Source: Antedon mediterranea
Lineage: Eukaryota > Echinodermata > Crinoidea > Comatulida > Antedonidae
Length of the DNA stretch: 64,000 nt
Assembly (NCBI RefSeq): GCF_964355755.1
Contig: NC_092679.1
Coordinates: 4,898,001-4,962,000, forward strand
Direction: 5' to 3'
Both the position numbers and the translations under genes were made by a program. Below, in pieces: positions 1-64,000 of the stretch; within the stretch, counting starts at the first letter, position 1; every line of letters starts with the position of its first letter. The notes beneath the pieces are model-generated. The model ran no database searches, was not told the origin of the DNA, and was given only the letters and a program-made list of their open reading frames with translations.

Positions 1-611
1 TAGATTTACAATACATAACCAAACAATTGTATAAGTTTGATGACGCACTTGCGGTATATATTGTACATTCTTTAACGCGCCATTTATTATTTGTCCTATT
101 CAATTTTTTAACTGATGTTGAGTTTTACAGCAGTAATTATCCACTATATCGTGCATTCTATTTTTTATTGATGAGTTTCTTTTAGTAAAACTTATTTCAT
201 AGCCTACGTAGTGCCAAATCGTATTTTGAACTATAGGACAAACAACCGGGCTAAACAAACATACCAATACACAACATAGTACAGTGTATTTCATAACCAT
301 TGTATCCCAATGCAAGCATAGCTTGCAATTAGTAGTCGCACTTACCGGACGTGAGGTACCGCTAGACCAACATAGGTTAACCCTAAAATTGACAAATGCA
401 AACCATATAGATTATCAGTACTTTATCATTAAACACTCACACAAAGTCAAAGTGCAACCGATTTATATGTGTTTATAGTTGGTGTAAGTGTATTGAAAGA
501 CTAGTTGTGTCATGTTCAGACATAAGAAAACTTTAATATCTCCAAAAATTCCAAAATTACAAAACTTGTATAGATTCGCATAGAGCAGTAACGAGATATT
601 GGACGGAGGGT
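1..611. other. Noncoding, nothing recognised
   Basis: AT-rich sequence with only short chance reading frames. No splice-bounded exon, RNA gene or known repeat could be supported here. Confidence 0.5.
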
Positions 612-1227
612 AAGTTTAGTTTGTGCTATCAGCAGTATTAATATAAATTATATAATTATATTAATTTTGTAAAGTTTATATTATTCACTAAATCTGGTAA
701 GTTACTGAACATTGGTGGTTAAATTTAAACCAGTGACATGAGCTTTGACAGTAAATTCACATCCAAACATACAGTGTTAGGCCTATTATACTTACTTGAC
801 ACTTATACTAGAGACAAGTTTAGTTTGTGCTATCAACAGTAATAATATACATTATATAATTATATTATTTTTGTAAAGTTTATATCTTTCACTAAATCTG
901 GTAAGTTACTGAACATTGGTGGTTAAAATTTAAACCAGTGACACGAGCTTTGACAGTAAATTCACATCCAAACATACAGTGTTAGGCCTATTATACTTAC
1001 TTGACACTTATACTAGAGACAAGTTTAGTTTGTGCTATCAACAGTAATAATATACATTATATAATTATATTATGTTTGTAAAGTTTATATCATTCACTAA
1101 ATCTGGTAAGTTACTGAACATTGGTGGTTAAAATTTAAACCAGTGACATGAGCTTTGACAGTAAATTCACATCCAAACATACAGTGTTAGGCCTATTATA
1201 CTTACTTGACACTTTATACTAGAGACT
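612..1227. repeat. Three tandem copies of a ~205-bp unit
   Basis: The phrase AAGTTTAGTTTGTGCTATC recurs at 612, 816 and 1021, and the whole unit (ending ...TTGACACTTATACTAGAGAC) is repeated head to tail with few differences. Copies 2 and 3 are more alike than copy 1. There is no coding capacity. It lies upstream of the first exons of the PDZ gene. Confidence 0.9.
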
Positions 1228-3202
1228 AGTATACATTTGAAGTTATATAGTCCAGATAAAGTGGTATAACGCCTGCGATATGATTTGACATTTGCATTAA
1301 CTGCATGAGTGATAACGTATTAGCTTATTTTGAATAGTGCTACCTGTTATGAAAAGTGTATAGAATAGTTGACAATTTGACATAACACCAGGATTTAATA
1401 TTATTATTATTGTATAGATTAACCTTCAATAATATTAGGTTAGGTGAGTTTAGAAAGTGACATGCAACAAACCTCTCCCGAACGGTGGCAAAGTATGGAA
1501 CAAATGTTTAGTAATGTTTGTAAACAGTTAATTATTCTTGTAATAAACTGTAACATTTATTCTTATTCTTGTTATTTAGAAAGGTTCTTTAAACTATGGA
1601 ATGTTCACATCTGAAGAAACCCACATCTCTTCCTAACTTTTTGTCAAACTCACAAAATGTTTTGAAATACGGTCTATCAAAAATAAGTGTCTTTGTCATT
1701 ACAGTGTTGCATTAGTCAGAAATTTCATTAAGAACAGTTAAATCATTACCAACAAAACAATTGTGTGTTATATTGTTGATTTTAACGGTCCATTAAGGAT
1801 TTAGGCCCGTCGATAAGTTATGAAGGTGTGGTTACATGGCTGAACTAATTTGGTAGAAGTTCAGTTCGGTTGCTTAACCATAATCGTCATAACCATGATA
1901 CCATAGGCTATACTGATTTGAGACCAATTATATCGATTATCGATCCACCAAATCGATCAACAAGAGATATTGGATTGATAATCTCATCTCTTAAAATTCT
2001 CCCATCTTTCCACGGTTCATGTTTCTACGTACACCTACACCATTTATTTATTGTTTGTCGTCAGATTTTCCTACATTCTTTCTTGCTTGTCCAGGTCGCC
2101 CGTTAAGCGCTATATTAGGCCTTTACACTGTAATTTACCAAATGCACTGCTAATTTTTTATTTTAACAACCAGAATTTTTTTCCCCAGAATGTTCTTTTG
2201 GTTCTAACTTACTCGGTGGTTAGGAAAACTTTGTACTCACAATAAGAAATGTTACGTTTCTTTTCTGTTAAAGTTTCGGTTTGTTCCTAAAATAATTTTA
2301 TTGTGGGCTTTTATAAATTATATATTAAATAAAAAAGTACTACAGTATCATTAAATCGATGCAATTATATATGCCTATAAATCCTTATATCTAATAAAAA
2401 GACAAATACAACACTATTTTGTTATATATCAACATGTTCAGTCAGAGAACGTCTCGAAAGATTAGGCATTAGTTCTGTATAACACCATTATTAAACACGT
2501 ACTTTTAATAATACTCTATTGTAACGATCAAGACAAGGATTTCAAGATAATTTCTGTAATACGATAATCATATTCTGTCTCGATACACGCCGAAGGGCAT
2601 ATCGGTTGAGTTAATAATTTCAATTACTTTCGAAAAACGAAACAAGGATTTGTGCCTTATAATCGTTCACCTGGAAATATTCAATTCATCTGTATATTTT
2701 TGCATTATTGTTGGTCTTTTAGGTAAACTCCTTTCTTCTTTCATAAATATTTACTCGCATACCGATTCGTTCAAACACCGTTGTTATCAATGCCTCAAAC
2801 GGCTTTATTACTGTATTTATTATACTTGACCTCTAAAGAATCAAATGGTTGTAATCTATTTTTGATACCACTGAATTGTAACTAAACAGTACACGACAGA
2901 TTACGTCGTAGAAAATGTTAACATTAATGTTATATTATTGATGAATGAAGAATATTTAATATTTTATATTCAACAAGGTATATTTATTATATATCAAAGA
3001 AATTATACAACCAACGAAAGGCTGAAATGAGTACAATTTACAGATATAAACACAATTATTGTACATTATATAAACATTAAAACAAACATGTAGCATGGTT
3101 GTTCTCATAGTTAATATATAACTTCAATTGTATTATATAAATGGGGACATGAAGTGACTGCTCGATATTGAATTAAAGAACTTGTCAATGTTTATTTTAC
3201 AG
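1228..3202. other. Noncoding; upstream region or first intron of the PDZ gene
   Basis: Apart from a candidate first coding exon at 1462-1510, nothing is recognised. The sequence is AT-rich with no long reading frame. If the candidate exon is right, 1511-3202 is the first intron. Confidence 0.4.
1462..1510 (+). CDS. Candidate first coding exon of the PDZ gene
   Basis: An ATG opens 16 codons (MQQTSPERWQSMEQMF) plus one base, followed by a possible donor GTAATG. The leftover single A fits the exon at 3203, which begins with two bases before its first full codon and would give a lysine codon across the junction. Only the ATG, the open frame, the phase match and a moderate donor support it. A different upstream exon could supply the real start. 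Confidence 0.35.
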
Positions 3203-6200
3203 AAAATGAGGCATATGCTTGGTTTTTAAGACGCTCACATCCCGGTAACAACGCAGAATTATTGAAAAACGCAATAACTATTAAGAAAAGGGTAAGTATA
3301 CACCACAACTGTTCTTATTTTTTCTTCTGCATGCCTACCTCTCTTTACCGGTTGATTCCCAGAAAGATGCACAATTACGTAAGGACGTACGCGCAACGCA
3401 AGTCATTTTACCAATCACAAATGGTCTAATGCGAACTAAGCTTAAGTTAAAATGATAAATTCTTATAACGAAGTTACATTTGTATAGGCCTAGTCATGGA
3501 GAAAGATATAGTTATACATTCAAATTAAAGTCTTTGTTTTTACTTCACAGGATTCTTCGGCTGTTTTAACAAATGTTTCAAATCGTGGTACAACTAGCCA
3601 CGAAGACGAACTCGTAGAAAAACATGTACTTTTAAATGAAGATCGAAGAAATTCGTCGCTTGGAGTACACATTGCAGGCAGCATAGAAAAAGGAATATTC
3701 GTCAAGCACGTTGTAGAGGGCAGTATTGCTGAAAATTCTCAAGTTATATTCCAAGGCAAGTATGAGGTTTCTGTGATAAAATAAAACTTAAGAAATAACA
3801 CGATTGCGCTTCTGTATTCCAAAGTATGATGTACATTTCATGTACTTTTTTAGAGACATTGTTTTATAACAATTCATTATGATGTTCAGTTTATTGAACA
3901 CTTTCCAGGCAATTCGTTTGGAAATTGCTGTCGAAAAGCTAATGGTTCCCACCAGGTCACGACGCAACGCAAATTATTTGACCAATCACTATGATAATTG
4001 TCAAGTTGCGCGCGCGTACATCCTTGTGTTGCGTCCTTTAGTGGAAACCAAGTACTGTAACAGATCATCCGAACTGTCCCAATGTTATTGATTAAATTAT
4101 AGGGCCTACAAGCTTTAATATTACAGACAGTTATTAAATAACATTTTTTTGTTTTTATAGGTGATCAAATATTGAGTGCTACAATACATTTTGAGGAAAT
4201 ATCCTACCCAGATGCCCTCAGTATTCTACAACTATCGGCAAAATACAAATTTGAACTTCATCTACAAGGTTCACCAACACCACCAGCAACTGAATTCAAT
4301 CAGCCACAAGCGTTTGAAACTATCCCAGAGCGTCCACTGGAGACGCCTATGATACCAGAACTGTTTGTAAATGCTGAAAGCCCATCAGAGTTACCTGAAG
4401 GAAATACGCTAAGACAGGCTAGCTCTTTACCGACTATCTATGAGCCTCAGTCTAAATTGAATAAACTTGTGCCTTTTGAAAGGACAACTTCATTACCAAA
4501 GTCTGTGGCAATAACTCACCATAAGCCTGCCAGTTCAATAGATAGTGGTGCTGTTTTTAATGACAATGACGCAGAAATTCAACTCGTGACATCTTCAATA
4601 AACTCAATAGTAGATTCTGATTCAGATGACGTCATTGACTTTTCAGAGCCAATAAATGCACTTAACCCTGACCTCACGCATTCACGTAACGAGTCCGATA
4701 CACCAGGATCTATACAAAGCCTTTCAATTTTTGATTACAGAACTCCGTCGGTGTTAAGTAACGAATCAAGTGAAATAATATTACCTACAGAAAGTACATC
4801 TTCACTTGGATCAAATACTGAAATTAATTCTTTAACACCGACTGATCATTCAGCTACAGAAGAAGATATTGATACAATTGACGAATTACCTTTTGAACTC
4901 AGAGAACGAATATCTATTCCACGTAGCCAGAGAAGCTCAATCAATTCGTATATACCCGCTGATCTTGGTGATTTTGTTAGCGAATTCGAATTGGAAATGA
5001 GTTTGATTAGTTCAAATAACAGTGAAAATGAAGTGTTTTTTTCCAAATATAATGAAAGTCGTGAAGAAGTCGACGAAGATGCTGCAACCTTAAATTCTAT
5101 AAAACTTGTTGATGAACAAAGCATTGATAAGAAAACAAACAATAGTGAAGATATAGGAGATCTTGCAGCTGCCATCCTCGATTGTAAATCCACTAATAAT
5201 ACAGATAAAGAAGACAAGAAACGTTACTCTTCCACTCCTATTTCGAAAGATACAGGAGTGAACAACGATAATGTTGTAAATAGTGGAAATGTATTATCAA
5301 ATACTTCGAATAGCAATAAAGAAAAATATGCTTCCGACGATATGTTAGCTGATACAAACATAAGATCTTCTTTATTTGATGAAGTTAATGGTAATAACAA
5401 AGACAACATTGGACATGACAGTTCTGAAATCAAACACCCGGTGGACAAACCAAAAGCAAGGGTAACGTTTTCTCTAGACAGAAATACAGAGAAACATTAT
5501 CCGAAAAAGAAATCTGGATTTGGATTTCATTTACCAAAGCTTGGTCGAAAACATTCGCCAAAGGATAAAATTAGAAAACAGACAGAAGAAACTGCAATGG
5601 CGGATAAAGCGACAGAGAATGTGGCGAGTGTAAGTGATGTCTTTGATGTTAAGACTTCTGGACTTGAGAATTTCAGTGAGGGCGTTGATACGCCAGATAC
5701 AATTGTAACAAGTACAGTACAAACGGAGGCCAATGCGCCAACCACCGTTGTCAATACTGCAGAAGGAGAGGTTGTTGTAACTTTGCGTTCAAAAAAGAAA
5801 GATAGTTCTCTCACCAGAAAAGTAAGCAGTCTTCTTCGGAATTCGTTTGGAAGTCGACTCTCAAAAGCAGAGATTAATTCAGATAGCAGCTCTGACGAAG
5901 ATGTCAATCCAGATGTTAAAATTGAAAATGAACCTGTTGAAGTAAAGAAAACTCATTCCTTAAACTTTTTAAAAAGAATGTCTAAAAATCTGGACGTGGA
6001 AGCTAGTGAAAGTATTCCTGTAAATAATAAGCAAGCGAAAGAAAGAAAGAAAGTAACTGTTGATAAACTTGACAGCAATATTCAAGAAAAAGATGTGGCA
6101 AGTGAACCCCATGGTGCGCATGTACTGGGGATGTCAGTTGACGACAACGAAGAAATGCAACAAAAGCTCGAATCTTTAAAAATAACAAAGTCTGGTAGTC

Positions 6201-9200
6201 TTGGTAGAGCACTGAATGTTTTTAAACCAAAACGTCAGACACGATTTGCTGCCGATATGTTTGATACTGACGAGGATTCTAAATCGTTACCTGGAACTCT
6301 ACGAAAAAGCACAGGTGAGTTCCAAGCATTAGAAGCTGCCATATTGTCTGGTTCCATTGACGATATTCTATCACCGATTACAAATTTAGAAACCTATGAA
6401 GAAAATGAAAAGGCTGCCGTTGACGAAAACGTGGAATTAGACTTTAAAGAGAAACACGAACCAAGCGAACAGAATAAGTTTATTGACACAAATGAAACTG
6501 CGACGAGTGAACAAATATCATCTGAAAACACGTCTAATAGTAACATTGATACAGCCTTAGAAAATGATTTCGTACTTGCCATAGAAGACTCACAGGATTA
6601 TAATACGGTCAACAAAACTGAGGATGAAATTGTTCATGATCTGGCCGTACACGCCATTGAATCAGCTATTGCTGAAACTAAAATTGATCATAAGAATAGA
6701 AGTTTTGAGTTAGGAGCGAAGGAAGAAATTACGGCTATGAAAGAACAGCACAGTATGTCAAGGATGGATTTCTTTGGAGTATCATACAGTGACCCTTCAA
6801 ATGACCCAGTATCACCAAAGTCGGATGTCAATTCGAATGATCTGGAAGTTACAAGTGACTTTGAATTCGGTATACAAGCTGCAGGTGACAGTAAAGTTAA
6901 GCACAAAGAGGAAAGTAGGAATGATAACAGTAACACTAACAATAGTAATGACGGTTCTAGCAATAGCAGTAACGATGGTAACAGTGGTAGCAATAACGAT
7001 AATAACCATGGTAGCAGTAACCATGGTAGCAGTAACGATAGTAACAGTGGTAGCAGTAACGATAGTAACAGTGGTAGCAGTAACGATGGAAACAGTAATA
7101 ATAATAATAACAACAACAACAATAACAGCAAAGAAAAAGCGTCCAATGAAAACACGAACGACGAAGAGAAAGAAGAAGTCAAACCTCACAAAATTAAAAA
7201 TAAGGATACCAACGTATTTAATTTAAATAATAATGCAAATGAGAATGAAAATACAACAGATGATACCAATGCTAGTGGTGCAACAAAACAGTCAAAGGGT
7301 AAAGACAAACAAAAGAAAGCGAAAAACAAACGAAAACCTGACGAAGGGAAATTGCCAATTCCAAGTAATCTTACATCTTCTAGTCCAGTTGATGATCAAC
7401 CAGCAATTGTTTTGAAACAAGATGTAAAAAAACAGAAGAGAGGTGGATTTGGAAAGTTATTTGGAAGAAAAAAAAATAAACGCCCTCCTCCAATAGGCGA
7501 GAATGAAGAAGTACATCAGTTTACGTCTGAAGAAGCTGTTAGTTCATTTGAGGACACGGCAACCGGTGATGCATCTTCATCGGCGAGTGGCACTGATAGC
7601 ATAGATTCTAGTTCAACTAAAATAGATGGGCAAAACAACGGTGGTAAATCAAATGGTAAAAAGAGAAGAGCTCCGAAACCACCAATAACGGAAGAAACAC
7701 CGACTCCAACAACACCGGAGAAAAATGAAGATTCGCCATCTAAAGACAGACATATCTATTATAAACAACGATCATTGGATATGCCTGATAATGGCCAGCA
7801 AACACCAACAAAAACCTGCACCAAAACGTATACGCCACCAATACAGAAGAAAATATTAATGAAGAAATCATCAGCACCATTGCCACATGAAAGTGACATG
7901 ACCAACTCGCATTCATTACCAAATCTAAGCAATATAAGCTGTTCTTCAGATCAGGGTGTATTTGATATGTCAGCTTCGATCCACAGTAATGAGGATAGAT
8001 CTCTATCTGGCAGTGGATCGAATCTGTCGCAGCTTTCGGTTGAGGTAAAGAAACTTCCGCTTCCAAAAGGAGCGGCACCACCAAAACCAAAACGCCGCCA
8101 ATCTTCAGATATTCATGACGATAATACAGCGGATGTGAGTGAAACTGATGTTATTACAACACCAATGTCGGACGTTTTCAGTGACAATGATTCGCTACTT
8201 TCGGAGATATCACGGTCACTTAGCTCGCCTGAAATGATGAGGTCTGACGTATTTGATAATGATGATACCAAAACAAATGACACAACATATCAAAAGGATA
8301 AGGAAACACCAAAAATAGATAAGAAAAGTGATGTTCCACCTGAGAAGAAGGATAACGATGGAGATACACGCGTTGAAGAAAGGAAGAAACAGACGATAAA
8401 ACATGAAAACGACAAAACCGTTAAGTTAAATACCCCTCAAGTTAATACAAAGATAATTTCTCCAACTATAGAAGAGGAAAGTCAACCCGGACTTCAGACG
8501 TTTTTGCGTACAGGCCAGGCAACTAACGATGCCTTGAAATTTAAACAATCTACTGAAGTGAAAACATTGATGCAGAAGCTGTTAACGAGAGAGGATAAAG
8601 AATTAACTGAAAAGAAATCTGAAACCACTGAAAGCAAGTCCGTGAAAAAGAAGAAAGAAATAAAGTTGCAAAGAACATATGCCTTGGACAATGTAACCAC
8701 ACCATCGCCTTCAGAAACTGAGAAGAAATTAACGTTGGACAAGGACACGCCGCCTTCAAAAATACTTGGTACTTTACGGAGTTCTAGTCAGGAGATTGAT
8801 ATTGAAACTGATGCAGAACCTATTGAAGACAGCAAGCCTATAGTTAGTCCGACTGGTTCGAGGCTGAAGAAAAGGCTTTCTGCATCTCAACTTATATCTT
8901 TAGATGGAGATAGTAAACAACCTCGATCTAAGCCAAAAAGTCGTACGGTATCATTTGATGACACAACGGAAGTAATCCCGGATAACGGCTATATAGAAGA
9001 GCCTGAACGACCCGGAGAGCAAACAGATGAGAAAGTAGAAACAGTTACCAATACTAAAGCACAAGTTACATCTCATGAGCCCATGCAATTTCAAGAAACT
9101 CAGAAACCGAAAACAGATACAAAAGAGGATGATGCCAAACAAAACACTACAACAACTTTCAGATCGAAGAGGCCCGTAAGTCTGTATGATAAATATGCAG

Positions 9201-11674
9201 CAACACCACGAATAAAGAAATCAAATAGCAGTGTCGGTGCAGAAATTGTCTCACAAACGACGCAGGAAGAGTCGAAAGAAGAACTTAGTGAACTAGCATC
9301 GTTAAGTGTAGTGAAGTCATACGCCAGTATGTTTGGTCAATCGAAAGCAACATCGAAGTGGAAAAAAACTGCTGGTGTCGGATATTACAAAGATGTACAA
9401 AGCAAACCAGAATCTGAAGATCATGGTTTGAAGCACACTGATGAACTGGCACATGTTAAACTTAAATCTACAAATGTTTTACAGGCATTGATCAAAGAAG
9501 ATATTCCTGACACTAAACCGACTGAAGTCACCTTACCATTATTGAAGCTGGACAAACAAAAACTTGAAACTCTTGAACCAAAGAAAACTCAAGCGACAGC
9601 AGTGAAAAAGACGGAAGTTAAAGAACCAGCCAAGACTACGACACAGCCATCATGGATGGATGCAGTGAAAGCAGCAAAGGCTGCACGTAAAGAAAAGGAG
9701 AAAGAAGGAAGACCTCAACCAGTTAAATGGAGCGACAGTGACATTCCAGACTTTTCCAGTCTTATCAATATTAGAAAGAACAAAGTACGATCAACCTATG
9801 GCGTACCAGATGAGGAGAATAACACAACAGTTTTCGACTCCACTGTCGACAAAAATACTACTGTACCAGTATCTAATGCAGAGAACGTTGATGTTATGGG
9901 ACTGTTGGCTAGTAGAAAGAAAACCCGCCTTTCTACTTATGAAGAAACAGATGATGTTAAAAATCCGGAACAATTTATAAAACCAAAAAAGTCGTCGATA
10001 ACTGAAGCAAGTCCGTCAAAGATAGATGTCAAAAATGATCATAGCAAAGAAGATAAATCAGAACCTATCGAAGAGGTATGTATTAAGGAAATCGATCAGA
10101 AAATAGAAAGCATAGCCAGTGCATCTAGTAGTGATACCGATAAGGACACTAACAATTGTTCTGATATCGCCTCTAGTCCCGTTTCGGACGACAGTTGTCC
10201 ACAAACAAGACCAACACGCAGCTTGACAAACAGTACTATTTTAACAACAAGTGAAAAGAAAACTATAGATAATGTCAAACAAGAACTCACAGACTCAGCG
10301 AAACCGATGAGAAAACGATCAGATACAACTGGTGATGAAACCCCGTCTGTTTTTGCTGTAATTAAAAACAGACTGAATGAAATAAGCCTTAGTAATAGTG
10401 ATGACAGGGAGGAAAAACTTAGGAAGATTCGTGAACGAACACAATTAATATTAGCTGGATTCAATTCGAAAAAAGATAAAGACCAACAAGAGAAGTCGTC
10501 AGCAGACGACTCCGTCATTAAGAGAGAAACGCTTTCACAAGAACAGAAACAACGGAGAAAGACTATACAATCAGTACCTATGTCTATACAATCTGAACTG
10601 CAGATGAGAGATATAAATGTCAGTAGTACAGCCAGTGAAGATACACTGGAACCTGACAGTGAATCGCAGCAAGAATTTCAATTAAAAGAAATTACTCCGG
10701 AAAAGAAGGTGAATCGTAAGAAAATGTTGAAATCGTATGCTCAGCAAAAAATACTACAAATCGAGACTTCAGGAAATGACGCTTCAGATGAGGATGACTC
10801 TGTTGTTGAAGTTGAAAGGTCAACTAAATCCTCAACACCACAACGATCATCGTCAATTAAGGCGCGCGATAGAAACAGCGCGCGCAGTATAACTTCAAAC
10901 GATTATTATAGAGTTGCTGAATCAAGAAGTAGTGGGTATAACTCTTTCTCTGATATCGGAAGCCCAACTTATACTAGTAGTTCGATAGAATACGAAGAAG
11001 AAAAACGCGATAGTACAATACGAAGAATAAAATCAATGACACACGATGAGCTTCAAAACTTTGTGTTGAAACAACAAAGAGAAATGCAAGAACTGCGAAG
11101 AGAAATTAAAGAATCGGCAAAAAAGAAACCAGAACCGGAAATTTCAAATTCGATTGAAGCATCAAGTTCTAAATCTGAAACGAGGTCTAGGGAATCATCT
11201 GTATCACAGCAACCTCAAATGCCTATGATGTTTATTCCACCGGGAATGTTTATGATGCCGGGAATGTTTCAACAACCAGGAATAGCAAATCAAATGACGC
11301 AACAACAACCAATCATGCCACAACCGCATTCAACCATGATGCATCAACCAACTACCATAACACAACCACACGCAATGCCTACAGGTTCTATGCAACCAGC
11401 AACTGGAATGCCATCGCAACCAGGTCTTGGTATGATGCCGCAGATGGTATCAGGGATGGTACAGCAACCACAGCTTCAGGGAATGGCAGATCCTGCGATG
11501 ATGCCTCTTCTATACCAACAGCAGCAAATGATGCAGTATCTTTTGCAGACCAATCAAACTGGTGGTGTTCCAGCTGCTACTAGTAAACAGACGATTCAGG
11601 GAGTAGGCGGCTATTTACAGAATGAACAGACTGCTACTGAACCCGTTCCTAATACTACATTTAAACACGTTTAG
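3203..11674 (+). CDS. AHNAK/periaxin-like PDZ protein, giant single-exon disordered tail
   Basis: Exons: 3203-3291, 3551-3755 and 4161-11674 (stop TAG). Together, exons 2 and 3 encode a PDZ domain: LGVHIAGSIEKGIFVKHVVE, then GDQILSATIHFEEISYPDAL. The order GDQ-L-A-x-I-x-F-(x)n-AL-LL and a single PDZ at the N terminus of a huge low-complexity protein recall AHNAK and periaxin, scaffolds under the plasma membrane. The remaining ~2,400 residues are Ser/Glu/Lys-rich with no other recognised fold. They contain basic Gly-Phe patches (near residue 450 of the large exon, KSGFGFHLPKLGRK; near 1,090, GFGKLFGRKKNK), a Ser/Asn/Gly run (6910-7130), a likely coiled coil near 11,020-11,130 (HDELQNFVLKQQREMQELRR) and a Met/Gln/Pro-rich tail. 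The intron within the PDZ uses a GC donor. The true start codon lies upstream (see the candidate at 1462). The PDZ call is firm; orthology to AHNAK/PRX is an inference. Confidence 0.85.
3943..4050. mobile_element. Short palindromic MITE-like element in the PDZ intron
   Basis: It begins TGGTTCCCAC and ends GTGGAAACCA. Between these lie matched GACGCAACGCAA and TTGTGTTGCGTC arms, so most of the ~108 bp can fold on itself. Pieces of the same family (GGACGTACGCGCAACGCAA, GCGTTGCGC) occur near 3385, 17,815-17,905 and 42,195-42,285. This is typical of a short nonautonomous inverted-repeat element. There is no coding capacity. Confidence 0.7.
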
Positions 11675-13012
11675 AAAATGTCGATGTGTCTAACTACACT
11701 GTGTGTTTAACACTTTAATGTGAAGCAAATAATGTTGAAATATCTTATATTTCCATGGAGTTTGTGATCGAAGTAAAGAACTTGTGTATTTGTAATACCG
11801 AATGTTTATAGGATTATAAATCCTTCATTATTTCAGTAAAATTACCCCGGCGTCAAATATTGGTTTATGCTTTACACAGGGTAAAATAGTCTACCTCATT
11901 AAGCAATAATTATTTAAACTTTTGATTTTGACGATTTTATTTACTAAAGGCCTGTTCACACCAGACGTGTGCGCCACCGGTAAAACTATTATGATGCCCG
12001 TATGTTTCTCATCTAAACGTGCGAGTAAGGTTTTTTTCTGTAATATTCAGATATGAAATCTTTTATAAAAGTTGGAAGCTGTATTTTTGTATTAAATATG
12101 TGATTTAACCAAATATTATTAATAATCAGATTATTTTTTTGTAATGAATAATGCTGAAATAGGCATAGATGTATGGACATCAATAGAGGTATATTATAAT
12201 CAGTTTTCAAAATGATAAAGGAATAATTTCGAATGAGTCAAATTATTCTACTACCGTATATATTCGATTGAACTCAGATGACCTTTAGTTATATCTATAT
12301 ATTTTCACGTTATAGAAAACGTTTTTTTTTTACGTTTATGAAAAATCATAGTTATCAATATAATATCTATGGTATTTACGTATTGGCAACGTTTTGGAAA
12401 CCGGATATTTTTTATATTATTATTATTATTAGGCTAAGCTTGTCATTGAAAAAAAAACCCATGAGAATTTAAATTATATATTTGTTTTATATATGTATAT
12501 TATTTGAATATTATTTAATTGTCTGAACTGACACAGTAATTCAAGTCAAGAAAAGTCTTTCTATGCCGCTTAATACCGTAGTCTCACGCGTAACATCAAC
12601 AGAAAGATAAATTATTCATTATTTTCGTTAGGAGACAGTACAGTCCGTAATAACCCCTTTCAGCATTATAATTACCCTTTGAAATAAATAGTGTAGCATT
12701 ATATAATAATAATACAGGAAACTATGTATATTTTGTATAGAATGTAAATGCTTTTTATGCATTTATTTTTAGATAGTAAAAATAATATACAGTACGTTAA
12801 ATTTCAAACCAATATCGATAAAGTACATAATTATATTGATATATATTTTTGGTAATTGCTTTTGCTAGCAAGGTTGTATTTTCATAATGTAATAATGTAT
12901 AATTAAAAAGCCATGAATTATACCACTCTTCGCTGAATATTGAATTAGTTCGGGTGCATTGAAAGGCTGAATTTATTTTAGTATTTATTTATTTATTTTG
13001 TTTATATTTTAT
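11675..13012. other. Probable 3' UTR and intergenic DNA of the PDZ gene
   Basis: No coding exon is seen. An AATAAA at 12,683-12,688 is a possible polyadenylation signal about 1 kb after the stop. Otherwise it is AT-rich and featureless. Confidence 0.4.
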
Positions 13013-13095
13013 TCTACAGCTCACTATGTTGGTTGGTCGGTTGGTCGGTCGGTAAACACTAACTCAGATTTGAGCACGCGACTATGGTCTTAAAT
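13013..13095. repeat. Dispersed repeat with GGTC/GGTT run (copy 1)
   Basis: CTACAGCTCACTATG is followed by GGTTGGTCGGTTGGTCGGTC, AAACACTAAC and GAGCACGCGACT. The same order recurs near 48,285-48,375 and 51,680-51,750, so this is a dispersed family with a variable GGTC/GGTT microsatellite inside. Confidence 0.75.
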
Positions 13096-13284
13096 CTTTG
13101 TTCTTCACTCATATCACATTGTGATATTTATTTATCACCTTTTGAAACTTAAAATTAGGCCTACCTTAATTTCTGAGGAATAATGTCAGAGTATCCATTT
13201 TGTTGGAGACATCTGATAGGTAGGAAAGATAATGTAAATTCTCGTTATTAAATTTAAAAACAATGTTCGCTTTTAATTGAGGGT

Positions 13285-13625
13285 TTGAACGTGTTCAGTG
13301 TAAGTGTCGCGTTTGGTCTGATTGGTTGAACGCGGTTTGTCTGAGTGTTTCAACGTGTTCGGTGTGAGTGTTTGAACGCGTTCTGTCCGAGTGTTTAACG
13401 CGTTTGGTCTGAATGTTTTAACGCGTTTCTTCCGAGTGTTTAACGCGTTTGGTCTGTTTGTTTGAACGCGTTTGGTCTGAGTGTTTAACGTGTTTTATCT
13501 GAGTGTCTGAACGCGTTTGGTCTGAGTGTTTTAACGCATTTGGTCCGAGTTTTCAACGTGTTTGGTCTGATTGTTTGAACGCGTTTGGTCTGAGTGTTTA
13601 ACGCGTTTGGGTTGTGTGTTTAAAC
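13285..13625. repeat. ~23-bp minisatellite, degenerate
   Basis: About fifteen imperfect copies of a unit close to GAACGCGTTTGGTCTGAGTGTT lie head to tail. Many copies hold ACGCGT or ACGTGT. Copies differ at several positions, so the array looks old. Confidence 0.85.
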
Positions 13626-13629
13626 ACGT

Positions 13630-15055
13630 GCGTTATGTCATTGACATTTTGTTCTCGTTTTTCGTCCTTGATAGATCAATATTAGTTTTTTAATATCATC
13701 CATAAAATGATAATGGATATTAAAATTGTAACTAGATTATACACATCACATTTTATAGTCCTACTAGTTATAATGAAATCTTGTTTTATAATGGTTTTAG
13801 AGTAATTATAAGTGCGCATTCTTGCGTTTTGTCTGAATATTTAAACGCATACGTCGTGTCATCATCATAATTTTCCAGTATAAAGCGATAATATATTTTG
13901 AAATGACAACGATACTAAATACTGTATTACTGGTTTGCATATTACAGTTTACCCTTAGACACAATAGCAGAATTAATTAATTTCACAGTAGACCTACCTG
14001 CGTCTGTGCAGGTGTACAGGGACCTTTTTGTGACGAGCGAAGAAGCATCAAATGATGCGAACATGTTATGTTCATATAGGCCTAGAACATAACGATAAAC
14101 ATGCATTTGAGAAGTAAGTTAATATACTCCGTCTCTGAATGACACAACATACGTTCAATGCTATGTCTGCTGCTGACAGACGGTATGTAAGAATTTAATG
14201 ACTTTTTGGAACATAGGCCAAATATTTCAGTTGTTTGATATAATGTAAACGAACGTTAAAACATAAATTGAATATATCACATACATATGTATGTTTCACA
14301 TTCAAGACGTATTTTCTTCCTACATCAACTAAATTATAAAAAAAAACACTCATATTTTGTCACTGATAAAATATACTTTGAATTTGTTCACTGAGCGGCG
14401 ACAAAAATATGACGTATAATAACCTAATGCATTTTGAATTTTAAAATGTCATTCTAAAGTGTAACCTATTAAGATTTTTGAAATGCTATAGCAGTATTAT
14501 TCATAATTGCACATTAGGAATTCGCTGTTTCTGGTTGCACACATAAAACACCTTCGATCCTCCTTAGAGCATTAATCTTTTCGTATTGATGGAGGAAGCG
14601 TAAAAGATTATACATCTTGCCTAATGCAATTTCACCATTTAAGCATCGTAATTTTAAAACACATTTGTTGGGTTTTTCACCTTGGAATTTTTAAAAAAAC
14701 ATTGCCAGTACTGTATTGTTACTTCATAATCGATTCTTTACTGTACCGTATTCTCTATCGTTAAACATCTTCAATTTCGTAGAGATATGAATAGGCCTAT
14801 GCAAATTTATTTTCTCCATAGTAACACTCTACCTTAGTAATTATATTATTATATATACATGATGATTTTAATTTCATATTGTCATATATTACTCTTTGGA
14901 GGTCATACGGTCATGTTTGTATGGCTCTTCAATTTAAATTTAATTAATTATTTATTCATACAATTTGTTCTTACTGGTTATAGGCCTAATAACCAGACTA
15001 TAATTACTATATGCAATAATCTTTAGAAATTGATTATTCAATCAAGCAAATAGAC
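13630..15055. other. Noncoding, nothing recognised
   Basis: AT-rich DNA between two minisatellites. No exon, RNA gene or named repeat could be supported. Confidence 0.4.
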
Positions 15056-16390
15056 ATGTTACGCGTCTCCTCTTAATTAACACGTCTAGATATAAACACG
15101 TACGTATTTTACTAACATATAATGTTACGCGTGTTCCCTTAATTAACGCGTCTAGATATAAACACGTACGTATTTTACTAACATGTCATGTTACCCGTGT
15201 CCCCTTAATTAACGCATCTAGATATAAACACGTACGTATTTTACTAAGATATAATGTTACGCGTGTCCCCTTAATTAACGCGTATAGATATAAACACGTA
15301 CGTATTTTACTAACATGTCATGTTACGCGTGTCCCCTTAATTAACGCGTCTAGATATAAACACGTACGTATTTTACTAACATATAATGTTACGCGTGTCC
15401 CCTTAATTAACGCGTCTAGATATAAACACGTACGTATTTTACTAACATGTCATGTTACTCGTGTCCCCTCAATTAACGCGTGTAGATATAAACACGTACG
15501 TATTTTACTAGCATGTCATGTTACGCGTGTCACCTTAAATAACGCGTCTAGATATAAACACGTACATATTTTACTAACATGTCATGTTACTCGTGTCCCC
15601 TCAATTAACGCGTGTAGATATAAAAACGTACGTATTTTACTAGCATGTCATGTTACGCGTGTCCCCTTAATTAACGCGTCTAGATATAAACACGTACGTA
15701 TTTTACTAACATAATGTTACGCGTGTCCCCTTAATTAACGCGTCTAGATATAAACACGTACGTATTTTACTAACATGTCATGTTACTCGTGTCCCCTCAA
15801 TTAACGCGTGTAGATATAAACATGTACGTATTTTACTAGCATGTCATGTTACGCGTGTGACCTTAAATAACGCGTCTAGATATAAACACGTACATATTTT
15901 ACTAACATGTCATGTTACCCGTGTCCCCTTAATTAACGCGTCTAGATATAAACACGTACGTGTTTTACTAGCATGTCATGTTACGCGTGTCACCTTAAAT
16001 AACGCGTCTAGATATAATAAACACGTACGTATTTTACTAAAATGTAATGTTACGCGTGTCTCCTTAATTAACGCGTCTAGATATAAAAACGTACGTATTT
16101 TATTAACATTTCACATGTTACGCGTGGCCCTATAATTAACGCGTCTATAGATATAAACAAATACGTATTTACTAACATGACATGTTACGCGTGTCCCCTT
16201 AATTAACGCGTCTATAGATATAAACAAATACGTATTTTACTAACATTTCACGTGTTACGCGTTTCCCTATAATTTTAACAAAAATACGTACGCATTTTTC
16301 TAACATGTTACATATTACGCGTGTACCCTTAAACGAGTCTAAATGTAACCGCGTAGGCCTACATATTTTATAACGTGTCACATGGTGTGT
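15056..16390. repeat. 66-bp minisatellite array, about 20 copies
   Basis: ATGTTACGCGTG starts recur every 66 bp (15,056; 15,122; 15,188; 15,254 and so on). Each unit carries TTAATTAACGCGTCTAGAT and AAACACGTACGTATTTTACT. Units with ACATATAATG and ACATGTCATG alternate in places, hinting at a dimeric higher-order unit. The last copies degrade and end in a short GT run at about 16,385. Short reading frames inside it are by-products of the repeat. Confidence 0.95.
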
Positions 16391-17335
16391 GTGTGTGTGT
16401 CTCTCTTTGATTTACACGTCTAGTTATATAATGAGTGCGTTCGTTTATCAAGATTTTATAAGCATTATACGTCGTTTGAATTTGTTTTAGTCGTTCAATT
16501 TATAAAATTGCCTCTTTAAATGTTTATTGCACTGCAAGTCATTCTCCGTAGAAACATTGATGATCACGTGGGGGAAATTATGCATTAATAAGTGTAAGCC
16601 GTTATGCATAACGTCATTTTAAGACAAGTACTCCACAAACACGATGCGGAGAGAGACGTCGCATAGTTGATTGGTGAGTTAGATGGTTATAGCTGTTTCT
16701 GTTTTATATTTTAATTTTTTATATATGAACAAATTGTACATACGCGTATTGTATATTTTTGCTATTTATGTACATCATATTCTTATGAATAAGTAAATGT
16801 TGATGTTATTATTGGTGTCCAGAAAATAAATTTCTCTATGAGATCAATATCATTTTTACTGATAGTAATATTTTATTACTTAATTATAATAAAAAACTTT
16901 ATATCGAAAGTTGTTAAACGTTGATATTTTAATATTTATTCGTGTAAATTTAGTGTTATTCAACGTTTTTAATTGTATTGAATAAGCAGTAAGTGAAATA
17001 TATTATTCAACGGATTAACTTCTCACCTGATGTAGAATGTAGAATAATAACCTATGCTCTGCATTGTCCGTCTTACTACCCTATGCCATTTTATAGCAAA
17101 CATTATCTTGAAATGTTTACCAATATCCGAATATGTATGCATAAAGTCGTGGATGTATAATATGCGGGCATTCCAGTTATCAATCAATCATCATCCTAAT
17201 CAAGGAAGACCTATGGACTGTAACAAATGTGTATAGTCAATATTAAATTGTGAATGTATATTGATATTTATCAAATGTTTACTTCAAGTGATATTTATTT
17301 AATGTTAGGTCTAGCTGTTAGAAAAAGTGAAGACG
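16391..17335. other. Upstream region of innexin gene A
   Basis: AT-rich noncoding DNA. The 5' UTR and promoter of gene A must lie here or just upstream, but no core promoter element could be identified with confidence. Confidence 0.4.
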
Positions 17336-18830
17336 ATGGCAGCCGCACTCGGTGCAGTCAAATCGTTGTCATCAATCACACCAGATGAGGGCAACCAGCT
17401 GTTAGAGTTCGACTCAGCGATTGTCATGATACAGTCACGGCTGCCTGTGCTACTAGCATTACTTGCTATACTACGAGATACGTTTGGTAAATATTAAATC
17501 GAGAATATACAATACTGACACTATACCACTACCTTGGTGCATCCTGGTCACTTAGTTAGCAAAACTAGGCTATAATGGAAAGTGGACTTAGTTTAGGAAC
17601 TTTGTAATCTGTGAGATTGAGCGTTGTCTAAAGCTCTGTCTACAGGCTATCAAACTGTATGTGACAACAAAATGTGATGTGGCCATATGGACATGATGTC
17701 ATATCACTACCATATTTGGGCATATCACTATACCATATTTAGGCACACTTTAAAAAAAAAAGAGTTTACAAGCGAGAGAATTCGGATGATTTATCGCGTA
17801 CTCATATTACACGTCCTTGCGTTGCGCCAAATCGCGTCGTATTAGTTTAGTTTAGTTTAAATGGGTAATGATAACGTCATTGCGTTGCGCAATGGGAACC
17901 AAGCTTTTATGAAAGAGTGACTGTATTTCTTTGTTTTTCATAGGTGACTCTGGTACCAAATGCTACCCACCCGAATACGTCAGTAACACAGAGAGTGTGA
18001 AGTATATCAACGCATACTGTACTTACAGAGAGAACGACGATCTCATCGGCTATCACGAATTCGTACCCTTCTCGTTCACTTTACAGGCTGTTTTAATACA
18101 GATTCCTATACTTATATGGATCGCTTGTGGCGGTAGAAAAATATCAATGGTGGCTATGTGGTTTGCTAAATGTTGTAGAGAGATTTGTTCAGAAGCCGAA
18201 TTCCCGATCAAGTCTGACACCGTCGCCGATGAAGACGACGGCGGGGCAAATAGCAATGATCGTAGAAACTGGCCTAAAGTACATTCAATCATGCAATGTT
18301 ACATAAACGAATGGTCCGTGTCTCGTACATATGTTTTAGCGTATTTTTTATGTAAGGTCCTACTTTGCTGCGCGACGTGCGCGTCTCTGACTTACCACTA
18401 CCTGTTACTACGAGTCACCATTGAGCCTTATTTTCTTAACAACGAATTTTCTTGTGACGTAGAAGACTTGAATACAACTATAAACTGTATCAAACCGTAC
18501 GAAATATTCAACCAGATTTTGATTATCATTGATCTTGTTCTGTGCCTTGCCCTACCACTGGCCGTGATCATTTTAAGAGAATCTCGGTTGCTTTTAACCA
18601 TGTTCTGCGGATGGCAAAAGAGCATCTCAGATTTTATACCTTTCTTAGAGATTCCAAAAGGAGCATTAAGATTTAATAATACAAATATACTGGCAATGTA
18701 CTACAAAGAAAATATTGGCTTAGACGAGAAATACGTTCAGAAGATATTAGTACCGTGGAAAACGTCAGTGGCAAAGACTAATGAAGTTTGTTTGAACGAA
18801 CTTTGTACTACTGAGAAAACGTGTTTTTGA
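17336..18830 (+). CDS. Innexin/pannexin-family channel protein, gene A
   Basis: Exons 17336-17486 and 17944-18830 join in phase 1 to give 345 residues. The family forms large-pore membrane channels from subunits with four membrane segments and cytoplasmic termini. Segments lie near residues 31-47, 93-112, 180-206 and 238-262. Loop 1 has Cys57 and Cys76, followed by the innexin-like YHEFVPFSFTLQAVL and GGRKISMV. Loop 2 has Cys221 and Cys232 with CIKPYEIFNQIL. The C-terminal MYYKENIGLDEKYVQKIL matches the innexin pattern before the tail. A sequon, Asn227-Thr-Thr, sits in loop 2. It is short for an innexin but complete, with its own ATG, donor GTAAAT, acceptor and stop. Gene D is its closest relative here. 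The family call is firm; whether it forms gap junctions or only plasma-membrane channels is unknown. Confidence 0.88.
17629..17760. mobile_element. MITE-like fragment in the intron of gene A
   Basis: AAAGCTCTGTCTACAGGCTA, TCAAACTGTATGTGACAAC and CCATATTTGGGCATATCACT match, mostly inverted, an element at 43,305-43,465. This copy seems incomplete at its right end, where it runs into an A-rich stretch. Confidence 0.6.
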
Positions 18831-20498
18831 TAATCACCATGCCATTGGCTGGTCCCGGCTCAAGTTTTAACAACTGGTCAACTGTACCTCAATAGTACTT
18901 TAAGTAAAACGCAATAATATTCCACCTGACGTGCATTACCGCAATCACATAAAATGAAAAAGAAGCACTATAATAACATATGACGTCCATTGGCGGTTTA
19001 AATATCGACATGACCGCGCTGAGCATAATATTTACGGATGAATTTTGATAGTTGTGTATGTTAAAGATGTATTGTCCCTTGAAACACAAAAAACGAAGGT
19101 CAAGATATTCTAAATTTAAATTGGCCATATCAAAGTAATACTAAAGTTATTCACTTTAAGTCGAAAATTCGAGCCAAAAAACAAACATTTTACGTAATTA
19201 ACAGCTAAATTAATTTGATTACACTGTCTGGAAAATCGTCGCAAGCGAAAGTAAACAAAGATTTCAAACCATGAGTATACATTATGCATGATGCTAATTA
19301 GGATTGTTTACAACTCGTCACGGTTGAGAAGGTGTTTTCACACAGATCGCGAGGAAGTTTTATGATTATGCATACAGAGTAGCTAAATAAGCGCGTTGCA
19401 TTATGAGATACGTTTTGACTGGAAGTCAAATTATTTTTTGAACCAAAAAACGTCTGTATTTTAGTTAGATGATTTTTTTTTCGACTAATTTTTGGTGAAA
19501 GTTAATAACTATTATGATACTTCAAAATGACCCACTTTTTTTTCGATTTTTTTTTTTTAATTTGACAAAGGGACAATACATCTTTAATATAACCTCATCT
19601 AATAATGTGTGGTATTTGTATATAGTATTTCGATTAAGCAACACATGTATTCGATACCTATTTAATGAAGACATGTTTTGCAAATACATTTTCATTCTAA
19701 TAAACCAGTATATGTGAATATTTATTGGGTTGAGACTGCCTCAGGTTAGTCCAGTGTGATCTAGACGTATTTACAGGGCCTTTATATCAAGTTCTAGTTG
19801 TATTAAGTAATCCGAATAAATATAAAGCACAAAATTAATCAGATGACGTTTTAATGTGTTATCATTCAGTGTGAAATTGGTTTAAATAGTACTGTTATCT
19901 CGGCCATCCAGGGTAGGCCTGGAGTACAACAATTGATGTGCGACACAATACACAATACGGTAGTAATAAATACAATACTTTAAAAATAACAGATTCGTTC
20001 GTTTCAATTACGATCATGAATACATTTGGCATAATATTGTAGCGTCTCACATTCTGTGCGCGCTAGGGCTTAACTTAAAAATAATTATATATTCTAATAG
20101 AAATCCAAAGAAATACCACTGAATATATGTAACAATTAAATTGATATAAATAGATCTATACATTTTGTTTAGATACCGTATCGGCATTTTTGACTGTAAA
20201 ATAGAAAAATATCATGAAATGCACTTTTTCAATATGTTCACACGGTGGACTGTTTTGAGGAAGTAAAATAAATGCTTATTCTGCCACCGTATTTAGCAGT
20301 TGCTGCGACTAAAAATTGTTTCGTGACATTTTACAACAGAAAATAATATAATATTGTATTTCACGGTCTCCTCTCAAAGTTAATTGAGTGTTTTACGGTA
20401 AGTTTTAAGCCATCTATACAGGATAGTGTATTGTGCCTATTTATATATATTTTGTTAGAGGTTCGAAAGAAAGCTCTATTGATCAAGAACTCATTTTG
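18831..20498. other. Intergenic DNA between innexins A and B
   Basis: No exon is recognised. GGGACAATACATCTTTAA at about 19,569 and its inverted counterpart near 19,062-19,082 (AAGATGTATTGTCCCTTG) mark an inverted-repeat element of about 520 bp (roughly 19,060-19,585). The rest is unexplained AT-rich sequence. Confidence 0.45.
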
Positions 20499-21150
20499 TT
20501 AGTATAGGCAAACACTTTGTATAGTTTTTAAAATTGATATTTGTTATTATTATATTTTATAATCTTTAATTAGTATAGGCAAACACTTTGTATAGTTTTT
20601 AGTATAGGCAAACACTTTGTATAGTTTTTAGTATAGGCAAACACTTTGTATAGTTTTTAGTATAGGCAAACACTTTGTATAGTTTTTAGTATAGGCAAAC
20701 ACTTTGTATAGTTTTTAGTATAGGCAAACACTTTGTATAGTTTTTAGTATAGGCAAACACTTTGTATAGTTTTTAGTATAGGCAAACACTTTGTATAGTT
20801 TTTAGTATAGGCAAACACTTTGTATAGTTTTTAGTATAGGCAAACACTTTGTATAGTTTTTAGTATAGGCAAACACTTTGTATAGTTTTTAGTATAGGCA
20901 AACACTTTGTATAGTTTTTAGTATAGGCAAACACTTTGTATAGCTTTTAGTATAGGCAAACACTTTGTATAGTTTTTAGTATAGGCAAACACTTTGTATA
21001 GTTTTTAGTATAGGCAAACACTTTGTATAGTTTTTAGTATAGGCAAACACTTTGTATAGTTTTTAGTATAGGCAAACACTTTGTATAGTTTTTAGTATAG
21101 GCAAACACTTTGTATAGTTTTTAGTATAGGCAAACACTTTGTATAGTTTT
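20499..21150. repeat. 29-bp minisatellite, nearly identical copies
   Basis: One isolated copy lies at 20,499. A contiguous array of about 20 copies of the 29-bp unit (AGTATAGGCAAACACTTTGT plus ATAGTTTTT) follows from 20,572. Almost the only variant is a C in TAGCTTTT near 20,944. The sequence AAAATTGAT after both the single copy and the end of the array suggests expansion from one ancestral unit. It ends about 170 bp before the start codon of innexin B. Confidence 0.95.
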
Positions 21151-21322
21151 TAAAATTGATTTTTTTTATATCTTTACTTTGTAACCTATATTAATACTTT
21201 TTTAAAAATCCAATTGAAAATGTTTAGTAACTGAATCAAATATATTATTTGTTTATTATTATGTTGCTAATTATGGATTTTTTTTTACAAACTTAGACCT
21301 AATTGCATTTCAAATACGGACG

Positions 21323-22637
21323 ATGTCAGACACAATTGCTGAAATCACATCGTTGTCTTCGCTTATTGCATATGAAGGACACCGACTTCTACGGTTTGAC
21401 TCGGTGATTCTTATGTTACAAACACGGCTGCCTTTACTACTGGCTGCATTGGCTTTGATACGTGACACGTTTGGTAAATATAACTAAATATCTATAACAT
21501 TCTCGCACTACCGTATACTGCATGCTTATTGTTTTTCAGTTCTTCGTGTACATAATTCTATGAAAATGATTTTATTTGTGTCCCTTTCTTTTCTTAGGTG
21601 AAATGTCGATTACGAATTGTTACGCACCCGATTTCACTGGAACAGAGAATAAAGCCTTTGTTAACGCATATTGCAAGTACAGGGAAAACCTAGGGCTACT
21701 CGGATACCACGAATTCATACCGTTCACCTTCACCCTCCAAACTGTTTTGATACAGGTTCCCGTACTTACCTGGATTTTTCTTGGTGGTAGAAAAATGTCA
21801 ATGGTGGCTGAGTGGTTTTCCAAATGCTGTAAAGAAGTTTGCTCAAAAGAAAAAAAATGCCCAGCATCGACAAGTAAAAATGACAAGCCTACTCGAGAAC
21901 CTCATTCAATAATGCAAAGTTACATAAAAAGATGGTCTAAATCATGCACGTATGTTATAACTTATTTCGTCTATAAGTTTTTCCTTTGCATTGTAACAGG
22001 TTTGTCTCTGTATTATCATTGTCATATGGTCAAAGTCACAATTGAGCCAAATTTCTTCAACCACGAATTTGAATGTTACGTAGAAACCGTAAATAAGACG
22101 GTTACCTGCGTCAAACCGTACGAAATATTCAACCAGATATTAATTATCATTAACATTGTGATATGCCTTGCAATACCACTTTTTCTAATAATTGTTCATG
22201 AATGTAATGTGCTTTTTAAAATGTCCCGTGAAAATCAGAACATTTCGAATTTCTTACCTTGCCTTGCCTTGCCAAATAAACCAAAATTGTTTAATAATAC
22301 GAAAATACTCTTAATGTACTACGAAAGAAATATCGATCTGGATGAGAAATACGTTCAGAAGATAATAGGGTATAAACAAATTAATGGGCAGGAAGAAACT
22401 AATGGGCAGGAAGGAACTACTGGGCAGGACGAAACGAAAGGGCAGGACGAAACGAAAGGGCAGGACGAAACGAAAGGACAGGACGAAACTAAAGGACAGG
22501 ACGAAACTAATGGACAGGACGAAACGAAAGGGCAGGACGAAACTAATGGGCAGGACGAAATGACAGGGCAGGACGGAACTAATGGGCAGAAAGAAAATGA
22601 ACGTCTACTTTCTTTTTGTTGTACGATCAATACATAA
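21323..22637 (+). CDS. Innexin/pannexin-family channel protein, gene B
   Basis: Exons 21323-21473 and 21598-22637 join in phase 1 to give 396 residues. The 151-bp first exon has the same length as in gene A. Loop 1 keeps two cysteines (NCYAP...NAYC) followed by YHEFIPFTFTLQTVL. Loop 2 reads ECYVETVNKTVTCVKPYEIF, with two cysteines and the sequon NKT. The conserved LDEKYVQKI element precedes the tail. The tail is unusual: about ten copies of a six-residue unit close to GQDETK, encoded by an 18-bp minisatellite (about 22,380-22,600), then LLSFCCTINT. The repeat keeps the frame open. The intron is only 124 bp. Function as in gene A; the role of the repeat tail is unknown. Confidence 0.87.
22380..22600 (+). 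repeat. 18-bp coding minisatellite in innexin B
   Basis: GGGCAGGACGAAACGAAA is repeated about ten to twelve times with small changes. The unit is a multiple of three, so copy-number change would lengthen or shorten the cytoplasmic tail without frameshift. Confidence 0.9.
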
Positions 22638-23066
22638 CCCAACTACCTTGTGGTTTCCGCTGGTCAAACACTATTTTTTGTTGTATAATCTTACTCATTT
22701 TAACTTGGATCTTGATTGTAATTGACAAAACTCCAGCATAATCATGAAGCTAAGTTTACTGTAAAACATGGGTAGTTGCTAAAAGCAAGCGACATCCGTC
22801 TTGTAATTAGTGTTGAATGTTAGAATGATTTCTATTACCGTATTTATCCTGATTCATTATAAGTATAAGCAGTTGTAGTGATTATTTACACACGTCATTC
22901 GGTTTTAGAATTAGATTAAGTGTATTACATAGAATTAGACAAATATATAAACTTTTCAAACAGGACAGGCGTGAATAAGAACATTTTTACTTGACGTCTC
23001 TGAGGCAGAAATCATGAATAATTCATGAGATTAATTAGGCAAAAGTTAGAAAATGATAGAGGCACT
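22638..23066. other. Intergenic DNA after innexin B
   Basis: Presumed 3' UTR and spacer. No canonical AATAAA close to the stop codon and no other feature was recognised. Confidence 0.4.
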
Positions 23067-23107
23067 ATAATAATAATAATAATAACAATAATAATAATAA
23101 CACTAAC

Positions 23108-23163
<56 letters not shown>

Positions 23164-24035
23164 GATTTTTATAGCGCACATACCACTCCAGAGTGCTCAA
23201 GGCGCATTTAAAAATAAAAAGAAATAAATCATACAAATTCCTGACAAATAAAATGCAATTTCTTTGGAGGGTCCCCATCCGTTGTCGTTCTGTCGCGGTC
23301 CCGGACCCCTACCTAGGTGACCAAACAAAGGAGCAGGATACACATTTGCCTTGCCACAGACGACCGGGTGCTCAGAGACAACAACCAAGACAGAGGCACC
23401 CCAAAGATAATGCTGGCCAGGAAAAGGTATACAAAACAATTCTAAGCCTAAAAAACTTTAAGAAACCTCATGATTTCCATATGCCTTAATGAATAAATGT
23501 GTTTTTAATAATTGTTTAAAAGTATCAGTTTTGCAAAATCTTATAGAGCTCGGTAGAGCATTCCACAGACGAGGAGCAGTAACGGAGAATGCTCTGTCAC
23601 CCCATGAGTGGTGAGACTTAGGCTGATGTAGAAGCAGCGAGTCACTAGAACGCAGATTACGTCCGGGAACATACAGCCTAAGCATGTCAGAAATATATTC
23701 AGGAGCCATGCCATTTATAGACTTAAAAACAAAGAGTAATATTTTAAAAACAATGCGGTACCTAACAGGGAGCCAATGAAATATTTCCAAAGTATTTGAT
23801 ATGTGTCCATAGCTGTATTTTGAATCAGTTGGAGCCTGTGGAGTTGTTTTTGTGGTAGCCCGTATAGCAAAGAGTTTCCCATATCCAGTCGTGAAGTGAC
23901 AAAAGCATGAACAAGTTGTTAGCTGCTGTCTCATTTATAAACTTGCGGATCCTTCGAATGTTTCGCAAGTGAAAAGACGACGCAGAAATAGTTTTTGAGA
24001 TATGAGAAATCATAGTCATACCCACATCCATTTCA
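23067..24035 (-). mobile_element. 5'-truncated CR1/L2-like LINE fragment with (TAA)n tail
   Basis: On the minus strand, 23934-23458 encodes the typical C-terminal end of a CR1/L2/Jockey-group reverse transcriptase: [20 protein letters not shown], then RLYVPGRNLRSSDSLL, WGDRAFSVTAPRLWNALPSS and TFKQLLKTHLF. The preceding part (FHLRNIRRIRKFINE, in the frame covering 24031-23825) is in another frame, so the element is frameshifted. A 3' UTR and a TAA-type microsatellite (about 23,067-23,163) close it, as expected for this group. It is dead. Confidence 0.9.
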
Positions 24036-25857
24036 ACCCCAACCCCCTATTATAATAAATAGCTTCCCGTTTATTTTAGAACTGTAGTAGGTGTGTTATA
24101 AAACAAATAATGAATATGTTGTATTCGTTGAATGGAGAGAATAATTTAACTCGGCTCAAATGACATATTCTCACCATTTAAGTCATAAACATTCATTGTT
24201 TGTATAATAAGTTTAAATATTGCCGTGAATCAAATATATATTTCTTTGAATTATTCATTGCTGACATTATGTTATATTATTGACGATGTCACACAATGTA
24301 ATCATTTTTCCATTTTATACTACTATTTTAAGCCAAGAGGTTGGATCAGATATAGATCTGCTTGTATAGCCTAGAGAATATTGGTGAAGGGTGTTTAAGG
24401 ATGAGATGGTTTTGATTTGGATTATTGTAAGGGATTAACGGAGATTTCTTGATTGTAGGCTGTTATTAAATTGTTGCAAAAAATACCGTAATGGTTTAAT
24501 TTGTTTGGTTTTTATTGCACGTGTTACGTTTAAGCCTATACATCATTAGAATGTTTTCACCGTGCATATTGTGTGGAGCCACCTTGAAATACCTTGAATA
24601 AATCCCTTTTATGCCTAAACATGGCACGCTGCACAGTTGATGCCAATAGTAATAACCGCCACTTTCGGTTAAAAAAATCGTACTGAAAATGACGGGCGCA
24701 CGATGAAGATACGATTAAGATAACTTTACGAATTATTGCGACAGGTAAGACGTTTGCTACGATATATTACGACTGTACTTTGATTTCATTACGGCTTCAA
24801 TACGATTTTGTCAAGAAGCTTGATCATCTGTGAATGTTAACAACCATTGCCAAATCGTTTCTGGACCGAATTGTTCAAAAACTTTTTCGAAAACATTGAC
24901 GTAAACAAACTTTAATTGGAAATAATGTGAATTCAATAGGTGTGCGTTTTCCCCATGGCCTTATATGTACTTATTCATCGACAGCATTATGACTTGCCGT
25001 AGTGATTATCAACATTGTAATATTTCAAAACCAGCTTCCAATGTTTGAACAATTGAGTAATGCATACGGATTAGGTATAAAGACCATGGAGTATTTTAGG
25101 TTTAGTAATAATTCACCCGATAATTCACATACATTGTTGATCTTTCCGAATTCATTTACATTTGTTATTTGGGATTCTCGTCGTCATAGGACTGTGATTG
25201 TGCTCGTTAGGCTACTCTCTGTTATACATAATTCATTTATAGAATGATGGAATGAATAACGATATAAAAACGTTTATTGCTGGTGATTTCAATCATTTTG
25301 TTATAATAAAGTGGCAAGATCTAAATGTATGGAAATAAATTAGACCCTAATGGGTGGTCATATAGATTCACTAGACATGTTACAACTAACTGGGGAGAGG
25401 GGGAGAAAGAGAAAATAATAATCTTCTTCTATTTGGACCAATGACCCTGCAGGGATTGGTATCTAATCTTTTTTCACCAAGCTAATTAACTTCTCTCCAC
25501 TTGTTGATATGATATCGAAAGCTACGTAAAATTCCAGTGTTGTATAATTCAACATAACACGTAGGCCAGTAACGTTATCTCGATCGGAGACATTCAAGTG
25601 GAATTTGTTTGCGATGAACTAGTCTGTTTCCACAAAATACAGAGAATTCCCTGATTAAAAAGACCTGGATGATATTCAAAGTTTAATAATTAATTTTATG
25701 CATTATAATTGTCCTTGTGTTATCTATGTCTATGTTTATATCTATGTTTAGTTCGACATAAACGACATTCTTTCCAATACTCTAGTTTATAGTGGTTCCT
25801 AAGGAAAGTGAGAGCAGACATTTGTTATAGTCTTTAGGCCTACTAGTTACTAGCACG
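24036..25857. other. Intergenic DNA between innexins B and C
   Basis: No exon or known repeat is supported. The promoter of gene C should lie in the last few hundred bases. Confidence 0.4.
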
Positions 25858-28154
25858 ATGGTCAGCGGCGCATTTGAAACAATTACCGCATTCTCATCAA
25901 TTACTCCAGTTTCAGGAGAGCATCTTTTAGAGTTTGATTCAGCCATTCTTAGGCTGCAGACACGACTGCCTCTACTTCTAGCGTTATTGGCTTTACTACG
26001 GACTACATTTGGTAAATATGACAATTACATTATATCAGGGCTATAATTATGCTATGTTACCTGTTACATACGTTTTTAGTTCATTGTTTTTAAAATGGAG
26101 AAATGTTTTTCCTGACCAAATGCAGACCTCCAGACTCTCCCGATTTCATGTCATCTGCTGCTCTATCCCGCTAAAATACAATTTCTTCCGATATTTTGGT
26201 TAAACAGAGAAAATATCTCAATAATGTATAAACATTAATTTATAATTTTGCTCATTTTTCGAAAAAAAAATGCCTGTACTATCCTCTAGATAGATAAGAG
26301 ATTTGAAAAAAATACTATAGGTGGTCTACCGGTCCATAAGATGGTTATAATAAAATTCATGCGTTGATTACGAAATACAGAGATTTTTCGCATTTTGGCA
26401 CGCCATGACATACCTATGTTTATAGATGCAAATATCTAACATGAGGAGTCGTGATTAATTCTGAGTGTTTGATATACATACATCATAAGTAGGGTTAAAC
26501 AGTTTACATTCTTCACTGGATTTCATGACAAAAGTTCATAAAAAAGTTATCCGTTATTTTTCCAGTACTCTTTTAAGCTTGGTTCACACTATATGACGCA
26601 ATGTAAGGAGGGAGACGCACCGTATCGGCGCCGCGCGCAACAGTGATAATTAAACTTCTCGTAAGATGAGAATGCGAAATTGACAGAAGATAATTCTATT
26701 ACGCTCTGCGTCGTCCAGGCGTTAAACGTTTTGCTGCGCCATTTTGGATGTTTTTTAAGTGAGTGACATTAATAAAAGGCACAATAAACATTGCGAATTC
26801 AGCCCGGAGATTGAGATTTCATACATAACTTCAGATTTTTTATTATTTTTTTTTTATTATTGATCATCATACGTGTATAGTTATAATACATAATATAATA
26901 CTCTAACCAAATAGATATTGATGTGAACCAAATAGATATTGATGTGAACCAAATAGATATTGATGTGAACCAAATAGATATTGATGTGAACCAACTAGAT
27001 ATTGATGTGAACCAAATAGATATTGATATGAACCAAATAGATATTGATATGAACCATATAGATATTGTTGTGACCAAATAGATATTGATGTGACCAAATA
27101 GATATTGATGTGATGCAAATATCTAACATGAGGAGTCGTGATTAATTCTGAGTGTTTGATATACATACGTCATAAGTAGGGTTAAACAGTTTACATTCTT
27201 CACTGGATTTCATGACGTACAAAAAACAACAAACATCATATTATTACAAGACTTCCTTTATATCACTTAGGTGGCACGGGCATATCATGTTACGCACCTG
27301 ATCTTAACGCCGAGAGTGTAAACTTTATCAATGGATATTGCCGGTACAACGAAAACCAAGGTGCATTAGCTGGATTTCACGAATTCATACCATTTACATT
27401 CATCCTTCAAACTATTTTACTGCAAGTCCCCGCACATGTCTGGATTTCCATTGGTGGCAAAAAAGTGTCAATGGTGGCTAAGTGTTTCGTCAAATGCTGT
27501 AAAGATAGCTGCTCAGAAGCTAAATGCCTCCCAAATCCTGACAGAAATTGGAATGGAGATAGTTGCTCTTTAAAAGATCTATCACACCCTACCACCAGCG
27601 CTGAAGTACAAGATTGTAGTAACTGGCCTAAATTCCATGAGGTAATGCAATATTATATAGACCAGTGGTCTAAATCGTCGAAATATTTAAACCGTTATCG
27701 CAACTGTAAATTAGGACTTTATGCTGTGACAATAATTATAATGGTTTGTTATTTTACTGTTACATTTGTGACAGTCGGATCAGATTTTTTTAACTACGAA
27801 TTCGAATGCTATGTAGAAGCGTTAAATTTTACGTCTATCTGCGTTAAACCTTATGAAATATTTAACGAGATTTTACTTATTACTAATATAGGAATATGTC
27901 TTTTATTACCACTGGTAATTATGATTGCTCGAGATATTTATTTGTGTGTCACAATCAAGTTTGGAAAGAAGCAAAAAAATATCACAGATTTTATACCTTG
28001 CATACGAATTCCAAACGAATCTAAAAGTCCTAATGATACAACTATGATTGTGATCTACTACCAAGAAAAGATTGGTCTAGACGAGAAATACGTTCAGAAG
28101 GTTTTAGTACCGTATAACGATAAGATAAAAACAGGCTTAAGCTCTATAACCTAA
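25858..28154 (+). CDS. Innexin/pannexin-family channel protein, gene C
   Basis: Exons 25858-26011 and 27271-28154 join in phase 1 to give 345 residues. The first exon gives SITPVSGEHLLEFDSAIL and RLPLLLALLALLRTTFG, the same N-terminal helix and first membrane segment as its neighbours. Loop 1 has SCYAPDLNAE...GYC and then FHEFIPFTFILQTILLQVP. Loop 2 is ECYVEALNFTSICVKPYEIF, with two cysteines and the sequon NFT. LDEKYVQKVLVPY closes the core. The intron is 1,259 bp, much longer than in B, because it contains a minisatellite-cored element flanked by ~104-bp direct repeats. The reading frame and splice sites look intact. Confidence 0.87.
26426..27216. repeat. Direct ~104-bp repeats flanking a minisatellite element, intron of gene C
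   Basis: GATGCAAATATCTAACATGA through CACTGGATTTCATGAC occurs at about 26,426-26,529 and again at about 27,113-27,216. Between them lies the first copy of the element described at 28,243. This gives an R-element-R structure, either a duplication of the insertion neighbourhood or a recombination product. Confidence 0.85.
26540..27112. mobile_element. Minisatellite-cored element, copy 1
   Basis: A ~330-bp unique head (AAAAAAGTTATCCGTTATTT, then GACGCACCGTATCGGCG and GCGCAACAGTGATAATTAAA) is followed by about nine copies of a 21-bp unit containing CCAAATAGATATTGATGTG. A near-identical head and a longer array lie at 28,243. There is no coding capacity. Nonautonomous elements with a central tandem array are known among Helentron-like and similar families; the class here is not determined. 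Confidence 0.75.
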
Positions 28155-28242
28155 AGTCTACAATATAATAATATAATAATTATATAGTTGGAAAGTTTTT
28201 CCGTGGCGATTTAAAGTTTTGCAGTGACATTTTCAAACTCAT

Positions 28243-29075
28243 TAAAAAAAGTTATCCGTTATTTTTCCAGTACTCTTTTAAGCTTGGTTCACACTATATG
28301 ACGCAATGTAAGGAGGGAGACGCACCGTATCGGCGCCGCGCGCAACAGTGATAATTAAACTTCTCGTAAGATGAGAATGCGAAATTGATAGAAGATAATT
28401 CTATTACGCTCTGCGTCGTCCAGGCGTTAAACGTTTTGCTGTGCCATTTTGGATGTTTTTTAAGTGAGTGACATTAATAAAAGGCACAATAAACATTGCG
28501 AATTCAGCCCGGAGATTGAGATTTCATACATACTTCAGATTTTTTATTATTGATCATCATACGTGTATAGTTATAATACATAATATAATACTCTAACCAA
28601 ATAGATATTGATGTGAACCAAATAGATATTGATGTGAACCAAATAGATATTGATGTGAACCAAATAGATATTGATGTGAACCAAATAGATATTGATGTGA
28701 ACCAAATAGATATTGATGTGAACCAAATAGATATTGATGTGAACCAAATAGATATTAATGTGAACCAAATAGATATTGATGTGAACCAAATAGATATCGA
28801 TGTGAACCAAATAGATATTGATATGAACCAAATAGATATTGATGTGAACCAAATAGATATTAATGTGAACCAAATAGATATTGATGTGAACCAAATAGAT
28901 ATTGATGTGAACCAAATAGATATTGATCTGAACCAAATAGATATTGATATGAACCAAATAGATATTGATGTGAACCAAATAGATATTGATCTGAACCAAA
29001 TAGATATTGATATGAACCATATAGATATTGATGTGAACCAAATAGATATTGATGTGAACCAAATAGATATTGATT
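28243..29075. mobile_element. Minisatellite-cored element, copy 2
   Basis: It has the same head as the copy in the intron of gene C, with only scattered differences, followed by about 23 copies of the 21-bp unit (about 28,595-29,075). Because 21 is a multiple of three and the unit lacks stop codons, it creates spurious long frames on both strands. It lies in the 3' flank of gene C. Confidence 0.8.
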
Positions 29076-29079
29076 GGTT

Positions 29080-29669
29080 GTCATTTTTTGACGCTAAAAA
29101 TGTAGTAAGCATTTTATACTTATTTTACACCAACAGATGGTTCAAATATCTGTCCCCTACTGTATATAAAATATAGAATTGGTTCAGAGGATGTTTTTCT
29201 TTCGCACCTGCCTTTCTTGTATTTTGACTCCAAATTTGTTAACTGACTTTATTCTGAATATCAAACTTTAAAATTAGGACTTATATAAGAACTTTCAGGA
29301 GGAAAAGCACATAAAAACAAATAAATAAATCCTTTAAATTGATGTTTTTACAGACGTGTTTCTTTGTATACTGAGTGTAACTCCTCCCATGCTCAATGTT
29401 TTTGTTTCTATGTAGCGCCAAAAGAGCAACAATAATAGTACAAGTATAAAAACAGAAAGAAAACGAAACAAAAAACTTATTATCATGATTTTAAATTAAA
29501 ATTTATTTGCGAGTGTTTATTTCTTCGTACTAGCATGATTATACTATTATTATTACAATTTTAATTTTACATTGTTCCATCCACACTTTAGATGGACTCC
29601 ACAGAGTTTTCAGCACTCTATATAATTTTGCTCTTTTGACGTTCCATAGAAACAAAAACATTGAACATG
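29080..29669. other. Intergenic DNA, nothing recognised
   Basis: AT-rich spacer between the minisatellite-cored element and the foldback structure. Confidence 0.4.
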
Positions 29670-32600
29670 ATGTAGGCGGCTATGTACAGATATGTTCGGA
29701 CCCCCAAAATGAAGACAGGAGCATGTTCATGTACATTGATTATTAACAACTTAGGGAGTTTGAAAGGAAGATGTGATTGGATATTGAGGGAGAGCGTCAT
29801 TTCGACGATCGATCATTCTCTACTCTCTATTTAGAGAATGACGGATTAATGAATAAATAATATGATCAAAACTATGGAGCACCAATCATTGTTTTGTCTA
29901 GCAACCTAAAGAAATTGCCTGTCGTACATGTTTACAACACTAAATGTTTAAAATTTCATTTCTTTCGCTCTGACACTACAGATTTCAAAATAAGTTTTTT
30001 TCTGTGGAAAGTCCTGCGTTGCAGTAAAAAGCCGATGGGATGGTAATTGTCTTTATCATTCAATATCCCGTATTTTTTGTGTAATTATATTTTTCTAATT
30101 AATAAAAGATTTTTTATTTTGTGTATGTACAGTACTTGTATCTGAATATTTGTTACTTGCAGCCAAATATACCATCATTTTGGGTATATGGAACACAATG
30201 CATTATATATGATAATTATTATATAATGAGCAATGAGGCCGTTTTTTTTTTCTTTTTTTTTTTTTTTTTATTCATACTCATCCAACAGCGAGTAACTCGC
30301 CAATTACAGGATGGATAAACTATTTAATAATTTATCGTGCTTATAAACTAAGTCTCATTTGAGGCTTAGGGAGTGGAGTTGAAAGAGTCATGAGTTACAA
30401 CCCTGCACTAGGTCAGGATTGAACCCGGGACCTTGGGATTGGAAGGCAAGCACGTTAACCACCAAGCTACAGCTCCACTTCCTATATTAAAGCATTGTGT
30501 TCATGTGGTATCATTTTGGGTATATGGAACACAATGCATTATATATGATGAATAAACCACTGTAATATGAGGCCGTTTTCCTATGTTAAAGCATTGTGTT
30601 CCTGCTGGGGTTATCATTTTGGGTATATGGAACACAATGCATTATAATGATAAATAAACCATTGTAATAAGCAATGAGGCCGTTTTCCTATGTTAAAGCA
30701 TTGTGTTCCTGGGGTATCATTTTGGGTATATGAAACACAATGCATTATATATGATGAATAAACCACTATAAGCAATGAGGCCGTTTTCCTATGTTAAAGC
30801 ATTGTGTTCCTGTGGTATCATTTTGGGTATATGGAACACAATGCATTATATATGATAAATAAACCACTGTAATAAGCAATGAGGCCGTTTTCTATGTTAA
30901 AGCATTGTGTTCATGTGGTATCATTTTGGGTATATGGAACACAATGCATTATATATAATGAATAAACCACTGTAATAAGCAATGAGGCCGTTTTCCTATG
31001 TTAAAGTATTGTGTTCCTGGGGTATCATTTTGGGTATATGAAACACAATGTATTATATATGATGAATAAACCACTGTAATAAGCAATGAGGCCGTTTTCT
31101 ATGTTAAAGCATTGTGTTCATGTGGTATCATTTTGGGTATATGGAACACAATGCATTATATATAATGAATAAACCACTGTAATAAGCAATGAGGCCGTTT
31201 TCCTATGTTAAAGCATTGTGTTCCTGGGGTATCATTTTGGGTATATGGAACACAATGCATTATAGATAATGAATTAACCACTGTAATGAGGCCGTTTTCC
31301 TATGTTAAAGCATTGTGTTCCTGGGGTATCATTTTGGGTATATGGAACACAATGCATTATAGATAATGAATTAACCACTGTAATAAGCAATGAGGCCGTT
31401 TTTCTATGTTAAAGCATTGTGTTCATGTGGTATCATTTTGAGTATGTAACACAATGCATTTATACAGTAATGAATAAACCACTTCAATAAGCAATGAGGC
31501 CGTTTTCCTATGTTAAAGCATTGTGTTCCTGTGGTATCATTTTGGGTATATGGAACACAATGCATTATAGGCTAATGAATAAACCACTGTAATGAGGCCG
31601 TTTTCCTATGTTAAAGCATTGTGTTCCTGGGGTATCATTTTGGGTATATGGAACACAATGCATTATATATAATGAATAAACCACTGTAATATGAGGCCGT
31701 TTTCCTATGTTAAAGCATTGTGTTCCTGGGGTATCATTTTGGGTATATGGAACACAATGCATTATATTTGATGAATAAACCACTGTAATAAGCAATGAGG
31801 CCGTTTTCTATGTTAAAGCATTGTGTTCATGTGGTATCATTTTGGGTATATGGAACACAATGCATTATATATAATGAATAAACCACTGTAATAAGCAATG
31901 AGGCCGTTTTCCTATGTTAAAGCATTGTGTTCATGTGGTATCATTTTGAGTATGTAACACAATGCATTTATACAGTAATGAATAAACCACTTCAATAAGC
32001 AAAGAGGCCGTTTTCCTATGTTAAAGCATTGTGTTCCTGTGGTATCATTTTGGGTATATGGAACACAATGCATTATAGGCTAATGAAAAAACCACTGTAA
32101 TATGAGGCCGTTTTCCTATGTTAAAGCATTGTGTTCCTGGGGTATCATTTTGGGTATATGGAACACAATGCATTATATAATGAATAAACCACTGTAATAT
32201 GAGGCCGTTTTCCTATGTTAAAGCATTGTGTTCCTGGGGTATCATTTTGGGTATATGGAACACAATGCATTATATTTGATGAATAAACCACTGTAATAAG
32301 CAATGAGGCCGTTTTCCTATATTATAGAATTGTGTTCCTTGGGTATCATTTTGGTTAATGGAACACAATGCATTATATATAATGAATAAACCACTGTAAT
32401 ATGAGGCCGTTTTCCTATGTTAAAGCATTGTGTTCCTGGGGTATCATTTTGGGTATATGGAACACAATGCATTATAGATAATGAATTAACCACAGTAATA
32501 AGCAATGAGGCCGTTTTCCTATGTTAAAGCATTGTGTTCCTGGGGTATCATTTTGGGTATATGGAACACAATGCATTATATTTGATGAATAAACCACTGT

Positions 32601-35600
32601 AATAAGCAATGAGGCCGTTTTCCTATATTATAGAATTGTGGTCCTGTGGTATCATTTTGGGTATATGGAACACAATGCATTATATATAATGAATAAACCA
32701 CTGTAATATGAGGCCGTTTTTCTATATTAAAGCATTGTGTTCCTGGGGTATCATTTTGGGTATATGAAACACAATGCATTATATATAATGTTTAAACCAC
32801 TATATAACAATAAAGAGCAATGAGGCCGTTTTGCTATGTTATAGCATTGTGTTCCTGGGGTATCATTTTGGTTATATGGAACACAATGCATTATATATAA
32901 TAAATAAACCACTGTAATATGAGGCCGTTTTCCTATGTTAAAGCATTTTGTTCCATATAAATGTTCCATATAGGTTGCTCCATCCATATTGCAAAAAAAA
33001 AATAACTATCGAGCCATATCACTGATTTTTTAAATTTACGTTTTTACAAAATGTACACTTATGAAAGACCATACAATTCCAAAGCATTTTTTAAACCTAA
33101 TAAAGATTTTGAAAAAAAAACCAACAAAAAACGTTCATGAATGAAATTTTGTTTCTGTGAATAGAGCAACCTATATTGAACATATAAAAGAAGTTTCAAA
33201 TGTTTTTAAATTCGAAAAGTATTTTTTATCGATGTTTTTTGTATATGTTTTTAAGCAAAATTCTATCCATAACCTAATTTTTAATGTTCAATGTGATATT
33301 TATTGAAGTGCTTTGAATACGCTGATGAAATTTGGAGGTATGAAACTTTGTTAGGAGTAGAATCAGCTTCCAGCATTAAATGTTAAAAATATGTTTATAT
33401 TACTCATTAATTAATAATAATTATTAATAAATTAATAGAAAACTAGAGAGGGCGCTTTTCGACAAGGAAATGAATGTTTTTTTATGTGTGTTATTTTTCC
33501 GCTCGAGTTTATTCAATGTACTGTAATATACACTGTTACATACTATTTTATTGGGAAGTAATTATTTTTGTGTGAATCTTCTTGGAGTTGTTTGAAAGCC
33601 TATCCGCTTACTTCTTTTCTTCAGAAAACATCTAATTTAGGTCTTAAAGTGACAAAAATAAACCAGATTTTGCCCACACACACTTCATCTCCTGAACTAA
33701 CATAGTACAGTATAAGTCAAATTAATTGTTTTACATTTTTTTTATTGAAATCAATCTGCCTCAAAAAATATTATAATAGTAACAATAACAGAAAGGTAGA
33801 TAGGTATTTTTATAATTTTTAAATTTAAAAATGTAAACAAAAAAACAACTGAATAAATGTTTATACATACATTATAAATGAAATAAAATAACTACTATTT
33901 TAGTAATGCATACACAAGTACAGAATATCAGAAATCAATGAATTATGTTTCTAAATATGGCATTATTAGGCATAGGAAAACGGCCTCTTTGCTTATTGAA
34001 GTGGTTTATTTATTACTGTATAAATGCATTGTGTTACATACTCAAAATGATACCCCAGGAACACAATGCTTTAACATAGGAAAACGGCCTCATTGCTTAT
34101 TACAGTGGTTAATTCATTATCTATAATGCATTGTGTTCCATATACCCAAAATGATACCCCAGGAACACAATGCTTTAACATAGGAAAACTACCTCATTGC
34201 TTATTGAAGTGGTTTATTCATTATACTGTATATAATGCATTGTGTTCCATATACTCAAAATGATACCCCAGGAACACAATGCTTTAACATAGGAAAACGG
34301 CCTCATTGCTTATTACAGTGGTTTATTCATTATATATAATGCATTGTGTTCCATATACCCAAAATGATACCCCAGGAACACAATACTTTAACGAGGAAAA
34401 CGGCCTCATTGCTTATTACAGTGGTTTATTCATCATATATAATGCATTGTGCTCCATATACCCAAAATGATACCCCAGGAACACAATGCTTTAACATAGG
34501 AAAACGGCCTCATATTACAGTAGTTTATTCATTATAGTGTATATAATGCATTGTGTTCCATACCCCGATACTCCAGGAACACAATGCTTTAACATAGGAA
34601 AACGGCCTCATATTACAGTGGTTTATTCATCATATATAATGCATTGTGTTCCATATACCCAAAATGATACTCCAGGAACACAATGCTTTAACATAGGAAA
34701 ACGGCCTCATATTACAGTGGTTTATTCATCATATATAATGCATTGTGTTCCATATACCCAAAATGATACCCCAGGAACACAATGCTTTAACATAGGAAAA
34801 GGGCCTCATATTACAGTGGTTTATTCATTAGCCTATAATGCATTGTGTTCCATATACTCAAAATGATACCCCAGGAACACAATGCTTTAACATAGGAAAA
34901 CGGCCTCATTGCTTATTACAGTGGTTTATTCATTATATAATGCATTGTGTTCCATATACCCAAAATGATACCCCAGGAACACAATACTCATAGGAAAACG
35001 GCCTCATTGCTTATTACAGTGGTTTATTAATTATATATAATGCATTGTGTTCCATGTACCCAAAATGATACCCCAGGAACACAATGCTTTAACATAGGAA
35101 AACGGCCTCATTGCTTATTACAGTGGTTTATTCATTATATATAATGCATTGTGTTCCATATACCCAAAATGATACCACAGGAACACAATGCTTTAACATA
35201 GAAAAACGGCCTCATTGCTTATTACAGTGGTTTATTCATCATATATAATGCATTGTGTTCCATATACCCAAAATGATACCCAAGGAACACAATGCTTTAA
35301 CATAGGAAAACGGCCTCATTGCTTACAGTGGTTTATTCATCATATATAATGCATTGTGTTCCATATACCCAAAATGATACCCCAGGAACACAATGCTTTA
35401 ACATAGGAAAACGGCCTCATTGCTTATTACAGTGGTTTATTCATTATATATAATGCATCGTGTTCCATATACCCAAAATGATACCACATGAACACAATGC
35501 TTTAACATAGGAAAACGGCCTCATTGCTTATTACAGTGGTTTATTCATTATATATAATGCATTGTGTTCCATATACCCAAAATGATACCACAGGAACACA

Positions 35601-36700
35601 ATGCTTTAACATAGGAAAACGGCCTCATTGCTTATTACAGTGGTTTATTCATTATATATAATGCATTGTGTTCCATATACCCAAAATGATACCCCATGAA
35701 CACAATGCTTTAACATAGGAAAACGGCCTCATATTACAGTGGTTTATTCATCATATATAATGCATTGTGTTCCATATACCCAAAATGATACCCCAGGAAC
35801 ACAATGCTTTAACATAGGAAAACGGCCTCATTGCTTATTACAGTGGTTTATTCATTATATATAATGCATCGTGTTCCATATACCCAAAATGATACCACAT
35901 GAACACAATGCTTTAACATAGGAAAACGGCCTCATTGCTTATTACAGTGGTTTATTCATTATATATAATGCATTGTGTTCCATATACCCAAAATGATACC
36001 ACAGGAACACAATGCTTTAACATAGGAAAACGGCCTCATTGCTTATTACAGTGGTTTATTCATTATATATAATGCATTGTGTTCCATATACCCAAAATGA
36101 TACCCCATGAACACAATGCTTTAACATAGGAAAACGGCCTCATATTACAGTGGTTTATTCATCATATATAATGCATTGTGTTCCATATACCCAAAATGAT
36201 ACCACAGGAACACAGTACTTTAATTTCACTATGGTTACTTAATTTTACTTAATCTTTATTAATACAAATATATTGATTTCCAAAGTGGTTCACAAAAGTT
36301 CTACAAAACTAAATGAAAATGATACACATTAATAAAACGCAAATTCAAGAAATGTTTCTACACTTCATACAAAAGAAAACTTTTAGAGGAAATCATGGAA
36401 GTGAATTGGATTAACACATCTACTTTGCAGAAAATGTAAACAAATAATACTGTAACTGAATTGATAAGCACTGATCCCTTTAAACTTTACTATAAAACAC
36501 TATCAATTACGAAGGGAAAAAAAACATGTTTCCACTACTTGATAGAGAGTAGAGAATGCTCGATTGTCGAAATGACGCTCTCCCTCAATATCCAATCACA
36601 TCTTCCTTTAAAACTCCCTAAGTTGTTAATAATCAATGTCCATGAGCATGTTCATGTCTTCATTTTGACGGTCCGAATATAGCTCCTATGTAGGCTTGTC
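29670..36700. mobile_element. Large foldback structure with satellite arms (~7 kb)
   Basis: The outer ~150 bp at 29,670-29,830 (GTGATTGGATATTGAGGGAG, CGTCATTTCGAC) recur inverted at about 36,535-36,700. Inside, the left arm (about 30,165-32,960) is a tandem array of a ~105-bp unit in one orientation. The right arm (about 33,955-36,225) is the same unit in the opposite orientation. A ~1-kb AT-rich centre (32,960-33,955) has no coding capacity. Each unit itself holds a 12-bp inverted repeat, GCATTGTGTTCC / GGAACACAATGC. Long inverted arms built of tandem repeats around a loop are the hallmark of foldback transposons such as sea-urchin TU elements. No target-site duplication was confirmed. Confidence 0.8.
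30241..30478 (-). mobile_element. tRNA-derived SINE inside the foldback left arm
   Basis: Read on the minus strand from 30,478: GGAGCTGTAGCTTGGTGGTT gives an A-box-like region and GGTTCAATCC a B box of RNA polymerase III. A non-tRNA body follows, then an A-rich tail (the T run at 30,241-30,269 on the plus strand). It interrupts a satellite unit between GAGGCCG and CCTATATTAAAG. Confidence 0.8.
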
Positions 36701-37492
36701 ATGCGAAATTCGCAAACAGTATGTGTGCGAGAAAAACGTCCTCTGAACCAACACAATGGAGTAAAATACCAACAAACAACCAGTCAAGTTTGTTTGATGT
36801 AAAGAAAAAATATACATTTACTCAACGGGCGAAAATAATGTGAGTTTATCTATGTTTTGCGGTAGTATTTAATTATATTTATGGTAATAAATGCAACCTA
36901 CTATGTTTAAAATTGGGTCCTAGCTTTCGTGATAGGTCTTGTGACACCCAACTCTCAGCAATACATTACATTACATGCCACGAAAAAAAGGCTCATAATA
37001 TTTGTATTGGTAAGTTTTTTTGTTATTAATTAGTCAAAGACTGGTGGTCTCCCAGAAGGCTCAGTTATGATCAGTGGCTGTACTAGTACCCCCCCCCCCC
37101 ATCCCCTACTCATCTACAAAGATGTACAGTACTAGGTAGGCCTACTTTAAAGTGCAATGACAATGATTCTTTATCGACCCTTTTTCAGGGTATGAAAGAA
37201 CAATCTTTCAATCTTATACAGAAACAAACTAAACACTTCCAGAAATAAATATTTGGACATGAGCTAGATGTGTACACTGGACCACCTACGGTTTATAGTC
37301 CTTATATGAGAAGACTCGTTCTACCACCAGAACCAATTGAGCCTCGAATCCTCTGATGTTATGGCTACGTTACGGTTCCACAAATACATACAACAAATAA
37401 ATATACAATAATTGAAAACAAATTGAAAGTTTCAACAATCTTCCTTTAATCTTTAGGCCTAACATTAGTTAGTTTTGTAGAAAAAAGGGACA
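36701..37492. other. Upstream region of innexin D
   Basis: Noncoding, with a short C run near 37,090. The 5' flank of gene D; no core promoter could be assigned. Confidence 0.4.
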
Positions 37493-40022
37493 ATGGCAGC
37501 CGCACTGGGTGTAGTCAAATCGATGTCATCTATCACGCCAGAAGAAGAGGGAAATCAACTGCTATGGTTTGACGGAGTCATTCTTAAGATGCAGTCACGG
37601 TTGCCTATACTATTAGCTTTATTAGCATTATTACAAGATGCGTTTGGTAAATATTAAATTAAACATTGTATATATTAAGGCAGGTAGGCCTACCATTAGC
37701 CATACTATACTATGATGGCAGACCAGGATCTAATATTCCTGTCACTGCCGTATTTTTACCTGACATCAATTTGACATTAACCTGACATTAATCAAAGCTA
37801 TTTCAAACATTGTTTTAAAGGTGATACAAGCACAAAATGCTGCCCTCCAAAAGACTGTAACACTGACTGTGTAAATTATATCAACTAGATGGTACGCTCG
37901 CTTCGCTCGCGTACCATCTAGGTCGTGCCCACAGATGGTTCTCGAATACACAGTAATTTCAGGGTAACAAATCTGGCGATTTCAAATGCACGTACCGCAG
38001 GACTATAATACATTGTCGTTTACAGAAACGAATAAGTAGACACAATGATTTATGTAGTCAACCAAAATTAGCACCCTGAGAATTACTTCCGAGAGAGAAA
38101 CAAAATGAGTCAAAAATTTTTATTTGGACTCATTTAAACAAACCCAATTTGTGTTTTGTATGTAACATTAAGGGTTGAGGGATGGAGGAAGAAGATAGGT
38201 ACAAAGAGGAAATTATCCACTCAGTAACGAAATATTGTTTTTAATGTTTTATAGGCCTATAAATAATATACCACTAAATACAGTAAAACATTTACGATTT
38301 AATACGGTACTTTGTTAAAACTCTCACTGTCATAGTCGATTGAAATAGTAAAGTACATGTAACGATACACCACTACGACGTTTATATATTTTTAAATTAT
38401 TAATTAATACAAACGTTGAGAAGCAACTGTCAGTAATAACGTTTATTTATTTGTATATTATATGTTTATAATCTAACAGTAGGGCCTACCCACACTCACA
38501 GTAATAAAGTTTATTTGTATAAATTTTTATATTACATCTAACAGTACCAACACTCACAGTAAGAAATTTGCGATTCAAATTGCGATCAAAGGTGGTTAAT
38601 ACCTTAACAGTATTGTACAGCATTGCAATACTATTTATGTTTATTCTCCAAGGGGGCCCATAAATCTAAATCTATACCTGTATGGTTAAACCAAATAATT
38701 TGGAATGTTCCATTAATCACAAATCAATACATTTGTAAAAACGTATATTAAATGTATCAAAATAGTATTTTTTAAAGAAAATCGGCCTGTCTTCAACATT
38801 ATGATGCTCTACTCGAACTGTTCAACCGGTTTTCAGCTATTAAAAACAATTATCGTAGGAGGAGATAGGAAAATGCGAAGCCTCCTCGCATTTTTGTGGC
38901 GGGTATTTTTCAAGACGGACATCCATTAGACAGTGTATACCACGATCGGAAAACACCCCTATTTGGGGCAAATCGTTGAACCTAAATTCGTTTTAATCGT
39001 CAATAAATAATTATCTAACTTAATTTAATTAGTAAACAGGGTTACATCAGGTGGTTAAAATCAGTACCGAAAGTACGAACCAACTGTATATACCATCGAG
39101 TAAAAATTCTAGAAGTAAGGCGCGATTTACCGAATTTTGCCCTTACGTAAATTTATATATAGATGCGTATTGTACTTATAAGGAACATGATGGCCTACTC
39201 GGCTATCACGAATTCGTACCATTCTCGTTAACTCTACAAGCTGTTCTACTTCAAATTCCTGTGCTCGGATGGATTGCATTTGGCGGTAGAAAAATATCAA
39301 TGGTCGCTCTGTGGTTCGCCAAGTGTTGTGGAGAGATTTGTTCAGAAGTCGAAAACCAATCACCGATCAAGTCTGACACCGTCGCCGATGAAGACGACGG
39401 CGGTGCAAATAGCAATGATCGTAGACACTGGCCAAAAGTACATTCAATCATGCAATGCTACATAAACGAATGGTCTATGTCTCGTAGATATGTTTCAGCG
39501 TATTTCTTATGCAAGATTCTACATTGCTGTGTAATATGTGCTTCTTTTGGGTACCACTGTCTTTTACTAAACATCACACTTAAAACGAGGACAAATCCAG
39601 ATCTTCTCAACCCAGAGTTTGAATGCAACGTGACGGCGGTTAAAACATTACATAATGTGACGACGATAAACTGTATCAAACCGTACAAAGTGTTCAACGT
39701 TATTCTAATTCTAATCCATCTTGTATTATGTCTGGCAATACCTCTTGCAATGATACTTATACGTGATATTAAATTGTTTTTAACAATGTGTTGTGGATGG
39801 CAGAAAAGTATTGACACGTTCGTACCGTACTTAAAGATCCCAAAAGGTGCACTGAGGTTTAATAATACAAATATACTCGTCATGTACTATGAAGAAAATA
39901 TTGACCTGAAGGAGAAATACGTTCAGAAGATATTATTACCTAAAACATTGTTAACAAAACCTAAATTAAATGGTGTACGGGGAAAAAGAGTTACGGAAAA
40001 AACATGTCTATTGCAAAAATGA
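37493..40022 (+). pseudogene. Innexin/pannexin-family gene D, split by a Helitron-like insertion
   Basis: Exon 1 is 37493-37646 (51 codons plus one base). Original exon 2 starts at 37821 after TTTTAAAG and reads DTSTKCCPPKDCNTDCVNYI. At 37,885 it is broken by a 1,279-bp element whose first bases supply an in-frame TAG. The frame resumes at 39,164 and runs intact to TGA at 40,022: the second loop-1 Cys, YHEFVPFSLTLQAVL, loop 2 with two cysteines and the sequon NVT, and LKEKYVQKILLP. AATAAA lies at 40,257. Apart from the insertion I see no lesion. It is either a very young null allele or pseudogene, or it survives by splicing from exon 1 to an acceptor inside the element (for example after AAACAG at 39,039, which fits the phase). 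Confidence 0.8.
37885..39163 (-). mobile_element. Nonautonomous Helitron-like element in exon 2 of innexin D
   Basis: Read on the minus strand it starts TCTATATATAAATTTACG and ends in a perfect hairpin, CTAGATGGTACGC / GCGTACCATCTAG, finishing in CTAG. It lies between A and T with no target-site duplication, as Helitrons do. A longer copy at 59,963-62,345 has the same two ends and also sits between A and T. No Rep/helicase coding region is present. The terminal position of the hairpin is somewhat closer to the end than in classical Helitrons. Confidence 0.8.
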
Positions 40023-40449
40023 TTCCCATCAAGACGTCGTGCTGTCCCGACTCATTTTGCGAGAAATTTACGTCATCAAACGTACGTAAACGTAACGCTA
40101 GTAATTTTACCAATGATAAACCAGCAGCTTTAACAATAATAATAATGATTTATCAAAGTCGAAAAATTGACAGAAGAATTATAATTATGCACTATAAATA
40201 TATTCATTAAGAAAAGGATAAAACCCTTTAGTTACAATTATGTTTTGTTTTACTGAAATAAAAGTGGATGAGAGCCTACTAAAGAAAAACAAAATATGGA
40301 GGCTAAAATGTACTAGGCCTAAAGGTCGTATTGTGATATATTGTGATATTATAAATATAAAAAAAATGTTTCTTGATATATAGGCCTATGTGTATTGTGA
40401 TAGAAAAGGAAAGATAACTAAACAGGTAGATAAGTATATAACTACTGTA

Positions 40450-40720
40450 TATTATTTATGCTGTCCTTTATTAGTGTCAACCCAGGCAGCACTTGCCAGT
40501 TCTTATATTATGACGATATCTAAATTCCTTCACTTGTACTGATGAAGTGCTAGTGTTGCCCGAAAGCTCTGCTAACATTTCTGGCTGTTTTACTTTATCG
40601 TTCTGATTTAGATTTTCGCTTTTTTTTTTATATCTCCATTGAGATCCAGCCACTGATACCCACAGCATTGTCAATTTTTCGGTAATTTGCCTTTGGATTT
40701 ATATTATTTATGCTGTTATA
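40450..40720. repeat. Dispersed repeat, possible Penelope-like 3' end (copy 1)
   Basis: CTGGCTGTTTTACTT, CCACTGATACCCACAGCATTG and flanking bases recur near 63,095-63,215. ACTGATGAAGTGCTAGTG followed by TTGCCCGAAAGCTC resembles the 3' region of Penelope-like retroelements, but no reverse transcriptase is present, so the class is tentative. Confidence 0.5.
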
Positions 40721-40780
40721 GATGACAGTAGTTATATATAAGTACAGTATTACAATTTGTTATGTGATAAACACAATAGA

Positions 40781-41282
40781 GAGGTTTCGCAATCTTACGA
40801 ATACGATAACGAAAACGGATACGTCACGCACACGTATTCGTTTTCGTAAGGCATACAAAAATCTGTTTCGCATGGCAACGAAATATTGAGGCGCGTCCAA
40901 AATATGACTGCGGTAAATTTGAGCGAAGCGCAGGTACGTGTTGCTTGGTGCTTGGCTGCCTAGGCCTAGCGTAACATCAAAGCGAGTGAGGACTTTAAAA
41001 ACTGCTATTTATCAAAATTGACTTGGCATTTTAGTAAATTACTTTAGTAAATTACTTTCAATATATCTATAATTATATTATAATCATGAATCATTCCTGA
41101 TTCAAATGCAAAATGTGCAAAATAGATCAAAAACTATACTCGTTTTTTAGTTACGAATATGACTGGTGATATTCGTCAACACGAATACGCTTTACGAATA
41201 TGAAATGGGGATCAGATCAAAAGTTTCACAAATGTATGACGTATCCGTTTTCGTTATCGTATTCGTAAGGTTACGAAACCTC
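40781..41282. mobile_element. ~500-bp MITE with ~45-bp terminal inverted repeats
   Basis: The left end, AGGTTTCGCAATCTTACGAA with ACGATAACGAAAACGGATAC, is inverted at the right end as GTATCCGTTTTCGTTATCGT and TTCGTAAGGTTACGAAACCT (about 41,240-41,282). Internal motifs such as ACGAATACG occur in both orientations. There is no coding capacity and the target-site duplication is unclear. Confidence 0.85.
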
Positions 41283-43304
41283 CCTAATATATAAATATGA
41301 TTTAACATAAATAATGTTGAGTAAATGTTGATAGTATTAATATAAGTTTTATATATGTGTTAACAATCTAAATAATATTAAAGAGGATACAAAAACAGAA
41401 TATTACGAATGAAAAAAATGTAGAAGACGTATAAACAATTATGACATTGAATAAATAAAGGCATGGTGGTTAACCACGAAAGATAAAACAAATACAATAA
41501 TGATGGACTAAAGATATATCATTATTTGTAGACGTGAGTTGTTTTGTGCATCTTTCCTAGAAATATCATATCGCTGATTCACTGGTTCAACCAAACAAGA
41601 CCAAGATTTTTACAAAATAATTTAACATAAATGGGACACGTATCTGATTATTAACCGATAATTACTAGATTACTATTACTAGATCAATACTTTCTAATTA
41701 CAAGTATAATTTCTATAATAATAATATTAGAATTTTCGAAAATTGAATAAAGCTTTGATAAAAACAAATACCTAATAAGGGAAAACAGACATAGTGTTTG
41801 ACATTCAGTATATTCCAATATTGGCTAGTTTATATCTTCTCTTTCTCACAAAATAATTTAACATTAATGGAACACGTATCTGATTTTTAACCGATAATTA
41901 CTAGATTACTATTACTAGATCATACTTTCTAATTACAAGTATAATTTCTATAATGTATATTTATTTGAGTATCCTATCGACAGTGAATTTTCAATAAAAT
42001 TACACAATTAGGCATGTTCACTCAAACGTGGTGTTGTCACCCACGATGCACATTGTGTTTGGTAATAGACAAAAATAGATATAAGAATAACAATGATTTC
42101 CACATTAAAACATTAGGCTTGATGCAGCTTGGCAGACAATACAACCTATCAACGAATTTATGTTACATTCATATTCTGTTTCATTGTGTTCAAGTTCGGA
42201 CGCGGAACGCAAAGGATGCGTGCGATTCGTCAACTCACTTGCGTTGCGCCTACGTCGTCGTTCCTTTGCGTCCAAGTGAAATCGCGCTTAAATAATAAAA
42301 ATCGTATAAAAAAAATGAACGACGTGATCATGCGTCCTATAAAAAAAGAACACATATGAATGTGAATGTCTACAGCTGTACGACGAATACATTCATAGCG
42401 TTCTTTTGTACCTGTGTACAAACAGCAACGCGTAAACACCAAGTGGAGACATCCTCAGCAGCATTGGCTTGATTTCAAAAGTAATTGTCAAACTAATGAT
42501 TAGGTAGGTTCACATATAACATTTATAACATAATACCACTGCAAAAAAATCTATCAAGAGGAATGGTTGACATTTTTAATAAACTCGTCACAATCAGTGT
42601 TAGGTAATTGGAAAGTATTATAATACTAAAACTGATTTAGTCGGAATTGAATGTTGTTGCTGAATGGAGAGATATTAGGTTTATTAAAAGTCCTTTTTAC
42701 AAAGAACGTTGACATTAGATATTGTTATCTCCATCACATTATATATAATTTATAACATAATACCTCTGCAAAATAGATCTATCAAGAGGAATGGTTGACA
42801 GAGGCATTTAATATACTCGTCACGTTCATTCGTGTTAGGTAATTGGAAAGTATATTATTATAATACTAAAACTTAATTAGTCGGAATCAATATTTATTCA
42901 GTTTATTATCACGTAATGTTAACGTATTGAAGGTTACGGGTTCCTGGCAGGTACAGCATGGCATTGTATGTTGTTGATGAATGAGGATAGGCTTATTAAA
43001 AGTCATGTTTTACAGAGAATGTTGACATCCTTGGATATTGCTATATCCATCACTGCCAATAATACATTTATTGTATTAATTATCTTTAAAGAGAATCACA
43101 CGTGCGGGTCTTTGTTAAAAAGTACAAAGTGGTTGATTAAATCAATAAATTATGTCACTTTAATCTTAATGGTGGAAGTTTTGGATTGGGTACTACTCGC
43201 TGTTTAATAACACACAAGGTGAAACGCGTCAGATAATTATACGCGCGACGCAGTGCTCTTGTGCGAACCAAAGCCATATTTGGTGTGTCTAAACTCTAAA
43301 GCTC
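41283..43304. other. Noncoding, with local duplications
   Basis: A ~105-bp block (AACCGATAATTACTAGATTA...) occurs at about 41,610-41,740 and 41,850-41,956. A second ~215-bp block (TCTATCAAGAGGAATGGTTGAC...) occurs at about 42,520-42,735 and 42,745-43,050. An inverted-repeat element with GCGTTGCGCC lies at about 42,190-42,290. No exon is supported. Confidence 0.6.
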
Positions 43305-43465
43305 TGTTACACTATCAAACTAGTTTGACAAAAAAAGTGTGATAGGCCCAAATATGGTAGTGATATGCCCAAACATGGTAGTGGTATGACATCATCATGC
43401 CTATATATGGGCAAATCAATGTTGTTGTCACACAAAGTTTGATAGTGCAGACAGACCTAAAGTAA
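43305..43465. mobile_element. Short palindromic MITE
   Basis: CTGTTACACTATCAAACTAG at the left is inverted as AAAGTTTGATAGTGCAGACAG at the right. The middle has tandem CCCAAATATGGTAGTGATATG motifs. It is the same family as the fragment in the intron of innexin A. Confidence 0.8.
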
Positions 43466-45492
43466 GCTGCGCTCGACAAATTATTGAAGAAATATAACTT
43501 TTGAATAGATTATCATCATTGCCATAATTAATTACATGAACAATAAAATACCAGATATTCACACACAAAATCAACGTATTGTGTTTTATTCACCAATTTC
43601 TTTATTAATTTTAAATTAATATAAAAAAATGTACAATTTAACATCAATTTTAAACATAATCATTAATATGGTTTAAAATGCTTTTCAAGCATTGACAGAA
43701 AAAAAACTATTGATCATTATCAAATATTACAGTTAATTTGAAATTCTTCCTTTTCAAAATCGATATCTGATCAATTACTGTCTGTTTTTCTTATTTTTTT
43801 TTATTTGAAGAAGTACAGTATAGTTTTTAATGTTTTTTGTCTGTTACAGACGCTACCACACATTTACAAATATTGTTTGTATTTCGGTATTTAAAGTAAA
43901 AATTCGGTTCTTTAACGTCCTTAACTTGCTCATAAACTAAGAGGTAGGTTTAAAAAGAGGTACAGTATACAAGGTAATCTAGGTTCTAGTTGCCGATTCG
44001 AATCCATATTTTGAGTAAAACATAGCGTGTCATATCTATACTTACTAGAGCTGAGGGAATAATAGTTTATCAAAACTGGTGGCGCTCGTAAAGAAATACT
44101 AACAACTTAAAAAGAGAATATTCCGTATTAATTTTTTGTTTAATTGTCACAAAACCTTCATTTTAGGAAGCTACGTATATTCCAATATAATAAAATATTG
44201 TAGGTGAGTTATTCAGTCTCAGAAGACAAAATACTGTCAATTCTTAATTGTTAACACCGACAATGATGTCAATGGTCTGATAACTGTTCAGTCAATACAA
44301 AAACGTAGTATTGACGTTGTCAAGTCGTATAATATTCATAACATTGAAAATTAGCGAAGAGCATGTCTTTTCATAACACCGAAAATGGCGTTACAGGTCC
44401 CACAAAAATTAAAAAACATCAATTAACAAATCTATAGAGTACACGTGGGTAATGCCGTATCTTTCCACCAAAAGTGGTGTACACGAGTGTCTATTAAAAT
44501 AAAACAGAACTTTGGAAGTCATTTTTTTTTTAAATAAGACTCAGTACTCTTTAGGCTAAAAATTATAAAATAATTATAAAAGTTATCTATTGTTTTAGAG
44601 TTTTGCTTTGAAGAAAAACCTTGAAAAGTGGTAAAAAAATCCTCCTGTTTTGTAAATTTTAATGAAAATTGTTGGACAAATATTATTAACACTAATCAGC
44701 TGCGTTGGAATTGTTACATTTGTCGTGGACTAATACCATATATATACTAGAAACAAGTGATTGTAGTGTGTCTGTGACTAATACTATTATCTTCAGAACA
44801 ATTCTATTTCAACGGTAAGCATTTCTAAAAAAGTATTCTATCTAATCAGCTGCAGGTACAGTGTATATTTCCATTATATTTGATATTATTTCTCTACATT
44901 ATAAAAAAACCTATTCACACACTTATATCTTTTTACTGCAGCAATGTAATCAGTTCTGCAGCATTAAATATCACAAACAAATCCCTTCCTTAATCATAAA
45001 GGAATAGGCTAACTCAAACTTGATTTGGAACTTCTACGTACGTATATGTGCAAATGTAAACCTGAGAATTCACCCGTCTACTTCCGCCAAAAAAAAAAAA
45101 ACAATTAAAAAAACAGAACAATTAATATTAACAAAAGTATGTGCATTTCCGTTACTAGACTATACATAACTGTTGATTCATTCTGCGCTATCAATTTTCA
45201 TGTTTCAGAAAGCGTGCGTGGAATTATAATTTTCCATATACAACAATTACCGCGTAGTCACGTGGCGCTAATTATATTTTTGAGGTGGTTTGTGCATGAA
45301 CATGCAGAAGACAGCGCATTAAATCAACAATTACCGTGTAGTATGACCTGAAATTGTACTCGTAACCAACTGTATATAATACAGTACTTTCCTTATTCAT
45401 AATTTTACCAATGACTAGACGCTCAATGCATAACCTCTGTTTAACCTTTAACCTTTACCCATTTAACAAAAATCGTTATCATGATACGAATA
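43466..45492. other. Noncoding DNA downstream of the nuclear receptor gene
   Basis: Presumably 3' UTR and intergenic sequence for the minus-strand receptor. A possible extra 3' exon near 45,270-45,345 on the minus strand (YYTVIVDLMRCLLHVHAQ) has an acceptor, but its phase does not fit the preceding exon. Confidence 0.4.
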
Positions 45493-48400
45493 TTATTTGT
45501 TTGTACTGGTTTGATGACACACTTTACTTGCGATATCTAGTAGAATATGGTATTTGTCTGCATTGAATACATCTGGAATAAGAGGAATAAGACCAATCAA
45601 TTATAAATTATTGAATCAACTCGATGCTATTTGTATCTATATCAGGATACTATGAATGTAAAACTGAAAACAAAGTCTCCGTTTCACAATCAAAAGTAAA
45701 ACATTTAATTTGTGATTGTATTTAATTTGCATTGTATTTAAGTTGTATTGATTAATATTCTATACAACGTGATTGGATAATTACTTTATTATAGATAGTT
45801 ATGAGCTGTACTGATTGGCTGTGTATTCATACAAACATTGGATAATTATTTTACTACAGATTTAACGTGCGTTGATTGGCTGTGTTTTCATTCAAGTAAA
45901 GTACAAACGTATGTGATTGGACAATTGTTTTATGACAGAGATTGATTTGATGCATATACATCATTCACGTTAAAAAACTGTAACTTACCTTCCAGTGAGG
46001 TTTGTAGAAACTGCTCGGTTTTCTTCATGTCTAACGGTTTTTGTGCTTCAGTTTTTTCTGGAATTCATCAAACAAATTAATAATACATTTGACTAAAAAA
46101 CTCATTTGTCTATTAAAATTGCATTTTAATATGTGTGTTATTTTCTATACTAATTATACTGTTTGCTATTATATCCTCCACCATCTAATGTCCAAGTAGT
46201 ATCGTCCTCATCCCGATCTGGTCATAATTACTACTAAATGAGTACCTGTTTGTGTTAGGCAAATACCACAAAGTACTGCCATCTCCAAACTGCCAAGTCT
46301 TTGGATTTCTTCTCCACAACCCACTGACTCGTGGGACAACACTGGGTGTGCACCCTGGGTCTTGTTTGTAAAATAATGAGTTATGATTATACCCAAGACG
46401 GGACACAACGCTTGTCTTATTAATTCATCTTTGCTTTCATTTGCTAAATCTTGGAAACCTATAAAATATGCAACATTAGTGTTAATGAGTTGTTAATTTT
46501 CATTTTTATTTTATTTTATTACAACTATACCGGTATTTTATAAGACTATTGGATTGGACTGCAGTCTAATTTATTCGTTTTATATAATATATGTATTGTT
46601 GATAGTGATTATAGTTTAAATAGTTTTTATAATGTAATACATATGCAATTCAGCCATGTGCTGCCATGTATGTAATTTGTATATGAATTTTGAATAAATA
46701 TACCGATATATATGTTTAACTTTGTTTTTGTTCTTACCTGATATTGTCTCAGCAAACTTTTTGAAACACGCTTTCACTTTAGGCATACTGGATTTTTGTG
46801 GATTTAAGACTTCAGACATGTTGTCACTAGATTTCTTTCAGAATAAAAAACAATTATTAGTTCCCTGTTTTCATCCAATAAATGCAAAATAAAATTCAAA
46901 ATATTTCAAAATATTTTGAAATAATATGTGTATGTATACTTACTAAACTTGACGTCCACTCGTCAACTACCAATTTTTCTAAATGCTCATAAACTATAAC
47001 AAAGTTCTTTGAGACAAGCACGTTTGTTTTCTGAAGTTTTGAGTTGTTATTGCCATTTTCGTCTGGTAACCTTCTCTTCAATGCATTCTCAATTGGCAGT
47101 TCTTGACTATTGATTTGTGGATTGTGTTTCTGATTTTCTTTAAACTGTTGGCATGTGTCGTAACTCATCGCTGTTGAGAACGATACGATACCAGTCTCTG
47201 ATACAATTTGATTCTTTTTTTCTAAAGGTTTAAGTTCGGTCAATTCGAGATCATCTTTAGATTCAGTTTTAACATTAGTACTGGCATCAAAGAAGAATTC
47301 ATTCGTGTGTTGCCCCCTGTACATATTTGCATACGCCATTGCTGTATAAGCGCCGCTGTGTACTTCTGGTAGAGTCATGCTTAGAGACGGACTTAACTGT
47401 TCTTGGGGTGAACTTTGCTGATACATCGTATGGTTATAAGATATATGTTGTGAGCTCTGATGATAAGCAGGAGTAAATGACGATTGCATGTTGTGACCGA
47501 GTAAGTATGGCTCTCCACCAAAGTCGTAAGATGGATCAATCAAATCGTTTGGTACTGAATGTAATTTTTGCTTTGGGTAGGAGCAATGTTGATTTTTGAT
47601 AGGGTACTGGGATCCATAACATTGATGCATATCTGAAGGGTAAATTGACTCTTGTTTGATCGGTGGTTGGCAAATAGTAGGGAAGGTAGGCCAGGAGTGC
47701 CATCTTGGTACATTAATTGCGTTTGGTGGAACATCAATTTTGCTGAAATGATTGGTCAAGTGTAGATCTCCATCCGTTTTTGGACGTCGTCCTAATTTGA
47801 TACCTAATAAAGAAAAAGTGATATTATTAGGGAACCATGGTGTTTTACAAACATATACAATAATAAGATGGCTTAGAAGATCGTTACTTATTAGTTCACG
47901 CATAGTCACTCGTGCGTACAGCGTCAATATATTTTTACAAATAAATACAAACTTTGATTTTAATTGACGTCATCAAGCCAACTAAAATTAGTTCGGCTTA
48001 ATACTTGTTATCGATTGATTGATTGGCATTAATTAACCCATTAATGATTCGATAGGCCATGATGTAAATAAACATAGGTTAGTATGGTGATAATGATTAA
48101 ACTGAGAAGGCATATCTAATTCAAGGTGAATATTACAACTAAACTATTATGAATGTTCGCGATTATAAGCTCATCCTATTATTGGACCACTTAACGTAGT
48201 TTTCAAAATGCAATATGGTCTGTGCCTGTATGTCTCTACTGCATATTGGCATTCAGGTATGTGTTTGGTCAGTTTTTAGTTGCGTGCAACGTGACTCTAC
48301 AGCTCACTATGTCGATCGGTCGGTTGGTTGGTCGGTCGGTCGGTAAACACTAACTTGAGCACGCGACTGCAGCCTTGTTGTATCCAATGGGAGTGAGGTT

Positions 48401-51400
48401 TGATCCCCGTGTCAGAATTATTTTCTGAAGTCCATTAATTCCTCCTACCTTCTTTGCACATGCCCAGTGCCATACACTTCTGAAATCTGCAGTAACGACA
48501 GGAATTTCTCGTTTCCATAGTGACAGAACAGTCGTTGCTTTTTGTGCAAACGTAAGTAACGCCTTCTTTGATTGTTCGACGATAAAAACACTGTAAGATA
48601 TGTTCAATGAGTAAGATTACATTATTTAATTCTGAATCTTAACTTGACAAATATTTCTCGATAGCCATCGATCTTAAACACTGCTTATGGCATATACAAT
48701 ATTATAGAGATTCAATGTTTAAATGAATAATACGCTAGCTAATAATAATATATACGATTAAAGATGAGGCAACCATACCTTGCACCCTTCACAGGTAAAC
48801 ACGCCAAAATGCAGACCGGACGCCGACGCTCCACACACTTGGCATAAAGATGTCTTGTCTTCTGATGTGTGTTGTGGTAACGAAGCATCTGTTGTGGACG
48901 GAGTACTATCTTTATTTTTTGGATAAAACCAGACAAATGTTTGTTACAAACTATTTTCAAACGATTTTTAACTCTATAGTCTAGTACACCAGCACAATTT
49001 ACCAATGTCGGAGTTTGCTCACGTTTGCAATCAATTACTTTTTTTAGGCATTCCGTAAATTGCGTCAAAACAAAAGTTTGATAAATTCTAATACTTATAG
49101 GAAACTTGCAAGCTTTGTTTGCAAACCACGACTTTGCTTGTGTCTGCAAACTAAAGTTTGCTAGTGTAGACTGGGCTAGGCAGCACAAGTACAGTAGGCC
49201 TAGTTTATCCTACATACCAGATATTATGGATGTACTGTCCTGCACCATTGTTGATTGGATGCAGGCCTCCATGGCTTGTTGCCACAGATTACCTTTGTCT
49301 GTGAAAAAGAGTCCCCAATTTGAGGAGTTGTCTAAAATCATCTGGAAGAGAACAAACACAGTTACAATACAATTCGTTTTTCATTTAGGCTTTATAGAGT
49401 TCCTCAATTTGAGGAGTTTTTCCAAAAAAGCTTCCCTTGTCTGAATATGTTTTCAACCTGTATCTTTTGGATCTTCTATGATGTTAGTACCCTACTATTA
49501 CTCACCAAACAGAATTGACACAGGACTTCACCTCCGCTAATTTTCTCGGAAGTGTCTCCGCATGCGAAACAAGATGTAGAAATGGAAAATCTATGTATTT
49601 CGGAGCCTTTCGCAACATTTGCAGTAGTAATGGCGTGTAGTTCCTATAAGATACAAGCATTGACAATCTTACAACATACACTTTAATCCACAATAAAAAA
49701 AAGGTATATAAAAAAATACAGTTGAACTGCAATTGTAACCTTTGCGATTCAGCAAACAAAATAATGATAGTAAAACTAGGCCTAATTATAGTATACCTGT
49801 CTCATTTTTTCTAATTGTCTCTTGCTTTTGAAGACTTTATTAAAATATAAAATAATTCGCAGATAATTAGCATGGATACTGCCATTGACCAAGTCATTAT
49901 TATTATTGTATGTTCCCATCCACGTAACGTGTTATAAGTATACGCTAGAAAGAAAGCTCCGCCCACATGGCCTCCTTCGCGCATGGATGATAAATGCATT
50001 GTCAAGTTCTGTACGAAGTCCCGTGTGCAAAAACGGATTACCAAAATTGATTATTGACAATGATATTGATAACAGTTTCATTGAAAGTGGAATATTGAAA
50101 ATAATTCAACCTTAACAGGCACAAAATTAAGCCTAAATCGTAGGCATGGTAAACGCATTAAAGACTCCTTTTATTTTTTTTAGAAATTTAACCCCAGAAA
50201 GGAATCATTGTTTTACCTTGTAGGTACGCCAGTCAGCTTCTGTAGAATCTGCGCATACGATCAACAGGAACAGTAAGTTACGTGGTTTGTACCACAAACT
50301 GAGAGGACTGCAATTGTATGTAATGTAGGCTACGATAGCGATTCAAACATGTACACAACTGGGTTCTGTCTGTGACCATCACAAATCATTATTTCAACTA
50401 TCACTCAACAAAAAGACCGAATTTAACCCATAATTTGACTGTTAATACATATTAGTAACGTTTAAAAAAAAAGTTAAAATTCACTAGTTACCAAGAAAAC
50501 TAAAAAATCTTACCGCATTCACATAAACGAAGGTGGTCTCTCCGCTTACAATTCATTTATAAATTAAATTCTTTAACTATAAAATACATAAGGTTTGACT
50601 AGCGTATAACAATAGATTATGAAATGTCTTTATATAAATCATGGTTCGTCAACTCCATCGACTCAAAGCGTTCTAAATATCTCACTTCATACAATAAGTT
50701 AATATTATTATGGAGAAGAAAAACTAGAACAAATAAAATACAAAAGTATGTAGACTGTAAGTGAAGCGTAAAATGTGTACTTTCTGTATTATATGAACGT
50801 TCAAAAGGCTTTTAACTGATGGGTGCAGAAATGTGCAGGGGATATGGACATATTATAGTAAAGTGGAGTTGGATAGCCGAGTATTGGAGTTGGATAGCCG
50901 AGTGGTTAGGACACTTGACTGTCATACAGATAAACCCGGGTTCAATTCCCGACAACTCCCAGTCCACTCAACTGTAAATGAGTATCTGGTTGAAAATACT
51001 AGGGAGAAAAAAGGCGGCGTGGAAAAGAACTGGCCACCCTACCACATAATGTCGAGGCTACTTAGTACACTGAGCTCCTAACAGCTCATTTCCCTACGTT
51101 CAGAGAACACGGGAATCACATTTTTATAGTAAAGTGATTTTTTAAACTTGGACATACATGAGATATGTGATTTGTTTAAACCTGTGGGTGTTACCTGGAC
51201 AAAGTCTATAAAGTAGACAGGGCTGCGATAGAATTGTTCTATTATACGGCTACCCATATATTAGCATAAGTCTATAGAAGTAAACATTATAGTGGGAATA
51301 AAAACGACGGCATTGTGTAGTAAGCCCAATAAGATCGACGTATTATTATAAAACTATGCATATGGAAAGACAGTGGAAAGTAGAGAAGAATATCAGTTGA

Positions 51401-52052
51401 CCAAGAAAGAGTGAAATCACACTCTTCCCTGGACCTAGGCCTACTGTGTAGAAACTTGATTTAACTAATATTGGTGTATAGAGGCGGCCATGGAAGAAGA
51501 GAGATTGAACATTAATACCACTTGTTTGTTTAATATTAATTGTATACTGGAACATTTTCTTATTTAAAATATATTCCTATAAAACAAAAATGGAAAAAAT
51601 GAAAGATCATCAATACGTTTATATTGCATTCCACTATTCCATTCCAAGATTCAGAATTTGACAAGCATTTTTAGTCGCAGTCGCGTGCAATGCGACTCTA
51701 CAGCTCACTATGTCGGTCGGTTGGTCGGTAAACTTGAGCACGCGACTGCAGCCATATTATGTTCATGGTATAGTTTAAAACCGTCGCGATTTTAATGCAT
51801 GCACCACCAGAGTGAGACTATTCCCGCATATCCCTGGTGTTAAAACTATAATTTTTAAACATCGAGGCGATAGTTAATATTAAATCATTAATTAATAAAA
51901 TAATATGAAATAAACCCGTTGTTTGAAAAGCAATTTGCAAAACAATATGAAACACTTATTACATAACATTGTGTGCCAACTTAGGCCTACTTACCAAACG
52001 GCGAGAGATTAGGGTTGTCGTCCCTGCACCATTCAAAGATTTCCACCAGACT
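45493..52052 (-). CDS. Nuclear receptor with an extra orphan zinc finger (5' end incomplete)
   Basis: Exons in transcript order: 52052-51995 and 50248-50217 (both tentative), then 49643-49506, 49341-49218, 48909-48779, 48590-48449, 47803-46944, 46834-46738, 46458-46246, 46057-45989 and 45572-45493 (last one tentative). Every junction agrees in phase; the model gives about 647 residues without a start codon. Finger 1 of the DNA-binding domain is [21 protein letters not shown]. Finger 2 has the canonical C-x5-C-x9-C-x2-C spacing (YVCTKSNDC...NSCRYC), followed by [10 protein letters not shown] and IKLGRRPK. The ligand-binding domain shows [20 protein letters not shown] and MAVLCGICL. The hinge is unusually long (about 280 residues) and contains IKQE. 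The P-box reads EGCKC rather than EGCKG. No AF-2 helix is seen. An additional NR-type first finger lies at 49,506-49,643. It presumably acts as a DNA-binding transcription factor; the subfamily is not assigned. Confidence 0.8.
48285..48375. repeat. Dispersed repeat with GGTC/GGTT run (copy 2)
   Basis: GACTCTACAGCTCACTATG, a run of GGTC/GGTT, AAACACTAACTTGAGCACG and CGACTGCAGCC. It lies in the intron between the second-finger and hinge exons of the nuclear receptor. Confidence 0.75.
50866..51123 (+). mobile_element. tRNA-derived SINE with 13-bp target-site duplication
   Basis: The tRNA-like head has a perfect 7-bp acceptor stem (GGAGTTG / CAACTCC), an A box (TAGCCGAGTGG) and a B box (GGTTCAATTCC). 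The anticodon stem pairs poorly, so it is not a functional tRNA. The body (AAAAGAACTGGCCACCCTAC, TTTCCCTACGTTCAGAGAAC) is not tRNA-related. Perfect copies of TTATAGTAAAGTG flank it at 50,853-50,865 and 51,124-51,136. The first 21 bases of the head are duplicated at the 5' end. It lies on the opposite strand within an intron of the nuclear receptor model. Confidence 0.9.
51680..51750. repeat. Dispersed repeat with GGTC/GGTT run (copy 3)
   Basis: GCGTGCAATGCGACTCTACAG, CTCACTATGTCGGTCGGTTG and GAGCACGCGACTGCAGCC match the copies near 13,013 and 48,285, with a shorter internal GGTC/GGTT run. Confidence 0.75.
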
Positions 52053-53693
52053 CTTCAGTAACAAACAAATTGGTTACACGAGTTTTTACTTAATTGTCTT
52101 GTTAAATATGGTAGCAGAGATGGCTAAATAGATGATTACCCATGACCTTCAGCAGGACAACAGTGTCTGTACAGTCCAAGGGTCAGTATTTGTAGTCTGC
52201 AGCCGCACATATCGTCTCACAATCGATGGACAAACATTAGATATACAAACAATCGCCTCAGCTCCTAGTCATGATATCAGACATTGACTTACTCTAGCCA
52301 TGATAGTAGATGAACTAACATAATAGCTACTGTAGGTACACCAGGTCAGGACACTTTAGGACATTATGCAACATGGTGTCCATTATTATGTCCTGAGGGT
52401 GAACGTCCAGCAGAACAATAAAAAGGGGAGAAAAGTGGTATGCTGGTAGTTAAATGCCCTGAAGTTCAAAGAACCAGAAATAAACACTAATATGAAATTA
52501 TTTTAGTTTTTTTTAAATACTAAAGGGTGGGGCGGGGGGTAGAAAGTGATATGGTCGAAAGAGGCGATTGGGGTCCTAATGTCCATGGTCGAGGTAACTG
52601 CTCTAAAGAGACATGCAGAAGTAGGCCTAGATAACAATGAAACATTATTATGTATAACTTGGGTGGTGGTGGGCGGTTATCGTACTTGCGATATGTTTTC
52701 GTGTGCATAATTCTTCACATTACATATATTAATATCTGACAGTGATCTTATGTACAAGGATAATTTCGGACGCGGCGCTATTTCAGTTTCTATGGATCTA
52801 AAGAAGGTGGATACAAGTTTAGGAACTCCGGTTGTAAGGATGCGTCCATGGGTGAAGTGAAATTTGTCATCACAAAACGACGAATTTACTTCGAGACTCT
52901 TTTATAGATACTACCATGAATAAAATAAAATAAATTAATCAAATATGTGGAAGGGACCGACAGTTAGAAATACTTACAGCGTTGGTGCCTATGGTGCATG
53001 CTGAAGTCATGCTTGATTAGTTAATCAATTATTAAATGTTAATATTTCTTTTTTCTTCTTCCATGAGTAAACCACACAATTAAGCTGATATAAAATCAAT
53101 TAGTTTATAGCCTACACTCCAATCATGACCTTGATATCATATTGATGAAATAAATAACAATAAGGAGTGATATGCTTCGTTTTGCACACGCCACTACCAC
53201 CACCACCACCACCACCACCACCACCAGAGATCAGGACTAATACGCTCTCTCTCCACAATGCCTTCTGAAGCCTTTGCATAATAAGCATTTCACAGCCACA
53301 TCGTGGCCCAAAAATAGGGCCTACACCCCCATCCCCAAACCTAGTACAATGTTTTATCTATTCATTGGAACGAAATAATATATATTTATGGGGATCGAAG
53401 TTAACTTGGTAGGCCTATATGTAGGCTCTATTATGAATTTGAATTAATCATTTTATGGTTGTATTAATTTACTTTACTTATTTTAAATTATGTAAATATG
53501 TTTTACTGCTGGCTGGGATGATTAAGTTTGCTGTTAAAGTCTCCCCGGATCTATACTAGCATATGCGTTTTTTTTGTTTGGGTATAGGGTTATATTATAT
53601 TCAACATAATTACAATATAAATTGAGAATTAAATTGAAGTTATCAACTGAGGGCGTACTTGAAATAACACACATGTTACATTAAAATGAAAGA
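52053..53693. other. Intergenic: upstream of the nuclear receptor and of the asparaginase gene
   Basis: The two genes are divergent, so their promoters should share this stretch. A (CCA)n microsatellite lies at about 53,192-53,226. No exon could be supported, although the first exon of the receptor must be here or farther right. Confidence 0.45.
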
Positions 53694-54884
53694 ATGACAG
53701 AGAAAACGGATCACCCCTTTTCAATACTCATTATTCAAACTGGTGGTGGGTTTTATTTAAAAATGTATTATTTATTAATTTTTAGGATATTGATTTTAAC
53801 TAGGAGCTGCAGTTAGTTAGCCTAGGCCTAGTTCTTTTCTATCTAGCCTAGCTAGTAGGAGCCCACGTACTCCCCCAGGCCATCCATTGCCAGGCAAGTG
53901 GGAAAATCATATAGACGTTTTGACCCACTTTTAGTCTGCAGTTCAACTCTTCTTTTATTAAACCACCATATTATGGCCAATTGTGAGGAAATCTTAATAA
54001 CATTGCTAGATAAAGTAGGCCCTCTAATTAATTGCCTTATTTATTGAGTACTCACAGTTACAGTAGGCTATTAATAATTATGATTTTTTTTTTCTTCAGG
54101 AACGATAGACAAAAATTATCCAAAAAGGGCAGGGGCATATGCCTTTGAAATTGGAAGTCCAGCCAGTCAAGAGATAGTAGATGCTGCATATCCCTCTATT
54201 AAAATTGAATATGGATCAGTCTTCAGAAAAGACAGTCAAGAAATTAATCAACAAGACAGGTATATAGTCTATGAATAAATATAAAATATTTAGTAGTTTT
54301 CCTGTGAAATTCCTTTTGTGGTAAAGTGACGGACATTGACGCACCATTGTTCATTGAGCTGACGTACCATTTGTAAATGACGCACCCATGACACACCTCT
54401 ACCAGGGGTTGTATAGTGTTGTACAACTGACCAGTGTATTAAGGAGACACTTTGCCACTTGTGGGTCCTCAACGTGACCTCATAATAGAGATTATATAAT
54501 ATTAATTTCAGAGTACTTATTGGAGGTTAATGAATTTTTTTATTTATAATAATTGCTGTTTCTTTTTTATTTAGAGAACTACTTTATGAAGTGTGTAAAG
54601 CAGCTATTCAGAGCAGCATTGTAATAACACACGGAACAGATACGCTGTTGGAAACCGCTGTTTATCTCGGTAACAAGGCCTTGAAGAAAACTATCATCTT
54701 GACTGGCTCATTCCGACCTGCCACCTTTAAAAACTCTGATGCGAACTTTAACCTTGGAGTTGCCTTGGGGGCGCTGCAATGTATATCAACGTACGGAGTG
54801 TATGTTGCTATGAACTGTCAAGTGTTTCAATGGAATCAAGTAACAAGGAATTTGGATACAGGAAATTTTATTGCAAAATTATGA
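53694..54884 (+). CDS. Small bacterial-type asparaginase-domain protein
   Basis: Exons 53694-53745 (ATG), 54100-54259 and 54575-54884 (TGA) join in phases 1 and 2 to give 173 residues. The N-terminal SILIIQTGGTIDKNYP carries the TGGTI motif with the first catalytic threonine of L-asparaginases. SIVITHGTDTLLETAVYL carries the second motif with Thr-Asp. ILTGSFRP and SDANFNLGVALGALQ follow. It ends after NFIAKL, so it lacks the usual C-terminal asparaginase domain, like the ~165-residue asparaginase-domain proteins of bacteria. The position of the catalytic lysine seems to hold Arg in WNQVTRN. AATAAA lies at 54,943, about 60 bp past the stop. Hydrolysis of asparagine is plausible but not assured. 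The exon structure shows it is a real animal gene. Confidence 0.88.
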
Positions 54885-54942
54885 TAAATATTTATAAAGT
54901 ATACCTTCTTTTGTATAAAGAATATAAAAAATCCATTAAGTC

Positions 54943-54948
54943 AATAAA
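54943..54948 (+). promoter_or_regulatory. Polyadenylation signal of the asparaginase gene
   Basis: AATAAA in TCAATAAAATAG, about 60 bp after the stop codon. It lies just before the foldback element, so the element's left arm probably marks the end of the transcript. Confidence 0.6.
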
Positions 54949-55043
54949 ATAGAATAGTTACAGTATATTTGAAATAATATAATATACAATAATATAAGAG
55001 CAAACCAATATTTTTTTTTAGTAAGAGAATTTTCAATAGGTGT

Positions 55044-58000
55044 GGTGAATTTTGTCCAAGATGGGGAAATTTCTGTCCAGAATGGGGAAATATTTTGTCC
55101 AGAATAAGGACAAAAGCGATAGGTGGCGCTATAATCGTGTCCAAGATGGGGAAGCTGTCCAATATAGAGAAATCCGATTTGTCCAAAATGGGGAAATTTC
55201 TGTCCAAGATGGGGAAGTGGTGGCGCTATATCGTGTCCAAAATGGGGAAATTTCTGTCCAGGATGGTGAAGTGGTGGCGCTATATCGTGTCCAAAATGGG
55301 GAAATTTCTGTCCAGGATGGGGAAATGCTGTGTCAAAAATAGGGAAGCTGTCCAATATAGAGAAATCCGATTTGTCTAGAATGGGGAAATTTCTGTCCAG
55401 AATGGGGAAGTGCTGTGTCCAAGATGGGGAAGTTGTCCAATATAGAGAAAGACGATTTGTCCAAAATGGAGAAATTTCTGTCCAGAATGGGGAAGTGCTG
55501 TGTCCAAAATAGGGAAGCTGCACAATATAGAGAAAGCAAAACATTAAAACAACATAAGACACTTTTTTTTGTTTTAAAACTTTAATTAAGTTCACACTTC
55601 TAATCTGAAAACACAACAAAATGTACATAATAATAACAGTACTATGTTACACTTTACAAGTACATTTGAAGTGGAAAGGTGTTCTATTAATTAAATAATT
55701 ACCACCGTTATCAGCTAATTTTAAGTATAATAAACATAGTGAGGGATGTGGTTCCAATTTACTTCTGAAGTAAATTTTCACTGAATCTATACATTTATCT
55801 GACGTTAAAAACTACAGTATATTATATTAAATTCCAAGCATAAAAACCACAAAAAAATTAGTACCGGCACCGCCATTATTATACCACATCAGTAAGAGTA
55901 CAGAATATTTATTAATATATTTAATACATGTTGTCACTTCTTTTTCTTCTTTCTATCCTTTTTATTTTTTCTTTATTTGTTTTTGTTTTTGTTTTTTTTT
56001 TCGACCACAGGCCGCGGGTATTAATCTATCGTCACATGCAGTAATTCCACATGGAATTTCGACCACATGATGGAATCCTTGAGTTATTATAGTAACTCAA
56101 TGGTTTAAAATCAAACGTACACGCCGAATCATTTATTTCCAGCTATAAACTAAGTGATATCATTGACAAATCGTGCAATATTTGGCCTAATTTTAACTAA
56201 TTAACTAATTCTCACTTTACAATAGTATACGAGTGTTTGCATATTTGTAACATAGTATTAATTAGTGCTTTAAATACGTTATTTCCTACTCCAAATAGGC
56301 ATAGTTTAGGGCTAATAATTATGTTGATATTAAAATATGATTAACAGCCAGTGCTTTGCATTTTCTGTAAGGTTTATGCTCAATTAGATTTTTTTTGGGG
56401 GTTAAATTTCTCTCAAAATCTTTGTGTCTATACAAATGTTATTAGTGAGCAACTATTCTGTCAATGTGTATTCCTTTAAATTTACCAGGGAGTGAATTGC
56501 TGTGCTGATTTATTATGGCTACTGATGTTCTTCCCATTTTCTTGAAAACTTTCCCATTCTGCCGATCATCTCTAATTCCATCAAGAAAAATTTTCATAGT
56601 ATTAAGTAATTCACTCGTCGAATCTGCAGCATTTTTACTATTAATATTTATTATTGATGAGGAACCAATTTTATTCTTATGCAATAATTGAAGTGTTTCT
56701 CCGTAAACATTACCTAAAGGTACAAGAAACACATGATCCTCGGCCTAAGGTAACTTTCCTAAGTATACAATAGTGTTTATGTAGTTGTAGAGCGAATGTA
56801 TGTCCTTAACCATCTGTTGATCTTGCTTGTGGGTCTCTCTTCTTGCTTCGGTTCGTAACCGCTCTTGTTGATCATATATTTTCTTTTTATGAGTACATCT
56901 TTCGCACATGACATGTGTTATGCATTCCTTATGATAAGGCTTGTGGCATGTAAAGCAGTTGATGACTTGTGGAGTGATGGGTGTGTTGCAGCAGTTTGTC
57001 AGAGGTATTGCGGACATCCTTGATGCAGGGGCATTGTGGCAGTTATCAATTTCTAAATATCCACGCAAAATCTCCCTTCTCAAATGCTTCAACAAGCTTC
57101 CGCCTAACAACCCTCTCGTCTTCTTCAAATCGTAGTGTTGATGGATCTTTTCCTGCACATAGTGCAGCAGCAAATGCAAATGCTATACAAAAATGGCCAC
57201 AAGTGTTACTTGCATAAGGTTGTTGCTGTACACCATGTAGGCCTACGTGAAAATTCATGTTGGGAATGCTGGGTTCCATCAACTTGCATGCCACCTGAGT
57301 CAATTCTAACGGGTAATTTCTTGGATTCAATGTCTGTAAACTATCGTACACATCGACGTTACTATTGGTAAGTTGTTGGTACCAATGCTTGTCTGATATT
57401 GTAATCCAGTTCGAACATATTGTGTAGTCTTGACAAAATTGTGCATTTGCTGTTGATAGATGGTGTCTTGCAATCCACGTGTTTCTGGATAGTTTCTCTT
57501 TAGAATTATGTTGGCGGCATTTATAATCCTATTATCTACCTCATTATGTCTCTCTTCTACAAGCTTTTTATGGTGTAATCATAGTTGGTATTCCTTCAGC
57601 CACCAGTCATTGGGTTCATCAGTCGTTTGTGCTACAACACTTGACTTAAGCGTTGAAATAATCAGTCTTCCAAGACTATCTTTGGTTGTTTTAAGACCGA
57701 ACGACTTGTTAATGTACTTAATGTGGTTTCCATTTAATTTATTATTTCGACGGTGTACTAAGGATTTTACCATAAATAAATGATTCGCTATTGACATTTC
57801 ATTTAAAAAATGCTTGAACTTATTTAATTAGGAATACAATTGTTCTGCAACTTGTGTATTTGTTTTAGACTTCGATTGTGGTACAAAATTAATTTAAAAA
57901 AAAAATTCAGTTTCGCTATTTGTGTTAGCCTCATGAAATCGGTCGAAAAGCGCGTACGTGCTGCTTTGTCCAGCTAGTTACAGGATGCCCGGTTTGCGAC

Positions 58001-59910
58001 GTCGCACGAAGCCCATTAAAAGTATTAACTTTTGCACACCAAATATTCTCCTCTGTAGAATCAGCTTCTCTTCCTTCGAACGGAAAGAACATTGGCTCTG
58101 TTTGACCATCATAATGCAAATTGTTACCAAATTTTGCAACAACGTGTGTCATGTGCACAATTATTATATTTGGCTTATGTTTCATTGACATGATTATGTC
58201 TGTGTAATCTCGAGGCGATTCTGCTCGTAGGACAAACTTAATTCCGTAGACTACTCCATGGGGACAATGTGATGTTAATATTCCCCCGGAACACCCCCAG
58301 ATTTTCTTCATTATTCTATTGAAATTATTATGGTTCTTGGCTAAAGCCTCCCTTATACTACAAATAATGTCCAACTTACTTCCTTTTGATGCAAGATTGA
58401 TAGTTTTAGCTATTTTCTTGACTTCTTTAACAGTAGATTGGTGGAGCATTTCAAAAAGTCTCTCCTCACTCATATGTCTGCAGTCAGCAGTCAAGTTACC
58501 GTCTTCTGAAACTTTCCTGAATCCTGTGTTGTAAATTAAATTGTCTTTTCTTGTATGCTCACCGATAAACGGAGACCATTCGTTCAGACCAGCCGTTATT
58601 GGAAAATGATTTACGAGGCCTCTAGATAGTATATGCAAACTAACTCGTTCATAAAATTCTATGAAATCTACTTTTTCTTTACATTCACGAGGCTTGCCAA
58701 GTTCAGAAAAAGCTGTCCTAAAATGAACCTTTCTGTTCACATCCATGATCATTATTGTGGGATGGTAAACACATATATTGCAATGCATATCTTCATTGAT
58801 ATTTGATTGAGCTTCAAATGCTAAATAAGCATTCAACACCAATGTTTGATCAATTTCTATGCCCGATGTTTCGCTTAACAATGCTACCAGTAGCTATGTG
58901 ATGATCCACGCCTGACCTAAGCCATAGACAAACATCAAAATCCAATACAAAATGAATCATTATAGTTATAAATACCAAGTTCATAATCTTTGTAATGGTA
59001 AGTCATTGAACATTTTGGGCACATATTTGACAGTTTCTCTTTTATACAATTCGGAAAAATCGAATTTATTAGGCCTTGGATACTGTAGTTTCTCTAATTT
59101 GGACACAGCACTTCTCTATTCTGGAGAAATTTGTCAAAATTATATTTTTCTGCTAAAAATTTCTCTATTTTAGACAACATTTCCCCACTTTGGACAAATC
59201 GGATTTCTATATATTGGACAGTTTCTCTATTTTGGACACAGCCCTTCTCTCGGGGCAAAATGTCCCCATTTTGGACAAATCGGATTTCTCTATATTGGAC
59301 AGCTCTATTTTGGACACAGCACTTCTCCATCCTGGACAGAAATTTCCCCATTTTGGACAAATCGGATTTATCTATATTGGACAGCTTCCTTATTTTGGAC
59401 ACAGCAATTCCCCATCCTAGACAGAAATTTCCCCATTTTGGACAAATCGGATTTCTCTATATTGGACAGCTTCTATTTCAGACACAGCATTTCCCCATTC
59501 TGGACAGAAATTTCTTCATTTTGGACAAATCGGATTTCTCTATATTGGACAGCTTCTCTATTTTTGACACAGCATTTCCCCATCCTGGACAGAAATTTCC
59601 CCATTTTGGACACGATATAGCGCCACCACTTCCCCATCTTGGACAGAAATTTCCCCATTTTGGACACGATATAGCACCACCACTTCCCCATCTTGGACAG
59701 AAATTTCCCCATTTTGGACACGATATAGCGCCACCACTTCCCCATCTTGGACAGAAATTTCCCCATTTTGGACAAATCGGATTTCTCTATATTGGACAGC
59801 TTCCCCATCTTGGACACGATTATAGCGCCACCTATCGCTATTGTTCTTATTCTGGACAAAATATTTCCCCATTCTGGACAGAAATTTCCCCATCTTGGAC
59901 AAAATTCACC
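55044..59910. mobile_element. Foldback transposon with coding centre (~4.9 kb)
   Basis: The ends are inverted copies of GGTGAATTTTGTCCAAGATG (55,044 and 59,910). Both arms (left about 55,044-55,550; right about 59,090-59,910) are built of short subrepeats such as TGTCCAAAATGGGGAAATTT and GGTGGCGCTATA, in opposite orientation. The centre (55,560-59,090) holds a broken transposase-like gene on the minus strand. Long TIRs made of tandem subrepeats define foldback elements; a coding centre is the less common complete form. No clear target-site duplication is visible at the boundaries chosen. Confidence 0.82.
56745..58881 (-). pseudogene. Transposase-like gene: SAP-like, Ulp1/C48-like protease and zinc-finger parts
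   Basis: Transcript order: 58881-57931 is open for 316 codons. It has HPTIMIMDVNRKVHF, a SAP-like segment (STVKEVKKIAKTINLASKGS), then CPHGVVYGIKFVLRAESPRD and MKHKPNIIIV. This order resembles the transposase-derived part of HMGXB3-like proteins and KDZ/Zisupton-type transposons. 57500-57046 encodes a Ulp1-like (C48) cysteine protease: LKRNYPETRGLQDTIYQQQ, then, after a frameshift, WITISDKHWY, NVDVYDSLQ, and NTCGHFCIAFAFA. His, Asp, Gln and Cys of the expected active site are visible. 57179-56745 continues in another frame with a Cys/His finger (CFTCHKPYHKECITHVMCERC, 21 residues with the last Cys at about 56,896). Several frameshifts and a gap near 57,800-57,930 show decay. The transposon class is an inference. 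Confidence 0.75.
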
Positions 59911-59962
59911 AACCCGTCTCAGAATTTTCACACTGTTTATAGTTTATTAAAAATTTAGTATA

Positions 59963-62345
59963 CTAGATGGCACGCTCGCTTCGCTCGCGTACCATCTAGG
60001 GGTGCTCACAGATGGTTCTCGAATACAGTAGAATCCACGGACGGGGACATTTTTGGGACACTAAACAAAAACGGAAGTGTCCCCCTAATTGGGGTATTCA
60101 GAAATAGAGACAACAAAACCAATACTGGATTCCATAAAGGACAATTAATTTATGTGGATTAAAGAAATTAGGGAGAAATGGAAATGTATGTGCGGGAATT
60201 GGGCGGCACGTGGTGGTGGTGATGGAACCGCAGTAATAAAGTTGATTGTATTTATATATTATAAGAACCAAACTAAATAAATAGACCTAGACATTCTGCG
60301 GAATGGAAATCGGAAATGCAAGCTCCTATTCAGTGAAAAATTAAACTGTAGTCTACCTAAAAAATCATCGGTTGTGGTGTTGAAATTCCTGTAAACATTT
60401 GTGTGAACCAAACTGAAATGAGTACTGATTTGTTGGCCTGTGATTTATGACGCCTAAGGGATCTATCTAGACTTATTTTTTAGAATAATGTACGTACCTG
60501 TCAGATACAATTGTCTTGTGTCGTATAATAAATAAGTACTGTAATAGTTACTGAAGTTACTATTACAATCTCGTCAATGAAAACACGAAAATGTATATGC
60601 GCTTACTTATGAAAACGTATACAGTATTATACTCAGTTATTGAAACAGTAGGTTTAAAAAAGTTTCGTTTGTCTGTAAAATGATGTAATCAAGCTGTTTA
60701 CATGAGTCTTAATTTATAAGCACATAAACTTACATAGAAAGTAGGGTATCATAAATTTGGCCTTAGCACTCGGGGGAGTGGCTAAGATGAAGTCCGTGGG
60801 ACTACTAAATATAAATTGTAATGAACCTCGAGGGACATAAATAGGAATATTTCATGTTTCATTATCAATGTATAATAAATGGAAACTGTTTACCGATTCA
60901 AATAATAGAAATTGGTTTTTAACATTTTCCGAACCTATTGCAAGTTTATTCTCAAAGGGCCCATATATTTACCTACCGTATGTGTTAAACCAAGGGCTCA
61001 TAAATTTACCTACAGTACTTGTGTTAAACCAAACTCTGGCAGACTGAGAGATTGGGATGTTCCATTCATCGCAAATCAATACATTTGTATAATCGTATAT
61101 TAAATCTATCAAAATAGTATTTTTTAAAGAAAATCGGCCTGTCTTCAACATTATGATGGTGTACTCTAGCAATCTATCAAAATAGTATTTTTTAAAGAAA
61201 ATCGGCCTGTCTTCAACATTATGATGGTGTACTCTAGCTGTTCAACCGGTTTTCAGCTATTAAAAACAATTATCGTAGGAGGAGATAGGAAAATGCGAAG
61301 CCTCCTCGCTATGTAACATTAGGGTTGAGGGATGGGAAAGCGGATAGGTACAAAGAGGAACAATTTTTAAATATATTTTTTATCCACTGAGTAACGAAAT
61401 ATTTTGTTCATGTTTTATAGGCCTATAAATAATATACCTCTAAATACAGTAGGCCTAAAACATTTGCGATTTAATACTTTGTTAAAACTGTCACTGTCAT
61501 AATCGATTGAAATATTAAAGTACATGTCACGATACACCACTACGACGTTTATATTTTTGGTAATTATTAATTAATACAAACGTTGAGAAGGAACTGTCAG
61601 TATAAAGTTTATTTGTATATCTAACAGTAGAGCCTATCCACAGTCTCAGTAATAAAGTTTATTTGTATATATTTTTATATTACATCTAACAGTACGAACA
61701 TTCACAGTAAGAAATGTTCGATTCAAATGAAAAATAGTTAATAGGTATTTACAGTATTGTCAAAGTATTGCAAGTTTATTCTCAAAGGGCCCATATATTT
61801 ACCTACCGTATGTGTTAAACCAAAGGCTCATAAATTTACCTACAGTACTTGTGTTAAACCAAACTCTGGCAGACTGAGAGATTGGGATGTTCCATTCATC
61901 GCAAATCAATACATTTGTATAATCGTATATTAAATCTATCAAAATAGTATTTTTTAAAGAAAATCGGCCTGTCTTCAACATTATGATGGTGTACTCTAGC
62001 TGTTCAACCGGTTTTCAGCTATTAAAAACAATTATCGTAGGAGGAGATAGAAAAATGCGAAGCCTCCTCGCATTTTTTTGGCGGGTATTTTTCAAGATGG
62101 ACATCCATTAGACAGTGTATACCACGATCGGAAAACACCCCTATTTGGGGCAAATCGTTGAACCTAAATTCGTTTTAATCGTCAATAACTAATTATCTAA
62201 CTCAATTTAATTAGTAAACAGGGTTACATCAGGCGGTTAAAATCAGTACCGAAAGTACGAACCAACTTTACATACCATCGAGTGAAAATTCTAGAAGTAA
62301 GGCGCGATTTACCGAATTTTGCCCTTACGTAAATTTATATATAGA
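59963..62345 (-). mobile_element. Nonautonomous Helitron-like element, longer copy
   Basis: It has the same ends as the copy in innexin D: the hairpin CTAGATGGCACGC / GCGTACCATCTAG at the left and TATATATAGA at the right, again between A and T. Internally a block starting TTGCAAGTTTATTCTCAAAG is present twice (about 60,930-61,310 and 61,770-62,085), which explains its greater length. The last ~300 bp are nearly identical to 38,870-39,163. There is no coding capacity. Confidence 0.8.
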
Positions 62346-63596
62346 TTATGCAAGATTGCAATGAATTATAAAAATGTGTTGTTTTATTGTCACATAATAG
62401 TTATTTTACCTGAAAAAATGTAATTTAAAGCAAAAAAATACTTAAACTGTCTGTCAGACAATGGTTTTTGAGTTATAATTAAACTTTTCTTTCTCTTTTT
62501 ATATGTGAACAAATATAAATTGTATTTGTATAATCTGTATTTAATATCAGTCACTTAGTTTATTTCATTGCTAAGGTCAAGTCTGGGGGTCACTTTATCA
62601 GCCTAGATACTTCAAGTGTGAAGTATCATGGGACTCATAAATACCAGAAATGCTTTTGGATTTGTCGTTCAGACTCTTTTCACAGACGTTTTGTGGGTCC
62701 AGCAGCTGTTACCTATAAATTATAGTCGAGTATGCATTTTCGCATTTCTGTCATCCTTAGATATATAACTTCTGCTTACTTCCGTTTTATTAATGAGTCA
62801 TCCTCCTGGGACGTAGCGGCTAAAGCAGCAGCGTGAAAATGCATTCAAAATAGTTGTGTGTATTGTTCTACTGTTTAAAGATGTAATTGTCCCCCAAAAA
62901 CATGAAAAATGAAGATTTAAAAAATCAGACTTTGAATGAGTATGCCATTTTGCAAGTTAATAAAGTTATTAAAAACAGGATTAAACTTTCTTTCTCATTT
63001 CTGTTTTGAGTGATGATTGGAAAAAATATAAATAATCCCATCAACAAAAAGGAATAATCTTACCGTGTAATATAAATAATAATAATAATTTAATTGTCTG
63101 GCTGTTTTACTTTTTGATTATGTTTTGATTTAGCTTTTTGCTTGTTTTTTTTTCTCCATTTGAGATTCAGCTACTGATACCCACAGCATTGTCAGTTTTC
63201 AGTATATGCCTATTAAAGTATTACTGTATAATTAATATCTGACAATATACCACTGGCTTTATTAAACTTTTTTCTATTTAAAATACATGAAAAAAACAAA
63301 TATATCAAAAGTAAAATAGAATATACCAAGCGTGTATAGATTGACCAAAATAAAATGTAAAACAATCAATTAACCAAGATAAACAAAACATTTTTAGATT
63401 AAATACCGACTGTTGTTCTTACCGCGATTTTCATAGAAACAATTAGGCGTGCACAAGTCAAAGGTCATAGAGTAGAGCAAGGCGTATGAAAGAAGAATTG
63501 AGATCCGTCGATAAAACGATTGACTTTAAATTGGTATAATGTTGTTTATAAATCGAATTATTGACACTAAATACCATCTAATATGTTAGTTAAAAT
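62346..63596. other. Upstream region of the pecanex gene
   Basis: Noncoding. At 63,095-63,215 lies copy 2 of the dispersed repeat seen at 40,450. The promoter and 5' UTR of pecanex should be in the last few hundred bases. Confidence 0.45.
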
Positions 63597-63749
63597 ATGG
63601 GTTCACATTATCTTGAAGTTATACGTCAAGGATTTTGGGGTTCATTTACTGGAGGGTGGTATTATGACCCTCACCAAAGCATTTCGTCCAACACGATCCA
63701 TCTCTATCTGTGGCTCTTCCTTCTGTGCCTTCCATTGAGCCTTTTTCTG
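63597..63749 (+). CDS. Pecanex, first coding exon
   Basis: The ATG opens 51 codons ending in phase 0 at the donor GTAAGT. The peptide MGSHYLEVIRQGFWGSFTGG, WYYDPHQSIS and LHLYLWLFLL-type segment (here IHLYLWLFLLCLPLSLFL) matches the N terminus of animal pecanex proteins, large multi-pass membrane proteins. In flies pecanex acts in Notch signalling, in the endoplasmic reticulum. The first membrane helix begins near residue 35. Later exons lie beyond the right edge. I see no exon in 63,750-64,000, which is the start of the intron. Confidence 0.92.
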
Positions 63750-64000
63750 GTAAGTTCTATTTGTTTATCTATAAAAAAATATTTTTTATTAATCTTGTTT
63801 ATGAATTGGTACGTGAAAACTTGATATTTACATAGCTTAACCTTTATATAATGGTCTGTGATAACCAATCCTTATATATCGCGGTAAAATAGTGCTTGTT
63901 TTAAAGTTGTTTAAAATTAATTAGGGAAACTTAGGGCTAGCCTCTAGGCCCGGGTCATAGCTAGGTAGGCCTAGGCTAGGCCTACTACTATACTTCTTCT

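Follow-up and report, generated by a model that had tools for sequence, protein, structure and literature searches.

Four tandem genes of the innexin/pannexin family in a crinoid genome, probably encoding mainly non-junctional, pannexin-like channels

Introduction

Do echinoderms possess genes for gap-junction-type proteins and, if so, what kind of channel would these genes encode? Published surveys conflict on this point, with none found in genomes and some in transcriptomes: a 2019 survey that covered the genomes of eleven echinoderms plus a crinoid read set recovered neither connexins nor innexins, and it also records electrical coupling in starfish embryos (PMC6391747), whereas a 2022 study reports innexins in echinoderm transcriptomes and, for hemichordates, innexin fragments only (PMC8769644). 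Our search for literature joining innexins with crinoids returned nothing beyond the 2019 survey (PMC6391747) and one unrelated review.

The question is raised again by a 64,000-nt stretch of DNA (the window), for which an original prediction, made from the sequence alone, proposed a tandem cluster of innexin/pannexin-family genes in a probable echinoderm, that is, in a lineage that it took to have been reported without this family. That premise matches the 2019 survey (PMC6391747) but is partly outdated by the transcriptomic innexins described in the 2022 study (PMC8769644). Here we analyse this cluster; its genomic anchoring in a crinoid, the presence of an apparently complete set in a single cluster and the occurrence of an EL2 sequon in every copy appear to be new.

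Results

The window contains four two-exon genes in tandem

Gene models were built from stop-to-stop frames plus short upstream frames, spliced at matching sites. In this way, four plus-strand genes of two exons each, designated A to D, were rebuilt between positions 17336 and 40022 (Table 1), where the original prediction had located the cluster. As it had also proposed, exon 1 ends in TM1: in all four genes the break falls just after this segment, in phase 1, at the common donor TTTG/GTAAATAT (the slash marks the splice site). The acceptor in genes A, B, and C is AG/GT, which results in a shared glycine codon, and the best frame-keeping acceptor of gene D is less certain than those of the other three. 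Both the donors and the second exons are preserved in the four genes, the former being intact and the latter open over their whole length. The predicted product length of 345 residues is correct for genes A and C only, since the products of genes B and D have 396 and 378 residues, respectively.

Table 1. Positions of genes A to D and of their exons in the window.
Feature	Position	Strand	Basis
Gene A, two exons	17336..18830	+	
Gene A exon 1: N-terminus and TM1	17336..17486	+	Splice-site joining; protein search of genome
Gene A exon 2: EL1, TM2, cytoplasmic loop, TM3, EL2, TM4, C-terminus	17944..18830	+	Pfam Innexin, spliced protein
Gene B, two exons	21323..22637	+	
Gene B exon 1: N-terminus and TM1	21323..21473	+	Splice-site joining; protein search of genome
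Gene B exon 2	21598..22637	+	Full-length phmmer match, pannexin 6vd7
Gene C, two exons	25858..28154	+	
Gene C exon 1: N-terminus and TM1	25858..26011	+	Splice-site joining; protein search of genome
Gene C exon 2	27271..28154	+	Full-length phmmer match, pannexin-1 8gtt
Gene D, two exons	37493..40022	+	
Gene D exon 1: N-terminus and TM1	37493..37646	+	Splice-site joining; protein search of genome
Gene D exon 2, with a divergent start of EL1 and an uncertain acceptor site	39040..40022	+	Pfam Innexin; EL1 comparison

Several repeats were found within and between the genes. The C-terminal tail of gene B contains an in-frame 18-bp tandem repeat (22378-22589; TRF) that adds GQDETK-like hexapeptides. 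Positions 23458-23934 (minus strand) are occupied by an interspersed repeat that contains an open frame and has no Pfam match; at least 40 scored copies of it, with 90-98% identity, are present on eleven contigs. The same 21-bp tandem repeat, AACCAAATAGATATTGATGTG, occurs in the intron of gene C (26905-27121) and just downstream of this gene (28595-29074), a disposition that could favour unequal exchange. Additionally, a 104-bp minisatellite forms two arrays, of 22-24 copies, between genes C and D (30479-32954 and 33971-36223); their units are mutually reverse complementary, so that the arrays form a large inverted pair separated by about 1 kb.

Other features of the window include, at 3512-11674 (plus strand), an intron-split PDZ domain (Pfam PDZ, 5.8e-7) followed by one 2,510-aa open exon, rich in charged, low-complexity sequence, in a layout that we take to be reminiscent of AHNAK-type proteins. 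An exon of an asparaginase gene is found at 54534-54884 (plus strand; Pfam Asparaginase N-terminal, 1.9e-17), and several successive frames at 56442-58893 (minus strand) gave no Pfam match among the frames tested; it is our impression only that they are parts of a mobile element, with a Ulp1-like protease and a zinc-finger-like stretch.

The four products match innexins and pannexins

Using the Pfam Innexin profile (PF00876), which the original prediction had named for this purpose and whose curated cut-off is 25 bits, we obtained scores above the cut-off for spliced gene A (37.5 bits, E 2.1e-9) and for exon 2 of gene D (31.1 bits, E 1.8e-7), and nothing above threshold for genes B and C. The accompanying warning that simple similarity searches could miss these genes is thus half true, as it applies to B and C but not to A and D. 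Innexin was the only Pfam family matched by the four genes, with no match to Connexin (PF00029).

A profile of A to D compared with all PDB sequences retrieved pannexin-1 first, followed by pannexin-2 and pannexin-3 (31 pannexin-1/2/3 chains, E 1e-12 to 4.5e-4). The best alignment, with pannexin-1 (E of about 1e-12), starts in TM1 and extends into the C-terminal segment (positions 23-319 of the 343 in the profile), and in its membrane-distal C-terminal segment the profile sequence fnntkilvlyyeeni lies opposite YNDLSLYNLFLEENI of pannexin-1. INX-6 reached an E of 0.011 in the same search; because the PDB contains no other innexin, the apparent closeness of the four proteins to pannexins rather than to innexins is not a phylogenetic result. 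When used individually, gene B matched pannexin 6vd7 (phmmer, E 5e-11) and gene C matched pannexin-1 8gtt (phmmer, E 2.4e-8), in both cases over the full length, and gene A produced only weak matches in the PDB. Therefore, the Pfam matches of A and D and the PDB matches of B and C constitute independent family evidence for each of the four genes. An AlphaFold model of a gene exon 2 alone, with four alignment rows, was poor (pLDDT 46.5), and its top Foldseek match, Panx1, was not significant (E 0.93). Judging from these sequence comparisons, the family assignment of the original prediction is right, and A to D are innexin/pannexin homologues along nearly their whole length.

Conserved motifs, loop cysteines and EL2 sequons

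The four proteins are 41-69% identical in pairwise comparisons, and in a protein search with gene A the product of gene D was 72% identical over A residues 71-344. Such likeness is far beyond chance and, on this sequence evidence, A to D are tandem paralogues; the cluster would have originated by local duplication. Each protein contains four hydrophobic segments (four hydropathy peaks higher than 1.5), and their alignment revealed invariant FD and RLP in TM1, HEF.PF before TM2, C.KPY..FN before TM4 and EKYVQK in the C-terminus. The motifs originally described are all present, although in somewhat different form: YHEFxPF before TM2 and the C-terminal LxEKYVQKI show small departures, being in reality Y/FHEF[VI]PF and L[DK]EKYVQK[IV], and CxKPYxxFN at TM4 corresponds to C[IV]KPY[EK][IV]FN.

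The paired loop cysteines that had been predicted occur in both loops of A (EL1, C57/C76; EL2, C221/C232), B (C58/C76; C210/C221), and C (C58/C75; C231/C242), whereas the EL1 pair of D (C85/C96) is altered, with a spacing of 11 residues vs. 17-19 in the other three. Furthermore, the first part of EL1 from gene D cannot be aligned to those of A to C, either at the protein or at the DNA level; gene D has a rebuilt first extracellular loop and could be in decay. The dN/dS ratio was 0.20-0.40 in every pair of genes (Nei-Gojobori), values that are rough because dS is above 1 and saturated (1.05-1.63), and that point to purifying selection on the four genes.

All four proteins carry an N-glycosylation sequon between the two cysteines of EL2: N227-T-T in A, N216-K-T in B, N237-F-T in C, and an NVT sequon in D, whose EL2 contains two of these, N248-V-T and N257-V-T. 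The asparagine and the threonine are constant and the middle residue is variable (NTT, NKT, NFT, NVT), as expected under selection for a glycosylation site. In an alignment with the profile of A to D, the sequon of mouse Panx1, N254, falls in the same inter-cysteine loop of EL2.

The cluster is probably the whole family set of a crinoid genome

We searched the complete assembly, which comprises 354 Mb in 18 contigs. Genome-wide, the Pfam Innexin profile found genes A and D only, and protein queries A and C each recovered all eight exons of A to D, with no other match with an E below 0.5. Even if a missing match is not proof of absence, these searches suggest that the four-gene cluster is probably the whole set of this family in the genome. 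We rejected a connexin identity, as no connexin match was found for the genes or for the genome, the genome search having been done without a positive control.

Bindin is an echinoderm protein, and a bindin core, KIDLPVDINDPYDLGLLLRHLRHHSDLLANI, is present in the genome. Likewise, a tektin(-4) assembled from exons scored 701 bits against the tektin of 8snb, a sea urchin sperm microtubule structure, vs. 404 bits against the next chain, from 7rro, a mammalian one. Two neuropeptides are also encoded letter for letter in the genome: GLRFHKGAPF, the L-type SALMFamide of crinoids, with GKR directly after it, and crinotocin, CFWRTCPVG, located between a signal-peptide-like stretch and GKR; these peptides have been described from crinoids (PMC9793003), and reversed-pattern controls gave no match. 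Together, the bindin core, the tektin scores and the exact neuropeptides therefore identify the organism as a crinoid, which makes the predicted echinoderm origin more exact, and rule out a non-echinoderm origin. In addition, a bindin-like gene exon, with conserved core LGLLLRHLRHHSDLLANI, was observed at L024 1501-1698.

Discussion

Our main reading, to which we assign a probability of around 0.8, is that this crinoid has a tandem cluster of four innexin/pannexin paralogues, apparently the complete set, that would encode mainly non-junctional, pannexin-like channels. Pannexins and innexins share a plan in which four-pass subunits assemble into oligomeric large-pore channels and, as predicted from sequence, each of the four proteins would be such a subunit in the plasma membrane. 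In pannexin-1, the N255 glycan has been described as a physical barrier to gap-junction formation or docking (PMC8096850); from this, and from the presence of an EL2 sequon in all four proteins, we infer that the channels are mainly non-junctional. By analogy with N254/N255 of pannexin-1, the EL2 glycan would block the end-to-end docking of channels from neighbouring cells, and the channels would act mainly within one membrane, as a release route for ions and for small metabolites, ATP among them.

The cluster could instead encode true intercellular gap junctions, being the missing molecules behind echinoderm electrical coupling. Electrical coupling has been recorded in two-cell starfish embryos, in which no known junction gene was found (PMC6391747), and a search of the crinoid genome, which lacked a positive control, gave no connexin match; A, B, and C, moreover, possess in both loops the cysteines that are expected to stabilise docking. 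The 2022 study indicates that extracellular sequons also occur in many non-chordate innexins and are not exclusive to chordate pannexins, and that some glycosylated innexins do make junctions (PMC8769644). Because seven sequon-bearing innexins are recorded there as gap-junction formers, an EL2 sequon does not exclude junctions. However, the sequon lies between the EL2 cysteines in all four proteins, and not just in some, in the very loop whose glycan hinders docking in pannexin-1 (PMC8096850), and the coupling was recorded from starfish and not from a crinoid; we consider junctions formed by A to D unlikely. We find it quite improbable, too, that the cluster is mostly decaying, as the remnant of a disappearing family in which just one or two copies still work. 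In gene D the usual beginning of EL1 has been lost and the acceptor is uncertain, the tail of gene B is expanded by a repeat, and genes B and C are under the Pfam family cut-off, but the second-exon frames are fully open and the donors intact in the four genes, and dN/dS is 0.20-0.40 between all pairs, even if these values are rough owing to a saturated dS.

The failure to find the family in any of eleven echinoderm genomes or in one crinoid read set (PMC6391747) would be in agreement with the genes being contaminants of the assembly, or having been acquired recently from a different animal. Nevertheless, the cluster sits within a 25 Mb contig, the four genes carry introns and are mutually diverged, and the 477-bp repeat between genes B and C has copies, 90-98% identical, on ten further contigs of this assembly. 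Since this repeat recurs on ten other large contigs, the cluster belongs to the crinoid genome; contamination was rejected, and we regard a foreign origin of the genes as extremely improbable.

The location of a cluster of innexin/pannexin-family genes on a chromosome-scale crinoid contig has consequences for the conflicting surveys, because it shows that the family is present in at least one echinoderm class and provides exact query sequences for the other classes. Additionally, since a sequon is present in EL2 of all the copies, as in chordate pannexins, the cluster bears on the proposed loss of junction-forming innexins in deuterostomes before the origin of connexins. Crinoids are the sister group of all other echinoderms. 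We tentatively propose, as a possibility that we consider less likely than not, that crinoids kept only glycosylated, pannexin-like innexins and that the family disappeared from sea urchins, starfish, brittle stars, and sea cucumbers. If true, this pattern, together with that of chordates, would imply that innexins were already exclusively non-junctional in the deuterostome ancestor, and that the other echinoderms owe their electrical coupling to a still-unknown junction protein.

Among known systems, connexins (PF00029) share with the crinoid proteins the same topology and a similar channel role, but are unrelated in sequence. The innexins of protostomes and cnidarians (PF00876) have the same membrane plan and the PF motif before TM2, with A and D scoring above the family cut-off; conversely, Caenorhabditis elegans INX-6 (5h1q) gave a weak local match (E 0.011), and many innexins lack the extracellular sequons, whereas all four crinoid proteins have one in EL2. 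The transcriptomic echinoderm innexins (Welzel and Schuster, 2022; PMC8769644) belong to the same phylum and family by that paper's account; they differ in being transcripts, while the crinoid cluster lies on a chromosome-scale contig. Vertebrate pannexin-1 (PANX1; 9hf1, 8gtt, 6m02, among other structures) shows homology over nearly the full length, four TM segments, two cysteines per extracellular loop and, at N254 in the mouse, an N-glycosylation sequon flanked by the EL2 cysteines. Unlike pannexin-1, to which they show low identity, the crinoid proteins have a shorter C-terminus (A and C) or a repeat tail (B), and their four genes lie together in tandem, whereas pannexin genes are single and dispersed.
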